Shown here: positions 1 through 51,000 of the stretch, one piece after another
Layout: each line of letters opens with the position of its first letter
Numbering within the stretch: position 1 is the first letter of the stretch
From: Zygnema cylindricum
Taxonomy: Eukaryota > Streptophyta > Zygnematophyceae > Zygnematales > Zygnemataceae
Length of the DNA stretch: 51,000 nucleotides
Reading direction: 5' to 3'
NCBI GenBank assembly: GCA_037447655.1
Contig: JBBHKE010001973.1
Span: 64,001 to 115,000 of the forward strand
The notes under the pieces: generated by a model
Databases searched by the model: none
Told to the model about the DNA's origin: nothing
What the model saw: only the letters and a program-made list of their open reading frames with translations
Program-made: the position numbers and the translations under genes

Positions 1-3000
1 ATCTGAGAACTTAGTTGATGAAAAGGCATCCATAGTCACTTTCTCTGATGTTTTTTTTGTCCGAGAGTTGAACAATAATCCTATCTCTACGTCGGTCTTA
101 GATGATAAGGGTTTTGAGACTAGCACTAAGAAAGAAGTCTTTCTTGCTAGCTCTGAGAATGAAGTGTACTTCACAACAGAAAAAGGAAGCCAAGGAATGT
201 TTAGGCTGAATTTGAGTAATGGAAAGATGGGAGTTGACTATGCCGGTGTAAGTGATTTAATGATGTGGCATAAAAGATTAGGACATGTGCATCTAGATAG
301 ATTGAAATAAATGAAGAAAACGGGTGTAGTTGAGGGAATACATTTTGCATACAATGAGACTTTGGATGATTGTAGTGGATGTGCTCAAGGTAAGGCCCAC
401 ATATTGCCTTTTCCAAAAACCACAACATATAAGGGTGAAAATGTCTAAGATCTAGTTCATACTGACATATGGGGACAGGCCAAAGTGCCATCTGTTGAAG
501 GGAAAAGATTTCTGCTTACTGCCATTGATGATTGGTCTAGATACTCTCTAGTATATTTCTTGAAAAACAAATTTGAGGCTTTTGCTTACTTTAAGGAGTA
601 TAAGCATGGAGTGAAAAGCTTCATGAGACATCTATAAAGAGAGTGAGGAGTGATAATGGGGGGGGATACACTTCTAATGAGTTTGAGGAGTTCTTGAAAG
701 AGGAAGGGGTTCAACACCAAAAGACTGTTCCAAAGAATCCAGAACAAAACAGTGTAGCTGAGAGACTAAATCGGACATTAAGTCATAGTGCACGTTGTAT
801 GTTGTCGAATAAAAAGATAAGAAAAAGATTTTGGGCAGAAGCTATGAATTGTGCTAACTATCTCAAAATACAGTCCTTACCTCAACGGTAAAAGGACAAA
901 CACCTTATGAAAGATGGACCGAGAGAAAACCTAATATTTCACACTTAAAGGTGTTTGGAAGTCAAGTGTTTAGTCTAAACACAGAAAAATCTGATTGGAA
1001 GTTAGATGCAAGGGGGAAGCCAGGATACCTACTTGGGTATCACGAAGATGTAAAAGGATATAAAGTTTATGATAGGAAGAGAAGACATCATTCTAGTAAA
1101 ACACTTAGTAGTTATGGATGAAGGATAGTCCATAAATCCCTTTAAATACACTAAACCGGTTAAGATTAGAATTGAATCCAGAAATTAGTTAGATTCAGAT
1201 TCTTCTAACCAAACTTTGGTTGAGCCTGACGTTGCAGAGGAAGAGAAAAATCTGGCCGAGAGTGACCCTCTCTTGGAATCACAGCTTTCGATTCAAACCG
1301 ACGAAGAAAACGAGGAAAGACCGGAAATGTATGATGAACGTTCGGAGATGGACTCCACGGATAAGGGAGAAGATGAAGTCATTCGGAGAAACTCGAGATT
1401 ACCCTCCATTCCTGCATCAGAGTTTGAAGGAGGAAGGAGAAGCAGCAAAAGACTTCTGTCACATTTGAGCGAACCCCAAACTTACTCGGAAGCAGTTAAT
1501 AGCCCGGAGCCTAGTAGATGGATGAAAACCATTAATGATGAGATGGTTTCCATTATAGAAGCAAACACATGGGACTTGGTGGATTGTCCTCCAGACAAAA
1601 AGTCGATAGATGCAAGTGGGTATTTAAGTTGAAACTCAATCCGGATAACAATATCGAGCGATACAAGGCCAGATTAGTGGCAAAAGGGTTCACACAAAAG
1701 GAGGGAATCGATTATAGAGACCTTCGCTCCAGTTGTTAGATTTTCCTTTGTCCGAATTCTACTTAGTCTAGCTGGAGCCGAAGACATGGAAGTGCACCGG
1801 ATGGACATAACAACCACTTTCTTACACGGAGAATTAGCAGAAGAGATCTTCATGCGAGCCGGAAGGAATTGTGGAGAAAGGAGAAGACAGTAAGGTGAGC
1901 AAATTGATAAAGTCTCTTTATGGACTAAAGCAAGCTCCACGCCAATGGAACAAAAAGCTGGACGAGTTTTTGACGAGTTTGGGATATATCCAAATCAGTT
2001 CGGATCATTCGATATATCTATTTGAGGACGAGAAAGGTATAATTTTCATTGCGATCTATGTTGATGATTTGCTTGTTTTGAGTAAATCAATGGAGAAAAT
2101 TAATCGATTGAAAAAGGATCTAAAGAGCATATTGAAAATGAAAGACTTGGGGGAAGCAAATTATATTTTGGGAAATTAAGATGGAGAGGGATAGAGAGAA
2201 GAACACAATTAGACTAACTCAAAAAGTAGCAATAGGAAATTTGCTTGAAAATTTTCAAATGGATAAAGCAATTAGTTGTACAACTCAAATAGACTTAAAG
2301 AAACAAAATGAGGGGAGCTCAAAAGAGGGAGTCTTGATGTTGGACAATACGTTTGGACCTGAGGAAAACGAGTTTATGCAAACTATTCCATATAAACAGG
2401 TTGTCGGTAGTTTAATCTATTTTATGAACTGTACTCGTCCTGATATAGTAGCAGCTCTGGGGGTACTAAGTAGGAGTCTAAATGATCTTAGGAAGAAAGA
2501 TTGGGAAGCGGCCAAAAGGGTCATGCGATACTTGAAAGGAACGAGAGATCTGTGGTTGTATTTGGGAGGGGATAATACTGACATCACCACTTGGAGTGAT
2601 GCTAGTTATGGGGATGCTTCGATTAGGAGGTGTACTTCTGGGTACGTGTTGTATGTTGGGAAAGGGGCTTGATGTTGGAGCAATAAGCAACAAAAGGTGA
2701 TTGCTCAATCCACCGTGGAGGCTAAGTATATGGCCTCTTGTTCGGCTGTGAAAAAAATAATGTGGGTGAAATCTTTGCTTCAAGAACTTGGATATATGAA
2801 AAGTAGAGAGCAAAAGATATTTTGTGATAATTAAGCCGCGATTGCAATTGCAGCAAAAATCCTAAGCATCACTTTAAAGCAAAGAATATGGATATTCAGT
2901 TGAGCTTTGTTGGAAAGAAGGTTGAGAATAAAATAATTAGTTTGGAATATAGACCGGATGGAGAAATGGTAGCAGATATGATAACTAAGCCGGTTCCTTC

Positions 3001-3054
3001 TTCCAAATTGATATTTTGTAAGGAGAAGTGTGGATTGAAGCAAAAGATAGACTA
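1..3054 (+). pseudogene. Copia A copy 1 pol remnant (integrase, RT, RNase H)
   Basis: Decayed copia pol. Around 264-400 the zinc-binding part of integrase is visible (WHKRLGH, then a C-x2-C pair). At 643-891 the integrase core follows with RSDNGG and QNSVAERLNRT, giving the second Asp and the Glu of the DDE triad. RT lies at about 1500-2180, with the polymerase motif YVDD intact at about 2060. RNase H lies at about 2540-2670 and 2690-2990 (WSDASYGD and AIAIA blocks). Stops at 308, 889, 1630, 2177 and 2670, plus several frame changes, make it non-functional. Neighbouring copies of the same family at 33-36 kb and 42-45 kb help to align it. I treat all of it as one dead gene. Confidence 0.85.
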
Positions 3055-3068
3055 AAAAATAATTGGAG

Positions 3069-3220
3069 TGTTGAAAAAAACAGGGTATTTTATATTCAAT
3101 CTTTTTTGGTCTATGATTATTCTATAGTTCTCATAATTGTCGTATTCAGTGAGAACAAGCAGGCAGCCATGGCTATCTCAAAAAGATTAGAAAATAGGCA
3201 AAAGACAAAGCCCCTACTGT
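3069..3220 (+). repeat. Truncated 3' LTR of copia A copy 1
   Basis: It begins with the family A LTR start (TGTTGAAAAA) and contains the same gcagccatggct palindrome as the LTRs at 30579, 36062, 39886 and 45211. Similarity to the copy 2 LTR stops at about 3215-3220, where sequence matching 4686 onward takes over. The break is therefore a truncation by the adjoining gypsy-derived DNA. Confidence 0.8.
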
Positions 3221-3485
3221 CGAGCGTGCCGGAAACATCAGAGGAGGGCCCACTGCCCGGGTAATTAGCATTGGAGTCCTGCAAACACCCTTCCCCAGAA
3301 TGCGAATTCTCCCCACAAACATGCTTGTGGTCAATGCTGCCCGCCTTTTTCCTGTGAGCAAGCATGCAAAGGTGGGGATGAGTGCTTGGGGAGGGAGAAA
3401 AATATCCCCTCCCCGCCTCTCCTTTCCCCTCCTGGCCGCGGGAAAAGAGGGAATCCTTAGAGTTGGAGCCGAGTCCTTGATTTAG
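3221..3485 (-). repeat. Partial gypsy LTR tail abutting a full LTR
   Basis: This stretch matches 4686-4945 and 6288-6576 almost base for base, including the gcatgcaaaggtgggga segment. It ends within about 4 nt of the start of the next LTR at 3486. Because the matching stretch at 4686 lies between the LTR core and the polypurine tract, I read it as the U3-side end of another LTR of the same gypsy family. It is placed head-to-tail against the complete LTR. Confidence 0.6.
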
Positions 3486-4946
3486 TGACTATCTGTTGGA
3501 AGCATAACAGAAATCCTCTCAAAATCCACTATTCTGGTACAAAAGATTCTGGTAATTGACCCCAGAAGAAACCCGACCAGAGCCCCAAAAAGGACTACCA
3601 AAGAGAAAACCTAGATGCTTCCACTCAAAAAAATGAAAGGATAGAAATATAAAAATGTTGTCTCAAAATTAACAATATCACCTTGCCCTTAGAAAATAGA
3701 GATATAAAGTTAAAATGTGGAATAATAGCAAGCGAGCTCAACCTACCCCCAAAACGTAACGTGGACAACCAAAAGGAGACGAAATCTCCCCCTGCAAACC
3801 CCGGAACAGCTAGGGCCTCCTTAACTCCTGGGTTTCGCGACCCGGAACCGGCAAGACCCTTCTTGGTTTCCAACAAACACTGGTCCCCAAACCGCCCAAA
3901 TCAAGAAAGACGGTGCCAACCACCCAAACGGACTACAATTTCCACAAAGGACGGATGCAAACTAAGATGGCAATAGGGTCACAATCACAAGCAAAACAAA
4001 AGTTCTCCACAAGAAAGTTTGCTGGAATTTCTAGGGTTTTTCTCAGAAGACAGTACTGAAACAGCAACCTGTCTCCTTCGACCCTAAGTGCCTTATACAA
4101 GCCAAGTTTGTCCTACTGATAGTACCAAAGTCAAAGCAATACTAGGAGCCAATCACCGGCCAGGAATTGGTATCCTCCGGACATAAGACAAAACAGGTTG
4201 TACTACACTCGGGGCAAAAAGTTAGGCGACTATCTCCAGCTAGATTAGAAGCCACGTGGTTTTCTATGACACAATCCTGAGCAACAAAGTTCTAAATTGA
4301 CGTGAAACGCCTAACTTTGACTCAGATTAATAAATGCTCTATTCGGCTAGTAGACCTGAACTTACGTCCTACTGATAGCCAACAGCAAAATCTACAAGAC
4401 TATCCCAAAAGTTACGTGGCGTTCCACAATGTAGCCCCTAATGGGACAGTTGGCAACTGGTCACATATAACAGGATGGGAATCTTTGGAACGCAGTAACT
4501 TTGTCGTCCGGCCTCTGTTAGGCGCGAAATAAAGTACGTTCCGTTCAGGTAGGAAGATAGAAGAATCTGGTTAGGCTGAGTGCGCTCCTTTCCCCGTACT
4601 TTAAGGACTGTACAGAGGAAAAAGGGCCTTGGAATCCTTGGTAAGATACAAGGGGTGCTTGTGAAGCACATGAGCTTGACATTTGTCGAGCGTGCCGGAA
4701 ACATCAGAGGAGGGCCCACTGCCCGGGTAATTGGCATTGGAGTCCTGCAAACACCCTTCCACGGAATGCGAATGCTCTCTACAAACATGCTTGTGTTCAA
4801 TGTTGCCCGCCTTGTTCCTGTGAGCAAGCATGCAAAGGTGGGGATGAGTGCTTGGGGAGGGAGAAAGATATCCTCTCCCCCCCTCTCCTTTCCCCTCCTG
4901 GACGGGGAAAGGGAGGGAATCCTTAGTGGTGGAGCCGGGTCCTCCA
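3486..4946 (-). repeat. Gypsy 3' LTR (left LTR)
   Basis: Bases 3486-4681 match 22034-23226 closely. The plus-strand boundaries TG at 3486 and CA at 4946 fit an LTR of about 1461 bp abutting the oligopyrimidine (minus-strand polypurine) tract at 4947-4961. A shorter reading ends at CA at 4681, where the match to the right LTR stops. I prefer the longer one because a polypurine tract must adjoin the 3' LTR. The TATA-like block (4093-4098) and the self-complementary block (4049-4076) described for the 5' LTR are also present here. Confidence 0.75.
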
Positions 4947-4961
4947 TCCCCCCCCCTCTTA
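4947..4961 (-). other. Polypurine tract, unit 1
   Basis: On the minus strand this reads as taag followed by a run of G. It directly precedes the LTR start TGGAGG. Priming of plus-strand DNA at such a tract is standard for LTR elements. The second copy is at 6577-6591. Confidence 0.6.
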
Positions 4962-4972
4962 GTCAACTGTGA

Positions 4973-5798
4973 CTAAGACTGTTGAATAATTACCCCCGCA
5001 ATTCGCAGTTCCCGCAGAACAAGAGAGTAGAGGGTTTTGGACGAGGGTCCCAAGAGGAGGGGAGACAAGATTGATGCCAACACTCGATCACAAACTGGTA
5101 CAGAATTCTGGGAGGGTGATGAGAGGCATTCGCAGGACCACAAAGGGGGAAGAGCAAAATAGGTAGGGTGGAAAGTAGGTTCGTCTTCCAATCCCCGGAG
5201 GTGACAAGGAGCCACATTGATCTGATTTTCTTTGATCCTCCGACCATCCTTCCCTTCAAGTGTCAAGACCCCTTTATTGGAGACTTCCACTACCTTCAAA
5301 ATCACCCTCCCCGCTGAAATGTCTAGAGTGTCCTTTTTCTATTGCATCAATACACGAAGTCCCCGGGTAGAAATCGTTGTTGTCGCGGGACAAAATTCCC
5401 GCTCCGGCGTTGCGAATACCAAAGTTGATCTCGGTGCTGAGCTGCTTGTAGATTCCCCATGGCCAGAGGCATTTCCTGCTGAAATACCTTGGCTCTGTCG
5501 GCAATCAATTTTTCGACCGTTCCTTTGCTGTCCATCTCCGGAAGGACCAGTGCTTGGGCCGAGGCAGCGCCGGGGAGGATCGGATGCCGTCCGAACAAAA
5601 TGAAATATGGACTGTGGGAGTGGAGGGATGCTTGCCGGCTGAATCAGTACCCCATGGCGATCTAAGGCACCCCTCTATCCCACTCTCATAGATCCTCTTC
5701 CACGGCATATTTACAAAGTGATCGCTTCAGTGTCTGCACGCAACTTTCGGCCAAACCGTCGGCTTGTGTGTGGTCTCAGCTGGTCAACCGGTGGTCGA
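4973..5798 (-). pseudogene. Duplicated fragment: integrase C-terminus and PHD finger, unit 1
   Basis: This is a truncated copy of the 6610-7436 region. At 5347-5798 it encodes the integrase C-terminal part (GRHPILPG, LQAAQHRDQLWYSQR, FLPGDFVY). At 4990-5305 it encodes the GPY/F-like tail (GRRIKENQINVAPCHL) and the PHD finger. About nine bases are missing inside the finger compared with unit 2, near 5085-5095, so its halves fall in two frames. The last Cys pair (FCGNC) is preserved here but degraded in unit 2. It has no upstream integrase and cannot be a functional gene. Confidence 0.75.
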
Positions 5799-6576
5799 AG
5801 GTTGTACTACACTCGCGGCAAAAAGTTAGGCGACTATCTCCGGCTAGATTAGAAGCCACGTGGTTTTCTATGACACAATTTTGAGCAACAAAGTTCTAAA
5901 TTGACGTGAAACGCCTAACTTTGACTCACATTAATATATGCTCTTTTCGGCTGGTGGACCTGAACTAACATCTTACTGATAGCCAACAGCAAAATCTACC
6001 AGACTATCCCAAAAGTTACGTGACGTTCCACAATGTAGCCCCCAATAGGACGGTTGGCAACTTGTCACATGTAACAGGATGGTAATCTTTTGAACGGAGT
6101 AACTTTGTCTTCCGACCTCCGTGAGGCGCAAAATAAAGTGCGTTGCGTTCAGTTAGGAAAATAGAAGAATCTGGTCAGGCTGAGTGTGCTCCTTTCCCCG
6201 TACTTTAAGGACCGTATAGAGGAAAAAGGGCCCGAGAATCCTTGGTAAGATAAAAGGGGTGCCTGTGAAGCACATGAGCTTGACAGCTGTCGAGCGTGCC
6301 GGAAACATTAGAGGAGGGCCCACTGCCCCGGGTAATTGGCATGAGAGTCTTGCAAACACCCTTACCTAGAATGCGAATGCTCCCCACAACTATGCATGTG
6401 CTCAATGATGCCCGCCTTGTTCTTGTGAGCTTGCATGCAAAGGTGGGGATGAGTGCTTAGGGAGGGCGAAAGATATCCCATTTCCCCCCCTCTCCTTTCC
6501 CCTCCTGGCAAGGGGGGAGGGGGGGTGGGGGGGGGGAAAGGGTGGGAATCCTTAGAGGTGGAGCCGGGTCCTTGAT

Positions 6577-6591
6577 TCCCCCCCCCTCTTA
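6577..6591 (-). other. Polypurine tract, unit 2
   Basis: The minus strand reads taagag followed by a G run. This copy is contiguous with the intact pol order, so it is probably the original tract of the element. The adjacent LTR end reads ccttga here instead of cctcca. Confidence 0.5.
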
Positions 6592-6619
6592 GTCAAGTGT
6601 GACTAAGACTGTTGAATAG

Positions 6620-6943
6620 TTACCCCCCTAATTCGTAGTTCCCGCAGAACCAAAGAGCAGAGGGTTTAGGACGAGGGTCCCAAGAGAAGGGGAGACAAGA
6701 TTGATGCCAACACTGGTCGCATCGATCACACACCAGTACAGAATTATGGGAGGGAGAGGAGAGGCATTCTGAGGAGCACGAAGGGGGATCAACAAAATAG
6801 GTAAGGTGGAAAGTAGGTTCGTCTTCCAATCCCCGGAGGTGACAAGGAGCCACATTGATCTGATTTTCTTTGATCCTCCGCCCATCCTTCCCTTTAAGTG
6901 TCAAGACCCCCTTATAGGAGACTTCCACTACCTTCAAAATCAC
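6620..6943 (-). pseudogene. Integrase tail with C-terminal PHD-type zinc finger
   Basis: About 107 residues. Residues 1-37 resemble the GPY/F-like end of gypsy integrases (GRRIKENQINVAPCHL). Residues 56-103 form a PHD-like pattern: C56, C60, then C72-D-R-C75, H80-Q-S-C83, and finally W98-F-C100-G-N. The last Cys is Tyr103 in this copy, but Cys is present in the duplicated copy at about 5020. The spacing C-x2-C, x4, H-x2-C, then W-x-C-x2-C is that of PHD fingers, which usually read histone H3 tails. In chromoviruses a chromodomain occupies this position, so I infer a role in choosing integration sites. A frameshift separates it from the integrase segment upstream, so it is not intact. A degenerate zinc ribbon is the alternative. 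Confidence 0.65.
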
Positions 6944-8193
6944 CCTCCCCGCTGAAATGTTCAGAGTGTCATGTTTTGTTGCATCCGATACACGAAATCC
7001 CCGGGTAGAAATCGCCGTTGCCGCGGGACAAAATTCTCGCTCTGGCGTTGCGAATACCAGAGTTGATCTCGATGCTGAGCTGCTTGTAAATTCCCCATGG
7101 CCAGAGGCATTTCCCAGTGAAATACCTTGGCTCTGTCGGCAATCAATTTTTCGACCGTTCCTTTGCTGTCCATCTCCGGAAGGACCACTGCTTGGGCCGA
7201 GGCAACCCCGGGGAGGATGGGATGCCGTCCGAACAAAATGAAATATGGATTGTAGGAGTGGAGGGATGCTTGCCGGCTGAATCGGTACCCCATGGCGATC
7301 TAAGGCACCTTTCTATCCCACTCTCCTAGATCCTCTTCCACGGCATATTTACGAAGTGACCGTTTCACTGTCTACACGCACCTTTCAGCCAAACCGTCGG
7401 CTTGTGGGTGGTCTCGGCTGGTCAACCGGTGGTCGATGAGACACAATTCCAACAAGTTGGAGAATTCTCCCGCAAACTCGGAGCCCTGGTCGGTCATGAA
7501 TTCGGCTGGGGCCCCAAATTGGGAAAGCACTCTCAGCAAGAATGCGTCCGCAATAGCCTTGGACTCCTTCCGGGTTAAGACCACCAATTCGATCCATTTG
7601 GAAAAATGCTCTATCATTACCAACACAAAGCGGTTCCCTCGTCTGCTAGTGGGGAGAGGACCCAGCAGATTCAGAGACCATCGATAAAACATCCCCTTGA
7701 TGGGAAGGGAATGAAGCTGAGCACCTCCCTTTTTGTCGAAAGCTGCTTTGACTCGGTCACAAGAGGAACACGTCTGCACAATCCGGTTGACTTGGGTCCG
7801 CAACCTGTGCCACCAGTACGATCCTGCGACCAAGGAGGTGGTCCGTTTCTGCCCAAAATGGCCACACTGCTGGTGAAGGTTAAAAATAAGAGTCTCCCTG
7901 TCGGCCGGGGGAGGAACCACTTTCCTCGTCCCATCTGCCCACTTCCGGATTAAGATGCCCCTTTCCCACTCGTATGCCGCCATTCTTGTTTGCACCCGAG
8001 ATAACTGCACTCCTGACAAATGCGGAAGAGGGAAACCTTGTTGGACAGATTGGAGTGCATCGGGATCGTTCCAAATATCTTTCCGTCCGGCCCCTATTGG
8101 CGCCTGCCCCTCCACGTCTGCAGAGAAAGTAGACATTTCCCCCCCAGATTGAGGAAGCCAAATAAAGGCGGATGACGCTCGAATGAGTCCCAA
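6944..8193 (-). pseudogene. Ty3/gypsy integrase
   Basis: Integrase joins retroelement cDNA to host DNA. At about 7790-7890 an HHCC zinc-binding domain is visible (HQQCGHFG ... CSSCDR). The catalytic core follows with LLGPLPTS, FVLVMIEHFSKW, FMTDQGSEF (second Asp) and HPQADGLAE (Glu). The first catalytic position is Asn (WSLNLLGP) where Asp is expected. The C-terminal segment 6961-7293 (FGRHPILPG, RFLPGDFVY) is separated from the core by stops near 7295-7372. The frame differs from that of RT/RNase H (8094-9836), so a frameshift lies near 8100-8190. Family assignment is secure and function is lost. Confidence 0.85.
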
Positions 8194-8732
8194 ACTGATT
8201 TCAGGATCCTCATCATGGAGGCCCCAGTGGAATCTCTAGTGGAAGGGTCAGGATTTCTGCTAAGTCCGTCGGCATTCCCATGAATCTCTCCGGCCCGGTG
8301 GATTATGTTGAAGTCATATTCTTGCAGTATTAACACCCACCTGGCGAGCTTGCCAGTAAACTTGCTGTTCTCCATAATCCACTTAAGAGGCTGGTGATCC
8401 GTGATCAGAGTGAAATGGACTTCGTATAGGTATGGTTTGAAATGTTAAATGGCCCATACCGCCGCCAGTAATTCCCCGTGATAGCTGTTGTAATTCCCCT
8501 CCGCTCAGTTATTACTCCTACTGGCGTAAGCTACTATATATTCGGCACCAGCATCATCCAGTTGGGCTAAAACAGCTCCCAATCCAAACCAGCTCTAATC
8601 AATGTAAAAGAGGAAGGGTCTTTGGTGATCATACATTTGGAGCACTGGGTGTTGCTTCAAGGAATCCTTGAGGAACTGGAAGGCAATCGGTTGCTCCTCC
8701 GTCCACCGCCACTCCTTGTCTTTCCGCAGCAA
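8194..8732 (-). pseudogene. Gypsy RNase H domain
   Basis: Directly follows RT on the minus strand, in the RT frame. It shows the RT-connected RNase H pattern: FYID near 8610, GLGAVLAQ, EGNYNSYHGELLA, ITDHQPLKW near 8390, and DFNIIHRAGEIHGNADGLSR near 8270-8330. Such a domain degrades the RNA strand during reverse transcription. Stop codons occur near 8445, 8508, 8605 and 8733. The end overlaps the integrase frame through a frameshift around 8100-8190. It is recognisable but broken. Confidence 0.75.
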
Positions 8733-9836
8733 CTAGTTCAGAGGCTGAGCGTGGCTACTAAATTCAGGGATGAATCTCCGATAATAGTTAGCCAGGACTA
8801 AAAATGTGCAGAGTGCACAGACGTCTTGAGGAGGGGGTAGGGCATCAAGGGCTGCAACTTTGACTATATGGGGACCCATTGTTTTGGGTGTAACTTCGCG
8901 TCCCAGGTAAATAATTTTTTGCACCCCAAAAATTCCCTTACTCGGGTGACATTTTAAGCCCGCTGCTTCGAGAGCTCGCACTAGAATCTGTATGTGCTCC
9001 AGGTGTTCGTCGAAAGTCTTCGAGAAGATAATAACATCGTAAATATAGCACCGTGCACAGTCAATCCCCAGGAGTGCCTCGTCCATGGCACGTTGGAATT
9101 TGGCTGGCGCATTCTTCAGCCCGAATGGCATGTAGAGCCATTCATACAACCTGGACCCTGCCCAAAAAGCTGTCCTTTCCCGGTGCTTTGGCTCCATCTC
9201 GATCTAGTGGAACCCATTCTTCATGTCTAGTGTAGAGTAAATGGTGGCCCCGGCCAGGGAGTCAAAAATCTCTTCCGGGGTAGGCATTGGGTATCGGTTC
9301 GGTACAGTGGCCGTGTTAAGCATCCGGTAATTTCCACACATCCGAAAGTCTACCGTTTTCCCAGATGAGTCTTTCTTGGGTGGGAGAACGGTTGGAGAAA
9401 CAAATCCATGGAGTCCGGTACTTTCTTGAACCAATCCTGCTCCCACCAGAGTTTGTACCTTTGCCGTGATGAACTCTTTTTCCTTAAAACTGAGAGGGTA
9501 CTGCTTCTACCAAACAGTAGACGTCTCGTCTATTAAGTCAATTCGAAAAGAGGTTCCTTTGTAGATGCCTACGTCGGTATCTGACCAAGAGAACACTTGT
9601 TTGTTCTTCTCCAACAGGTCCGAGAGCTGGACCTTTTGATGAGGGTTCAACTGCTCCCCTAAGGTCCTATCCATCTTTCCCGGTTCCACCGCTGCCCAGG
9701 CCTCTGGGGGTCTACCCCAGCGGGAGATATCGAATTCCATCGCGACCTGCGGGTCTACCTCAACTCCTCCCGTTAGAATGCTGCTGCTAACAACTTCCGC
9801 TAAGTTGTCTCTCTCCGAGCCTTCGCTCCCCCCCAC
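8733..9836 (-). pseudogene. Ty3/gypsy reverse transcriptase
   Basis: Three in-frame pieces (9507-9836, 9204-9446, 8733-9197) separated by stops. Motifs in order are VSPTVLPPKKD, the STLDMKNGFH catalytic Asp block near 9210, YMPFGLKNAPAKFQRAMD, then YIYDVIIF near 9030, then YLGREVTP and NYYRRFIPEFS. The polymerase box normally reads YxDD. Here the first of the two Asp residues is Tyr, so even an unbroken protein would lack polymerase activity. It is in the same frame as the methyltransferase upstream, with four or more stops in the 9840-10079 linker. The gypsy assignment rests on these motifs and on the order RT, RNase H, integrase. Confidence 0.88.
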
Positions 9837-10076
9837 TGAGGAATTCCTTAGTTTCGGTAAAATGCTGGGATTGGAAAATTTTGATGATTAAAACTATTTT
9901 CTTCTTGCCTCCCTCCCCCCCTCAAGCTACAAGTGGGCCTGCACCGCTAACAACTTTGGAGCTTGAAAGTAACGATCCCTCTATTGCGGAGACTGAAGGC
10001 TAGAGAAGGCTAGAGAATGTTTTATCACCCATGTTATTGCATTTAGATCCATGCTTTGTCCGAGTAGGCTGCACCT

Positions 10077-11165
10077 CTAGAGGTCTGATATACCTGGTGC
10101 CGCCGTACTGGCTGGTTGGAATCCCATGGCTTGTTCTTGTTCTTCCACCGTTGGCGTTGTCCACACTCCACGTTTGCTGTCAAATATCATTCCTGCCGCT
10201 CCCTTTCGATACGCATGGCTATTGGGGAAGGAAACCAATATTGGCAGTGCTCGCCGAGGTGCTCCTGGTTGGTTGCACTGGAAGAACGGGGGAAGATCAG
10301 CCTTAATTACGGGAGTAGCCATCCGCCCTGTCCCTAAAATTTGTCGCAGGGTAATCTGGGGATCTGTTTTGTGGTTCTGTAAGAGCTTGGTCAGGACTGA
10401 CAAAGATATCAAATTGGTCCAGTACGCCCGAACTTTGTGAGCCCTTGATCCCAGTTGAGCCGCATCGAAAAAAAGTGGAGCTCTTTGAATCTGTTTGACT
10501 TTATTCCAGCTATTTGCGACTTGTTTTCTCTTATCATCTCCCGGGTGGACATTCTCCAAAACGTACCCCACTGGTTGGTTTTGGGATTGCTGCAGCCAGG
10601 AAAGTAATTTGATCATCTGGAAGAAGGTTCGACTTCTGCTATCCTGATGTCCCTCGCCTTTCCCGGCTAGAGAGTATCCTTGACATGGCCATCCTGCAAT
10701 CACCAAATCTACCCGTTCCAGCATAGCGAGATGTGGCTTAAGGATATTGTCTATATTTTGCGGGACACATCGGTGCGATCTGCAGATGGCGGATACCGGA
10801 AGTTGCTGGGGATATAATTGGTGGAGTTGTTGGAGTCGGTATTCACTGACAGCCCGAGCATCCGGTGAAATTTCCACGGCCACATATGACTCCACTTTAT
10901 GCCCAACCTTAAAGACAGCTTCGAGGTCCGTGCTAATTCCAGAAAATAATGATAATATCCGGAGTCCTGAATCTGGGATAGATAATGACACCACTTGTCG
11001 ATTGAATTTTTGATTTTTGGGCGGAACTTCCGAAGATTCCAACCAAGGTTCTTTTTCCTTCACAAAAACAGCTGTCAAGGATTTGTCCACTTCCCGCCGA
11101 AGGTTTGTTATTTGTAATAGTCTGTTCTGGTATCCTTCTTCCCACCGCTCGGAAATAGGGAATTG
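10077..11165 (-). CDS. Retroelement-encoded C5 DNA methyltransferase domain (DNMT3/DRM-like)
   Basis: Transfers a methyl group from S-adenosylmethionine to cytosine C5. Counted from the GTG at 11090, motif I is LSLFSGIS (46-53), motif IV is GWPCQGYS with the catalytic Cys136, motif VI is LENV (178-181), motif VIII is SRAHKVRAYWTNL (215-227), and motif X begins TPTVEEQEQAMGF (312-324). The A-H-x-x-R-A-Y-W form of motif VIII and the spacing after motif I recall DNMT3/DRM enzymes more than DNMT1. No ADD, PWWP, BAH or UBA domain is present. The reading frame is open back to the TAG at 11166-11168, which separates it from protease in the same frame. A TAG at 10077-10079 interrupts motif X, and similarity continues past it to about 10010 (LLGQS). 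All other key residues are intact, and RT follows in frame. It may be expressed by readthrough or simply be decaying. Confidence 0.85.
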   Translation of the reverse strand, partial: QFPISERWEEGYQNRLLQITNLRREVDKSLTAVFVKEKEPWLESSEVPPKNQKFNRQVVSLSIPDSGLRILSLFSGISTDLEAVFKVGHKVESYVAVEISPDARAVSEYRLQQLHQLYPQQLPVSAICRSHRCVPQNIDNILKPHLAMLERVDLVIAGWPCQGYSLAGKGEGHQDSRSRTFFQMIKLLSWLQQSQNQPVGYVLENVHPGDDKRKQVANSWNKVKQIQRAPLFFDAAQLGSRAHKVRAYWTNLISLSVLTKLLQNHKTDPQITLRQILGTGRMATPVIKADLPPFFQCNQPGAPRRALPILVSFPNSHAYRKGAAGMIFDSKRGVWTTPTVEEQEQAMGFQPASTAAPGISDL

Positions 11166-12325
11166 CTATATTATGTCTGTGATATCGGTGGCGCTGGCGA
11201 GCAGTTCCGTGGGTGTGTGAGTAGCATAGACGCGATAACATCCTGCGACGGGAGCATTATCTTTCCCCCTATTCCATAGATCCAGAGGAACCACCACCTT
11301 GACTCCTTCGGGATCCTCAGGATCCCGAACAGTAAACTGCTCCTTCCACACACTTAATCCCATATTCACCCTTGTCCAGGTGGTCATTCCCAATAAAATC
11401 TCAAACTGCTTACCTTCCACCACCAGGAAGGGAAGCTGAATTCGGACCTTTTGACCTGCGTCGTCGGCGAACTCTATTAACATAGCTTTGATTATTCCGT
11501 GTACTGGTTGGCTCCCACTGCTAACAGTACTTAGGCAGATGTCACTGGGGAAGATTTCCGGTCGGAGTTCTTCAGGCATTTGCTGCTGAGCCGATGTGGT
11601 GATTAGATTTGGGAGTGCTCCTGTATCGACAACTGCGTCTTGATACCCGCCGTATCCGTTGAGTTTGAAATTCCCCGTCCGGTTGAGAATTAGCGCCACA
11701 GATAACGTTTTGTAGTCCCTATCCATCATAGGGGTCTTTGGGTCTGCTGACCAAAAAACGGATCTGGCCTGATCGGCCCGGTGTTTCTCCCCTCCTGAAT
11801 GGATTTCCTCTCCGAGGGCCTGGATGAGAACTTCCTCCGGCAAGTTATGGGAAGAGGCCAGTGTTTTCACGTGAGTAAGAGCGTAGGACATTAGATGCCT
11901 TACTAACATCACCGCTGGTTTGGAGGAAGGAGGTTGAATTTTTGGCGACGAACTGGAGGAATCTGTTGGTTCCCCTGGTTGATTCTTCTCCCCCCCCCCT
12001 GCTTCCTCAAATTCTGGGTCGAATTCTGGCACGGGCGGTGTTTCTGGCTTGTTATCCTCCGGGCGTTCCGCCAAATATTTTTTGAACCAGTCTTGGTTGT
12101 CACGCGTCTCTTCCTCCTTTGCTCGTTCCTCCATGTTCCTTGTTTTGGTTATCCTGTAATTTTCGAATCTCGGAGGTAGTTTTGTTGCGGCTCGTGGAGG
12201 TGGGTTTGTAGATTTGATTCCGAAACCTATGTCGTCGTTCAGGATGACGGCCCTGGGGGTGATGGACAGAGGTCCAGTAGCGTTCCTGTTAAGGTCGCGT
12301 GGAGCGAGCTTTTGCCTGTCCCTTC
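11166..12325 (-). pseudogene. Gypsy Gag C-terminal region and aspartic protease
   Basis: One open frame of about 386 codons belongs to the gypsy element; the first 20 codons of the longer open frame lie in the copia B LTR and are spurious. It holds an acidic, Pro/Ser-rich linker (12000-12120), then a retropepsin-like fold: AVVDTGALPNLIT with the catalytic DTG at 11619-11627, and a later hydrophobic strand with EILLGMTTW near 11390. Retropepsins cleave the polyprotein and act as dimers. The frame ends at a TAG (11166-11168) followed in frame by the methyltransferase. The upstream half of the same frame resumes at 18096 beyond the copia B insertion, so the gene is split. Confidence 0.75.
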
Positions 12326-13165
12326 TGTTGTTTTGGAAAGCTTTAGTCCTCTCTATGCCTCGAGTGTGAGGGAGAGAGAGTTTCACGAATTAGCATATGT
12401 TTGGTTGTAAGTTCGTTTCATTACACACCAGAATTGATGTTCCACTAGATCGGTAGGGAGTACACCTTTGTATACACTCCCGAGACACAAGTCACTACAA
12501 GAAAGAGAACACTCCAGAATATCCGATTGTTTGTGCATATATACACTTGAGGACAAAATGGCACATGGAGATTTGTCTACGGTGCCGAATGTGATATGTA
12601 CGCGGCTGAGGGAGACCGCCGACAAATATTGGTCCGTGTGAGCCACATACACGACAAATGACGTGGCATATAGAATCCTACTCCTTTGTAAATATCTAGT
12701 TAAGTAGATTTTTGTCTTTGTGTGGTTAGTTGATTAGTAAAGGAATCTTTTTGTATGACGTACCTTGTTCGGTTCGAGCCGCAGGTATTTATTGTACAGC
12801 TGGTATGCCTCAGTACGTTCAGCAGCATAGGCTTCGGTGTATATTAGTAGGACTTAGATAACTTTGAAGGTATGAACATTTTGTAGTCAAAAACTGTACA
12901 GCCTGTTTTTGGCATTTTCATCTGTGGATATCTCACAGATCTGTTAGCAGAATTACTTGTAAGTTTGTGTGTATGTTCATCTTGATATTATCTACACTAT
13001 GATAGATTTTCAGAGCTATTGTGTCTTTGGTTTGGGTTTTATCAACTGTTTAAGTTGCTGTTTTTCAGACCGGTTTTTGTGAAAGTTTCTTGTTTGGTTT
13101 GGTTCCGAGATGACTACACCGGCATCCTCATCGTCTTCGGTTCCGGCTGTTGTCTCAGAACAACA
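12326..13165 (+). repeat. Copia B 5' LTR
   Basis: Starts TGTTGTTTTGG and ends CAACA, 840 bp, matching 17251-18090. The last 56 bp contain the gag start codon at 13110, so the first 18 codons of gag are LTR-encoded and are repeated, without function, at the 3' LTR. Confidence 0.95.
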
Positions 13166-13901
13166 GGTCACGGGCCCGCCTTCACGAATTCCAGTTTTTG
13201 ATGGGAGAGAATATCTGTATTGGGCAGATCTTGTAAGGTCGTATTTTGTACAAGTAAAGCTTTTTGATGTTGTTAATGGATTTATGGTAGAAACTGATGT
13301 AACCTATGATCAAAAGAATGAGCAGGCTCTTCATTTGATAAAATTAATGATATCTAAGGAGCTGCATATGACATAAATTCAGGCTTCTAAAGCATCAGAG
13401 ATATGGGATGCTTTGAAAAAGACATATTCTAGGGCTAATGCACAACATGAGATTATAACTGCTGGACAGATCTGGGAATATAAGTATACACGCGGAAGAA
13501 TGGCAGAATATTGCAATAAATTCAGACTTCTAGTTGCTGAAAATGCATGTTCAGGTGGTTCATTTCCTGAGTATCACCAATCAATGATTTTTGTGAGGGG
13601 GCTTCCTAGTGAGTATAAAGGTGCCTATGATGAACTGAAAAAATTGGATAAGACATAGTGGAATCTAGCTACAGCTATAGAGTATGTGCTAGAAGAAGAA
13701 GCGAAACAGCTGGCATTTAATTCTGGAAAGCCAGCTGTAGCTTACAATGCTCAGTTTTAGAGAGATAATAGATTTCAAGGAAATCAGTCCTTTTAGCAAT
13801 ATGAACGGTGTGTCTATTGCTATAATAATGGTCATTTGTACAAGTTTTGTCCTTTGTATATAAAAGCGTGTGAAACAGGTTCTTATCGCAAAGGATAGAA
13901 G
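13110..13901 (+). pseudogene. Copia B gag
   Basis: Nucleocapsid/capsid gene of the copia element. It starts inside the 5' LTR with an Ala/Ser-rich leader, passes through the primer-binding site (coding QQVTGPPSR) and continues into a UBN2/retrotran_gag-type region (FDGREYLYWADLV, IWEYKYTRGRMAEYCNKF, MIFVRGLPSEYK). A CCHC zinc knuckle, C-V-Y-C-x4-H-x4-C, lies near 13809-13852. Stops at 13374, 13656, 13758 and 13794 interrupt one frame, while the codons between them read through cleanly. A small number of mutations therefore inactivated an otherwise well-preserved gene. Confidence 0.85.
13166..13180 (+). promoter_or_regulatory. Copia B primer-binding site (half-tRNA-iMet type, diverged)
   Basis: Immediately after the LTR the sequence GGTCACGGGCCCGCC aligns with GGTTATGGGCCCACC, the complement of the initiator tRNA-Met anticodon arm, with three transitions. 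The families A and C in this window have the unmutated form at the same place. Confidence 0.55.
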
Positions 13902-14216
13902 GTGAGAGGAGCTCCATTTACACTGAAACCTCCGAGCAAAACCGCAGCTTTTTCAGCGGAGGAAGAGGAGCCGGTGAAGGAGATGGAGAAGGAGAAATCA
14001 GAGGTTGTTAGTTTTCCTAAAACTGATGACACCGAGTTCTTTGCTATGGCAAAGATGATGGAGGGAGAGAAAGATCTCGGGTGGATTATGGACTCCGGAA
14101 GTACTTCCCACATGTGTTGGAACAAATCGTATTTCAAGGATATGACACCTATCCCTACTCGTCAAATCTTTAATGCTTGTGGTGCCACGGTGGAAGCTAA
14201 TGCTAAGGGAGCATAG
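13902..14216 (+). pseudogene. Copia B aspartic protease
   Basis: Continues the gag frame. The catalytic motif appears as WIMDSGSTSHMC near 14083-14118, with the Asp-Ser-Gly triad intact. An acidic stretch (EEEEPVKEMEKEK) precedes it. The frame ends at a TAG at 14214-14216, and the integrase resumes in another frame at 14258. A short deletion or insertion in between probably broke the polyprotein. Confidence 0.8.
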
Positions 14217-14257
14217 ATCTGAATTGTGAGATAGATGGCAAAGCTGTAAAAAGAACT

Positions 14258-15385
14258 TTGCATGATGTGTTATATGTGCCTAAATTTAAGAAAAAATTGT
14301 TTTCTACCTCAGTTGCAAAAAGTAAAGGTTTTGATGTTCTTCAGAACAAAGGCAAAAAGATAGTAAGCAAAGATGGGAGAGTAGCCTTAGTGGGAACTAG
14401 AGGCCCAAACATGTTGTATCGGATGAACCTGGTTAATAAAGTTGATTTTGTGTACTCTAGTGTCATTTCTAAAAATGTTTTGTGGCATAAAAGGCTTGGG
14501 CATGTTCATAATGAGAGGCTTGAAAAGATGGTGAAGACTAATATGATAGATGGTGTCAAGCTTGGTGAAAAGGAATCCCATGTTTGTGATGGTTGTGCTC
14601 TAGGAAAGCTTCATAAGCTTCCCATACCACAGACTTTAGATTATCGAGCAAAGGATCTTCTCGGCCTTATCCACTCGGATGTATGGGGACAGGCCAAAGT
14701 TCCTTCCCTTGGTGGAAGGAAATACCTTGTTACATTCACTGATGACCACCCACCTTTCAGCCGAGTGTACTTTATGAAAGAGAAGAGCGAGGTCTTCACA
14801 CATTTCAAGCATTTCCGGATCTGGGCGGAGAAACTTCACGGAAAATCGATCCTTGCTTTGCGATCTGACAACGGCGGAGAGTATGTATCAAATGCCTTTG
14901 CTGAATACTTGAAAGAAAATGGAATTTCTCATGATTTTACTGTTCCTTACACTCCGGAACAGAATGGTGTGGCTGAAAGACTCAATAGGACCTTGACTGA
15001 ATGTGCTATGTCTATGATGATTGATAAAGGTGTAGATTCAAAATTTTGGGGAGAAGCTTTTCAGTGTGCTTCTTACATTAGAAATAGAATAAAAACTAGA
15101 TCTGTGAAGGATAAAACACCTTATGAAATGTGGACAGGAAGAAAGCCGAATGTTAGTCACTTTAGAGTATTTGGAAGTAAGTGTTTTATGTTGGATAACC
15201 TTCCAAATTGGAAATTAAGTCCAAAATCTATACTTGGGATATTTTTGGGCTATGATGATGAGTCCGTAGGATATAGAGTGTATAATCCTCAGAAAAATAC
15301 AATTCAGATTGCTAGGAATATTCAAATCAAAGAAGAAAGTCAATCTGTTGATGTTTTTAGCATGAATGAGGCGGAAAAGGCATAA
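14258..15385 (+). pseudogene. Copia B integrase
   Basis: 375 codons without interruption. It shows the GAG-pre-integrase zinc-binding region (LWHKRLGHVHNERL ... CDGCALGK), then the catalytic core with HSDVWGQ (first Asp), LRSDNGGEY (second Asp) and PEQNGVAERLNRT (Glu), so the DDE triad is complete. The C-terminal part includes the copia-typical YEMWTGRKPNVSHFRVFGSKCF. It ends at a TAA (15383-15385) with the RT frame directly in phase behind it, so one nonsense mutation separates integrase from RT. The domain itself appears intact. Confidence 0.9.
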
Positions 15386-15388
15386 AAA

Positions 15389-17203
15389 TTGCAGGAATAT
15401 GTCATCCTTGAGCAGATTCCTTTCAAGCAAACAACGGTTTCTTCATCTATATGTGAACTACCACATGTTTTGGGGCTGCCTGATCCACCTACTATTGCAA
15501 CTACTACAGGACCACCTCCTCCTCCTCCTCTTCCTCCAAGACTGCGTCAAGGACCAACAATTCTCGCTTCAGATTTTCCGGGGGGAAGAAGACAAAGCAG
15601 CCGGCTAAGACGTGACCGAGTGGATCATGCTTATGCTGCAATCACAGGGGAGCCTCTTACCATTCAAGAAGCTTTCTCCGTTCCGGAAAAAGATCTGTGG
15701 ATTGCTGCGGGGAATGACGAGATAAAGTCAATTATGAAGGCTCAAACTTGGGAGCTTGTGGAACTTCCACCGGATCGAAAAGCGATTGGTTGTAAGTGGG
15801 TATTCAAGTTAAAGCTGAATCCCGATAATACCATTGAGAGATATAAGGCCAGGCTTGTTGCTAAGGGGTATAGCCAGAAAGAGGGCATTGATTATGAAGA
15901 GACGTTCTCACCTGTAGTTCGTTTTCCTACTGTTAGGATTCTCTTATCTTTAGCAGCAATAGAGGATATGGAATTGCATCAAATGGATGTGAAGACAACT
16001 TTCTTGCATGGGGATTTGGAGGAAGTTATATATATGAAGCAACCAGAGGGATATGTAGAAAAAGGGAAAGAAAATCTGGTTTGTAAATTGTTGAAGTCCC
16101 TTTATGGTCTGAAGCAGGCTCCACGACAGTGGAACCTAAAACTGGATGAATTTTTGACAAATCTTGGCTTTACTAGAATCGGTTCAGATCATTCAGTTTA
16201 TGTAATGGAAGGGGAAGATGGAGTGATATATATTGCTGTTGATGTTGATGATTTGTTGTTGCTAAGCAAATCCATTAATGAAATTAACAAAATAAAAACA
16301 GCTCTAAATTCCTGGTTCGAAATGAAAGATTTAGGGGAGGCTAAGTATATTTTGGGAATTCAGGTAGAAAGGGATAGAAAACAAAGACTAATTTATTTGA
16401 CACAGAAAGAAGCCATTGGAAACATGCTTGAAAGGTTCGGCATGTCAGAGGCAAAGGGAAGTGCTACTCCCATGGAGTTCAGACAGAAAGTAGAAGGGAA
16501 AGAATTAGATGGTGGTGTTGTGATTGATGACTCTTTGGAGTCAGGGGAGGCAGATTTTATGTCCTCCATTCCCTACAGGCAGATAGTCGGAAGCCTCATA
16601 TACATCATGAACTGTACCCGTCCGGATATTGCAGCAGCTGTAGGAGCCTTAAGCCGAAGTTTGCAAAATCCAAAGAAGTCAGACTGGGAGGCGGCAAAGA
16701 GAGTTCTTCGATACCTTGCAGGAACTCGAAACCTCCGACTCTCTCTCGGTGGAGAGGAAGTAACAATTCAGACATGGAGCAATGCGAGCTATGGAGATAT
16801 GCCAAGCCGACGCTCTACTAGTGGATACATTGTGAAGATTGGAAGTGGGACATGCTGCTGGAGCAGCAAACTTCAGAAGGTGACAACTCAGTCTACTATG
16901 GAGGCTGAGTACATGGCGGCTAGCGCAGCCGTCAAAGAGCTACTTTGGGTAAAGTCTCTCCTTCAAGAGCTTTTGTTTATGCAATCAGGACCTCAAGTAG
17001 TGTGGTGTGACAATCAGGCTGCCATTGCTATTGCATCTAACCCTAGCCATCACTTTAAGAGCAAACACATTGATATCAAGCTACACTTTGTGAAAGAGAA
17101 GGTTATGGGAAGAGTTATGAAACTCCGTTATTTACCAGATGAGGAGATGGTTGCTGACATGATGACTAAACCCTTGCCTGCACCTAAATTAAAGTTTTGC
17201 TGA
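15389..17203 (+). pseudogene. Copia B reverse transcriptase and RNase H
   Basis: 604 codons, open throughout. A proline-rich linker (15500-15540) is followed by [68 protein letters not shown], then the polymerase box. That box reads DVDD at 16241-16252 where YVDD is expected; the Tyr has become Asp, which should impair catalysis. RNase H follows (TWSNASYGD, STMEAEYMA, CDNQAAIAIA, SKHIDIKLHF). The end is normal, and a polypurine tract and the 3' LTR follow. The gene ranks as the best-preserved pol in the window. Confidence 0.92.
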
Positions 17204-17250
17204 GAGGCATGTGGCTTAAGTGGCTAGAAGAGTCTAAAGCTTTAGGGGAG

Positions 17251-18090
17251 TGTTGTTTTGGAAAGCTTTAATCCTCTCTATGCCTCGAGTGTGAGGGAGA
17301 GAGAGTTTCACGAATTAGCATATGTTTGGTTGTAAGTTCGTTTCATTACACACCAGAATTGATGTTCCTCTAGATCGGTAGGGAGTACACCTTTGTATAC
17401 ACTCCCGAGACACAAGTCACTACAAGAAAGAGGACACTCCAGAATATCTGATTGTTTGTGCATATATACACTTGAGGACAAAATGGCACATGGAGATTTG
17501 TCTACGGTGCCGAATGTGATATGTACGCGGCTGAGGGAGACCGCCGACAAATATTGGTCCGTGTGAGCCACATACACGACAAATGACGTGGCATATAGAA
17601 TCCTACTCCTTTGTAAATATATAGTTAAGTAGATTTTTGTCTTTGTGTGGTTAGTTGATTAGTAAAGGAATCTTTTTGTATGACGTACCTTGTTCGGTTC
17701 AAGCCGCAGGTATTTATTGTACGGCTGGTATGCCTCCGTACGTTCAGCAGCATAGGCTTCGGTGTATATTAGTAGGACTTAGATAACTTTGAAGGTATGA
17801 ACATTTTGTAGTCAAAAACTGTACAGCCTGTTTTTGGCATTTTTATCTGTGGATATCTCACATATCTGTTAGCAGAATTACTTGTAATTTTGTTTGTATG
17901 TTCATCTTGATATTATCTACACTGTGATAGATTTTCAGAGATATTGTGTCTTTGGTTTGGGTTTTATCAACTGTTGAAGTTGTTGTTTTTCAGACCGGTT
18001 TTTGTGAAAGTTTCTTGCTTGGTTTGGTTCCGAGATGACTACACCGGCATCCTCATCGTCTTCGGTTCCGGCTGTTGTCTCAGAACAACA
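17251..18090 (+). repeat. Copia B 3' LTR
   Basis: 840 bp, preceded by the purine tract aggggag at 17244-17250 and followed by the target duplication ccttc. It matches the 5' LTR with 17 substitutions by my count. Confidence 0.95.
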
Positions 18091-18095
18091 CCTTC

Positions 18096-20625
18096 GTTGC
18101 GCCAAGGTTGAGTTGCGGTGCGGCCTGCGATTGTCCCCCACACCGACATTCCAGGCTCGCGAAAGGAAGGTTCGTCCGTGATGTGCTTTCGGAGGTTCCA
18201 TGTCCCATCCCATCACCTCGTGATCGTCTTCGCCCGCTGTGGTTTCCTCTTCAAGCTCCGCCAGCTTTTGTAGTAGCTCGTGCTTTCTCCGATGGAGTTT
18301 CTGGGCGGCCGTCAGAGCGAGAGTCCTGGAGGGCGATCCTAATCGCAGTGCTGCCAATTCTGCAGCCATGGCTGCCATTTGCTAGCTCTGCTGTTGGATG
18401 ATAACCTACGGGGTTAATCGGGCTTGACCTGTTGGCTATCGTTCTGGTTTTTCCAGGGTGCGGCGTCCCAAAGGGTAAAGAAGCTGCAGCGGGAGAGGAT
18501 TCACGACCGTTTCACCTTCTCTGGTGAACAGTGCATATTCCATCATCTCTTTAGGAACTCCATTCTTTCGGAAGCACTGCCCTTCCTTGTGACCCATGAA
18601 GCTGCAAGCCTCTTACTTGGAGCCTTCGGTGGTATATTTGCCCCGGAATTCATTTGAGATTTGGGCGTCATCAAATGTTGGAAGTTTTATGTGTCGCAAT
18701 TGGGCTTGCGACATCTTTGCAGTCTCAGCTCGTGGCGTCAGCCGGTAATTGTCTTTGTTCAACAGTGTTTTATCGTCTGACCCTCCTCCTTGCTTCTTTT
18801 TTTGCTGCCTCCTTGTCCTTTCAGCTCTCTCCTTCTCCCATTCTTTCTGCTTTAGAGCTAATTCCGGTTTGAGCTTCCGAGGGCATCGCTTCCATCCATG
18901 ACCTGTTTGTTGACAGTTTAAATAGTTATAGAGGAAGACACGGTCATCGGCCCCCATGGCAGGTTCGGATCCGCTATCCACCCCCTGTTTCCCTTTGAGC
19001 TTCCGCAAGGCTAAGAGTTCGGCCGACTCTTCATGTTCGGGAGGCATTTCTTCGGCAAATGTTGCAAAGTTCCCTCGGGTTTTCCCGATTACCGCTTTTT
19101 CCTAGGCCTCGCGGTGGACAAAGTGATCATAAAGCTTCATGGCAGCGAGAGAGATTTCTTTGGCGGTGGGATTGACGTCCTGGATGGCCTGTCCAGCAAT
19201 CGAATTATCGAGGGCGGCCTGCCCCGTCGGTCCGAACAAATTTCGGACGGCGATGAAATATTTGGTTGCCATGGCCGGAAGATCAATGGTTGAGAGTTTG
19301 GTCTTTTGACAGAGGCTGGACAATCTGTTAAAAAGAGTCTGGGGTGTTTCACTCTTTTGGCAACGGAATTCCGTGAATTCCTTGATAGCAGATTCATTCC
19401 TCTCGGTGTAAAGGAGTCTCCAGGCATTCAAAAGAGTGGTACAGGGGGTTGGTTCTGCAACCATCCGAGTGGTTGCTTTGGCCTCCTGGATGGCCTGAAG
19501 CTGAGCGACTTAGGTTCGTCCCTGTGCCTGCAGTTTCATGTCCTCTGTGAAGAGGGCGGTGACAAGAGCGGCTGTAGCGGCAGCCAAGTCTGCTAACGCC
19601 CGCAAAACTGCCTCATTAAGGAGAGGGTCTGATATTTTGAGGTTGGGAGCCATCAGAAGAGGTTGTCGCTCCTTATAGTCTGCCAAAGCTCCACCAGCAA
19701 GATAGTTCACCATCATGGGGAAAAGTGTCGTCTCGAAGTCATCCGGAATGGCTTCGCCCCTGTATTTGTTGATTTCAGATTGGGTGAACGACTTCCACAA
19801 CAATTTGGAATCAAAGAAAGCGATTCCCGAGCTATCTCCTGTAAAGATCCTTGCGTCCCCCATTTCTTTTTCCTCCTCTACAAGGTTGGTGAACTGAGAA
19901 GAGGATGTTCCGGTTGGGCTGACAAACTGAACATGTGAAATTACCCCAGGATCCGCTTAGGTTGGCTCGGAGCCTCCTCCTTCTTCAGTAGATGGAGCTG
20001 CTTGACAAGAGATGGCACTCCCCCCCACTGAGGAAGCTCTGGTTACTGGTGGGATTGTGAGATGACCTCTATCTCCTTGGAGTTGGTCCTTGGGAAACGA
20101 GGAGCTTATCACCTTGGGAAAAGCGGCCCGAAGTCCGGCTCCTTTATACCCAGGAGAGGCCCTTTCCTCCCGGCGATCTGTTTCCACCGAGGGAATGGGG
20201 AGAATAGGTTTAATCACCGGTGGTCCTTGAGGGATTGGTAGAGAAGGGTAAGGAGATGAATGAGGACTACGAGGGAAAGGTGTTTGTCTCCGTGTACGCC
20301 TTTTGGAGGTTTCTGGTGGAGGAGTTCCTTCGTTGGAATCAAGGGAACGTCGGTGGGGAGGAAAGTAGGCAAGAACGTCGTACTTGTAGGGTAAGACATC
20401 TGGTCCTGGTGACCCACGGACTGCAGCGGCCGGAGAAACAGAAGGCGAAGGAGATGATGCCGAAGGAGGAGATGGAGGAGGAGTGGAAAGCCCAAGGGAG
20501 ATGTGTTGTCTCTGGTCGGGTTGTAATAATAACACGGTCTCCTTAGTTGAAGATCCAGCCACTGAGACAACAGTCAGGCGCTTAGCGGAGGCAACTACAA
20601 CATTATCCGGTAAATCCGCACCCAT
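18096..20625 (-). pseudogene. Gypsy Gag: capsid, zinc knuckle and coiled coil
   Basis: Four in-frame pieces separated by stops. The N-terminal piece (19957-20625) is rich in Pro, Ser and Arg. The pieces at 19510-19863 and 19102-19464 look like a retrotransposon capsid, with a helical LLNAWRLLYTERN ... ETPQTLFNRLSSLCQ pattern. At 18613-19047 there is a CCHC-like knuckle, NCQQTGHGWKRCP, whose first Cys is Tyr, followed by a highly basic stretch. The last piece, 18096-18378, is a predicted coiled coil (AAELAALRL, KHELLQKLAELEEE). All share the frame that continues as protease at 12325 across the copia B insertion. Gag would form the virus-like particle and bind RNA. Assignment of the capsid part is from general pattern only. 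Confidence 0.7.
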
Positions 20626-20629
20626 CCCC

Positions 20630-21862
20630 TGTTTGTTAGGTCCTGTTGTTTACCCCACTTCCCGCTGAAGAGGAGGCTCCGATCTAAGTTCCGAAGAAAT
20701 CCCGAGAGCTGGCATCTCCGTAGGGGTTGTCTGAACTGTAGGTGGTCTCTCAGCCGAGGGGCTTGTCTCTCTGGGAGGAGCTACCTGTCCCCTAAGGATC
20801 CCTCATGATATTCGTCTAGCCTCCCTTATGAGGAGCAATTCTTGTATGAGGGCCCTCTTCCTCTATTCTTCAAGAGCTTCCCAATCGATGGGGACGGGTC
20901 CAGCCCCCGCCGTAGCCTGACTCTGGGATCGCAAGATGTCAACCTGTTTTTGTGTACTGCTCACCACCCTTGAGAGATCCGCAATCCCCAAACTCGGTAC
21001 CTCGGGATCGGTGGGTCTAGAACGCCACAACCCTTCTGATGGTCAAAACACCGGAGCAGAAGGAGACTTTGAGCTCGAAGAGGTGGAATCGGAAGGGAAG
21101 AACGGTTCCGCTTTGGGTCGGGGAGCAAACCTTCCTTTGCGGTCCCGATGATCGAACGGTACCCCTTCTTTGGCTCGGGTAACCCTCGCTTGCTGGTCCT
21201 TTCCCCGGCTTGTGTCCGAGGGACCGCCCCGCCGGAGCTGGTCTGCTGGTTGCGGTGTCCTGAGATGGGGTGGGTTGATGGTAGGAAATTGATGGTCCTC
21301 CTAGTTGCTCCGATACGGAGGTTGGGGAGCACCTCTCGGAGGAACTGCGGAGTATCTCCAATACACCTCCCACTGGACGTACCACTCGGGCTTGATTTGA
21401 CCTGGCCACCCGCTCTACCAATTAATTCTTAACCTTCAACTCATGGAGATCATGAAGGGCTAAGATTTCTTTGCGACTTCGCCGTGTAGGATTGGTCAGG
21501 ATCTTAGGATCCATGTACATTTCTGCTATCGGTGCCTTAGATCGGGTATAGCGACCGATCTCGGGAAGGTGACAAGGGACCGCTTCCTTGTGGGCCAACC
21601 CCATTCTACGGCTTTTAGGAGATAAGGGCGGCCTCTCCGCCTTCTCAGCAGCCCTAGCTTTAACTGACTCGGACAACGTTGGGAAGTTCTCGGGGGAAAA
21701 GACAGGTGGAGGTGGAGGAGAGGGTCTCCCCTTTGTGGGCGTAGGGGGAGTGTCAACCGCAACCTCTGGGGGCATCTCTCCTTTAAAAAACCGCTCTACG
21801 TGTACAGGTGACCAAAAGGGAGGTGCTTCCTCGGGCATCTGTGACTCTTCCTCCTGGGCCAC
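20630..21862 (-). pseudogene. Gypsy upstream Gag-like region, function unknown
   Basis: Two overlapping open stretches, 21017-21421 and 21422-21862, lie between the leader and recognisable Gag. The second is 146 codons, Pro-rich with PPTPTKGRPSPPPPP, and ends in a charged helix. The first is Ser/Arg-rich. They share a frame with each other but not with the Gag pieces downstream, so either a frameshift has occurred or they are a separate leader protein. I recognise no domain. Base composition and strand fit the gypsy element, and nothing suggests a host gene here. Confidence 0.45.
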
Positions 21863-22008
21863 CGCTTCCTGCCTCTCTGCTCGTCCGATCTAACACCCGG
21901 AAGATCCTTATCTTGGGCATCTCCTCCCCCCATAGCTAACTGGAGAAGAAATTTTAAATACCCTTATAAAAGTACTCCGATCTGAGCACCTATCCTCTTT
22001 AACCTCAA

Positions 22009-22035
22009 GAGATAGGTTGCTGTTTCAGTACTGTG
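22009..22035 (-). promoter_or_regulatory. Candidate self-priming primer-binding site of the gypsy element
   Basis: Directly adjoining the 3' end of the 5' LTR (minus strand), cagtactgaaacagcaacc is found where a tRNA primer-binding site should be. No TGG start is present. This block is complementary at 25 of 27 positions to 22598-22624 inside the LTR, at the predicted transcript start. In Tf1-type elements the mRNA 5' end folds back to such a site and primes first-strand DNA. Confidence 0.6.
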
Positions 22036-23226
22036 ACTATCTGTTGGAAGCCTAACAAAAATCCTCTCAAAATCCACTACTCTGGTACAAAAGATTCTGG
22101 TAATCGACCCAGGAAGAAACCAGACCAGAGCCCAAAAAGGACTACCAAAGAGAGAACCCAGATGCTTCCACTCAGAAAAATGAAAGGATAGAAATATAAA
22201 AATGCTGTTTCAGAATTAACAATATCACCTTGCCCTTAGAATATAGAGATATAAAGTTAGAATGTGGAATAATAGCAAGCGAGCTCAACCTACCCCCAAA
22301 ACGTAACGTGGACAACCAAAAGGAGACGAAATCTCCCCCTGAAAACCCCGGAAGAGGTAGGGCCTCCTTAACTCCTCGGTTTCCGCGACCCGGAACCGGC
22401 AAGACCCTTTCTTGGTTTCCAACAAACACCAGTCCCCAAACCGCCCAAAACAGGAAAGACGGTGCCAACCACCCAACCGGACTACGATTTTCACAAAAGA
22501 AGTATGCAAACCAAGATGGCAATAGGGTCACAAGCACAAGCAAAACAAAAGTTCTCCACAAGAAAGTTTGCTAGAATTTCTAGGGTTTTTCTCAGGAGAC
22601 AGTACTGAAACAGCAACCTGTCTCCTTCGGCCCCAAGTGCCTTATACAAGCCAAGTTTGTCCTACCGAAAGTACCAAAGTCTAAGCAATACTAAGAGCCA
22701 ATCACTGGCGAGGAATTGTTATTGGATATAAGACAAAAAAGGTTGTACTACACTCGCGGCAAAAAGTTAGGCGACTATCTCCGGCTAGATTAGAAGCCAC
22801 GTGGTTTTCTATGACACAATTTTGAGCAACAAAGTTCTAAATTGACGTGAAACGCCTAACTTTGACTCACATTAATAAATGCTCTATTCGGCTGGAGGAC
22901 CTGAACTAACCTCCTACTGATAGCCAACAGCAAAATCTACCAGACTATCCCAAAAGTTACGTGGCGTTCCACAATGTAGCCCCCAATAGGACGGTTGGCA
23001 ACTTGTCACATGTAACAGGATGGTAATCTTTGGAACGGAGTAACTTTATCTTCCGGCCTCCGTTAGGCGCGAAATAAAGTGCGTTCCGTTCAGTTAGGAA
23101 AATAGAAGAATGTGGTCACGCTGATTGCGCTCCTTTCCTTGTACTTTAAGGACCGTATAGAGGAAAAAAGGCCCGAGAATCCTTGGTAAGATAAAAGGGG
23201 TGCCTGTGAAGCACATGAGCTTGACA
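22034..23226 (-). repeat. Gypsy 5' LTR (right LTR), truncated at its outer end
   Basis: Matches 3486-4681 over its whole length. It stops at 23226, after which copia C LTR sequence starts (gttatactcagag). The roughly 265-bp U3 extension present at 4682-4946 is missing. The inner end, tgactatctg on the plus strand, agrees with the left LTR and fixes the LTR 3' boundary. Confidence 0.8.
22597..22646 (-). promoter_or_regulatory. Gypsy LTR promoter: TATA box and predicted transcript start
   Basis: Minus strand TATAA lies at 22646-22642. The expected start about 25-32 nt downstream falls at about 22614-22621, inside the block 22598-22624 that is complementary to the primer-binding site. The same TATA and block are conserved in the other LTR (4049-4098). 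Confidence 0.55.
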
Positions 23227-23896
23227 GTTATACTCAGAGAGTTCACTACTCAATGTACGGAGGCATGCCAGCCGTACGGTATCTACCATCTACCTAAACA
23301 ATTGTAAGTATACCCGAATAGTTTGAGGTATGTCAGACTGAACAAATCTACACTAACAAACTAATTAGCAAAAAGACAAACCTATGTTGTACAGATTTTT
23401 TACACCGATATCTCCACAATCTTCGTACATCAAAAACCAAGCTACCACTAAGCAACCACTAAACAAATATAATTACTTAGAGTCTAAATATTCATATTAT
23501 CCGCAGGTGAGATAGCTGCTTTGCCCGTACGGATCATATCAAATTATCCGCAGCTGCGTTGACTTGTCTGCATCGCAGCTGCTCCGTACCTGCGGTGCGT
23601 ATTTATCCAAAATAACTGCAGCTGCGTTGTCGTGTCTGCGTCGCAGCTGCGCTGTACGGGCGGAGCCTATTTCAACATTCCGTTTACTCCACATCAGATC
23701 GCTTCGCGATCCGCCGTCCATTTGTCAATGATTGTTCACGTCACTCAATGAGTCTTTTACGTCACTTAAATTATATTCGTTCATTCGCTCCCCCTATCTA
23801 TGAATCCATTCGAACCTCCACATTTAATTCCATGGCGCACACACTGTCACAAGCGCACAAAATGTCGCGTACGCACGAAACAAACTTTTCAAAACA
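23227..23896 (-). repeat. Copia C 3' LTR, truncated
   Basis: Parallels 27007-27677 closely. About 455 bp of the LTR 3' end present at 26552-27006 is missing here, cut at the gypsy junction. A purine-rich tract (minus strand) at 23897-23917 adjoins it. A second, similar LTR start plus purine tract occurs at 24183-24216, so the segment 23897-24194 may be a piece of another LTR or a duplicated boundary. Confidence 0.7.
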
Positions 23897-24871
23897 ACAC
23901 TTCCCCGAAAATTTTAGTTTGGTGCACCCCGGGTACAATATGCAGCGTGAAATGCTATGCTGCGCTAGTTTGCCATCGCAACCCTGTTTGTATACAATAT
24001 GCACGGTGCATTGCTATGTTGCTCTACTTGAACACTTCGACACCGCAGCCTAGTTTGACTTCAATATGTAGCGTGTAATATAGTTATGCTGCCATGCTGC
24101 GCTACTTTGACATCGCAGCCGTAGCAGCTGCTCCATTCTACTCTCAACTCTCTCCTCACAGCCTCATCTACTGAGGACTAAAGCTTTCAAAACACCACTC
24201 CCCTAAAGCTTTAGACTTAGTTTTTCATTCTGTCTGTAGACATTTAGACTCCAATGGACCTATATATTAAAAAGCAAGGACGTATATAATATTTAGATTA
24301 TGAAAAAAAATCTCTAACAACCTCCACTGCTAAATATTCAAGACTTTACATAAACAATCACAACATCACTGCTTCTGCTGATGTCACCACTGCTCTTGCT
24401 GCTTCCTTCCATGTCTTCCATCCTTCGACTTCCTTAACTGCCCCTTAGCAAAATTCGTTCTTCTTGAATGTACATTGTTTTGCTGCCTTTTTGTGCCCTT
24501 TTGTTTTGGTTTCAGTGCAGATTCTATACGTTCCTACGAAATTAATATCATCTGTAACAGCTCCCCTATGTGATACTTCCACGCCTATCTTTCCAATATG
24601 TGGTGTTATGCTGCGTCGCTGCTTCGCGACGAAAACTTCTTCCGATGATTCACCATTGCTTTTACTGCGTTCTTCGTCTTCAAAAATACATAAATAAAAC
24701 TTTTTGTTTCTTTTCAACTAACTCAACAAGGAAGAACACCAAATCTAAAATCCTACAAAAAATATCGAATGTCAAAAGTTGTTGTCTTTATAAGACATGC
24801 TTCTAATATAAGTTTTTCCAAAATTAAGATTTCTCGAAATTCACGTTCTCCAAAAATGTCCTCCAGAAAAA

Positions 24872-25748
24872 TCATTTCTCCCGCTCTCTTCTCTTGATCA
24901 CTTTTTGCACATGTTTTCTTCTCCCCTTGATCCTTCTGCCCTTGATCCTTTGTCTTTTCTGAGAGTTTACATTTTTGTCAAAATTTTCTACTTGTTGAAT
25001 GTCAAAAGTACTAATTTTCTGTTTTACTTTTATGTTTTTCTCCATAGATTTGCTACTCCCATTAACATCAATCATCTGGGAAATTTTAATTTTCATTCTT
25101 CTTCTTTTTAGCTGCACTCTTTTCTTCCTATTTTCCTTTCCTGTATTTCTAACTTGTGCATTTTTATTACATTTTTCACTCCCACAAACTTCTTTTCTCA
25201 CTCTAATTTTGTGAACAGTTTTTCTTTATTATCCTCCTAGTTCACCAATTTCCACATCCACCTTAATTATAGTTTCTGATTTTAAGTGTCCATCTCTTCC
25301 TCAATTCCTCTTACTTTAGTTAACAAACTCTCTCGTAAGCAATTTTCACTCACCAATTTGTCATGCGATAAGGTCACAAAAATCATGTCCTTCTCTCTTT
25401 TGTCCTTCACCACACTATCTTTGGTGATATAACTCCTTCCACCTATTTCCACATTATACACCTCATTCCTAATTCCGATTTTCTTCATATCTTCGCCCGG
25501 TCCTTCGCTAAAAATTGTGTTTAATTTATTCGCTTTTATGTTTCAGAATTTTCCGGCTTCCACTTCCAAATGACCTTCACTACCTCTATTTTTTCTTACT
25601 TCAATAAACTCTTTCTCCTGTAACTCTTTGTTACTCACCAATTTGTCGTCGGGAAAAGGGACAGACACCAAATCCTTTTTTGTCACCTCTTTCTTCTCAT
25701 TCCGAACAACATAGAAGGTCGGTAAGTTAATAAATTCGTCAACACACG
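24872..25748 (-). pseudogene. Unrecognised basic open frames downstream of copia C gag
   Basis: Three stretches follow gag on the same strand. 25558-25748 (62 codons or more) and 25282-25488 (68 codons) each contain the pattern K-D, then hydrophobics, then D-K-L-V-S, then charged residues ending VRK or VRG, which looks like a repeated module of about 45 residues. 24872-25201 is strikingly Lys/Arg-rich (KGRRIKGRRKH). No retroelement pol domain or known family is evident. They could be decayed extra coding sequence carried by the element or chance open frames in A-rich DNA. The shared DKLVS module argues mildly for the former. Confidence 0.35.
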
Positions 25749-25776
25749 GTGTATGCCTTTTGTCATTGGTCCTGTC

Positions 25777-26577
25777 TTATCTCTCACTCACGAAAGCACT
25801 TGATTCTCTTTTTGTTGAGGATCGAACTAGGTTGTTGTCCCATCCGTCTCTGAAATTCCTTATAACACATGCACTTTTATACAACTGACATATCCTGAAG
25901 GTATGTCCCAAATCATTACAATAAAAACAATTCTTTGGCCGATCTCTGAACTCGCTATTCCTTTTAATTTTCTGAAACTGAGACTTAAATTCCTTTATAT
26001 TCGTCTGACTTGATAAAACCTTTCTATTAGCCTCTTCATCTTCTACCGTTAAGCTCCAATCCCTTTTATCAATTAAAGTCAATCGATCTAATGCACTCTT
26101 ATATTCTTTAGGTAGACTTCTCATTAACAATATAGCTTGTTGGGCATCTGTAAAGTTTCCTCCTGGCAAATCATTTTCTGCAAATAATACTTGTAAGTCA
26201 ATATAGTGTTTCTCCATACTACCTCCTACATACTTGTGTTCAACTATTTTGGTAACACTGCTTAGCCAATGATATAAAGAAGTCTTTGCATACATATATT
26301 CTAAGCACTTCCATAATTCAGATGCCTTTTTAAAACTTAGGTATAACATTACCGAATCCTCACTCAAGGAGTTCTTGATAACTCTTAGAGACTCATGATT
26401 TTTTCTTTTCCATCCATTTGATGTTTCGGCCAAGGTACCGTCCACCACATCCATTAGCTCCATCATCTTGTAGTAGCTCTCAAGTGCATCGTTCGAGTAG
26501 TGATATTTTGATCTATCAAATATAGGTAGCCATGGGTGTGGGCCCATAACCTGTTGTCTATAGCCTATTTCAACCAT
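25777..26577 (-). CDS. Copia C Gag
   Basis: 266 codons, uninterrupted. The ATG at 26577 lies 26 nt inside the LTR. The frame runs through the primer-binding site (coding QQVMGP) and then shows the copia UBN2-type Gag: LPIFDRSKYHYSNDALESYYKMM, MDVVDGTL, ELWKCLEYMYAKTS, KHYIDLQVLFAENDLPGG and ILLMRSLPKEYKSAL. A complete CCHC zinc knuckle, C-F-Y-C-x4-H-x4-C, lies near residue 217-230 (about 25888-25930). Gag packages the RNA in the particle. It is the only intact retroelement protein in the window, which fits selection or recent activity in a gag-only element. No protease follows. Confidence 0.88.
   Translation of the reverse strand: MVEIGYRQQVMGPHPWLPIFDRSKYHYSNDALESYYKMMELMDVVDGTLAETSNGWKRKNHESLRVIKNSLSEDSVMLYLSFKKASELWKCLEYMYAKTSLYHWLSSVTKIVEHKYVGGSMEKHYIDLQVLFAENDLPGGNFTDAQQAILLMRSLPKEYKSALDRLTLIDKRDWSLTVEDEEANRKVLSSQTNIKEFKSQFQKIKRNSEFRDRPKNCFYCNDLGHTFRICQLYKSACVIRNFRDGWDNNLVRSSTKRESSAFVSER
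26538..26551 (-). promoter_or_regulatory. Copia C primer-binding site (half-tRNA-iMet)
   Basis: The minus strand reads GGTTATGGGCCCAC directly after the LTR terminal CA. This is complementary to the anticodon stem-loop of plant initiator tRNA-Met (known sequence GUGGGCCCAUAACC). Drosophila copia uses the same internal region of the tRNA. Confidence 0.8.
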
Positions 26578-27677
26578 GGACTACACTTGGAAGCACCACA
26601 GACTACCCCTCAAACAGCTGTGTTTCAGACAACACAGATTACTCCACAATAAATAAAATCCCCTATCAACTTTACCAATAGGAAGTATACTATAGACATT
26701 GTAAGATTCCAAAGCTACAGCCAAATCCACCAAGGAATATAGAAGATATAAGCTTCAGAGTTTCACAAAAATAACTGACAGTTTCACCAACTAACCACGT
26801 AGACCTCTCACAGAATCTTACACAAATAACAGATTACAATAAAAATGCACACACATATTGATTACATATCATAAAATAACTTCACAAAGTTTCACATGAA
26901 AACACCAAACACAGTGATCACATCAACAGGTCAAATATGCAGAAAAGAGTTTGGCATTGCTTTGATAAACTTGACTGTGAAACTCCAAATATTCTAAGTC
27001 CTACAAGTTATGCTCAGAGAGTTCACTACTGAATGTATGGAGGCATACCAGCCGAACGGTATCTACCATCTACCTAAACAATTGTAAGTATACCGGAATT
27101 GTTCGAGGTATGGCAGAGTGAACAAATCTACACTAACAAACTAATTAGCAAAAAGACAAACCTATGTTGTACATATTATTTTCCCCGACATCTCCACAAT
27201 CTTCGTACATCAAAAACCAAGCTACCACTAAGCAACCACTAAACAAATATCATTACTCGGAGTGTAAACTATTCATATTATCTGCAGCTGCGACAGCTGT
27301 TTTGTCCGTACGGATCATATCAAATTATCTGCAGCTGCGTTGACTTGTCTGTATCGCATCTGCTGCGTACCGGCGCCGCGTATTTATCCAAAATAACTGC
27401 AGCTGCGTTGTCCTGCCTGCGTCGCTGCTGCGCCGTATCGACGGTGCCTATTTCAACATTTCGTTTACTCCACATCGGATTGCTTCGCGATCCGCCGTCC
27501 ATTTGTCTATGATTGTTCACGTCACTCAATGAGTCTTTTACGTCACTTAAAATAAATCCGTTCGTTCGCTCCCCCAATCCATGAATCCATTGGAACCTCC
27601 ACATTTAATTCCATTGCGCACGAAATGTCACAAGCGCACAAAATGTCGCGTACGCATGAACCAAACTTTTCAAAACA
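26552..27677 (-). repeat. Copia C 5' LTR
   Basis: 1126 bp, minus-strand start TGTTTTGAAAAG at 27677 and end CAACA at 26552. It contains two copies of a unit of about 65 bp rich in gcagctgcg at about 27325-27450, also present at 23540-23670 in the other LTR. Confidence 0.85.
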
Positions 27678-28101
27678 CCACCATTAACCCCCCCTCCAAC
27701 TCAATGCCAGTTTCCACCCTATCCGTTCCACACCTTTCACTTCCCACCTCATCCAATTCCTCTTTGTCATCTATTTTATGATCTGCTTCCTCCCCCTCCC
27801 TCAACACAAGCTCTAATCTAACCCATTCTCTTCCACCAACGACTTCTGCCACATCCCTTACCCTAACAAACTCCTCCCTTTCTCTATTTAAGCCTTCTCC
27901 TGGGAGTCTATCCCCTTTTGCCACCTCCTCAGCCTACATTCTCGTTTCTTCTTCCCCTGCTGGCCCCCCACCTCGGTTTACGTTGGCGGTGGAAGAAGTC
28001 GTCGCTGAATGGCAGCGCGTAGACGTTTCCATGGTGGTCAGATGCCCTCAATGTAGAAGGAAAATTACTCTTTACCGCGAAACTAAGCAGAGACACAGTT
28101 A
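27678..28101 (+). pseudogene. Ser/Thr/Pro-rich open frame ending in a CPQC motif
   Basis: Beyond the copia C LTR the plus strand keeps one frame open apart from a TGA at 27779-27781. It encodes a long Ser/Thr/Pro/Leu-rich stretch, then TLAVEEVVAEWQRVDVSMVV and RCPQCRRKI, and ends at a TAG near 28099. The end looks protein-like (a Cys-x2-Cys pair next to basic residues). No family is recognised, and no clear ATG lies outside the LTR. It may be the remnant of a host exon or of another transposon. Pyrimidine-rich DNA can also give such a frame by chance. Confidence 0.25.
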
Positions 28102-28609
28102 GGATGTGACAAAAACATCTTAAGAGACTAACTTTATTCGGTGCATTTACTAAAACAGTTTGGAATTTTTGTTACTTTACTACTCACTCCCAACCTATTT
28201 AAAAGTTGACCATGCGACCTACATAGGGACGTTCTAGCGACGAGAAAATGTCATCGCCCTTTCAATGGTATTTGGGTATCCCAAGAGAGACTCGTCGAAA
28301 CAATGACTTCGCTGTCGAATTTCATTCGCGAATACCAGCGTAGGGGTTTCTAACCTCGGTTCGTCAATGATGGGAAACCATTGTTGGATGTCATTTTAAC
28401 TTCTGTCCAAACGAGGTGCTAATGTACATGCAGTAATTTAGTTGCGCCCATCATTGAACCGACGACATGATGTCGTCGTCTACTATGATACAAGTCAATC
28501 TCGTGGATAAAACGATGAACTTAAAACAAAAACGTACGACACGTGGAGGAGAAAGACCACAAAATGCCAAACACAATACTGAACATCCCTCAAAAATAAA
28601 ACACACGCA

Positions 28610-29176
28610 CTAATGTGGAGGAAAAGTGGGATTAGGGCAAACAATGAGAGGGTAAGACGACGGTCCAACATTTAAACACGTAATTACTACAAAGTCACAA
28701 TGAAACTTAATTTCAAAAACCGTTTTAAAAGGTGCAATAAAACCATTTAATACATGGGGTATGGTATGACGATAGTGCTTACTTGTACCGTACACTCCGG
28801 TAAAATGTTTCGGAAACTTCCTCATGGTCCTTGGAATGAGTTTCTTTGACCCGTTCTTCTCGCAGTCTTTCAACATCCAGTTTATTGCTCGCAATCGAGT
28901 AACCTTGGTCAACACATGTTGAAATTTTCGGTGGATAACACGTCCTCGAGCATTGCCTGAGGATGGAAAGAACCCATCCACGATTGCCGCCGGATCATCT
29001 GACGTTTCCACTTTTGGCTCGCTCCCGTCGTCGTTCTTCCCACCGTATTCCTCGTTTGGAAACTCGTTTTCCTCGTTGATCCTCTCATCTTTCGTATTGT
29101 GTTCAATTTGTGGATTACGGGGAACAGTGATGCCATTGCCACAGTTGGCACCCCAAATCCGAGTGAGAGTCCACAT
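28610..29176 (-). CDS. Hypothetical protein, 188 codons
   Basis: First ATG at 29176. An acidic segment (DERINEENEFPNEEYGGKNDDGSEP) is followed by a basic, helix-rich segment with RAINWMLKDCEKNGSKKLIPRTM and RKFPKHFTGVYG, which has the look of a DNA-binding helix-turn-helix of the sort found at transposase N-termini. The tail after about residue 145 is less convincing. A splice-donor-like caaGTAAGC lies near 28770, so the tail could be intron. No family is recognised. No ribosome or promoter signal decides the start. It is a fragment of an unknown gene or transposon. Confidence 0.35.
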   Translation of the reverse strand: MWTLTRIWGANCGNGITVPRNPQIEHNTKDERINEENEFPNEEYGGKNDDGSEPKVETSDDPAAIVDGFFPSSGNARGRVIHRKFQHVLTKVTRLRAINWMLKDCEKNGSKKLIPRTMRKFPKHFTGVYGTSKHYRHTIPHVLNGFIAPFKTVFEIKFHCDFVVITCLNVGPSSYPLIVCPNPTFPPH

Positions 29177-29191
29177 ACTTCCAAACTCCAA

Positions 29192-30573
29192 AAATCACTA
29201 AATGAACAAGTTGAAAGAGCAATCGTAAAAGTAAAGAATGCAACCAAAGAAAATTTAGACAGAGAGTTGGTAGTGTGCTTCTCATTTTCACAGATGCACT
29301 TATATAGTAGAAGAGATGCTCGCGAAATTGAATTTGCGCGGAAAGAATAGAGGGAAACGCCATCACTTTCAAAAATTCAAAATTTGAACGTTTTTTGAAT
29401 CCTCACTATTGTAAATATTAAAAAACGAGAGAATAAAAGCGGGAAAAAATACAATTTGGAGCAATTTGGCTAAATATTTTAAAAATCACGTCGTCGCCGA
29501 AAAAATTGACAGCGCCATGGAACACCTCCAGATTACATGTTGTACGACTAATATTAGATTAGATGACATTCGATGGTTGTAACAGTGATACACGGTTTTT
29601 CCATCGTCGTCTTCGATCACTAACCAACTTTAAAAATACGTGGACATTAAACATGCCACGTTTTTCGGCAACTGCCAATGATTATCTTCCGACGGCGGTG
29701 GACCAGCTGTCGTCGGCATTTTACCTCCAATTAGAATTAAAATGTATCCTAAATGAGGTTTGTTTTATGTTGGACCTTCGATTACAATTAACCATGATAC
29801 TAAAAAAAGGATCGTTACACGTTTGATGCGACTAAACGCATCCACATTAGAATTAAGTGCCTGTATTACAATATATGAATTCTAATAAAGCAACCCAACA
29901 GGCACCTTATTAAAGTTAATGGTCCATATTTTACGTCATACAACGCTCGATATCCACGCGAATGACAAGGAAAACTAAAATCGTTCACATAATTCAGTGC
30001 AAGTTAAATGAAACGAAACAATACCTAGAATGCATGCCGTCATAGTTTCGTTCATACACGATAATAAACTGGACCGAACGAACGTACTAAAGTCATAGGG
30101 TCACTGCGTTTTACAGGTCGAAACAAGGAATCGATAAATGTACAGTTTGACTTATGTTGTACTCGCACATCTTTTACTGTAGTAATATTCACGCGTGCGA
30201 AAAAAAACCATTATTACAATTGTATTTACAAGTGAACGAAAGGAAAACAACTGTACCATTCCACCCAATTTACATGTACCTAATTTAGTGTATAAATCTG
30301 CATGGAGTAAAGATTGTTTAGCAACAAACACAAATTAGAGTTATGGATTTATTTCATAGCAAGGACGCCTCGTGGTACGGATTGTCAGGTTTTGACTTTT
30401 ACCTATTTTAACATATTTGTAATGACGGCGGATCCTGTATACCTAAATCAGCATTAGGGAGAAATTACAGTTAAAGATTTTTTTGAGGATGGGATGTATA
30501 CACAAATAAGCATCAATGACACTATTTTGGTATTGATACTAATAATTTCTTTAGTCTTATAACAATTCACAGT
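29192..30573. other. Stretch without a recognisable gene
   Basis: AT-rich DNA with short open frames only. A small inverted repeat, gtgcctgt/acaggcac, occurs at about 29858-29908. The CGTCG/CGACG-rich part at 29490-29720 resembles 28200-28490 in composition. I see no transposon ends or RNA gene here. Confidence 0.5.
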
Positions 30574-30578
30574 GTAGC

Positions 30579-31688
30579 TGTTGAAAACTGATATTTTGTA
30601 TTCTACCTTTTTTTAGTGTTGCAGTTGTCATACTTATCATAGTCACACGGAATTGACAGGAAGCCATGGTTGCCTTAGACCAATGAGAAGATATACAGAA
30701 GACAAAGCTCCTGCAAAAGTTATGTTGACACAGACATGATTTGATCTTGTAACCTCTAGACGAGGGCCTTACACAATATGCGTCCACCTTATTCGTTACG
30801 TCTTGATAAATCGATACATATTTTATGTTTGATATTTATTTAAAGATGGCATGGCGACATATTCATTTTAGCGACTTACAGAATGAAACGAAACATGGAA
30901 CGTGTGGTACCACACGAAATGCACTACCGCACGAAATAAATGAAACAAACATTTGATTTCGAACGAAATTAAATGTCGCCATCGACGGCTCGCGAAGCAA
31001 GAAGAAAATTTAAGCGGTCAACACGGAATGTTGACCGTCAAAATTCAGCGGTCAACACGGAAATTTGACCGGTGAAATTTAACGGTCAACATTTATTCAG
31101 CGCTCCGTCAAATCAAACGGCAGAAATTGATCACCGTGAAAAGAACGGACGGCACGTGTGAGTGTCGGTATGCCGAAACGACTATCTGGGAGAAGTTCGG
31201 CGAAATGGGATGAAATGACACTTGGCATCATCCTATAGGATGCCGGAAGAGAAAAGGGACAGAATGCCATTGACCTATTTTGCCACGTGGCAGATTGAAA
31301 TGGTGCTGAATATATCCGTACATAAAATACGGCGGCTGCTGTACTTTATATGTACAATAATTAGGGTACTTCACTTTGATTGGTTTAGAGTAGCTATTAG
31401 GAGTTTTCAGGACTTAGACAAAATTTGGAAAAGTCCTCTCTCCTAGAGGCCATCTATACAAATATGTTGTCTTTGAACAGCCATAACTTAATGCTCAGGT
31501 GAGCAAATTCAGTTATTCTTTTTGCAGCTGACTCAGAGGAGTCCAAGCTACACAGGGTTTTATTCAGTCAGAATTTTTGCGTCCCAAGGTGGGTCTTATT
31601 CATTGTGAAAGTCAAAAGTGCATATACCATCCTAGAGGCTTCACATAAGTTGGACATTCTGTGTACCAATGGAGGTCACATAATTACA
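30579..31688 (+). repeat. Copia A copy 2, 5' LTR
   Basis: Begins TGTTGAAAAC and ends AATTACA, 1110 bp, matching 36062-37171. It carries the palindrome-like ggaagccatggttgcc, an antisense tRNA-like block (about 30725-30812) and a W-box cluster (31016-31089). Confidence 0.9.
31016..31089 (+). promoter_or_regulatory. Cluster of five W-boxes in the copia A LTR
   Basis: GGTCAA or its complement TTGACC occurs at 31016, 31031, 31050, 31065 and 31084, in alternating orientation within 74 bp. W-boxes are the binding site of plant WRKY factors, which act in stress and defence. The 3' LTR keeps four (36499, 36514, 36533, 36567). Confidence 0.55.
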
Positions 31689-31689
31689 A

Positions 31690-31703
31690 GTTATGGGCCC
31701 ACC
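31690..31703 (+). promoter_or_regulatory. Copia A copy 2 primer-binding site
   Basis: GTTATGGGCCCACC one base after the LTR is complementary to 14 nt of the plant initiator tRNA-Met anticodon arm. The ATG inside it (31693) opens the gag frame M-G-P-P-S-R. Confidence 0.8.
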
Positions 31704-32808
31704 CTCTAGGGTGCCCATTTTTAATGGAACAGGGTTCATTAATTGGGAAACCATGATGAGGGGTGGATTGTTTGAAAAACGACTATGGGGAATTGTAAGT
31801 GGCCGTGTGCGTCAGCCATCCGCTTAATTGGGAGTTCCACCAGGGTTTGGAGGATCTCGGTTCACTAGAGGATCTGCAGGGGCAGAAGGGTTGGAGGATG
31901 TTGCAAAAAGCACTATGTTAGACAAAGGAAAGGATAAAATCACACAGATGGCTAGTGGATCGGCTCTAGTAGCCCCTGTTTAAAAAACAGAGGCGAATGA
32001 TACTGAAATCTGGGATTTCAACAATACCGTGACGACTCATTTTATTTTCGGGCATCTCACTCAAGGAGTGGCTACACCTCATCTTCATGTGGAGAGGGCA
32101 GACAAGTTGTGGGAAGCTCTTGTCGACATTTACAAGAGCAGGACGATTTAGCAGCAGAAGCTGGCAGATCAGAAGGTACAGGCATATGTGTACAAAGGGG
32201 GAAAGACGTTAGATTTCTGTAATGATTTGGTTAGGTTATTCATGGAGTTAGAAAGTACAAGGAAAAGGGAGACCGAAAAAGAGAAGGTGAACACTTTGCT
32301 AATGAAACTCCTAGATGAGTATGAGAACATTGTTAACAGGGTCCAGGATTTGTCACATCATCTTTAAATCTTGAATTTTGTTGCGGGGATGATTTTGATT
32401 CGCGAAAGCACAATTGAGATTCGTAAGGGAGGAAAGGGTGTTCAAGCATTGGCTACTGGTACTGACTGGCGAGATAAGGATTCCAAGAAACCTTATGGGA
32501 ACTTTGGTGGAGGAGGAAGAGGAAACCATGACGGATCTGGACAAAGGGCTCCGAATGGGCTTTTCCATTTTTGTAAGAAGCTGAGACACTACATGGCGGA
32601 GTGCACTAAGTTGACGGAGTTGAGATTGAAGGAACAATCGATTGGAAAACCAGCCGGATGGAAAAAAAAGGCGTTCGTTGCGACACAAGTTGTGGAAGAG
32701 GATGCCGATGATGACGATGGAGAACTTCTCCTCAATGAGAAGTTGGAGGTGAAAGGTGAGCCGGAGATTTCAAGAAGGCAAAGGTATGCTTTTGGTGGAG
32801 TGAAATAA
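31693..32808 (+). pseudogene. Copia A copy 2 gag
   Basis: Starts at the ATG inside the primer-binding site with MGPPSRVPIFNGTG and continues with the UBN2-type Gag region (WDFNNTV-like block near 32010, ADKLWEALVDIYKS near 32100). A nucleocapsid region at 32371-32808 has the knuckle in damaged form: the first Cys is Phe (FHFC) and the conserved Gly is Arg, leaving H-x4-C. Stops occur at about 31828, 31981, 32148, 32364 and 32806. It is non-functional. Confidence 0.8.
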
Positions 32809-35800
32809 GCTCCTGAAGAAGGATGGATCATTGATTCAGAAGCCTCTATGCATATATGTAGAGAAAAACCATTGTTTACCAAAATGAGAAACATCCCTAC
32901 TGTAGAGATAGAGTATTGGGATGGGAGAATAGTGACCACTAATTTAGTAGGATCTGTGGATCTAAGAGTCTTAGTTGATGGAAAGACATCGATAGTCACT
33001 TTCTCCGATGTTCTTTTTATTCCGAAGTTGAACAAAAATCTTATCTCTACGTCGGTCTTAGATGGTAAGGGCTTTGAGACTAGTACTAAGAAAGGAGTCT
33101 TTGTTGCTAGCTATGAGAATGAAGTGTACTTCACAACTGAAATCGGTAGCCAAGGAATGTTTAGGCTAAATTTGAGTAATACAAAGACGGGAGTTTACTA
33201 TGCTAGTGTAAGTGATTTGATGATGTGGCATAAAAGATTGGGACATGTGCATCTAGATAGATTAAAAAAAATGAAGAAAATGGGTGTAGTTGAGGGCATA
33301 CATTTTGGAGACGATGAGACTTTGGATGATTGTAGTGGGTGTGCTCAAGGAAAAGCTCACAGATTGCCTTTTCCAAAAGTCGCAACATATAAGGGTGAAA
33401 AGGTGTTAGATTTGGTTCATACTGGCATATGGGGACCAGGCAAAGTGCCATCAGTTGGAGGGAAAAGATTTATGCTTACTGTCACGGATGATTGGTCTAT
33501 ATACTCTAGAGTATATTTCTTGAAAAGAAAATCTGAGGCTTTCGCTTATTTCAAGGAGTATAAAGCATGGAGTGAAAAGCTCCATGAGACACCTATAAAG
33601 AGAGTGAGGAGTGATAATGGGAGAGAATTCACTTCTAATGAGTTTGAGGATTATTTGAAAGAGGAAGGGATTCAACACAAGTAGTCTGTCCCAAAAAATC
33701 AAGAACAAAACGGTGTAGCCGAGAGATTAAATTGGACTTTAAGTGATAGTGCCCGTAGTATGTTAAAAGATAAAAAGATAAGGAAAAGTTTTTGGGCAAA
33801 GCTATGAATTGTGCTAACTATCTCAAAAATAGAGTCCTTACCTCGGCTATAAAAGGCCAAACACTTTATGAAAGATGGACCGGAAGAAAACCTAATATTT
33901 CACAATTAAAGGTATTTGGAAGTCAAGTGTTTAGTCTAAACATAGAAAAATCTGATTGGAAGTTAGATGCTAGAGGAAAGTCGGGATACTTACTTGGGTA
34001 TGATGAAAATGTTAACGGATATAGAGTTTATGATCTCGAAAGAGAAGGCAGAATTCTAGTAAAACACTTGGTAGTTATTGATGAGGGAAAGTCCATAGAT
34101 CCCTTTAAGTACACCAAATCGGTGAGAATTAGAATTCAATCCGAAAATAAGGTAGATTCAGATTCTTCTAATCGAACTCCATTTCAGCCTGACCTTGCAA
34201 AGAAAGAGGAAAAATTGACCGAGAGTGACTCTCTTCGGAATCACAACATCCGGTTCAAACCGAGGAAGAAAACAAGGAAAGACCAGAAATGGATGATGAA
34301 TGTACGGAGATGGACTCCACGGATAGGGGAGAAGGTGAAGTTGTTCGGAGAAACCCAAGATTACCCTCTATCCTAGCATCGGAGTTTGAAGAAGGAAGGA
34401 GAAGCAGTAAAAGAATTCAAGAGAGACAAGTGAACAACAAGGTAACTAAGCTGTCACATTTGAACGAACCCCAGACTCACACGAAACCAGTTAATAGTGC
34501 GGAAGGAGATAGATGGGTGACAACTATTAATGATGAGATGGCTTCCATTATGGAAGTAAACACATGGGAGTTGGTGGATTGTCCTTTAGATAGAAAGCCG
34601 ATAGGATGCAAGTGGGTATTTAGGTTAAAGCTCAATCCAGATAACACTATCGAGCAATACAAGGCTAGATTAGTGGCAAAGGGGTTCACACAGAAGGAGG
34701 GGATCGATTATGAGGAGACTTTTGCTCCGGTTGTTAGATTCCTTTCCGTCCGGATTCTACTTAGTCTCGCGGCAACGAAAGACATGGAAGTGAACCAGAT
34801 GGACATGAAAATCGCTTTCCTACACGGAGAATTGAAAGAAGAGATCTTCTTGCGAGAACCGGAAGGATTTGTGGAGAAAGGAGAGGAAAGAAAGGTGTGC
34901 AGATTGATAAAGTCCCTTTATGGACTAAAGGAAGCTCAACGCCAATGGAACAACAACATGAACGAGTTTTTGACGATTTTGGGATATAATCAAATCAGTT
35001 AGGATCATTCTATCTACTTATTTGAGGACGAGGAAGGTATAATTTTCATTCCCATATATGTTGATGATTTGTTTGTTTTGAGTAAATCAATGGAGAAAAT
35101 AAATAGATTGAAAATGGATCTAAAAGGTAGATTTGAAAAAAAAAAATTGGGAGAGGCAAAGTACATCTTGGGAATTCAAATGGAGAGAGATAGAGAAAAC
35201 AAAACAATTAGACCAACTCAAAAGGAAGCAATTGGGAATATGCTTGAAAAATTCCAAATGGAAAAACCAAACAGTTGTACTACTCCAATGGACTTAAAAA
35301 AGGGAAACGAGGGGAGCTCAAAAGAGGGAATCTTGATCTTGGATAATGAGCTAGGACCTGAGGAAAGCAAGTTCATGCAAACTATTCCGTACAGACAGGT
35401 TGTCGGTAGTTTGATTTACTTTATGAACTGTACTCGTCCTAATATAGCTGCAGCTGTGGGAGTATTAAGTAGGAGACTGAATGATCCTAGGAAGAAAGAT
35501 TGGGAAGCGACCAAAAGAGTCATGCGGTATTTGGTAGGAACAAGAGATTTGTGGTTTCTTGTTGAGGATAACACTGACATCAATACTTGGAGTGATGCCA
35601 GTTATGGGGATGCTCCGATGAGGAGTTGTACTTCTAGGTATGTGTTGTATGTTGGGAATGGGGCTTGTTGATGGAGCAGTAAGCAACAAAAGGTGATTGC
35701 TCGGTCAACCATGGAGGCTGAGTATATGGCCTCTTGTTCTCTTGTGAAAGAATTAATGTGGGTAAAATCTTTGCTTCAAGAATTGGGATATATGAAGAGC

Positions 35801-36049
35801 GGAGTGCAAAAAGTATTTTGTGACAATCAAGATGCGATTGCAATTGCAGCAAACCCTAAGCATCACTTTAAAGCAAAGCATATGGGTATTTGTTTGAGCT
35901 TTGTTAGAGAGAAGTTTGAGAATAAAATAATTAGTTTGGAATACAGAGCGGATTGAGAGATGGTAGCAAATATGATGACTAAGCCGGTTTATTCTCCCAA
36001 TTAAAATTTTGTAGGGAGAAGTGTGGACTAAAAGAAAAGATAGACTAGA
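32809..36049 (+). pseudogene. Copia A copy 2 pol (protease, integrase, RT, RNase H)
   Basis: Protease appears as WIIDSEAS near 32824, where Gly of the DSG triad is Glu. Integrase lies at 33200-33980: the zinc-binding part is intact, the first catalytic Asp is Gly (HTGIWGP), the second is present (VRSDNG), and Glu lies in QNGVAERLN. RT at 34560-35150 keeps YVDD near 35058. RNase H follows with TWSDASYGD and AIAIA. Stops or frame changes near 33682, 33790, 34350, 35000, 35669 and 35954 break it into pieces. The sequence is closest to copy 3. Confidence 0.88.
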
Positions 36050-36061
36050 AAATAAGGGGAG

Positions 36062-37171
36062 TGTTGAAAAGTAATATTTTGTATTCTACCTTTTTTGAGT
36101 TTTGCAATTCTCATACTTGTCGTAATCACTGAAAATCGAGAGGCAGCCATGGCTGCCTTAGACATATGAGAAGATATATAGAAGACAAAGCTCCTGCAAA
36201 AGTTATAATGACACAGACATGATTTGATCCTGTAACCTCTAGACGAGGGCCTTACGGAATATGCGTCCACCTTATCCATTACGTCTTGATGAATCGATAC
36301 ATATTTTATGTTTGATATTTATTTAAATATGGCATGGCGACATATTCATTTTAGCGACTTACAGAATGAAACGAAACATGGAACGTGTGGTACCGCACGA
36401 AATGAAGTACCGCACGAAATAAATGAAACAGACATTTGATTTCGAACAAAATTAAATGTCGGGATCGACGGCTCGCGAAGCAAGAAGAAAATTTAAGCGG
36501 TCAACACGGAATGTTGACCGTCGAAATTCAGCGGTCAACACGGAAATTTTACCGGTGATATTTAAAGGTCAACATTTATTCGGCGCTCCGTCAAATCGAA
36601 CGGCTGAAATTGATCACCGTGAAAAAAAAGGACGGCACATGTGAGTGTCGGTATGCCGAAACCACTATCTAGGAGAAGTTCGGCGAAATGGGAGGAAATG
36701 ACACTTGGCATCATCCTATAGGATGCCGGAAGAGAAAAGGGACAGAATGCCATTGACCTATTTTGCCACGTGGCAGATTGAAATGGTGCTGAATATATCC
36801 GTACATAAAATACGGCGGCTGCTGTACTTTATATGTACAATAATTAGGGTACTTCACTTTGATTGGTTTAGAGTAGCTATTAGGAGTTTTCAGGACTTAG
36901 ACAAAATTTGGAAAAGTCCTCTCTCCTAGAGGCCATCAATACAAATATGTTGTCTTTGAACAGCCATAACTTAATGCTCAGGTGAGCAAATTCAGTGATT
37001 CTTTTTGCAGCGGACTCAGGGGAGTCCAGGCTACACAGAATTGTTGTCAGTCGGTGTTTTTGCGTCCCAGGGTGTGACTTATTCATTCTCAAAATCAAAA
37101 GTGCATATATTATCCTAGAGGCTACACATAAGCTAGACATTCTGTGTACCAATGAAGGTCACAGAATTACA
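36062..37171 (+). repeat. Copia A copy 2, 3' LTR
   Basis: 1110 bp, preceded by the purine tract aataagggga and g at 36051-36061. It contains the perfect palindrome aggcagccatggctgcct, the antisense tRNA-like block at about 36208-36292, and four W-boxes. Confidence 0.9.
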
Positions 37172-37771
37172 CTAGCGGATAGAGTACGTATTTCATTTAC
37201 TAAAATTTATGACCTTAGGGTAAAAGTTAACGCATTCCTTTGATGTTTTTGAAATAGTCATAGTGTCCGTCGATCTCATAAAGATTTGGATGACACTGAC
37301 GGCGACTGTGCATTGTCACACTTGGCTCTGCTCGTGCGTTGCCAAAGATAACTTCGTTTCGTCAGAATGTTTGAGCAAAATATCTAAATGAAGACAATCC
37401 GAGCTCAGAACCTAAAATGTTAAACTGTTGATTTTACGCACATACTAGGTTCGTTACAAGTTTCACAAACATTAAAGTACTGTAGTGAAGTATGGAAGTA
37501 GAATACGGACGTAGAGTACGGGAAAAAAATACGTAAATTGCTATAACGTACTATGGAATGCTAAAAGCGGTGCCACGAACAGTTACAGTGGGCGGTACAC
37601 TGAAATACGACATTTAAATACGGTAGTGGAGAACTACAATGAAATTGTAATAGTAGTAAAAAACTGTGGAGCGGCTACAGTATTAAAAAACAGTGGAGCG
37701 GCTACACTAGTATAAAACTGTAGAACGTTAATAGTGGAACGAAACTGTGAAACGTTAATAGTGGTTTAAAA
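37172..37771. repeat. Unique flank with short degenerate repeats
   Basis: No gene. From about 37660 to 37765 a unit of roughly 30 bp recurs with variation (ctgtggagcggctaca, ctgtagaacgttaatagtgg, ctgtgaaacgttaatagtgg). Related units occur in the same orientation at 46500-46580 on the far side of the inverted repeat. Confidence 0.5.
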
Positions 37772-39019
37772 GGGAATAGATTATGGTAGTGACTGTTTTG
37801 GTTGCGCACAGTCACTTACGTCATTTTATCAAAAATTGTACGTTTGAAGTACAGATTGGTACAAGTAAAGTACCGTTGAGTCTTAATTTAACGGTCAATT
37901 GGTTGGACAGCTTTGACTTTCAAAATATTGTTTCAACAACTTAAACTTTTTCCGCGCTTGCAAACATCGACCGTCATAATAAAATTAGCAATTCACACGG
38001 CAGGCGAATGTTTACGGTAACAAAATTGCGGCAACCACATGTAAATAAAAGTGTTGCAGACATTCACTTTTTGTCATTACGTGAACTCCACGGTGAGGGC
38101 ACATTGGATATCAACTTAGGGTGGCGTTCCATCAGGAAATAATGTAATCTTACGAACAACATTACATAATGCTACACTTTGAACGTTGTTTTCTCGCGCA
38201 GAGTATGTAATCCACGTGCTCCGAAATGAGTGGTACCACGTAAGATAAGATCGTATATTGAAAACCATCGAATATTTTATGCACCGACCAACTTCAACTC
38301 GAAATCGTCATTTGCATACCATGTACCTGCGGACCAAGGCATCGTACCACACACATTTTGTACTAATTGCAAACGCTTGTCAGATGCCAACGCATTATTT
38401 CAACGGTTGTCAAATGCCAGCTCATTATTTTTAGGGCTTCTTTTTTTTCGCGTGACGAATGAACCCTTCCACAAATAGTGTGATGAATGGCCGATAACAA
38501 AAATAGCTCGACGAAAGCTCGTTACGAGATACTTTCGTGATTTCCGTTGAATTTTTGAATGCATATATCATGTGCCAAATTTTCGATTTCCATTGGTTTG
38601 CCGTCGTGACACGTACATTCATTATCCAACGTGTCGCGGCTCAATTTTTTATGTAAATGGTGATGTACCTCCTCGGGGTACATCACCATTTACAAAAACT
38701 TTCGAAGCGAATGCTTCGCGAAAAAACATCTTACGGTTATTGTTACCTCCCAGACCTTTGAAGAATATTGGCAAGATTCTCTGTAATGTTGTTCGCGTAT
38801 AAAAACAAAATAAGAGATACGTCGTAGTACAGATATGTCCGGATTTTTGTAAACGACCTCACTTTTCGTTTGATGGAACGCCACCCTTAGCCGTAAAATT
38901 GAAATTTAGTCGTATAAGCGTTAAATTTAATTTAGACGCAAATTGAAACGAAACTTCTTTAAACTGAAGTACAATACTTTAAGTCTTGTACGAAAATATT
39001 AAAACGCACGAAATGAAAT
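37772..39019 (+). repeat. Left arm of a long inverted repeat
   Basis: Excluding the MITE, about 480 bp here are the reverse complement of the right arm (39656-39885 joined to 46165-46415). Examples are tggttggacagctttgac opposite gtcaaagctgtccaatca, and gtcgtataagcgtta opposite taacgcttatacgac. The arms could be the terminal repeats of an old DNA transposon or an inverted duplication. Confidence 0.8.
38119..38886. mobile_element. MITE with 16-bp TIRs and TTA target duplication (PIF/Harbinger type)
   Basis: 768 bp bounded by gggtggcgttccatca and its exact reverse complement, flanked by TTA (38116-38118 and 38887-38889). A 3-bp TTA duplication with G-rich termini is typical of Tourist-like MITEs. 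The uninterrupted right arm of the inverted repeat shows the empty site. It has no transposase. A perfect 18-bp hairpin (38652-38669 with 38677-38694) and a second hairpin (38703-38718) lie inside. Confidence 0.85.
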
Positions 39020-39655
39020 TTCGCTGTCAATGTAAGAATGTTGATTTGTAGATAGTGTACAAGAGGCAACAATACACCACAACCCGTCACAGTGCACAGC
39101 AGAAAACACCAACGATCTTCTCGTAGCAACAGTAAGAGCACACAGAACTCACAGACAAGGTTGCGCTTTATTACTTGAAAGAGAGTACAAGGTTGCGCTG
39201 GCTGTGTAGGTCTACTTAAGGTGTCATTCACTAGGTCTTACTTTACTATTTAAACTAACTAATTGCTAGTCAACTTAGTACTATACAGCTGTACACGTGG
39301 ACCGAGATCTATCCAAAATTTCCTTCTAGAATTATACAGCTCAATCTACATTCTGCGGCGTTGCTATGCTGCGCTTCTGCTGCGCTACTAAGTTGCTACG
39401 CCGCTAAGTTGCTATGCTACTATGCTGCTATGCTGCGCTTGTCTGGAATCGCAGCTGCGATGCTCTGGAATCACAACTGCGCTGCTCTGAAATCGCAACT
39501 ATAACAGCCTAGCCCTAGCCACTAACTACCCATTTCTGTAACCTTGTTACAAATAGTGTGGCTCGATTTCGTCGCGCGTGACAAAGCGCATTTTTTTCAA
39601 TTAATTTCAATTGATATTTTTATGCCGGTTTGTTTTATTATAGTGTACAAACTTT
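39020..39655. other. Central segment between the inverted-repeat arms
   Basis: No gene. It contains a tgctatgctgcgct-rich part (39355-39500) resembling the composition of copia C LTR DNA near 23950-24110, and it ends ttgttaca. It could be a solo LTR of a related copia element, but I find neither a convincing boundary pair nor a target duplication. Confidence 0.4.
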
Positions 39656-39885
39656 ATTTCGTTTCGTGCATTTTAATATTTTCGTACAAGACTTACAGTA
39701 CTGTATTTAAGTTTAAAGAGGTTTTGTTTCAATTTGCGTCTAAATTCAATGTAACGCTTATACGACTAAACTTCAATTTTGTGGCGAAGTTAATATCCAA
39801 CGTGCTCTCACCGTGGAGTTCACGTAACGACAAAAAGTGATTGTCTGCAACACTTTTATTTACATGTGGTTGCCGCAGTTTTGTT

Positions 39886-40831
39886 TGTTGAAAAAATAGG
39901 TATTTTGTAGTCTCTCTTGTGACCTTACTGCAGCCCTCATACTTGTCGTAGTCACTGAGGACTTGAAAGCAGCCATGGCTGCCTCTAGCAACTAAAGAGA
40001 CAGGCAAATCACTAGTATTGTTTTTGTAAATAGGCTGTCAGCTGTGGGAATTGATCCAAGGATCATTGGATGACACTTTACGGAATAGCAATGTGCCTTA
40101 TCCAATAGATCTTGGGGAATGATACACGTACATGATGCGATATTTATTTAAAGATGTACGGCGCCGGATATTCTTTTTTTTAAACAAATTACGCGATATA
40201 CCGGTTCGCACGAAATCGGACCGCACGAAATATCCAAATCGACATGTAATTTTTACGGACGAAATCAAATGTTCGTATCTGATCGAATGGCTCACAGTGG
40301 AGCCAGAATGCCGGAATAGAAGTTTGGCCGTTTGCAGACCAGATGTCGGCAGATGACACGTGGCAACATATGGTTGGACAGCGGATATTACGGAAGGAGC
40401 AACTACGGCTACGGAACTGACACGCGTCAGCGGACCTGCCATGCCGTACTATGGCCGTACAAAAAGTACAGCGGTACCTGTACCTTCTTATACTTTACAG
40501 TCATATGATTGGTCTAGTACCTTAGTAATAGGTTTAGAGAGGTTGCTTAGGACTTAGAATATTTTTTGGTTTTTCAGCCTCTCTCCCAGAATGCACCTGT
40601 ATTTATGGACCAACTTTGGTCAGCCATAACTTAATGCTCAGGTGAGCAAATTCAGTGATTCTTTTTGCTGCGGACTCACAGAAGTCCACGCTACACACGG
40701 GTGTATTCGGTGAGAGTTTTTGCGTGCCAGGGTGGCATTTATTCATTGCAAACATCAAAATTGCAAATATTATCCTAGAGGCTTCATATAAGCTGGACAT
40801 TCTGTGGACCAATGGAGGTCACAGAGTTTCA
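39886..40831 (+). repeat. Copia A copy 3, 5' LTR
   Basis: 946 bp, from TGTTGAAAAAAT to GAGTTTCA. It includes an antisense tRNA-like block at about 40040-40116. Confidence 0.92.
40041..40116 (-). other. tRNA-like module in the LTR (antisense)
   Basis: Read on the minus strand, attggataaggcac resembles the D-arm/A-box of a tRNA-Arg-like gene, and ggatcaattcc resembles the T-arm B-box (ggttcgannc). The spacing is tRNA-like. The block recurs at about 45362-45442, and in a more diverged form in copy 2 (30725-30812, 36208-36292). No good acceptor stem pairs, so it is not a functional tRNA gene. Confidence 0.45.
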
Positions 40832-40836
40832 AGTTA

Positions 40837-41823
40837 TGGGCCCACCCTCTAGGGTGTTTATTTTTAATGGAACAGGGTTCATTTATTAGGAAACCATGAT
40901 AAGGGGTGCACTAGTTGAAAAACGGCTATGGGGCATTGTGAGTGGTCGTGTGCGTCGGCCATCCGCAAAATTGAGAGTTCCACCAGGGTTTGGAGGATCT
41001 CGGTTCACAAAAGGATCTGCGGGGGCAGAGGCGGAAAACGATGTTGGAAATAGCATCGTGTCTGACATATGGAACGAGAAGGGGAAGGAGAAACTTACAC
41101 TGATGCCTACTGGATCGGTTTTGGCAGCAGGTGTTCAGAAAACCGAGGCTAATGATATCGAAATCTGGAATTTCAACAATACCGTGGCGATTTATTTTGT
41201 TCTAGGGCATCTCACCGAGGTAGTGGTTACACTTGATCTTCATGAGGACAGGGCAGACGAGTTGTGGGAGGCACTTGTCAACATTTACAAGAGTGGTATG
41301 ATTCAGCAACAGAAGCTGGCAGATTAGAAGGTACAGGCTTATAGGTACAAAGGGGGAAAGATGATAGATTTTTGTAATGACTTGGCAGGGTTATTTATGG
41401 AGTTGGGGAGTGCAGGGAAAAGAGAGACCGAGAAAGAGAAGGTGAATACTTTGTTGATAAAACTCCCAGATGATTATGAAAACATTGTTAACAAGGTTTA
41501 GCATCGATAGATTTGGAACTCCGTTGTGGGAATGATTTTGGTTTCGGGAAAACACAATTGAGATTCGTAGACGAGGAAAGAGTGTTCAGGCATTGGCTGC
41601 TGGAACTAATTTGGGAGATAAGGATTCCAAGAAACCTTATGGAAACTTTGGTGGAGGGGGAAGAGGAAATCAATAGGAAGGATCGAGATCGAGGCCTCCG
41701 AAGGGGCTTTGTTACTTTTGTAAGAAGCCGGGACATTTCATGGCGGAGTGTACTAAACTGACAGAGTTGAGATTGAAAGAGGAATAGGTCGGAAAACCAG
41801 CCGCAAAGAAAAAGAAGGCATTT
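40837..41823 (+). pseudogene. Copia A copy 3 gag
   Basis: Begins M-G-P-P-S-R at the primer-binding site, with an early TAG at about 40889. The body at 40896-41327 is UBN2-like Gag (EIWNFNNTVAIYF, ADELWEALVNIYKS). The zinc knuckle near 41709-41750 is complete here: C-Y-F-C-x4-H-x4-C. Stops at 41325, 41500, 41674 and 41785 and a frame change before 41824 break the gene. Confidence 0.8.
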
Positions 41824-43067
41824 GTGGCAACACAAGTCATTGGAGAGGACTCCGATAAGGACGATAAAGAACTCCTCCTCAATGAAGAGTTGGAGGTGAA
41901 AGGTGAGCCGGAGATTCCAAGGAGGCAAAAGTGTGCTTTCGGTGGAGTAAGAGAAGCTCTTGAAAAAGGATGGATTATTGATTCAAGAGCCTCTATGCAT
42001 ATGTATAGAGAAAAACCATTGTTTACCAAAATGAGAAAGATCCATACTGTAGAAATAGAGTATGGGGATGGGAGAATAGTAACCACTAATTTAGTGGGAT
42101 ATCTTGATCCGAGAGTCTTGGTTGATGGAAAGGCATCCATAGTCACTTTCTGTGATGTTGTTTTTATCCCACAGTTGAACAAGAATCTTATCTCTACGTC
42201 GGTCTTAGATGATAAGGGTTTTGAGACTAGTACTAAGAAAGGAATCTTTGTTCCTAGCTATGAGAATGAAGTGTACTTCACAACTGAAAAGGGTAGCTAA
42301 GGAATGTTTAGGCTAAATTTGAGTAATAGAAAGACGGGAGTTTACTATGCTAGTGTAAGTGATTTGATGATGTGGCATAAAAGATTGGGACATGTGAACC
42401 TAGATAGATTAAAAGAAATGAAGAAAATGGGTGTAGTTGAGGGCATACATTTTGGAGACGATGAGACTTTGGATGATTGTAGTGGGTGTGCTCAAGGAAA
42501 AGCTCACAAATTACCTTTTCCAAAAGCCGCAACATATAAGGGTGAAAAGGTGTTAGATTTGGTTCACACTGACATATGGGGACCGGGCAAAGTGCCATCA
42601 GTTGGAGCGAAAAGATTTATGCTTACTATCACTGATGATTGGTCTATATACTCTAGAGTATAATTCTTGAAAAACAAATCTAAGGCTTCGGCTTATTTTA
42701 AGAAAATAAATCATGGAGTGAAAAGCTTCATGAGACACCTATAAAGAGAGTGAGGAGTTATAATGGGGGGGAATTCACTTCTAATGAGTTTGAGGATTAC
42801 TTGAAAGAAGAAGGGGTTCAACACAAAAAGACTGTCCCAAAGAACCCGAAACAAAATGGTGTAGCCGAGAGACTAAATCGGACATTAAGTGATAGTGCCC
42901 GTAGTATATTGACGGATAAAAAGATAAGGAAAAGTTTTTGGGCAGAAGCTATGAATTGTGTTAACTATCTCAAAAATAAAGTCCTTACCTCAGTTGTAAA
43001 AGGTCAAACACCTTATGAAAGATGGACCGGGAGAAAACAAAACATATCACACTTAAAGGTGTTTTGA
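41824..43067 (+). pseudogene. Copia A copy 3 protease and integrase
   Basis: Protease motif WIIDSRAS at about 41971-41994 has Arg in place of the Gly of DSG. Integrase shows WHKRLGHVNLDRL and CSGCAQGKAHKLP (zinc binding), then HTDIWGP with the first Asp. The second Asp is Tyr (MRSYNGGEF near 42750), while the Glu region NGVAERLNRT is present. Stops at 42298 and 42661 and a frameshift near 42670-42750 interrupt it. The frame change means no complete integrase could be made. Confidence 0.85.
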
Positions 43068-43214
43068 AGTCAAGTGTTTAGTTTAAACACATAAAAATCT
43101 GATTGGAAGTTAGATGCTAGAGGAAAGCCGGGATACTTACTTGGGTATGATGAGAACATAAAAGGGTGTAGAGTTTATGATCTCGGTAGAGAAGACATAA
43201 TTATAGTAAAACAC

Positions 43215-45197
43215 TTGGTAGTTATGGATGAAGGAAAATCCATAGATCCCTTTAAATATACTAAACTGGTTAGAATCAGAATTGAATCCGTAAGTGAGTT
43301 AGATGCAGATCCTACTTACCGAACTCCGGTTCAGCCTGACCGTGCAGACGAAGAGAAAAATCTGACCAAGAGTGACCCTCTTTTGGAGTCACATCTTCCG
43401 ATTCAAACCGAGGAAGAAAACGAGGAAATACAGGAAATGGACGATGAACGACCGGAGATGGACTCCACGGATAAGGGAGAAGGTGAAGTTTTTCGGAGGA
43501 ACCCGAGATTACCCTTGATTCCCGCGTCAGAATTTGAAGGAGGAAGGAGAAGCAGCAAGAGACTTCAAGAGAGACAAGTGACGAACAAGGTAACTAAGCT
43601 ATCACATTTGAGCGAACCCCAGACTTACTCAGAAGCAGTTAATAGTCCGGAAGGTGGTAGATGGGTGACAGCTATTAATGATGTGATGGCTTCCATTATG
43701 GGAGCAAACACTTGGGAGTTGGTGGATTGTCCTCCGGATAGAAAACCAATAGGGTGCAAGTGGGTATTTAAGTTGAAGCTCAATCCAGATAATACTATCG
43801 AGCGATACAAAGCCAGATTAGTGGCAAAGGGGGTCACACAGAAGGAGGGAATCGATTATGAGGAGACTTTTGCTCTAGTTGTTAGATTCCCCTCCGTCTG
43901 GATTCTACTTAGTCTCGCGGCAGCGGAAGACATGGAAGTGCACCAGATGGACATCAAAACTGCTTTCTTACACGGAGAATTGGAAGAAGAGATCTTAATG
44001 GGAAAACCGGAAGGATTTGTGGAGAAAAGAGAAGAAAGCAAGGTGTGCAGATTGATAAAGTCCCTTTATGGACTAAAGGAAGCTCCACGCCAATGGAACA
44101 AAAAGTTGGACGAGTTTTTGACAAGTTTGGGATATATCCGAATCAATTCGGATCATTCCATCTACTTATTTGAGGATGAGGAAGGTATAATTTTCATTGC
44201 CATATATGTTGATGATTTGCTTGTTTTGAGTAAATTAATGGTGAAAATTAATAGATTGAAAAAAGATCTAAAGAGTAGATTTGAAATGAAAGATTTGGGG
44301 GAGGCAAAGTACATTTTGGGAATTCAAATGGAGACGGATAGAGAAAAGAAAACAATTAGACTAACTCAAAAGGAAGCAATTGGGAATATGCTTGAAAAAT
44401 TTCAAATGGAAAAAGCAAATAGCTATACGACTCCAATGGACTTAAAGAAGGGAAATGAGTGGAGCTCAGAGGAGGGAGTCTTGATCTTGGATAATGAGCT
44501 AGGACTTGAGGAAAGCAAGTTCATGCAAACTATTCCGTACAGACAGGTTGTCGGTAGTTTGATCTACTTTATGAACTGTACTCGTCCTGATATAGCTGCA
44601 GCTGTGGGAGTATTAAGTAGGAGATTGAATGATCCCAAGAAAAAAGATTGGGAAGCGGCCAAAAGAGTCATGCGGTATTTGGTAGGAAAAAGAGATTTGT
44701 GGTTTCTTGGTGAGGATAACACTGACATCAATACTTGGAGTGATGCCAGTTATGGGGATGCTCCGATGAGGAGGTGTACTTCTAGGTATGTGTTGTATGT
44801 TGGGAATGGGGCTTGTTGTTGGAGCAATAATCAACAAAAGGTGATTGCTCAGTCCACCATGGAGGCTGAGTATATGGCCTCTTGTTCTCTTGTGAAAGAA
44901 TTAATGTGGGTAAAATCTTTGCTTCAAGAATTGGGATATATGAAGAGCGGAGTGCAAAAAGTATTTTGTGACAATCAAGATGCGATTGCAATTGCAGCAA
45001 ACCCTAAGCATCACTTTAAAGCAAAGCATATGGGTATTTGTTTGAGCTTTGTTAGGGAGAAAGTTGAGAATAAAATCATTAGTTTGGAATTTAGACCAGA
45101 TGGTGAGATGGTAGCATATATGATAACTAAACCGGTTCCTTATCCTAAATTAATATTTTGTAGGGAGAAGTGTGGTTTGAAGCAAAAGATAGACTAG
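43215..45197 (+). CDS. Copia A copy 3 reverse transcriptase and RNase H
   Basis: 660 uninterrupted codons. A charged, acidic linker covers residues 1-110. RT follows: [26 protein letters not shown] begins near residue 176 (quoted blocks [12 protein letters not shown] and [10 protein letters not shown]), then HQMDIKTAFLHGELEEE, SLYGLKEAPRQW, and an intact YVDDLLVLSK near 44207. RNase H follows: TWSDASYGD, STMEAEYMA, CDNQDAIAIA and HHFKAKHM. It ends just before the polypurine tract. Of the three family A copies this is the only intact RT. Upstream integrase is broken, so it would not be made as a normal polyprotein. Confidence 0.9.
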   Translation: MVVMDEGKSIDPFKYTKLVRIRIESVSELDADPTYRTPVQPDRADEEKNLTKSDPLLESHLPIQTEEENEEIQEMDDERPEMDSTDKGEGEVFRRNPRLPLIPASEFEGGRRSSKRLQERQVTNKVTKLSHLSEPQTYSEAVNSPEGGRWVTAINDVMASIMGANTWELVDCPPDRKPIGCKWVFKLKLNPDNTIERYKARLVAKGVTQKEGIDYEETFALVVRFPSVWILLSLAAAEDMEVHQMDIKTAFLHGELEEEILMGKPEGFVEKREESKVCRLIKSLYGLKEAPRQWNKKLDEFLTSLGYIRINSDHSIYLFEDEEGIIFIAIYVDDLLVLSKLMVKINRLKKDLKSRFEMKDLGEAKYILGIQMETDREKKTIRLTQKEAIGNMLEKFQMEKANSYTTPMDLKKGNEWSSEEGVLILDNELGLEESKFMQTIPYRQVVGSLIYFMNCTRPDIAAAVGVLSRRLNDPKKKDWEAAKRVMRYLVGKRDLWFLGEDNTDINTWSDASYGDAPMRRCTSRYVLYVGNGACCWSNNQQKVIAQSTMEAEYMASCSLVKELMWVKSLLQELGYMKSGVQKVFCDNQDAIAIAANPKHHFKAKHMGICLSFVREKVENKIISLEFRPDGEMVAYMITKPVPYPKLIFCREKCGLKQKID

Positions 45198-45210
45198 AAA
45201 ATATGGGGAG

Positions 45211-46159
45211 TGTTCAAAAAAGAGGTATTTTGTAGTCTCTCTTGTGACCTTACTGCAGCCCTCATACTTGTCGTAGTCACTGAGGACCTGCAGGCAACCA
45301 TGGCTGCCTCTAGCAGCTAAAGAGACAGGCAGATCACTAGTATTATTTTTGTTAAACATAGGCTATCAGCTGTGGGAATTGATCCAATGATCATTGGATG
45401 ACACTTTACGGAATAGGAATGTGCCTTATCGAATAGATCTTGGGGAATGATACACGTACATGACGCGATATTTATTTAAAGATGTACGGCGCCGGATATT
45501 CTTTTTTTTTAACAAATTATGCGAAATACCGGTTCGCACGAAATCGTACCGCACGAAATATCCGAATCGACATATAATTTTTACGGACGAAATCAAATGT
45601 CCGGATCTGATCGAACGGCTCACAGTAGAGCCGGAATGCCGGAATAGAAGTTTGGCGGTTTGCGGACCAGATGTCGGCAGATGACACGTGGCAACACATG
45701 GTTGGACAGCGGATATTACGGATGGAGCAACTACGAAAACGGAACTGACACGCGTCAGTGGACCTGCCATGCCGTACTATGGCCGTACAAAAAGTACAGC
45801 GGTACCTGTACCTTCTTATACTTTACAGTCATATGATTGGTCTAGTACCTTAGTAATAGGTTTAGAGAGGTAGCTTAGGACTTAGAATATTTTTTGGTTT
45901 TTCAGCCTCTCTCCTAGAATGCATCTGTATTTATGTACCAACTTTGGTCAGCCGTAACTTAATGCTCAGGTGAGCAAATTCAGTGATTTTTTTTGTTGCG
46001 GACTCACAAGAGTCCAGGCTACACACGGGTGTTGTCTGTTAGAGTTTTTGCGTGCGAGGGTGGCACTTATTCATTGCCAATTTCAAAATTACAAATATTA
46101 TCCTAGAGGCTTCATATAAACAGGACATTTTGTGGACCTATGGAGGTCATAGAGTTTCA
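45211..46159 (+). repeat. Copia A copy 3, 3' LTR
   Basis: 949 bp, starting TGTTCAAAAAAG after atatggggag and ending GAGTTTCA, followed by TTGTT. It is very similar to the 5' LTR. Confidence 0.92.
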
Positions 46160-46415
46160 TTGTTACCGTAAACTTTCGCCGGCTTTGTGAATTGCTAATA
46201 TTATTATGACGGTTGAAAATCGCAAGCTTGGCAAAAGTTTAAGCGGTTGAAACAATACTTTGAAAGTCAAAGCTGTCCAATCAATTGATCGTCAAATTTA
46301 AACTCAACGGTACTTTACTTACTTGTACCAATGTGTACTTCTAACGCATAATTTTTGACAAAATGATGTAAGTGACTGTGTGCAACCAAAACAGTCACTG
46401 CCATGATCAATTCCC

Positions 46416-46705
46416 GTTTGAAATTTTGAAAAGTATTAGTGGTTTAAAATTGTGAACAGTCATAGTTGTTCCGTACGTGGAACGCTAGTAATTGTGCTCA
46501 GTAAAACAGTAATAGTGGTGCCACGAAATTGTGGATCGGTGACAGTGGTGCCAAGAAACTGTGGAACGGTAATAGTCGCGTGGTACTGTTGAGTACGGAC
46601 GAAGATGACGTAAGTAGAGGTGTTGTAGTGTGGAACGTTACTGTAGTAATGGTGTCACACGATTATCCTATAAAGTACGATTATGTAGCGTACTATATTT
46701 GTTTT
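46416..46705. other. Short unique stretch with degenerate repeats
   Basis: No gene is seen. Units such as gtaatagtggtgccacgaaa and ctgtggaacggtaatag recur two or three times at about 46500-46580, related to those at 37660-37765. Confidence 0.4.
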
Positions 46706-47200
46706 AGTGTTGGGTATCGGGCAAAATCATATCGTGATAATCCCAATATTCGATATATCGATTATCGATCGATCAGCTGCCACCATATATTGTACCGGGA
46801 CCAACATAAATTATCGCGATATATTTGGTAAAAGGTGGGTGTCCGTACATACTTAGTACGAAAAATCGTACGACCCTCCCCCCTCCCCCCACCCACCTGA
46901 GCGCACGCCACGGGGGGAGGGGGGCTTTGGGAAATAAAATTCAGAAAAAAAAAATATGTATATATTGCAAAAATATCGCGATATTTAGCTTATCACATCA
47001 AATATCGGGTCCCTAAAGTTAGGTACATATCGTATATCGGCAAGTGATCCTCGATACCCAACATTAATTTTTTTCCACTTATCGTCGATAAGGAACTTGC
47101 TGGTACAGGAGCGATATATCGGAAACCATCACAGTTCGATAACCGATAAATATCTGTATCGGTTTCATTGCGACATGTTTTTTCCCGATGCACAACACTA
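46706..47200. mobile_element. Non-autonomous hAT-like inverted-repeat element (candidate)
   Basis: Ends TAGTGTTGGGTATCGGGCAAA and, inverted, TAGTGTTGTGCATCGGGAAAA pair well over about 20 bp. The start TAGTG fits the YARNG rule of hAT termini. The interior is packed with tatcg/cgata motifs and has a further inverted copy of the end at 47051-47065. No 8-bp target duplication is evident, so the outer limits are uncertain. No transposase is present. Confidence 0.5.
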
Positions 47201-47309
47201 ATAATATGCTGTCCAAACTTTGATGTGCTTTTCTCCGCGGACGTTAAAAGTTCGATTTAGGGCATGGAGGGGTTTTAAAGTTTTTGTAGTGAGGTGCTTT
47301 GCAATCGCT

Positions 47310-48314
47310 ATGGCTTCTTCTCCATCCTCCTTTCAGTTCCTAGAACTGACACGTGATGTCAGTAGTAATCGCCACGTGGCAGTTCTAAGCCTCTCCCGTC
47401 CCTCACAATTTAACGCCCTCACACCTCCCATGCTTTCAGAACTGAAGGCTGCCATGGCTGCCCTCGATGAGGACCCACACGTGCGAGTTATTGTTTTGAA
47501 TGGCCTAGGGAAGCATTTTTGCTCCGGAATCGACATTTCCTCTCTCGCCCAGATTGCCGCGCCGCCAGTTCGACCAGACACTGGCCACGTCAACAAATGT
47601 ACGAATTGTACGGAAAAATGCACAAACCGATGTACAGACGGATGTGGCGGCCGCTGTACTGGAGGGTGTGAAAACGGTTCCCGCGATGGCTGTACGGAAG
47701 GCTGTACGGGTTGCTGTACGGACGATGGAACGGATGTGTGTGAGGGCAGGCTGAGGGAAAAGCTGCGGCGTGACATTTTAGGGTTTCAGGAATGCATCTC
47801 AGCCGTGGAAAGATGCCGAAAGCCGGTGATTGCAGCCGTCCATGGAGTTTGCATCGGAGCAGGAATTGATTTGATTGCGGCTTGTGACATTCGATATTGC
47901 GAAATTAATGCAAAATTTTCTGTAAAAGAGGTAGATATGGCGTTAGCTGCCGATTTTGGAACTTTGCAACGTCTTCCTAAGATAGTTGGAGATGGAAATG
48001 CTCGAGAACTCGCCTTAACCGGACGCGAATTCGGTGGTGAAGAAGCGTTAAGGTTAGGGTTTGTACAAAAGGTGTACGGAGGAGTAAATGATTTGAAGGA
48101 AGGAGTGATGGAGGTTGCAAAAGCTATAGCTTTGAAATCTCCACTTGCAGTTGTTGGAACTAAGGCTGTCCTTCTCCATGCGAGAGACCATTCCGTTAGA
48201 GATGGATTGGACTATGTTGCCACGTGGAATAGTGCGATGCTTATTTCGTCCGATATGAGGGAAGTTATGGCGGCAAGAAAGGAAAAGAGGTTTCCTAGGT
48301 TTTCAAAATTATGA
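47310..48314 (+). CDS. DCI1: Peroxisomal delta(3,5)-delta(2,4)-dienoyl-CoA isomerase
   Basis: Enoyl-CoA hydratase/isomerase family enzyme that shifts the double bonds of 3,5-dienoyl-CoA to 2,4-dienoyl-CoA during beta-oxidation of unsaturated fatty acids. With the start at 47310 (cgctATGGCT, a good plant context; an in-frame ATG at 47220 adds 30 unlikely residues) it has 334 residues. Oxyanion-hole segments are GKHFCSGID (67-75) and GVCIGAGID (179-187). The catalytic acids Asp187, Glu207 (SVKEVD) and Asp215 (AADFGTLQRLP) of the dienoyl isomerase subfamily are all present. The C-terminus SKL is a canonical PTS1. The late region SPLAVVGTKAVLL and GLDYVATWNSAMLIS matches plant DCI1. A Cys-rich insert (97-144) replaces a short linker. 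No intron is present. It is the only clear host gene in the window. Confidence 0.95.
   Translation: MASSPSSFQFLELTRDVSSNRHVAVLSLSRPSQFNALTPPMLSELKAAMAALDEDPHVRVIVLNGLGKHFCSGIDISSLAQIAAPPVRPDTGHVNKCTNCTEKCTNRCTDGCGGRCTGGCENGSRDGCTEGCTGCCTDDGTDVCEGRLREKLRRDILGFQECISAVERCRKPVIAAVHGVCIGAGIDLIAACDIRYCEINAKFSVKEVDMALAADFGTLQRLPKIVGDGNARELALTGREFGGEEALRLGFVQKVYGGVNDLKEGVMEVAKAIALKSPLAVVGTKAVLLHARDHSVRDGLDYVATWNSAMLISSDMREVMAARKEKRFPRFSKL
47598..47741 (+). repeat. Coding 12-bp repeat array giving a Cys-rich insert in DCI1
   Basis: Codons for C-T-x-x type units recur: Cys at residues 97, 100, 104, 108, 112, 116, 120, 128, 132, 135, 136 and 144, mostly four residues apart. At DNA level the unit is close to tgtacggatggc. 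The reading frame is kept throughout. Confidence 0.85.
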
Positions 48315-48554
48315 TGGAAAAAATGTCGATTGGAAGGCGCTCAAGACATTGGAAGGGTTTAGCAGGGTGAGTGGGGGTTTTTGAGGGAAACAAATGGCAG
48401 TTTTTCCTCTGTTTTGACTGTAAAGGTTAGGTCTGCATGGTGGTTTGGATATGCGAAGGTTCGAGGTTTTGTGTGCCTCAGTTCAGTTTTTCATTGTATA
48501 TGTGTAATTGTAACAGAGTATTCAGTTTTTTATTTTTGAAAGAGAGAAATTTCG

Positions 48555-48608
48555 GTCTTTAGTTCTGGAGATGATGATTGTGTCTTTAGTTCTGGAGATG
48601 ATGATTGT
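48555..48608 (+). repeat. 27-bp tandem duplication
   Basis: gtctttagttctggagatga plus seven more bases occurs twice in a row (48555-48581 and 48582-48608) without a mismatch. Confidence 0.95.
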
Positions 48609-50065
48609 CAGGGGAGGAGGGAGGGAGGGAGGGACAAAGAGTGGTACAACTACTTAGGAAAGTTTTGTGATTGGTTTTCAGTGAGGAAGAGGGGTTCAAG
48701 TTTTACGAGCTCGTTGTATATGTGATAAAAACATCGTCTTCATTGTCAAGTTGTTTGCACAAGTGGTAGCTTTTTTTTGCTTTTTTGTTTTTTTTAGATT
48801 TTGGACGTTGGATTTCTGTGTGCAGTAGATGTTTTACCTCTAACACTGGGCTTTTTGGAATGTACTCATTTCTGTTACCGTACAGCTGATCTTTATTATT
48901 ATATTATTATGAGAGAAAGTATGAGAGATTTGTCTGAAAGTATAGTCACACTACTATATTTAATTCTATTTTAACGTCTCAGAGCTTTCGTGTATATTAC
49001 TTATTATTTGGGAAAAATAATCAAATCGTAAATAGAGACAGATTATAATCTGCAAATCTACGTTGTCAAACTGGAGCTAATTAATATAGTTGGCATATTA
49101 ACGATGAGGTAAGTTGAGGCAGTACAGGACTGTGCAGTACTGAACAGTACAGTACAGTGTTTCCTTGGAGAGGAAGCATTTATCTTTCAACGTGCCTGAA
49201 AGACTTCTTTGTTCTCTATTGACTATTAGTTGAGGAATTATCTGATTCAAACCAGGCTTTAAGTAGTCTAATACAGTCTAAATCCTCGTCGATCAGGAAA
49301 AAAGTAAACAAGTTTATAACGTTTTCCTTTTCAAAATTTACATGTGTAAGAAATAGAAAACTGTATGACTTAGTTTTACCAAGTTATTACAAGATTAAGT
49401 TTTTCTCATTTTTTGATTGCCAGCTTGAAGTAAACAAAATAGTTTGTAAAAAGAGATCGCTCCTTTCACGAAAGTTGGAACTTGTCAAAGCTAACAAACA
49501 TAAATCAGATGCTGATATCTGCAGACGACTCTGAAAATCCCTAAGAACCCTTAAGAATACTTGAAAGTCCCTAACAACCATAAAGAAACCTTAAAAGATC
49601 TCACCTTTCAAATTCATCTTCAAATAGACAAGCATCACATGCATTTTGCCATCCTTTTGAAGAAAAAAATTTATCAATGATTATACAATTACGTACTCGT
49701 ATTCTTCATTCAAAGCAAGCTTCTTAGGAGTCTGTCAATGCAATATATTACCTAAAGAAACAGAAAAGAGAAAAAAAAGAATGAAAAATAATTACAGGTG
49801 ACAGATGCCTTTAAAAAATGTTATAAATAACTCATTTTACAATTGGACAAATTCCCGTACAGGTTACTAATAATTATACATCAGTTCAAATTAAAAACCT
49901 GGAAAAAAATCACTACCAAAGAAAATGTTCGTTAAAAACCCCAAATCTGTGCCTTTTATTTGTCAGATTTTGTTTTCACCTTTTCTTTTTGGTTAGTTCT
50001 TATATACAAAAAGGCAAAATCCAAAACTTATTCCCAACAAGCCTTCAAGAACCCTACAGTTGAAA

Positions 50066-50205
50066 GGGGGAGAGGGAGAGAGAGAGGGAGAGGGAGAGGG
50101 AGAGGGAGAGGCGAAAAGGGGAGGAGGAGAGGGGGAGAGGGGGAGAGGGGAAGACATAGGGGGAGGGAGAGGGAGATGGAGAGGGAGAGGGAGAAGGAGA
50201 GGAAA
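50066..50205 (+). repeat. Purine microsatellite (gggaga)n
   Basis: An imperfect array of ggaga, gggaga and agagag units on the plus strand, purely purine for most of its length. Such tracts can form triplex DNA. Confidence 0.85.
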
Positions 50206-51000
50206 GGCAGGTAGGAAGGGAAGGCGTGGCGGGAATACCACTCGACTATTTCAAGAGGGTATCATTTCAAAAACCGAACATACGAGGTAAAAAAAAAGAA
50301 CCCTCTTTCTTATTATTTCCCTGAATTCCAAACTTGTGCCATTATTTCAAATCAATAACGTTAAAATGTCCTCGCCTCCTCCATCGACTTTACCCATTTT
50401 CTCTCTCTTCCTATTTCCCAATTTTTTTCCTCTTGTAAGTTTCTACATTATGGAAAAAAGATAAGAGGAAAAGAAAAAAAAAAGGGCGGAACAAAAGGGA
50501 AAAATAAAATAAAGGAAGAAAGGAAAAGAAAGTCCAGAAACCAAAAAAAAAAAAAAAGAATGGATAGAAACTTTACAAAAAAAAACTCAAAATTTCCCTT
50601 TTTAAAATGAATGGGAAGATAGCGCTTTATTACTTTCTGACCAAATAAAGGCCAAAACTGACCAATTTCTTTTTCCTTTCCGTTGTTTTTAATAACATAT
50701 AAAATTGTCTTCTCGATTTGTCCCATTCTCCATTTTCTGATCTCGGTTTTCCGATATTTTACCTCATTTCTCTTTCCCCGTACTCTTTCTTCCACTTCTT
50801 AACAATTGACACGTAATTTTTTTACTTTTTTTGGAGTTTTTTTAGATTGTTCTCCAAATTCTCCATCTTGCGACCATCCCTCTTCCTTCCTCATCTGCTT
50901 TTATCAATATTTTCCCCTTTGTTTCATCTTCTGTTTTCCGTTCCTGCGTTCCATTTCCTGTATTCCATGTCTGCCATTCGCTGTTTCTGTTTTCCGTTTC

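Follow-up and report, generated by a model that had tools for sequence, protein, structure and literature searches.

The cytosine-C5 methyltransferase (MTase) domain encoded in a 51,000-nucleotide stretch of Zygnema cylindricum DNA (contig JBBHKE010001973.1, positions 64,001–115,000; hereafter the window) is part of the Pol of a Ty3/gypsy retrotransposon. Profile comparisons support its assignment to the DNMT3 class. Across the copies analysed the order of the element, read from sequence, is gag-PR-(stop)-MTase-RT-RNase H-IN-PHD, where PR is the protease, RT the reverse transcriptase, IN the integrase and PHD a PHD finger; the stop is a feature of three of its four subfamilies (A–C).

Results

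The element in the window

The initial annotation had read MTase motifs I, IV, VI and VIII between a DTG protease and an RT, in one frame and on one strand, and this description proved accurate (Table 1). The four motifs are LFSGIST, GWPCQGYS with the catalytic cysteine, ENV and SRAHKVRAYW, for which we take I, IV, VI and VIII to be the conventional numbers; the translated region matched a C5 methyltransferase profile, and PR and RT flank it in its own frame. The frame, from 11165 to 10080 on the minus strand, runs for 362 codons without a stop, and none of 20,000 base shuffles of the 1086 nt remained open. Of the element's domains, the MTase comes immediately behind the stop that divides it from PR. 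Motif X had also been claimed; an X-like stretch does exist, but it lies past the stop codon that closes this frame and so outside the domain as annotated. The equivalent frame in another copy, L002, stays open further (453 aa). A single-sequence structure model of the domain was unusable (pLDDT 34).

Table 1. Features of the retrotransposon in the window (window positions).
Feature	Position	Strand	Evidence or remark
5′ LTR-like repeat A1 (TGTCAAGC...GTCA)	22034..23226	−	92% identical to 3′ repeat; K2P 0.0735
R-like segment AGGTTGCTGTTTCAGTACTGT	22599..22619	−	21-nt exact complement of 22014–22034
Putative primer-binding site at A1 end	22014..22034	−	Complementary to R-like segment
gag region, several ORFs	18616..20649	−	ORF list
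Nested copia element	12326..18090 (about)	+	LTR K2P 0.0205; separates gag from PR
Aspartic protease ORF	11169..12389	−	DTG 11619–11627; Asp_protease_2 E 0.0079, below cut-off
Conserved in-frame stop, TAG here, then CAATTC	11166..11168	−	Putative readthrough signal
DNMT3-class C5 cytosine methyltransferase domain (by profile)	10080..11165	−	Pfam DNA_methylase (PF00145) 3.9e-11, above curated cut-off
Catalytic Cys codon, motif IV (WPCQG)	10683..10685	−	Invariant alignment column, 14/14
Motif-X-like stretch RCSLLGQSMDLNAI	10020..10076	−	Beyond stop codon 10077–10079
Reverse transcriptase region with stops	8736..9887	−	RVT_1 3e-14 on 8736–9203
DDE integrase, H2C2 + rve	7375..8235	−	Pfam 3.3e-15, 4e-10; frame differs from that of RT
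PHD finger, C-terminal to integrase	6641..6766	−	Pfam PHD 4.7e-6
Tandem duplication of 3′ end	4195..7436	−	Units 7436–5799 and 5798–4195; partial A copy 5798–6286
3′ LTR-like repeat A2	3486..4681	−	Pairs with A1
b2, copy of the stretch preceding A2, beyond A2 (split direct repeat)	3217..3482	−

The Pol domains follow the PR-RT-RNase H-IN order of Ty3/gypsy elements, with PR below its Pfam cut-off, and the integrase is of the DDE type (rve) in place of the tyrosine recombinase of DIRS elements. This particular copy is decayed: the RT region has several stops and reads YIYD (9036–9047) where L061 reads YIDD, IN and PHD lie in other frames, and a stop precedes the motif-X-like stretch. No Pfam match over cut-off was obtained in the gag region of the window, where a zinc-knuckle-like sequence within 18616–19101, YLNCQQTGHGWKRC, has lost its first cysteine (the counterpart in L065 is CLNCNQPGHGWKRC); in the gag of subfamily D the zf-CCHC match is likewise below its cut-off. 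The copia element between gag and PR is, by the divergence of the two LTR pairs, the later insertion.

Placement inside paired LTRs, as annotated, holds to the extent that two LTR-like repeats flank the coding region, both running from TG to CA, but a simple pair does not account for the 3′ side, whose layout is more intricate and is described below. LTRs related to A1 (about 73%) occur in L064 and L065. Elsewhere in the window, related copia elements occupy 30579–37171, 39886–46159 and 1–3215, the first two with LTR pairs and the third ending where b2 of the gypsy element starts. A further LTR-type repeat pair (23226–27681, 91% identical) adjoins the gypsy 5′ end, and its LTR seems to have been interrupted by the gypsy insertion.

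Copies and subfamilies in the genome

A search of the source genome (352,776,454 bases in 2689 contigs) with the MTase gave at least 113 scored matches among 1875 first-look candidates, 59–100% identical and including the window copy. The PF00145 profile gave at least 123 scored matches of 782 and brought out a more distant group, subfamily D, so that the MTase is found in four subfamilies, A–D. Domain order was read in 59 distinct loci (L001–L060, with L042 dropped as a second cut of L003): PR-MT-RT in 44, MT-RT in 10, PR-MT in four and no retroelement MTase in one; in all, 48 of the 59 have a protease ahead of the MTase. The single exception is L037, which looks like a host-gene exon; its stretch at 1498–1800 resembles a plant chromomethylase (CMT) and so points to a streptophyte host. 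Dirigent and Radial_spoke_3 domains gave no match in the genome, but nor did their controls, and introns interfere with such searches.

MTase and RT share one uninterrupted frame in L036, L045, L052 and L054. In L063, of subfamily D, a single frame of 2395 aa runs from zinc knuckle through protease, MTase, RT, RNase H and IN to PHD, the zinc knuckle and protease matches both being below cut-off and the PHD that closes Pol matching at 1.5e-9 (Pfam). A 50-aa piece of the subfamily D PHD, compared with solved structures, matched PHD-finger proteins (best 5.2e-16). Two subfamily B copies, L061 and L062, have one frame from RT through IN that ends in a PHD match below cut-off.

Starting instead from RT, at least 51 of the first 80 of 150 matches (50 plus one on C961) have one of the listed MTases no more than 3.5 kb upstream and 29 have none among the matches listed, the comparison being with all 113 listed MTase places and part of the 123 from PF00145. 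The frame of 5743 aa on C961 was rejected as a giant ORF: it is mostly a stretch of N, and the end of the MTase precedes RT there. At C2229:88378–94085 two MTase copies lie 4.6 kb apart on one strand.

Class, ancestry and selection

Against solved structures, the profile of the MTase alignment matched DNMT3A best (7.7e-20), followed by DRM2 (1.6e-8), HaeIII (4.3e-8), HhaI (1.3e-7) and DNMT2 (2.4e-6); neither DNMT1 nor CMT appears by name among the 55 structure sequences listed. The motifs stand in the linear order I-IV-VI-VIII-X with the catalytic cysteine, as in DNMT3, and without the permutation of the methyltransferase domain that defines DRM. Of the DNMT3/DRM origin suggested at the outset, the DNMT3 half is thus supported, whilst the unpermuted motif order and the weaker profile score rule out DRM; the DRM2 match covers only profile positions 65–194, at the end of the DRM2 chain.

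In an unrooted tree the MTases of the retroelements stood apart, with a support of 100, from the phage, plasmid and mammalian sequences included. Unrooted and built without plant DNMT3 sequences, the tree is neutral between host and phage ancestry. Capture from a phage-like or giant-virus-like enzyme rather than from a host DNMT3 is possible, if improbable: the nearest non-retroelement protein tried was that of Psychrobacillus phage Perkons (L098, 889–1791), at 92 bits by BLASTP compared with 70 for mammalian DNMT3C and 64 for DNMT3A, and phage MTases scored level with or above mammalian DNMT3, but DNMT3 is clearly best among the solved structures and no such phage enzyme is named in those matches. 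Homologues were not found in the genome contigs searched; in viral contigs, the single MTase protein found none and the MTase alignment found one weak match, L104 (28%, 4e-9).

All 14 aligned sequences, those of subfamily D among them, retain the catalytic cysteine and ENV (or ENI). Nearly all sequences read outside subfamily D have Pro-Cys in motif IV; in subfamily D this motif reads Glu-Cys-Gln in place of Pro-Cys-Gln in all five copies read (L035, L045, L046, L055 and L059), a replacement that may alter activity. Median dN/dS for the MTase was 0.10 between A and B, 0.22 between A and A2 and 0.395 within A, and for RT 0.04, 0.19 and 0.393 respectively, after 8 (MTase) and 23 (RT) of 58 loci proved too short and with dS saturated in 134 of 312 A–B pairs for the MTase and in 8 of 189 for RT; A–D pairs are beyond dating. 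The A–B median, as a measure taken from sequence, shows the MTase to be under purifying selection, weaker between A and B than that on RT, and the values near 0.39 within A are presumably raised by decay after insertion.

MTase and RT have diverged together. Across the 22 loci with both, MTase distance tracks RT distance (Mantel r 0.82, p 0.0001); for each domain the mean distance from A grows through B, C and D in that order. The RT tree, of 135 positions, is poorly resolved, with C and D falling among B at support of 73 or less and L030 apart. One acquisition before the split of A to D would be the simplest account of these data.

The stop codon at the PR|MTase joint

Most loci have a single codon between PR and MTase, which share a frame. 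In 49 distinct copies this codon is TAG (44), TAA (4) or TTG (1), hence a stop in 48 of 49, in subfamilies A, B and C alike; L063, the subfamily D copy followed along its whole length, is one open frame. Junction rows are missing for 10 of the 60 loci (six of subfamily D, L019, L024, L040 and L037). Such conservation rules out ordinary decay as the source of the TAG in the window, and it goes beyond close kinship because the residues preceding the stop vary between subfamilies, although near-identical copies such as L016 and L017 mean that the 49 do not all count as independent events. CAA follows the junction codon in 45 of 49 and CAATTC in 42. Tobacco mosaic virus has a leaky stop in the context UAG-CAR-YYA, and the UAG-CAA-UUC of the junction resembles it. 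From this context and its conservation, the stop is probably leaky, a putative signal for programmed readthrough.

R-like segment, primer-binding site and repeat layout

Within A1, a TATA-like sequence TTGTATAAGG (22640–22649) lies 20–30 nt upstream of the R-like segment, which is predicted to be the 5′ end of the transcript. A primer-binding site (PBS) of the tRNA type starts with TGG; the site here does not, leaving tRNA priming unsupported. The longest complementarity between R and PBS is 26 nt, in L071. An alignment of the putative helix used 18 of 23 rows, leaving out five: L079 and L080, where no R segment could be found; L081 and L064, because of indels; and L083, identical in letters to L078. 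In it 94.7% of cells are paired, with both sides changed in 10 cells. None of 500 shuffles reached the paired percentage, the number of both-side cells or the covariation score, whilst the count of pairs altered on both sides was reached in two shuffles and the count of pair types in 13. With the partners slid by one to three columns, pairing fell to 32–49%. A structural hairpin is the rival reading of this pairing. We consider a built-in self-primer of the Tf1 type likely; copying of the primer into each new PBS, as self-priming predicts, would keep the two alike.

Eight copies were examined for an A-coding-B-A-B layout, and four of them (the window, C1374, C2415 and C2086) have b1-A2-b2 after the coding part, with 3.7 kb of other sequence between the two tail copies in C1374 and a shortened A2 in C2415. 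In C1177 a b1-A2 is cut short. No A2 was found within about 2.2 kb after Pol in C2519 and C966, or in its own orientation within about 8.4 kb after Pol in C544, where another element contributes an A-like repeat in reverse. C2415 and C2086 have the end of b ahead of A1 as well. At the b|A joints the sequence is CTCGACA-nn-TGTCAAGC or a slight variant of it, which is nearly palindromic. In L061, L064, L066 (C1374) and L062 (C544), b1 ends in ...GCTCGACA, with unrelated sequence standing where A2 would. The three copies compared (window, C1374 and C544), all with complex 3′ ends, showed no target-site duplication.

Discussion

We think it probable, on balance, that these elements are an old, high-copy Ty3/gypsy lineage that took a DNMT3-class MTase into its Pol and now combines readthrough, self-priming, self-methylation and targeting by a PHD finger. 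Ribosomes would read through the junction stop at a low rate, so that the MTase would be produced solely at the N-terminal end of Pol, the less abundant product, and the 5′ end of the transcript itself would prime reverse transcription. Tethered to RT, the MTase could then methylate the double-stranded cDNA or the fresh insertion, whilst the PHD finger might assist the integrase in choosing chromatin by the state of histone H3. Methylated on arrival and placed in suitable chromatin, a new copy would escape attack and negative selection and be tolerated. The strongest form of this proposal is that the lineage both writes and reads its own chromatin marks, with a readthrough MTase acting on cDNA, a PHD-guided integrase, self-priming and, as the split repeats would then mean, use by this DDE integrase of circle-derived or otherwise non-standard ends; taken as a whole it is doubtful.

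Methylation of the element's own cDNA or new insertion is, we infer, the most likely job of the MTase. The observed/expected ratio of CpG is 0.67–0.88 in these elements, compared with 0.55–0.56 in three copia elements of the window and 0.90 in a fourth, copia-like one. The ratio is not lower than in those three, so the elements bear no mutational trace of the extra CG methylation that self-methylation would bring. Among retroelement enzymes assayed in yeast, that of SymbioDIRS-Dnmt3 is described as carrying out de novo CG methylation, and the KnitGypsy-Dnmt3 domain as giving none, a result its authors called inconclusive (PMC5890265).

Two other roles for the MTase seem unlikely to us. As a companion of RT, which works on an RNA template, it might have the element RNA or a tRNA as its substrate, which could aid packaging or translation or help the RNA evade sensors, and an RNA substrate has been discussed for LINE-encoded DNMTs in the same study (PMC5890265); but the best profile is DNMT3 at 74 bits, whereas DNMT2 and tRNA-methyltransferase chains reach at most 30. 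No more credible is retention mainly for a non-catalytic purpose, such as nucleic-acid binding or shaping of the Pol precursor. The glutamate in motif IV of subfamily D and the faster change of the MTase than of RT would fit such a role, but the catalytic cysteine and ENV/ENI are retained throughout the alignment, in subfamily D too. There is little to recommend the view that the junction stop divides two cistrons with Pol made by internal initiation, given that in most loci PR and MTase share a frame and are a single codon apart, that none of 49 copies has an in-frame ATG within ten codons past the stop, and that the CAATTC following the stop in 42 of 49 recalls the leaky context of plant viruses. 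Finally, an unrelated or contaminating MTase gene beside a retrotransposon by chance can be dismissed: the further genomic copies, at least 113 matches strong, with the domain in the same place, the conserved PR-MT-RT order, the shared frame, the tree separation and the divergence of MTase in step with RT refute both a contaminant and an adjacent host gene, and bear out the original view that the domain belongs to the element.

A gypsy element with a DNMT3-class MTase in Pol is already on record, KnitGypsy-Dnmt3 of Klebsormidium nitens (de Mendoza et al., 2018; PMC5890265). By its published description the likeness is close: an LTR gypsy with the MTase inside Pol, purifying selection in both, and repeats called DIRS-like with the layout A-coding-B-A-B, which recurs in Zygnema. 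Set beside it by description, the Zygnema element stands out by at least 113 scored matches, and by four subfamilies, within a genome of 353 Mb, together with three features that we did not see described for KnitGypsy-Dnmt3, namely the stop in a CAA-UUC context, the PHD finger at the end of Pol (the main text does not contain the term ‘PHD’) and the self-complementary R and PBS. SymbioDIRS-Dnmt3 and SymbioLINE-Dnmt are likewise retroelements that carry cytosine MTases, the former also with the MTase in Pol and with split repeats, but SymbioDIRS is described as having a tyrosine recombinase and SymbioLINE is a LINE, whereas the Zygnema element has a DDE integrase (PMC5890265). A later article, citing the 2018 study, notes some DNMT3 members within LTR Copia and DIRS elements (PMC12344493).

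Other parallels are partial. In the self-primed LTR elements of the Tf1/Sushi type, which in plants include the Tcn1 chromoviruses, the PBS is reported to match the element's own transcript and not a tRNA (PMC6317226), as predicted for the Zygnema element; Tcn1-like elements are reported to carry a chromodomain (PMC2864245), in place of which the Zygnema element has a PHD finger and an MTase. Orchid Ty3/gypsy elements are also reported to have gained an epigenetic enzyme, but that is an m6A demethylase acting on RNA (PMC9289625) whereas the Zygnema enzyme is a methyltransferase. In the titles and opening lines of the abstracts listed, from mostly non-subscription literature, we found no second gypsy element with all of these features, and the rarity first ascribed to methyltransferase-carrying retroelements agrees with that literature.

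What was known, then, is an MTase-carrying gypsy in an alga, and what is added here is a conserved and probably leaky stop, a PHD finger and a likely self-primer. The element poses the question of why a transposon should carry the type of enzyme that usually silences transposons. Its four diverged subfamilies, which keep the cysteine but vary in stop or open frame and in PCQ or ECQ, provide a comparative test of whether methylation, reader and priming have evolved together. Since the Klebsormidium element has the split-repeat layout too, the capture may represent an old streptophyte lineage and not a one-off.
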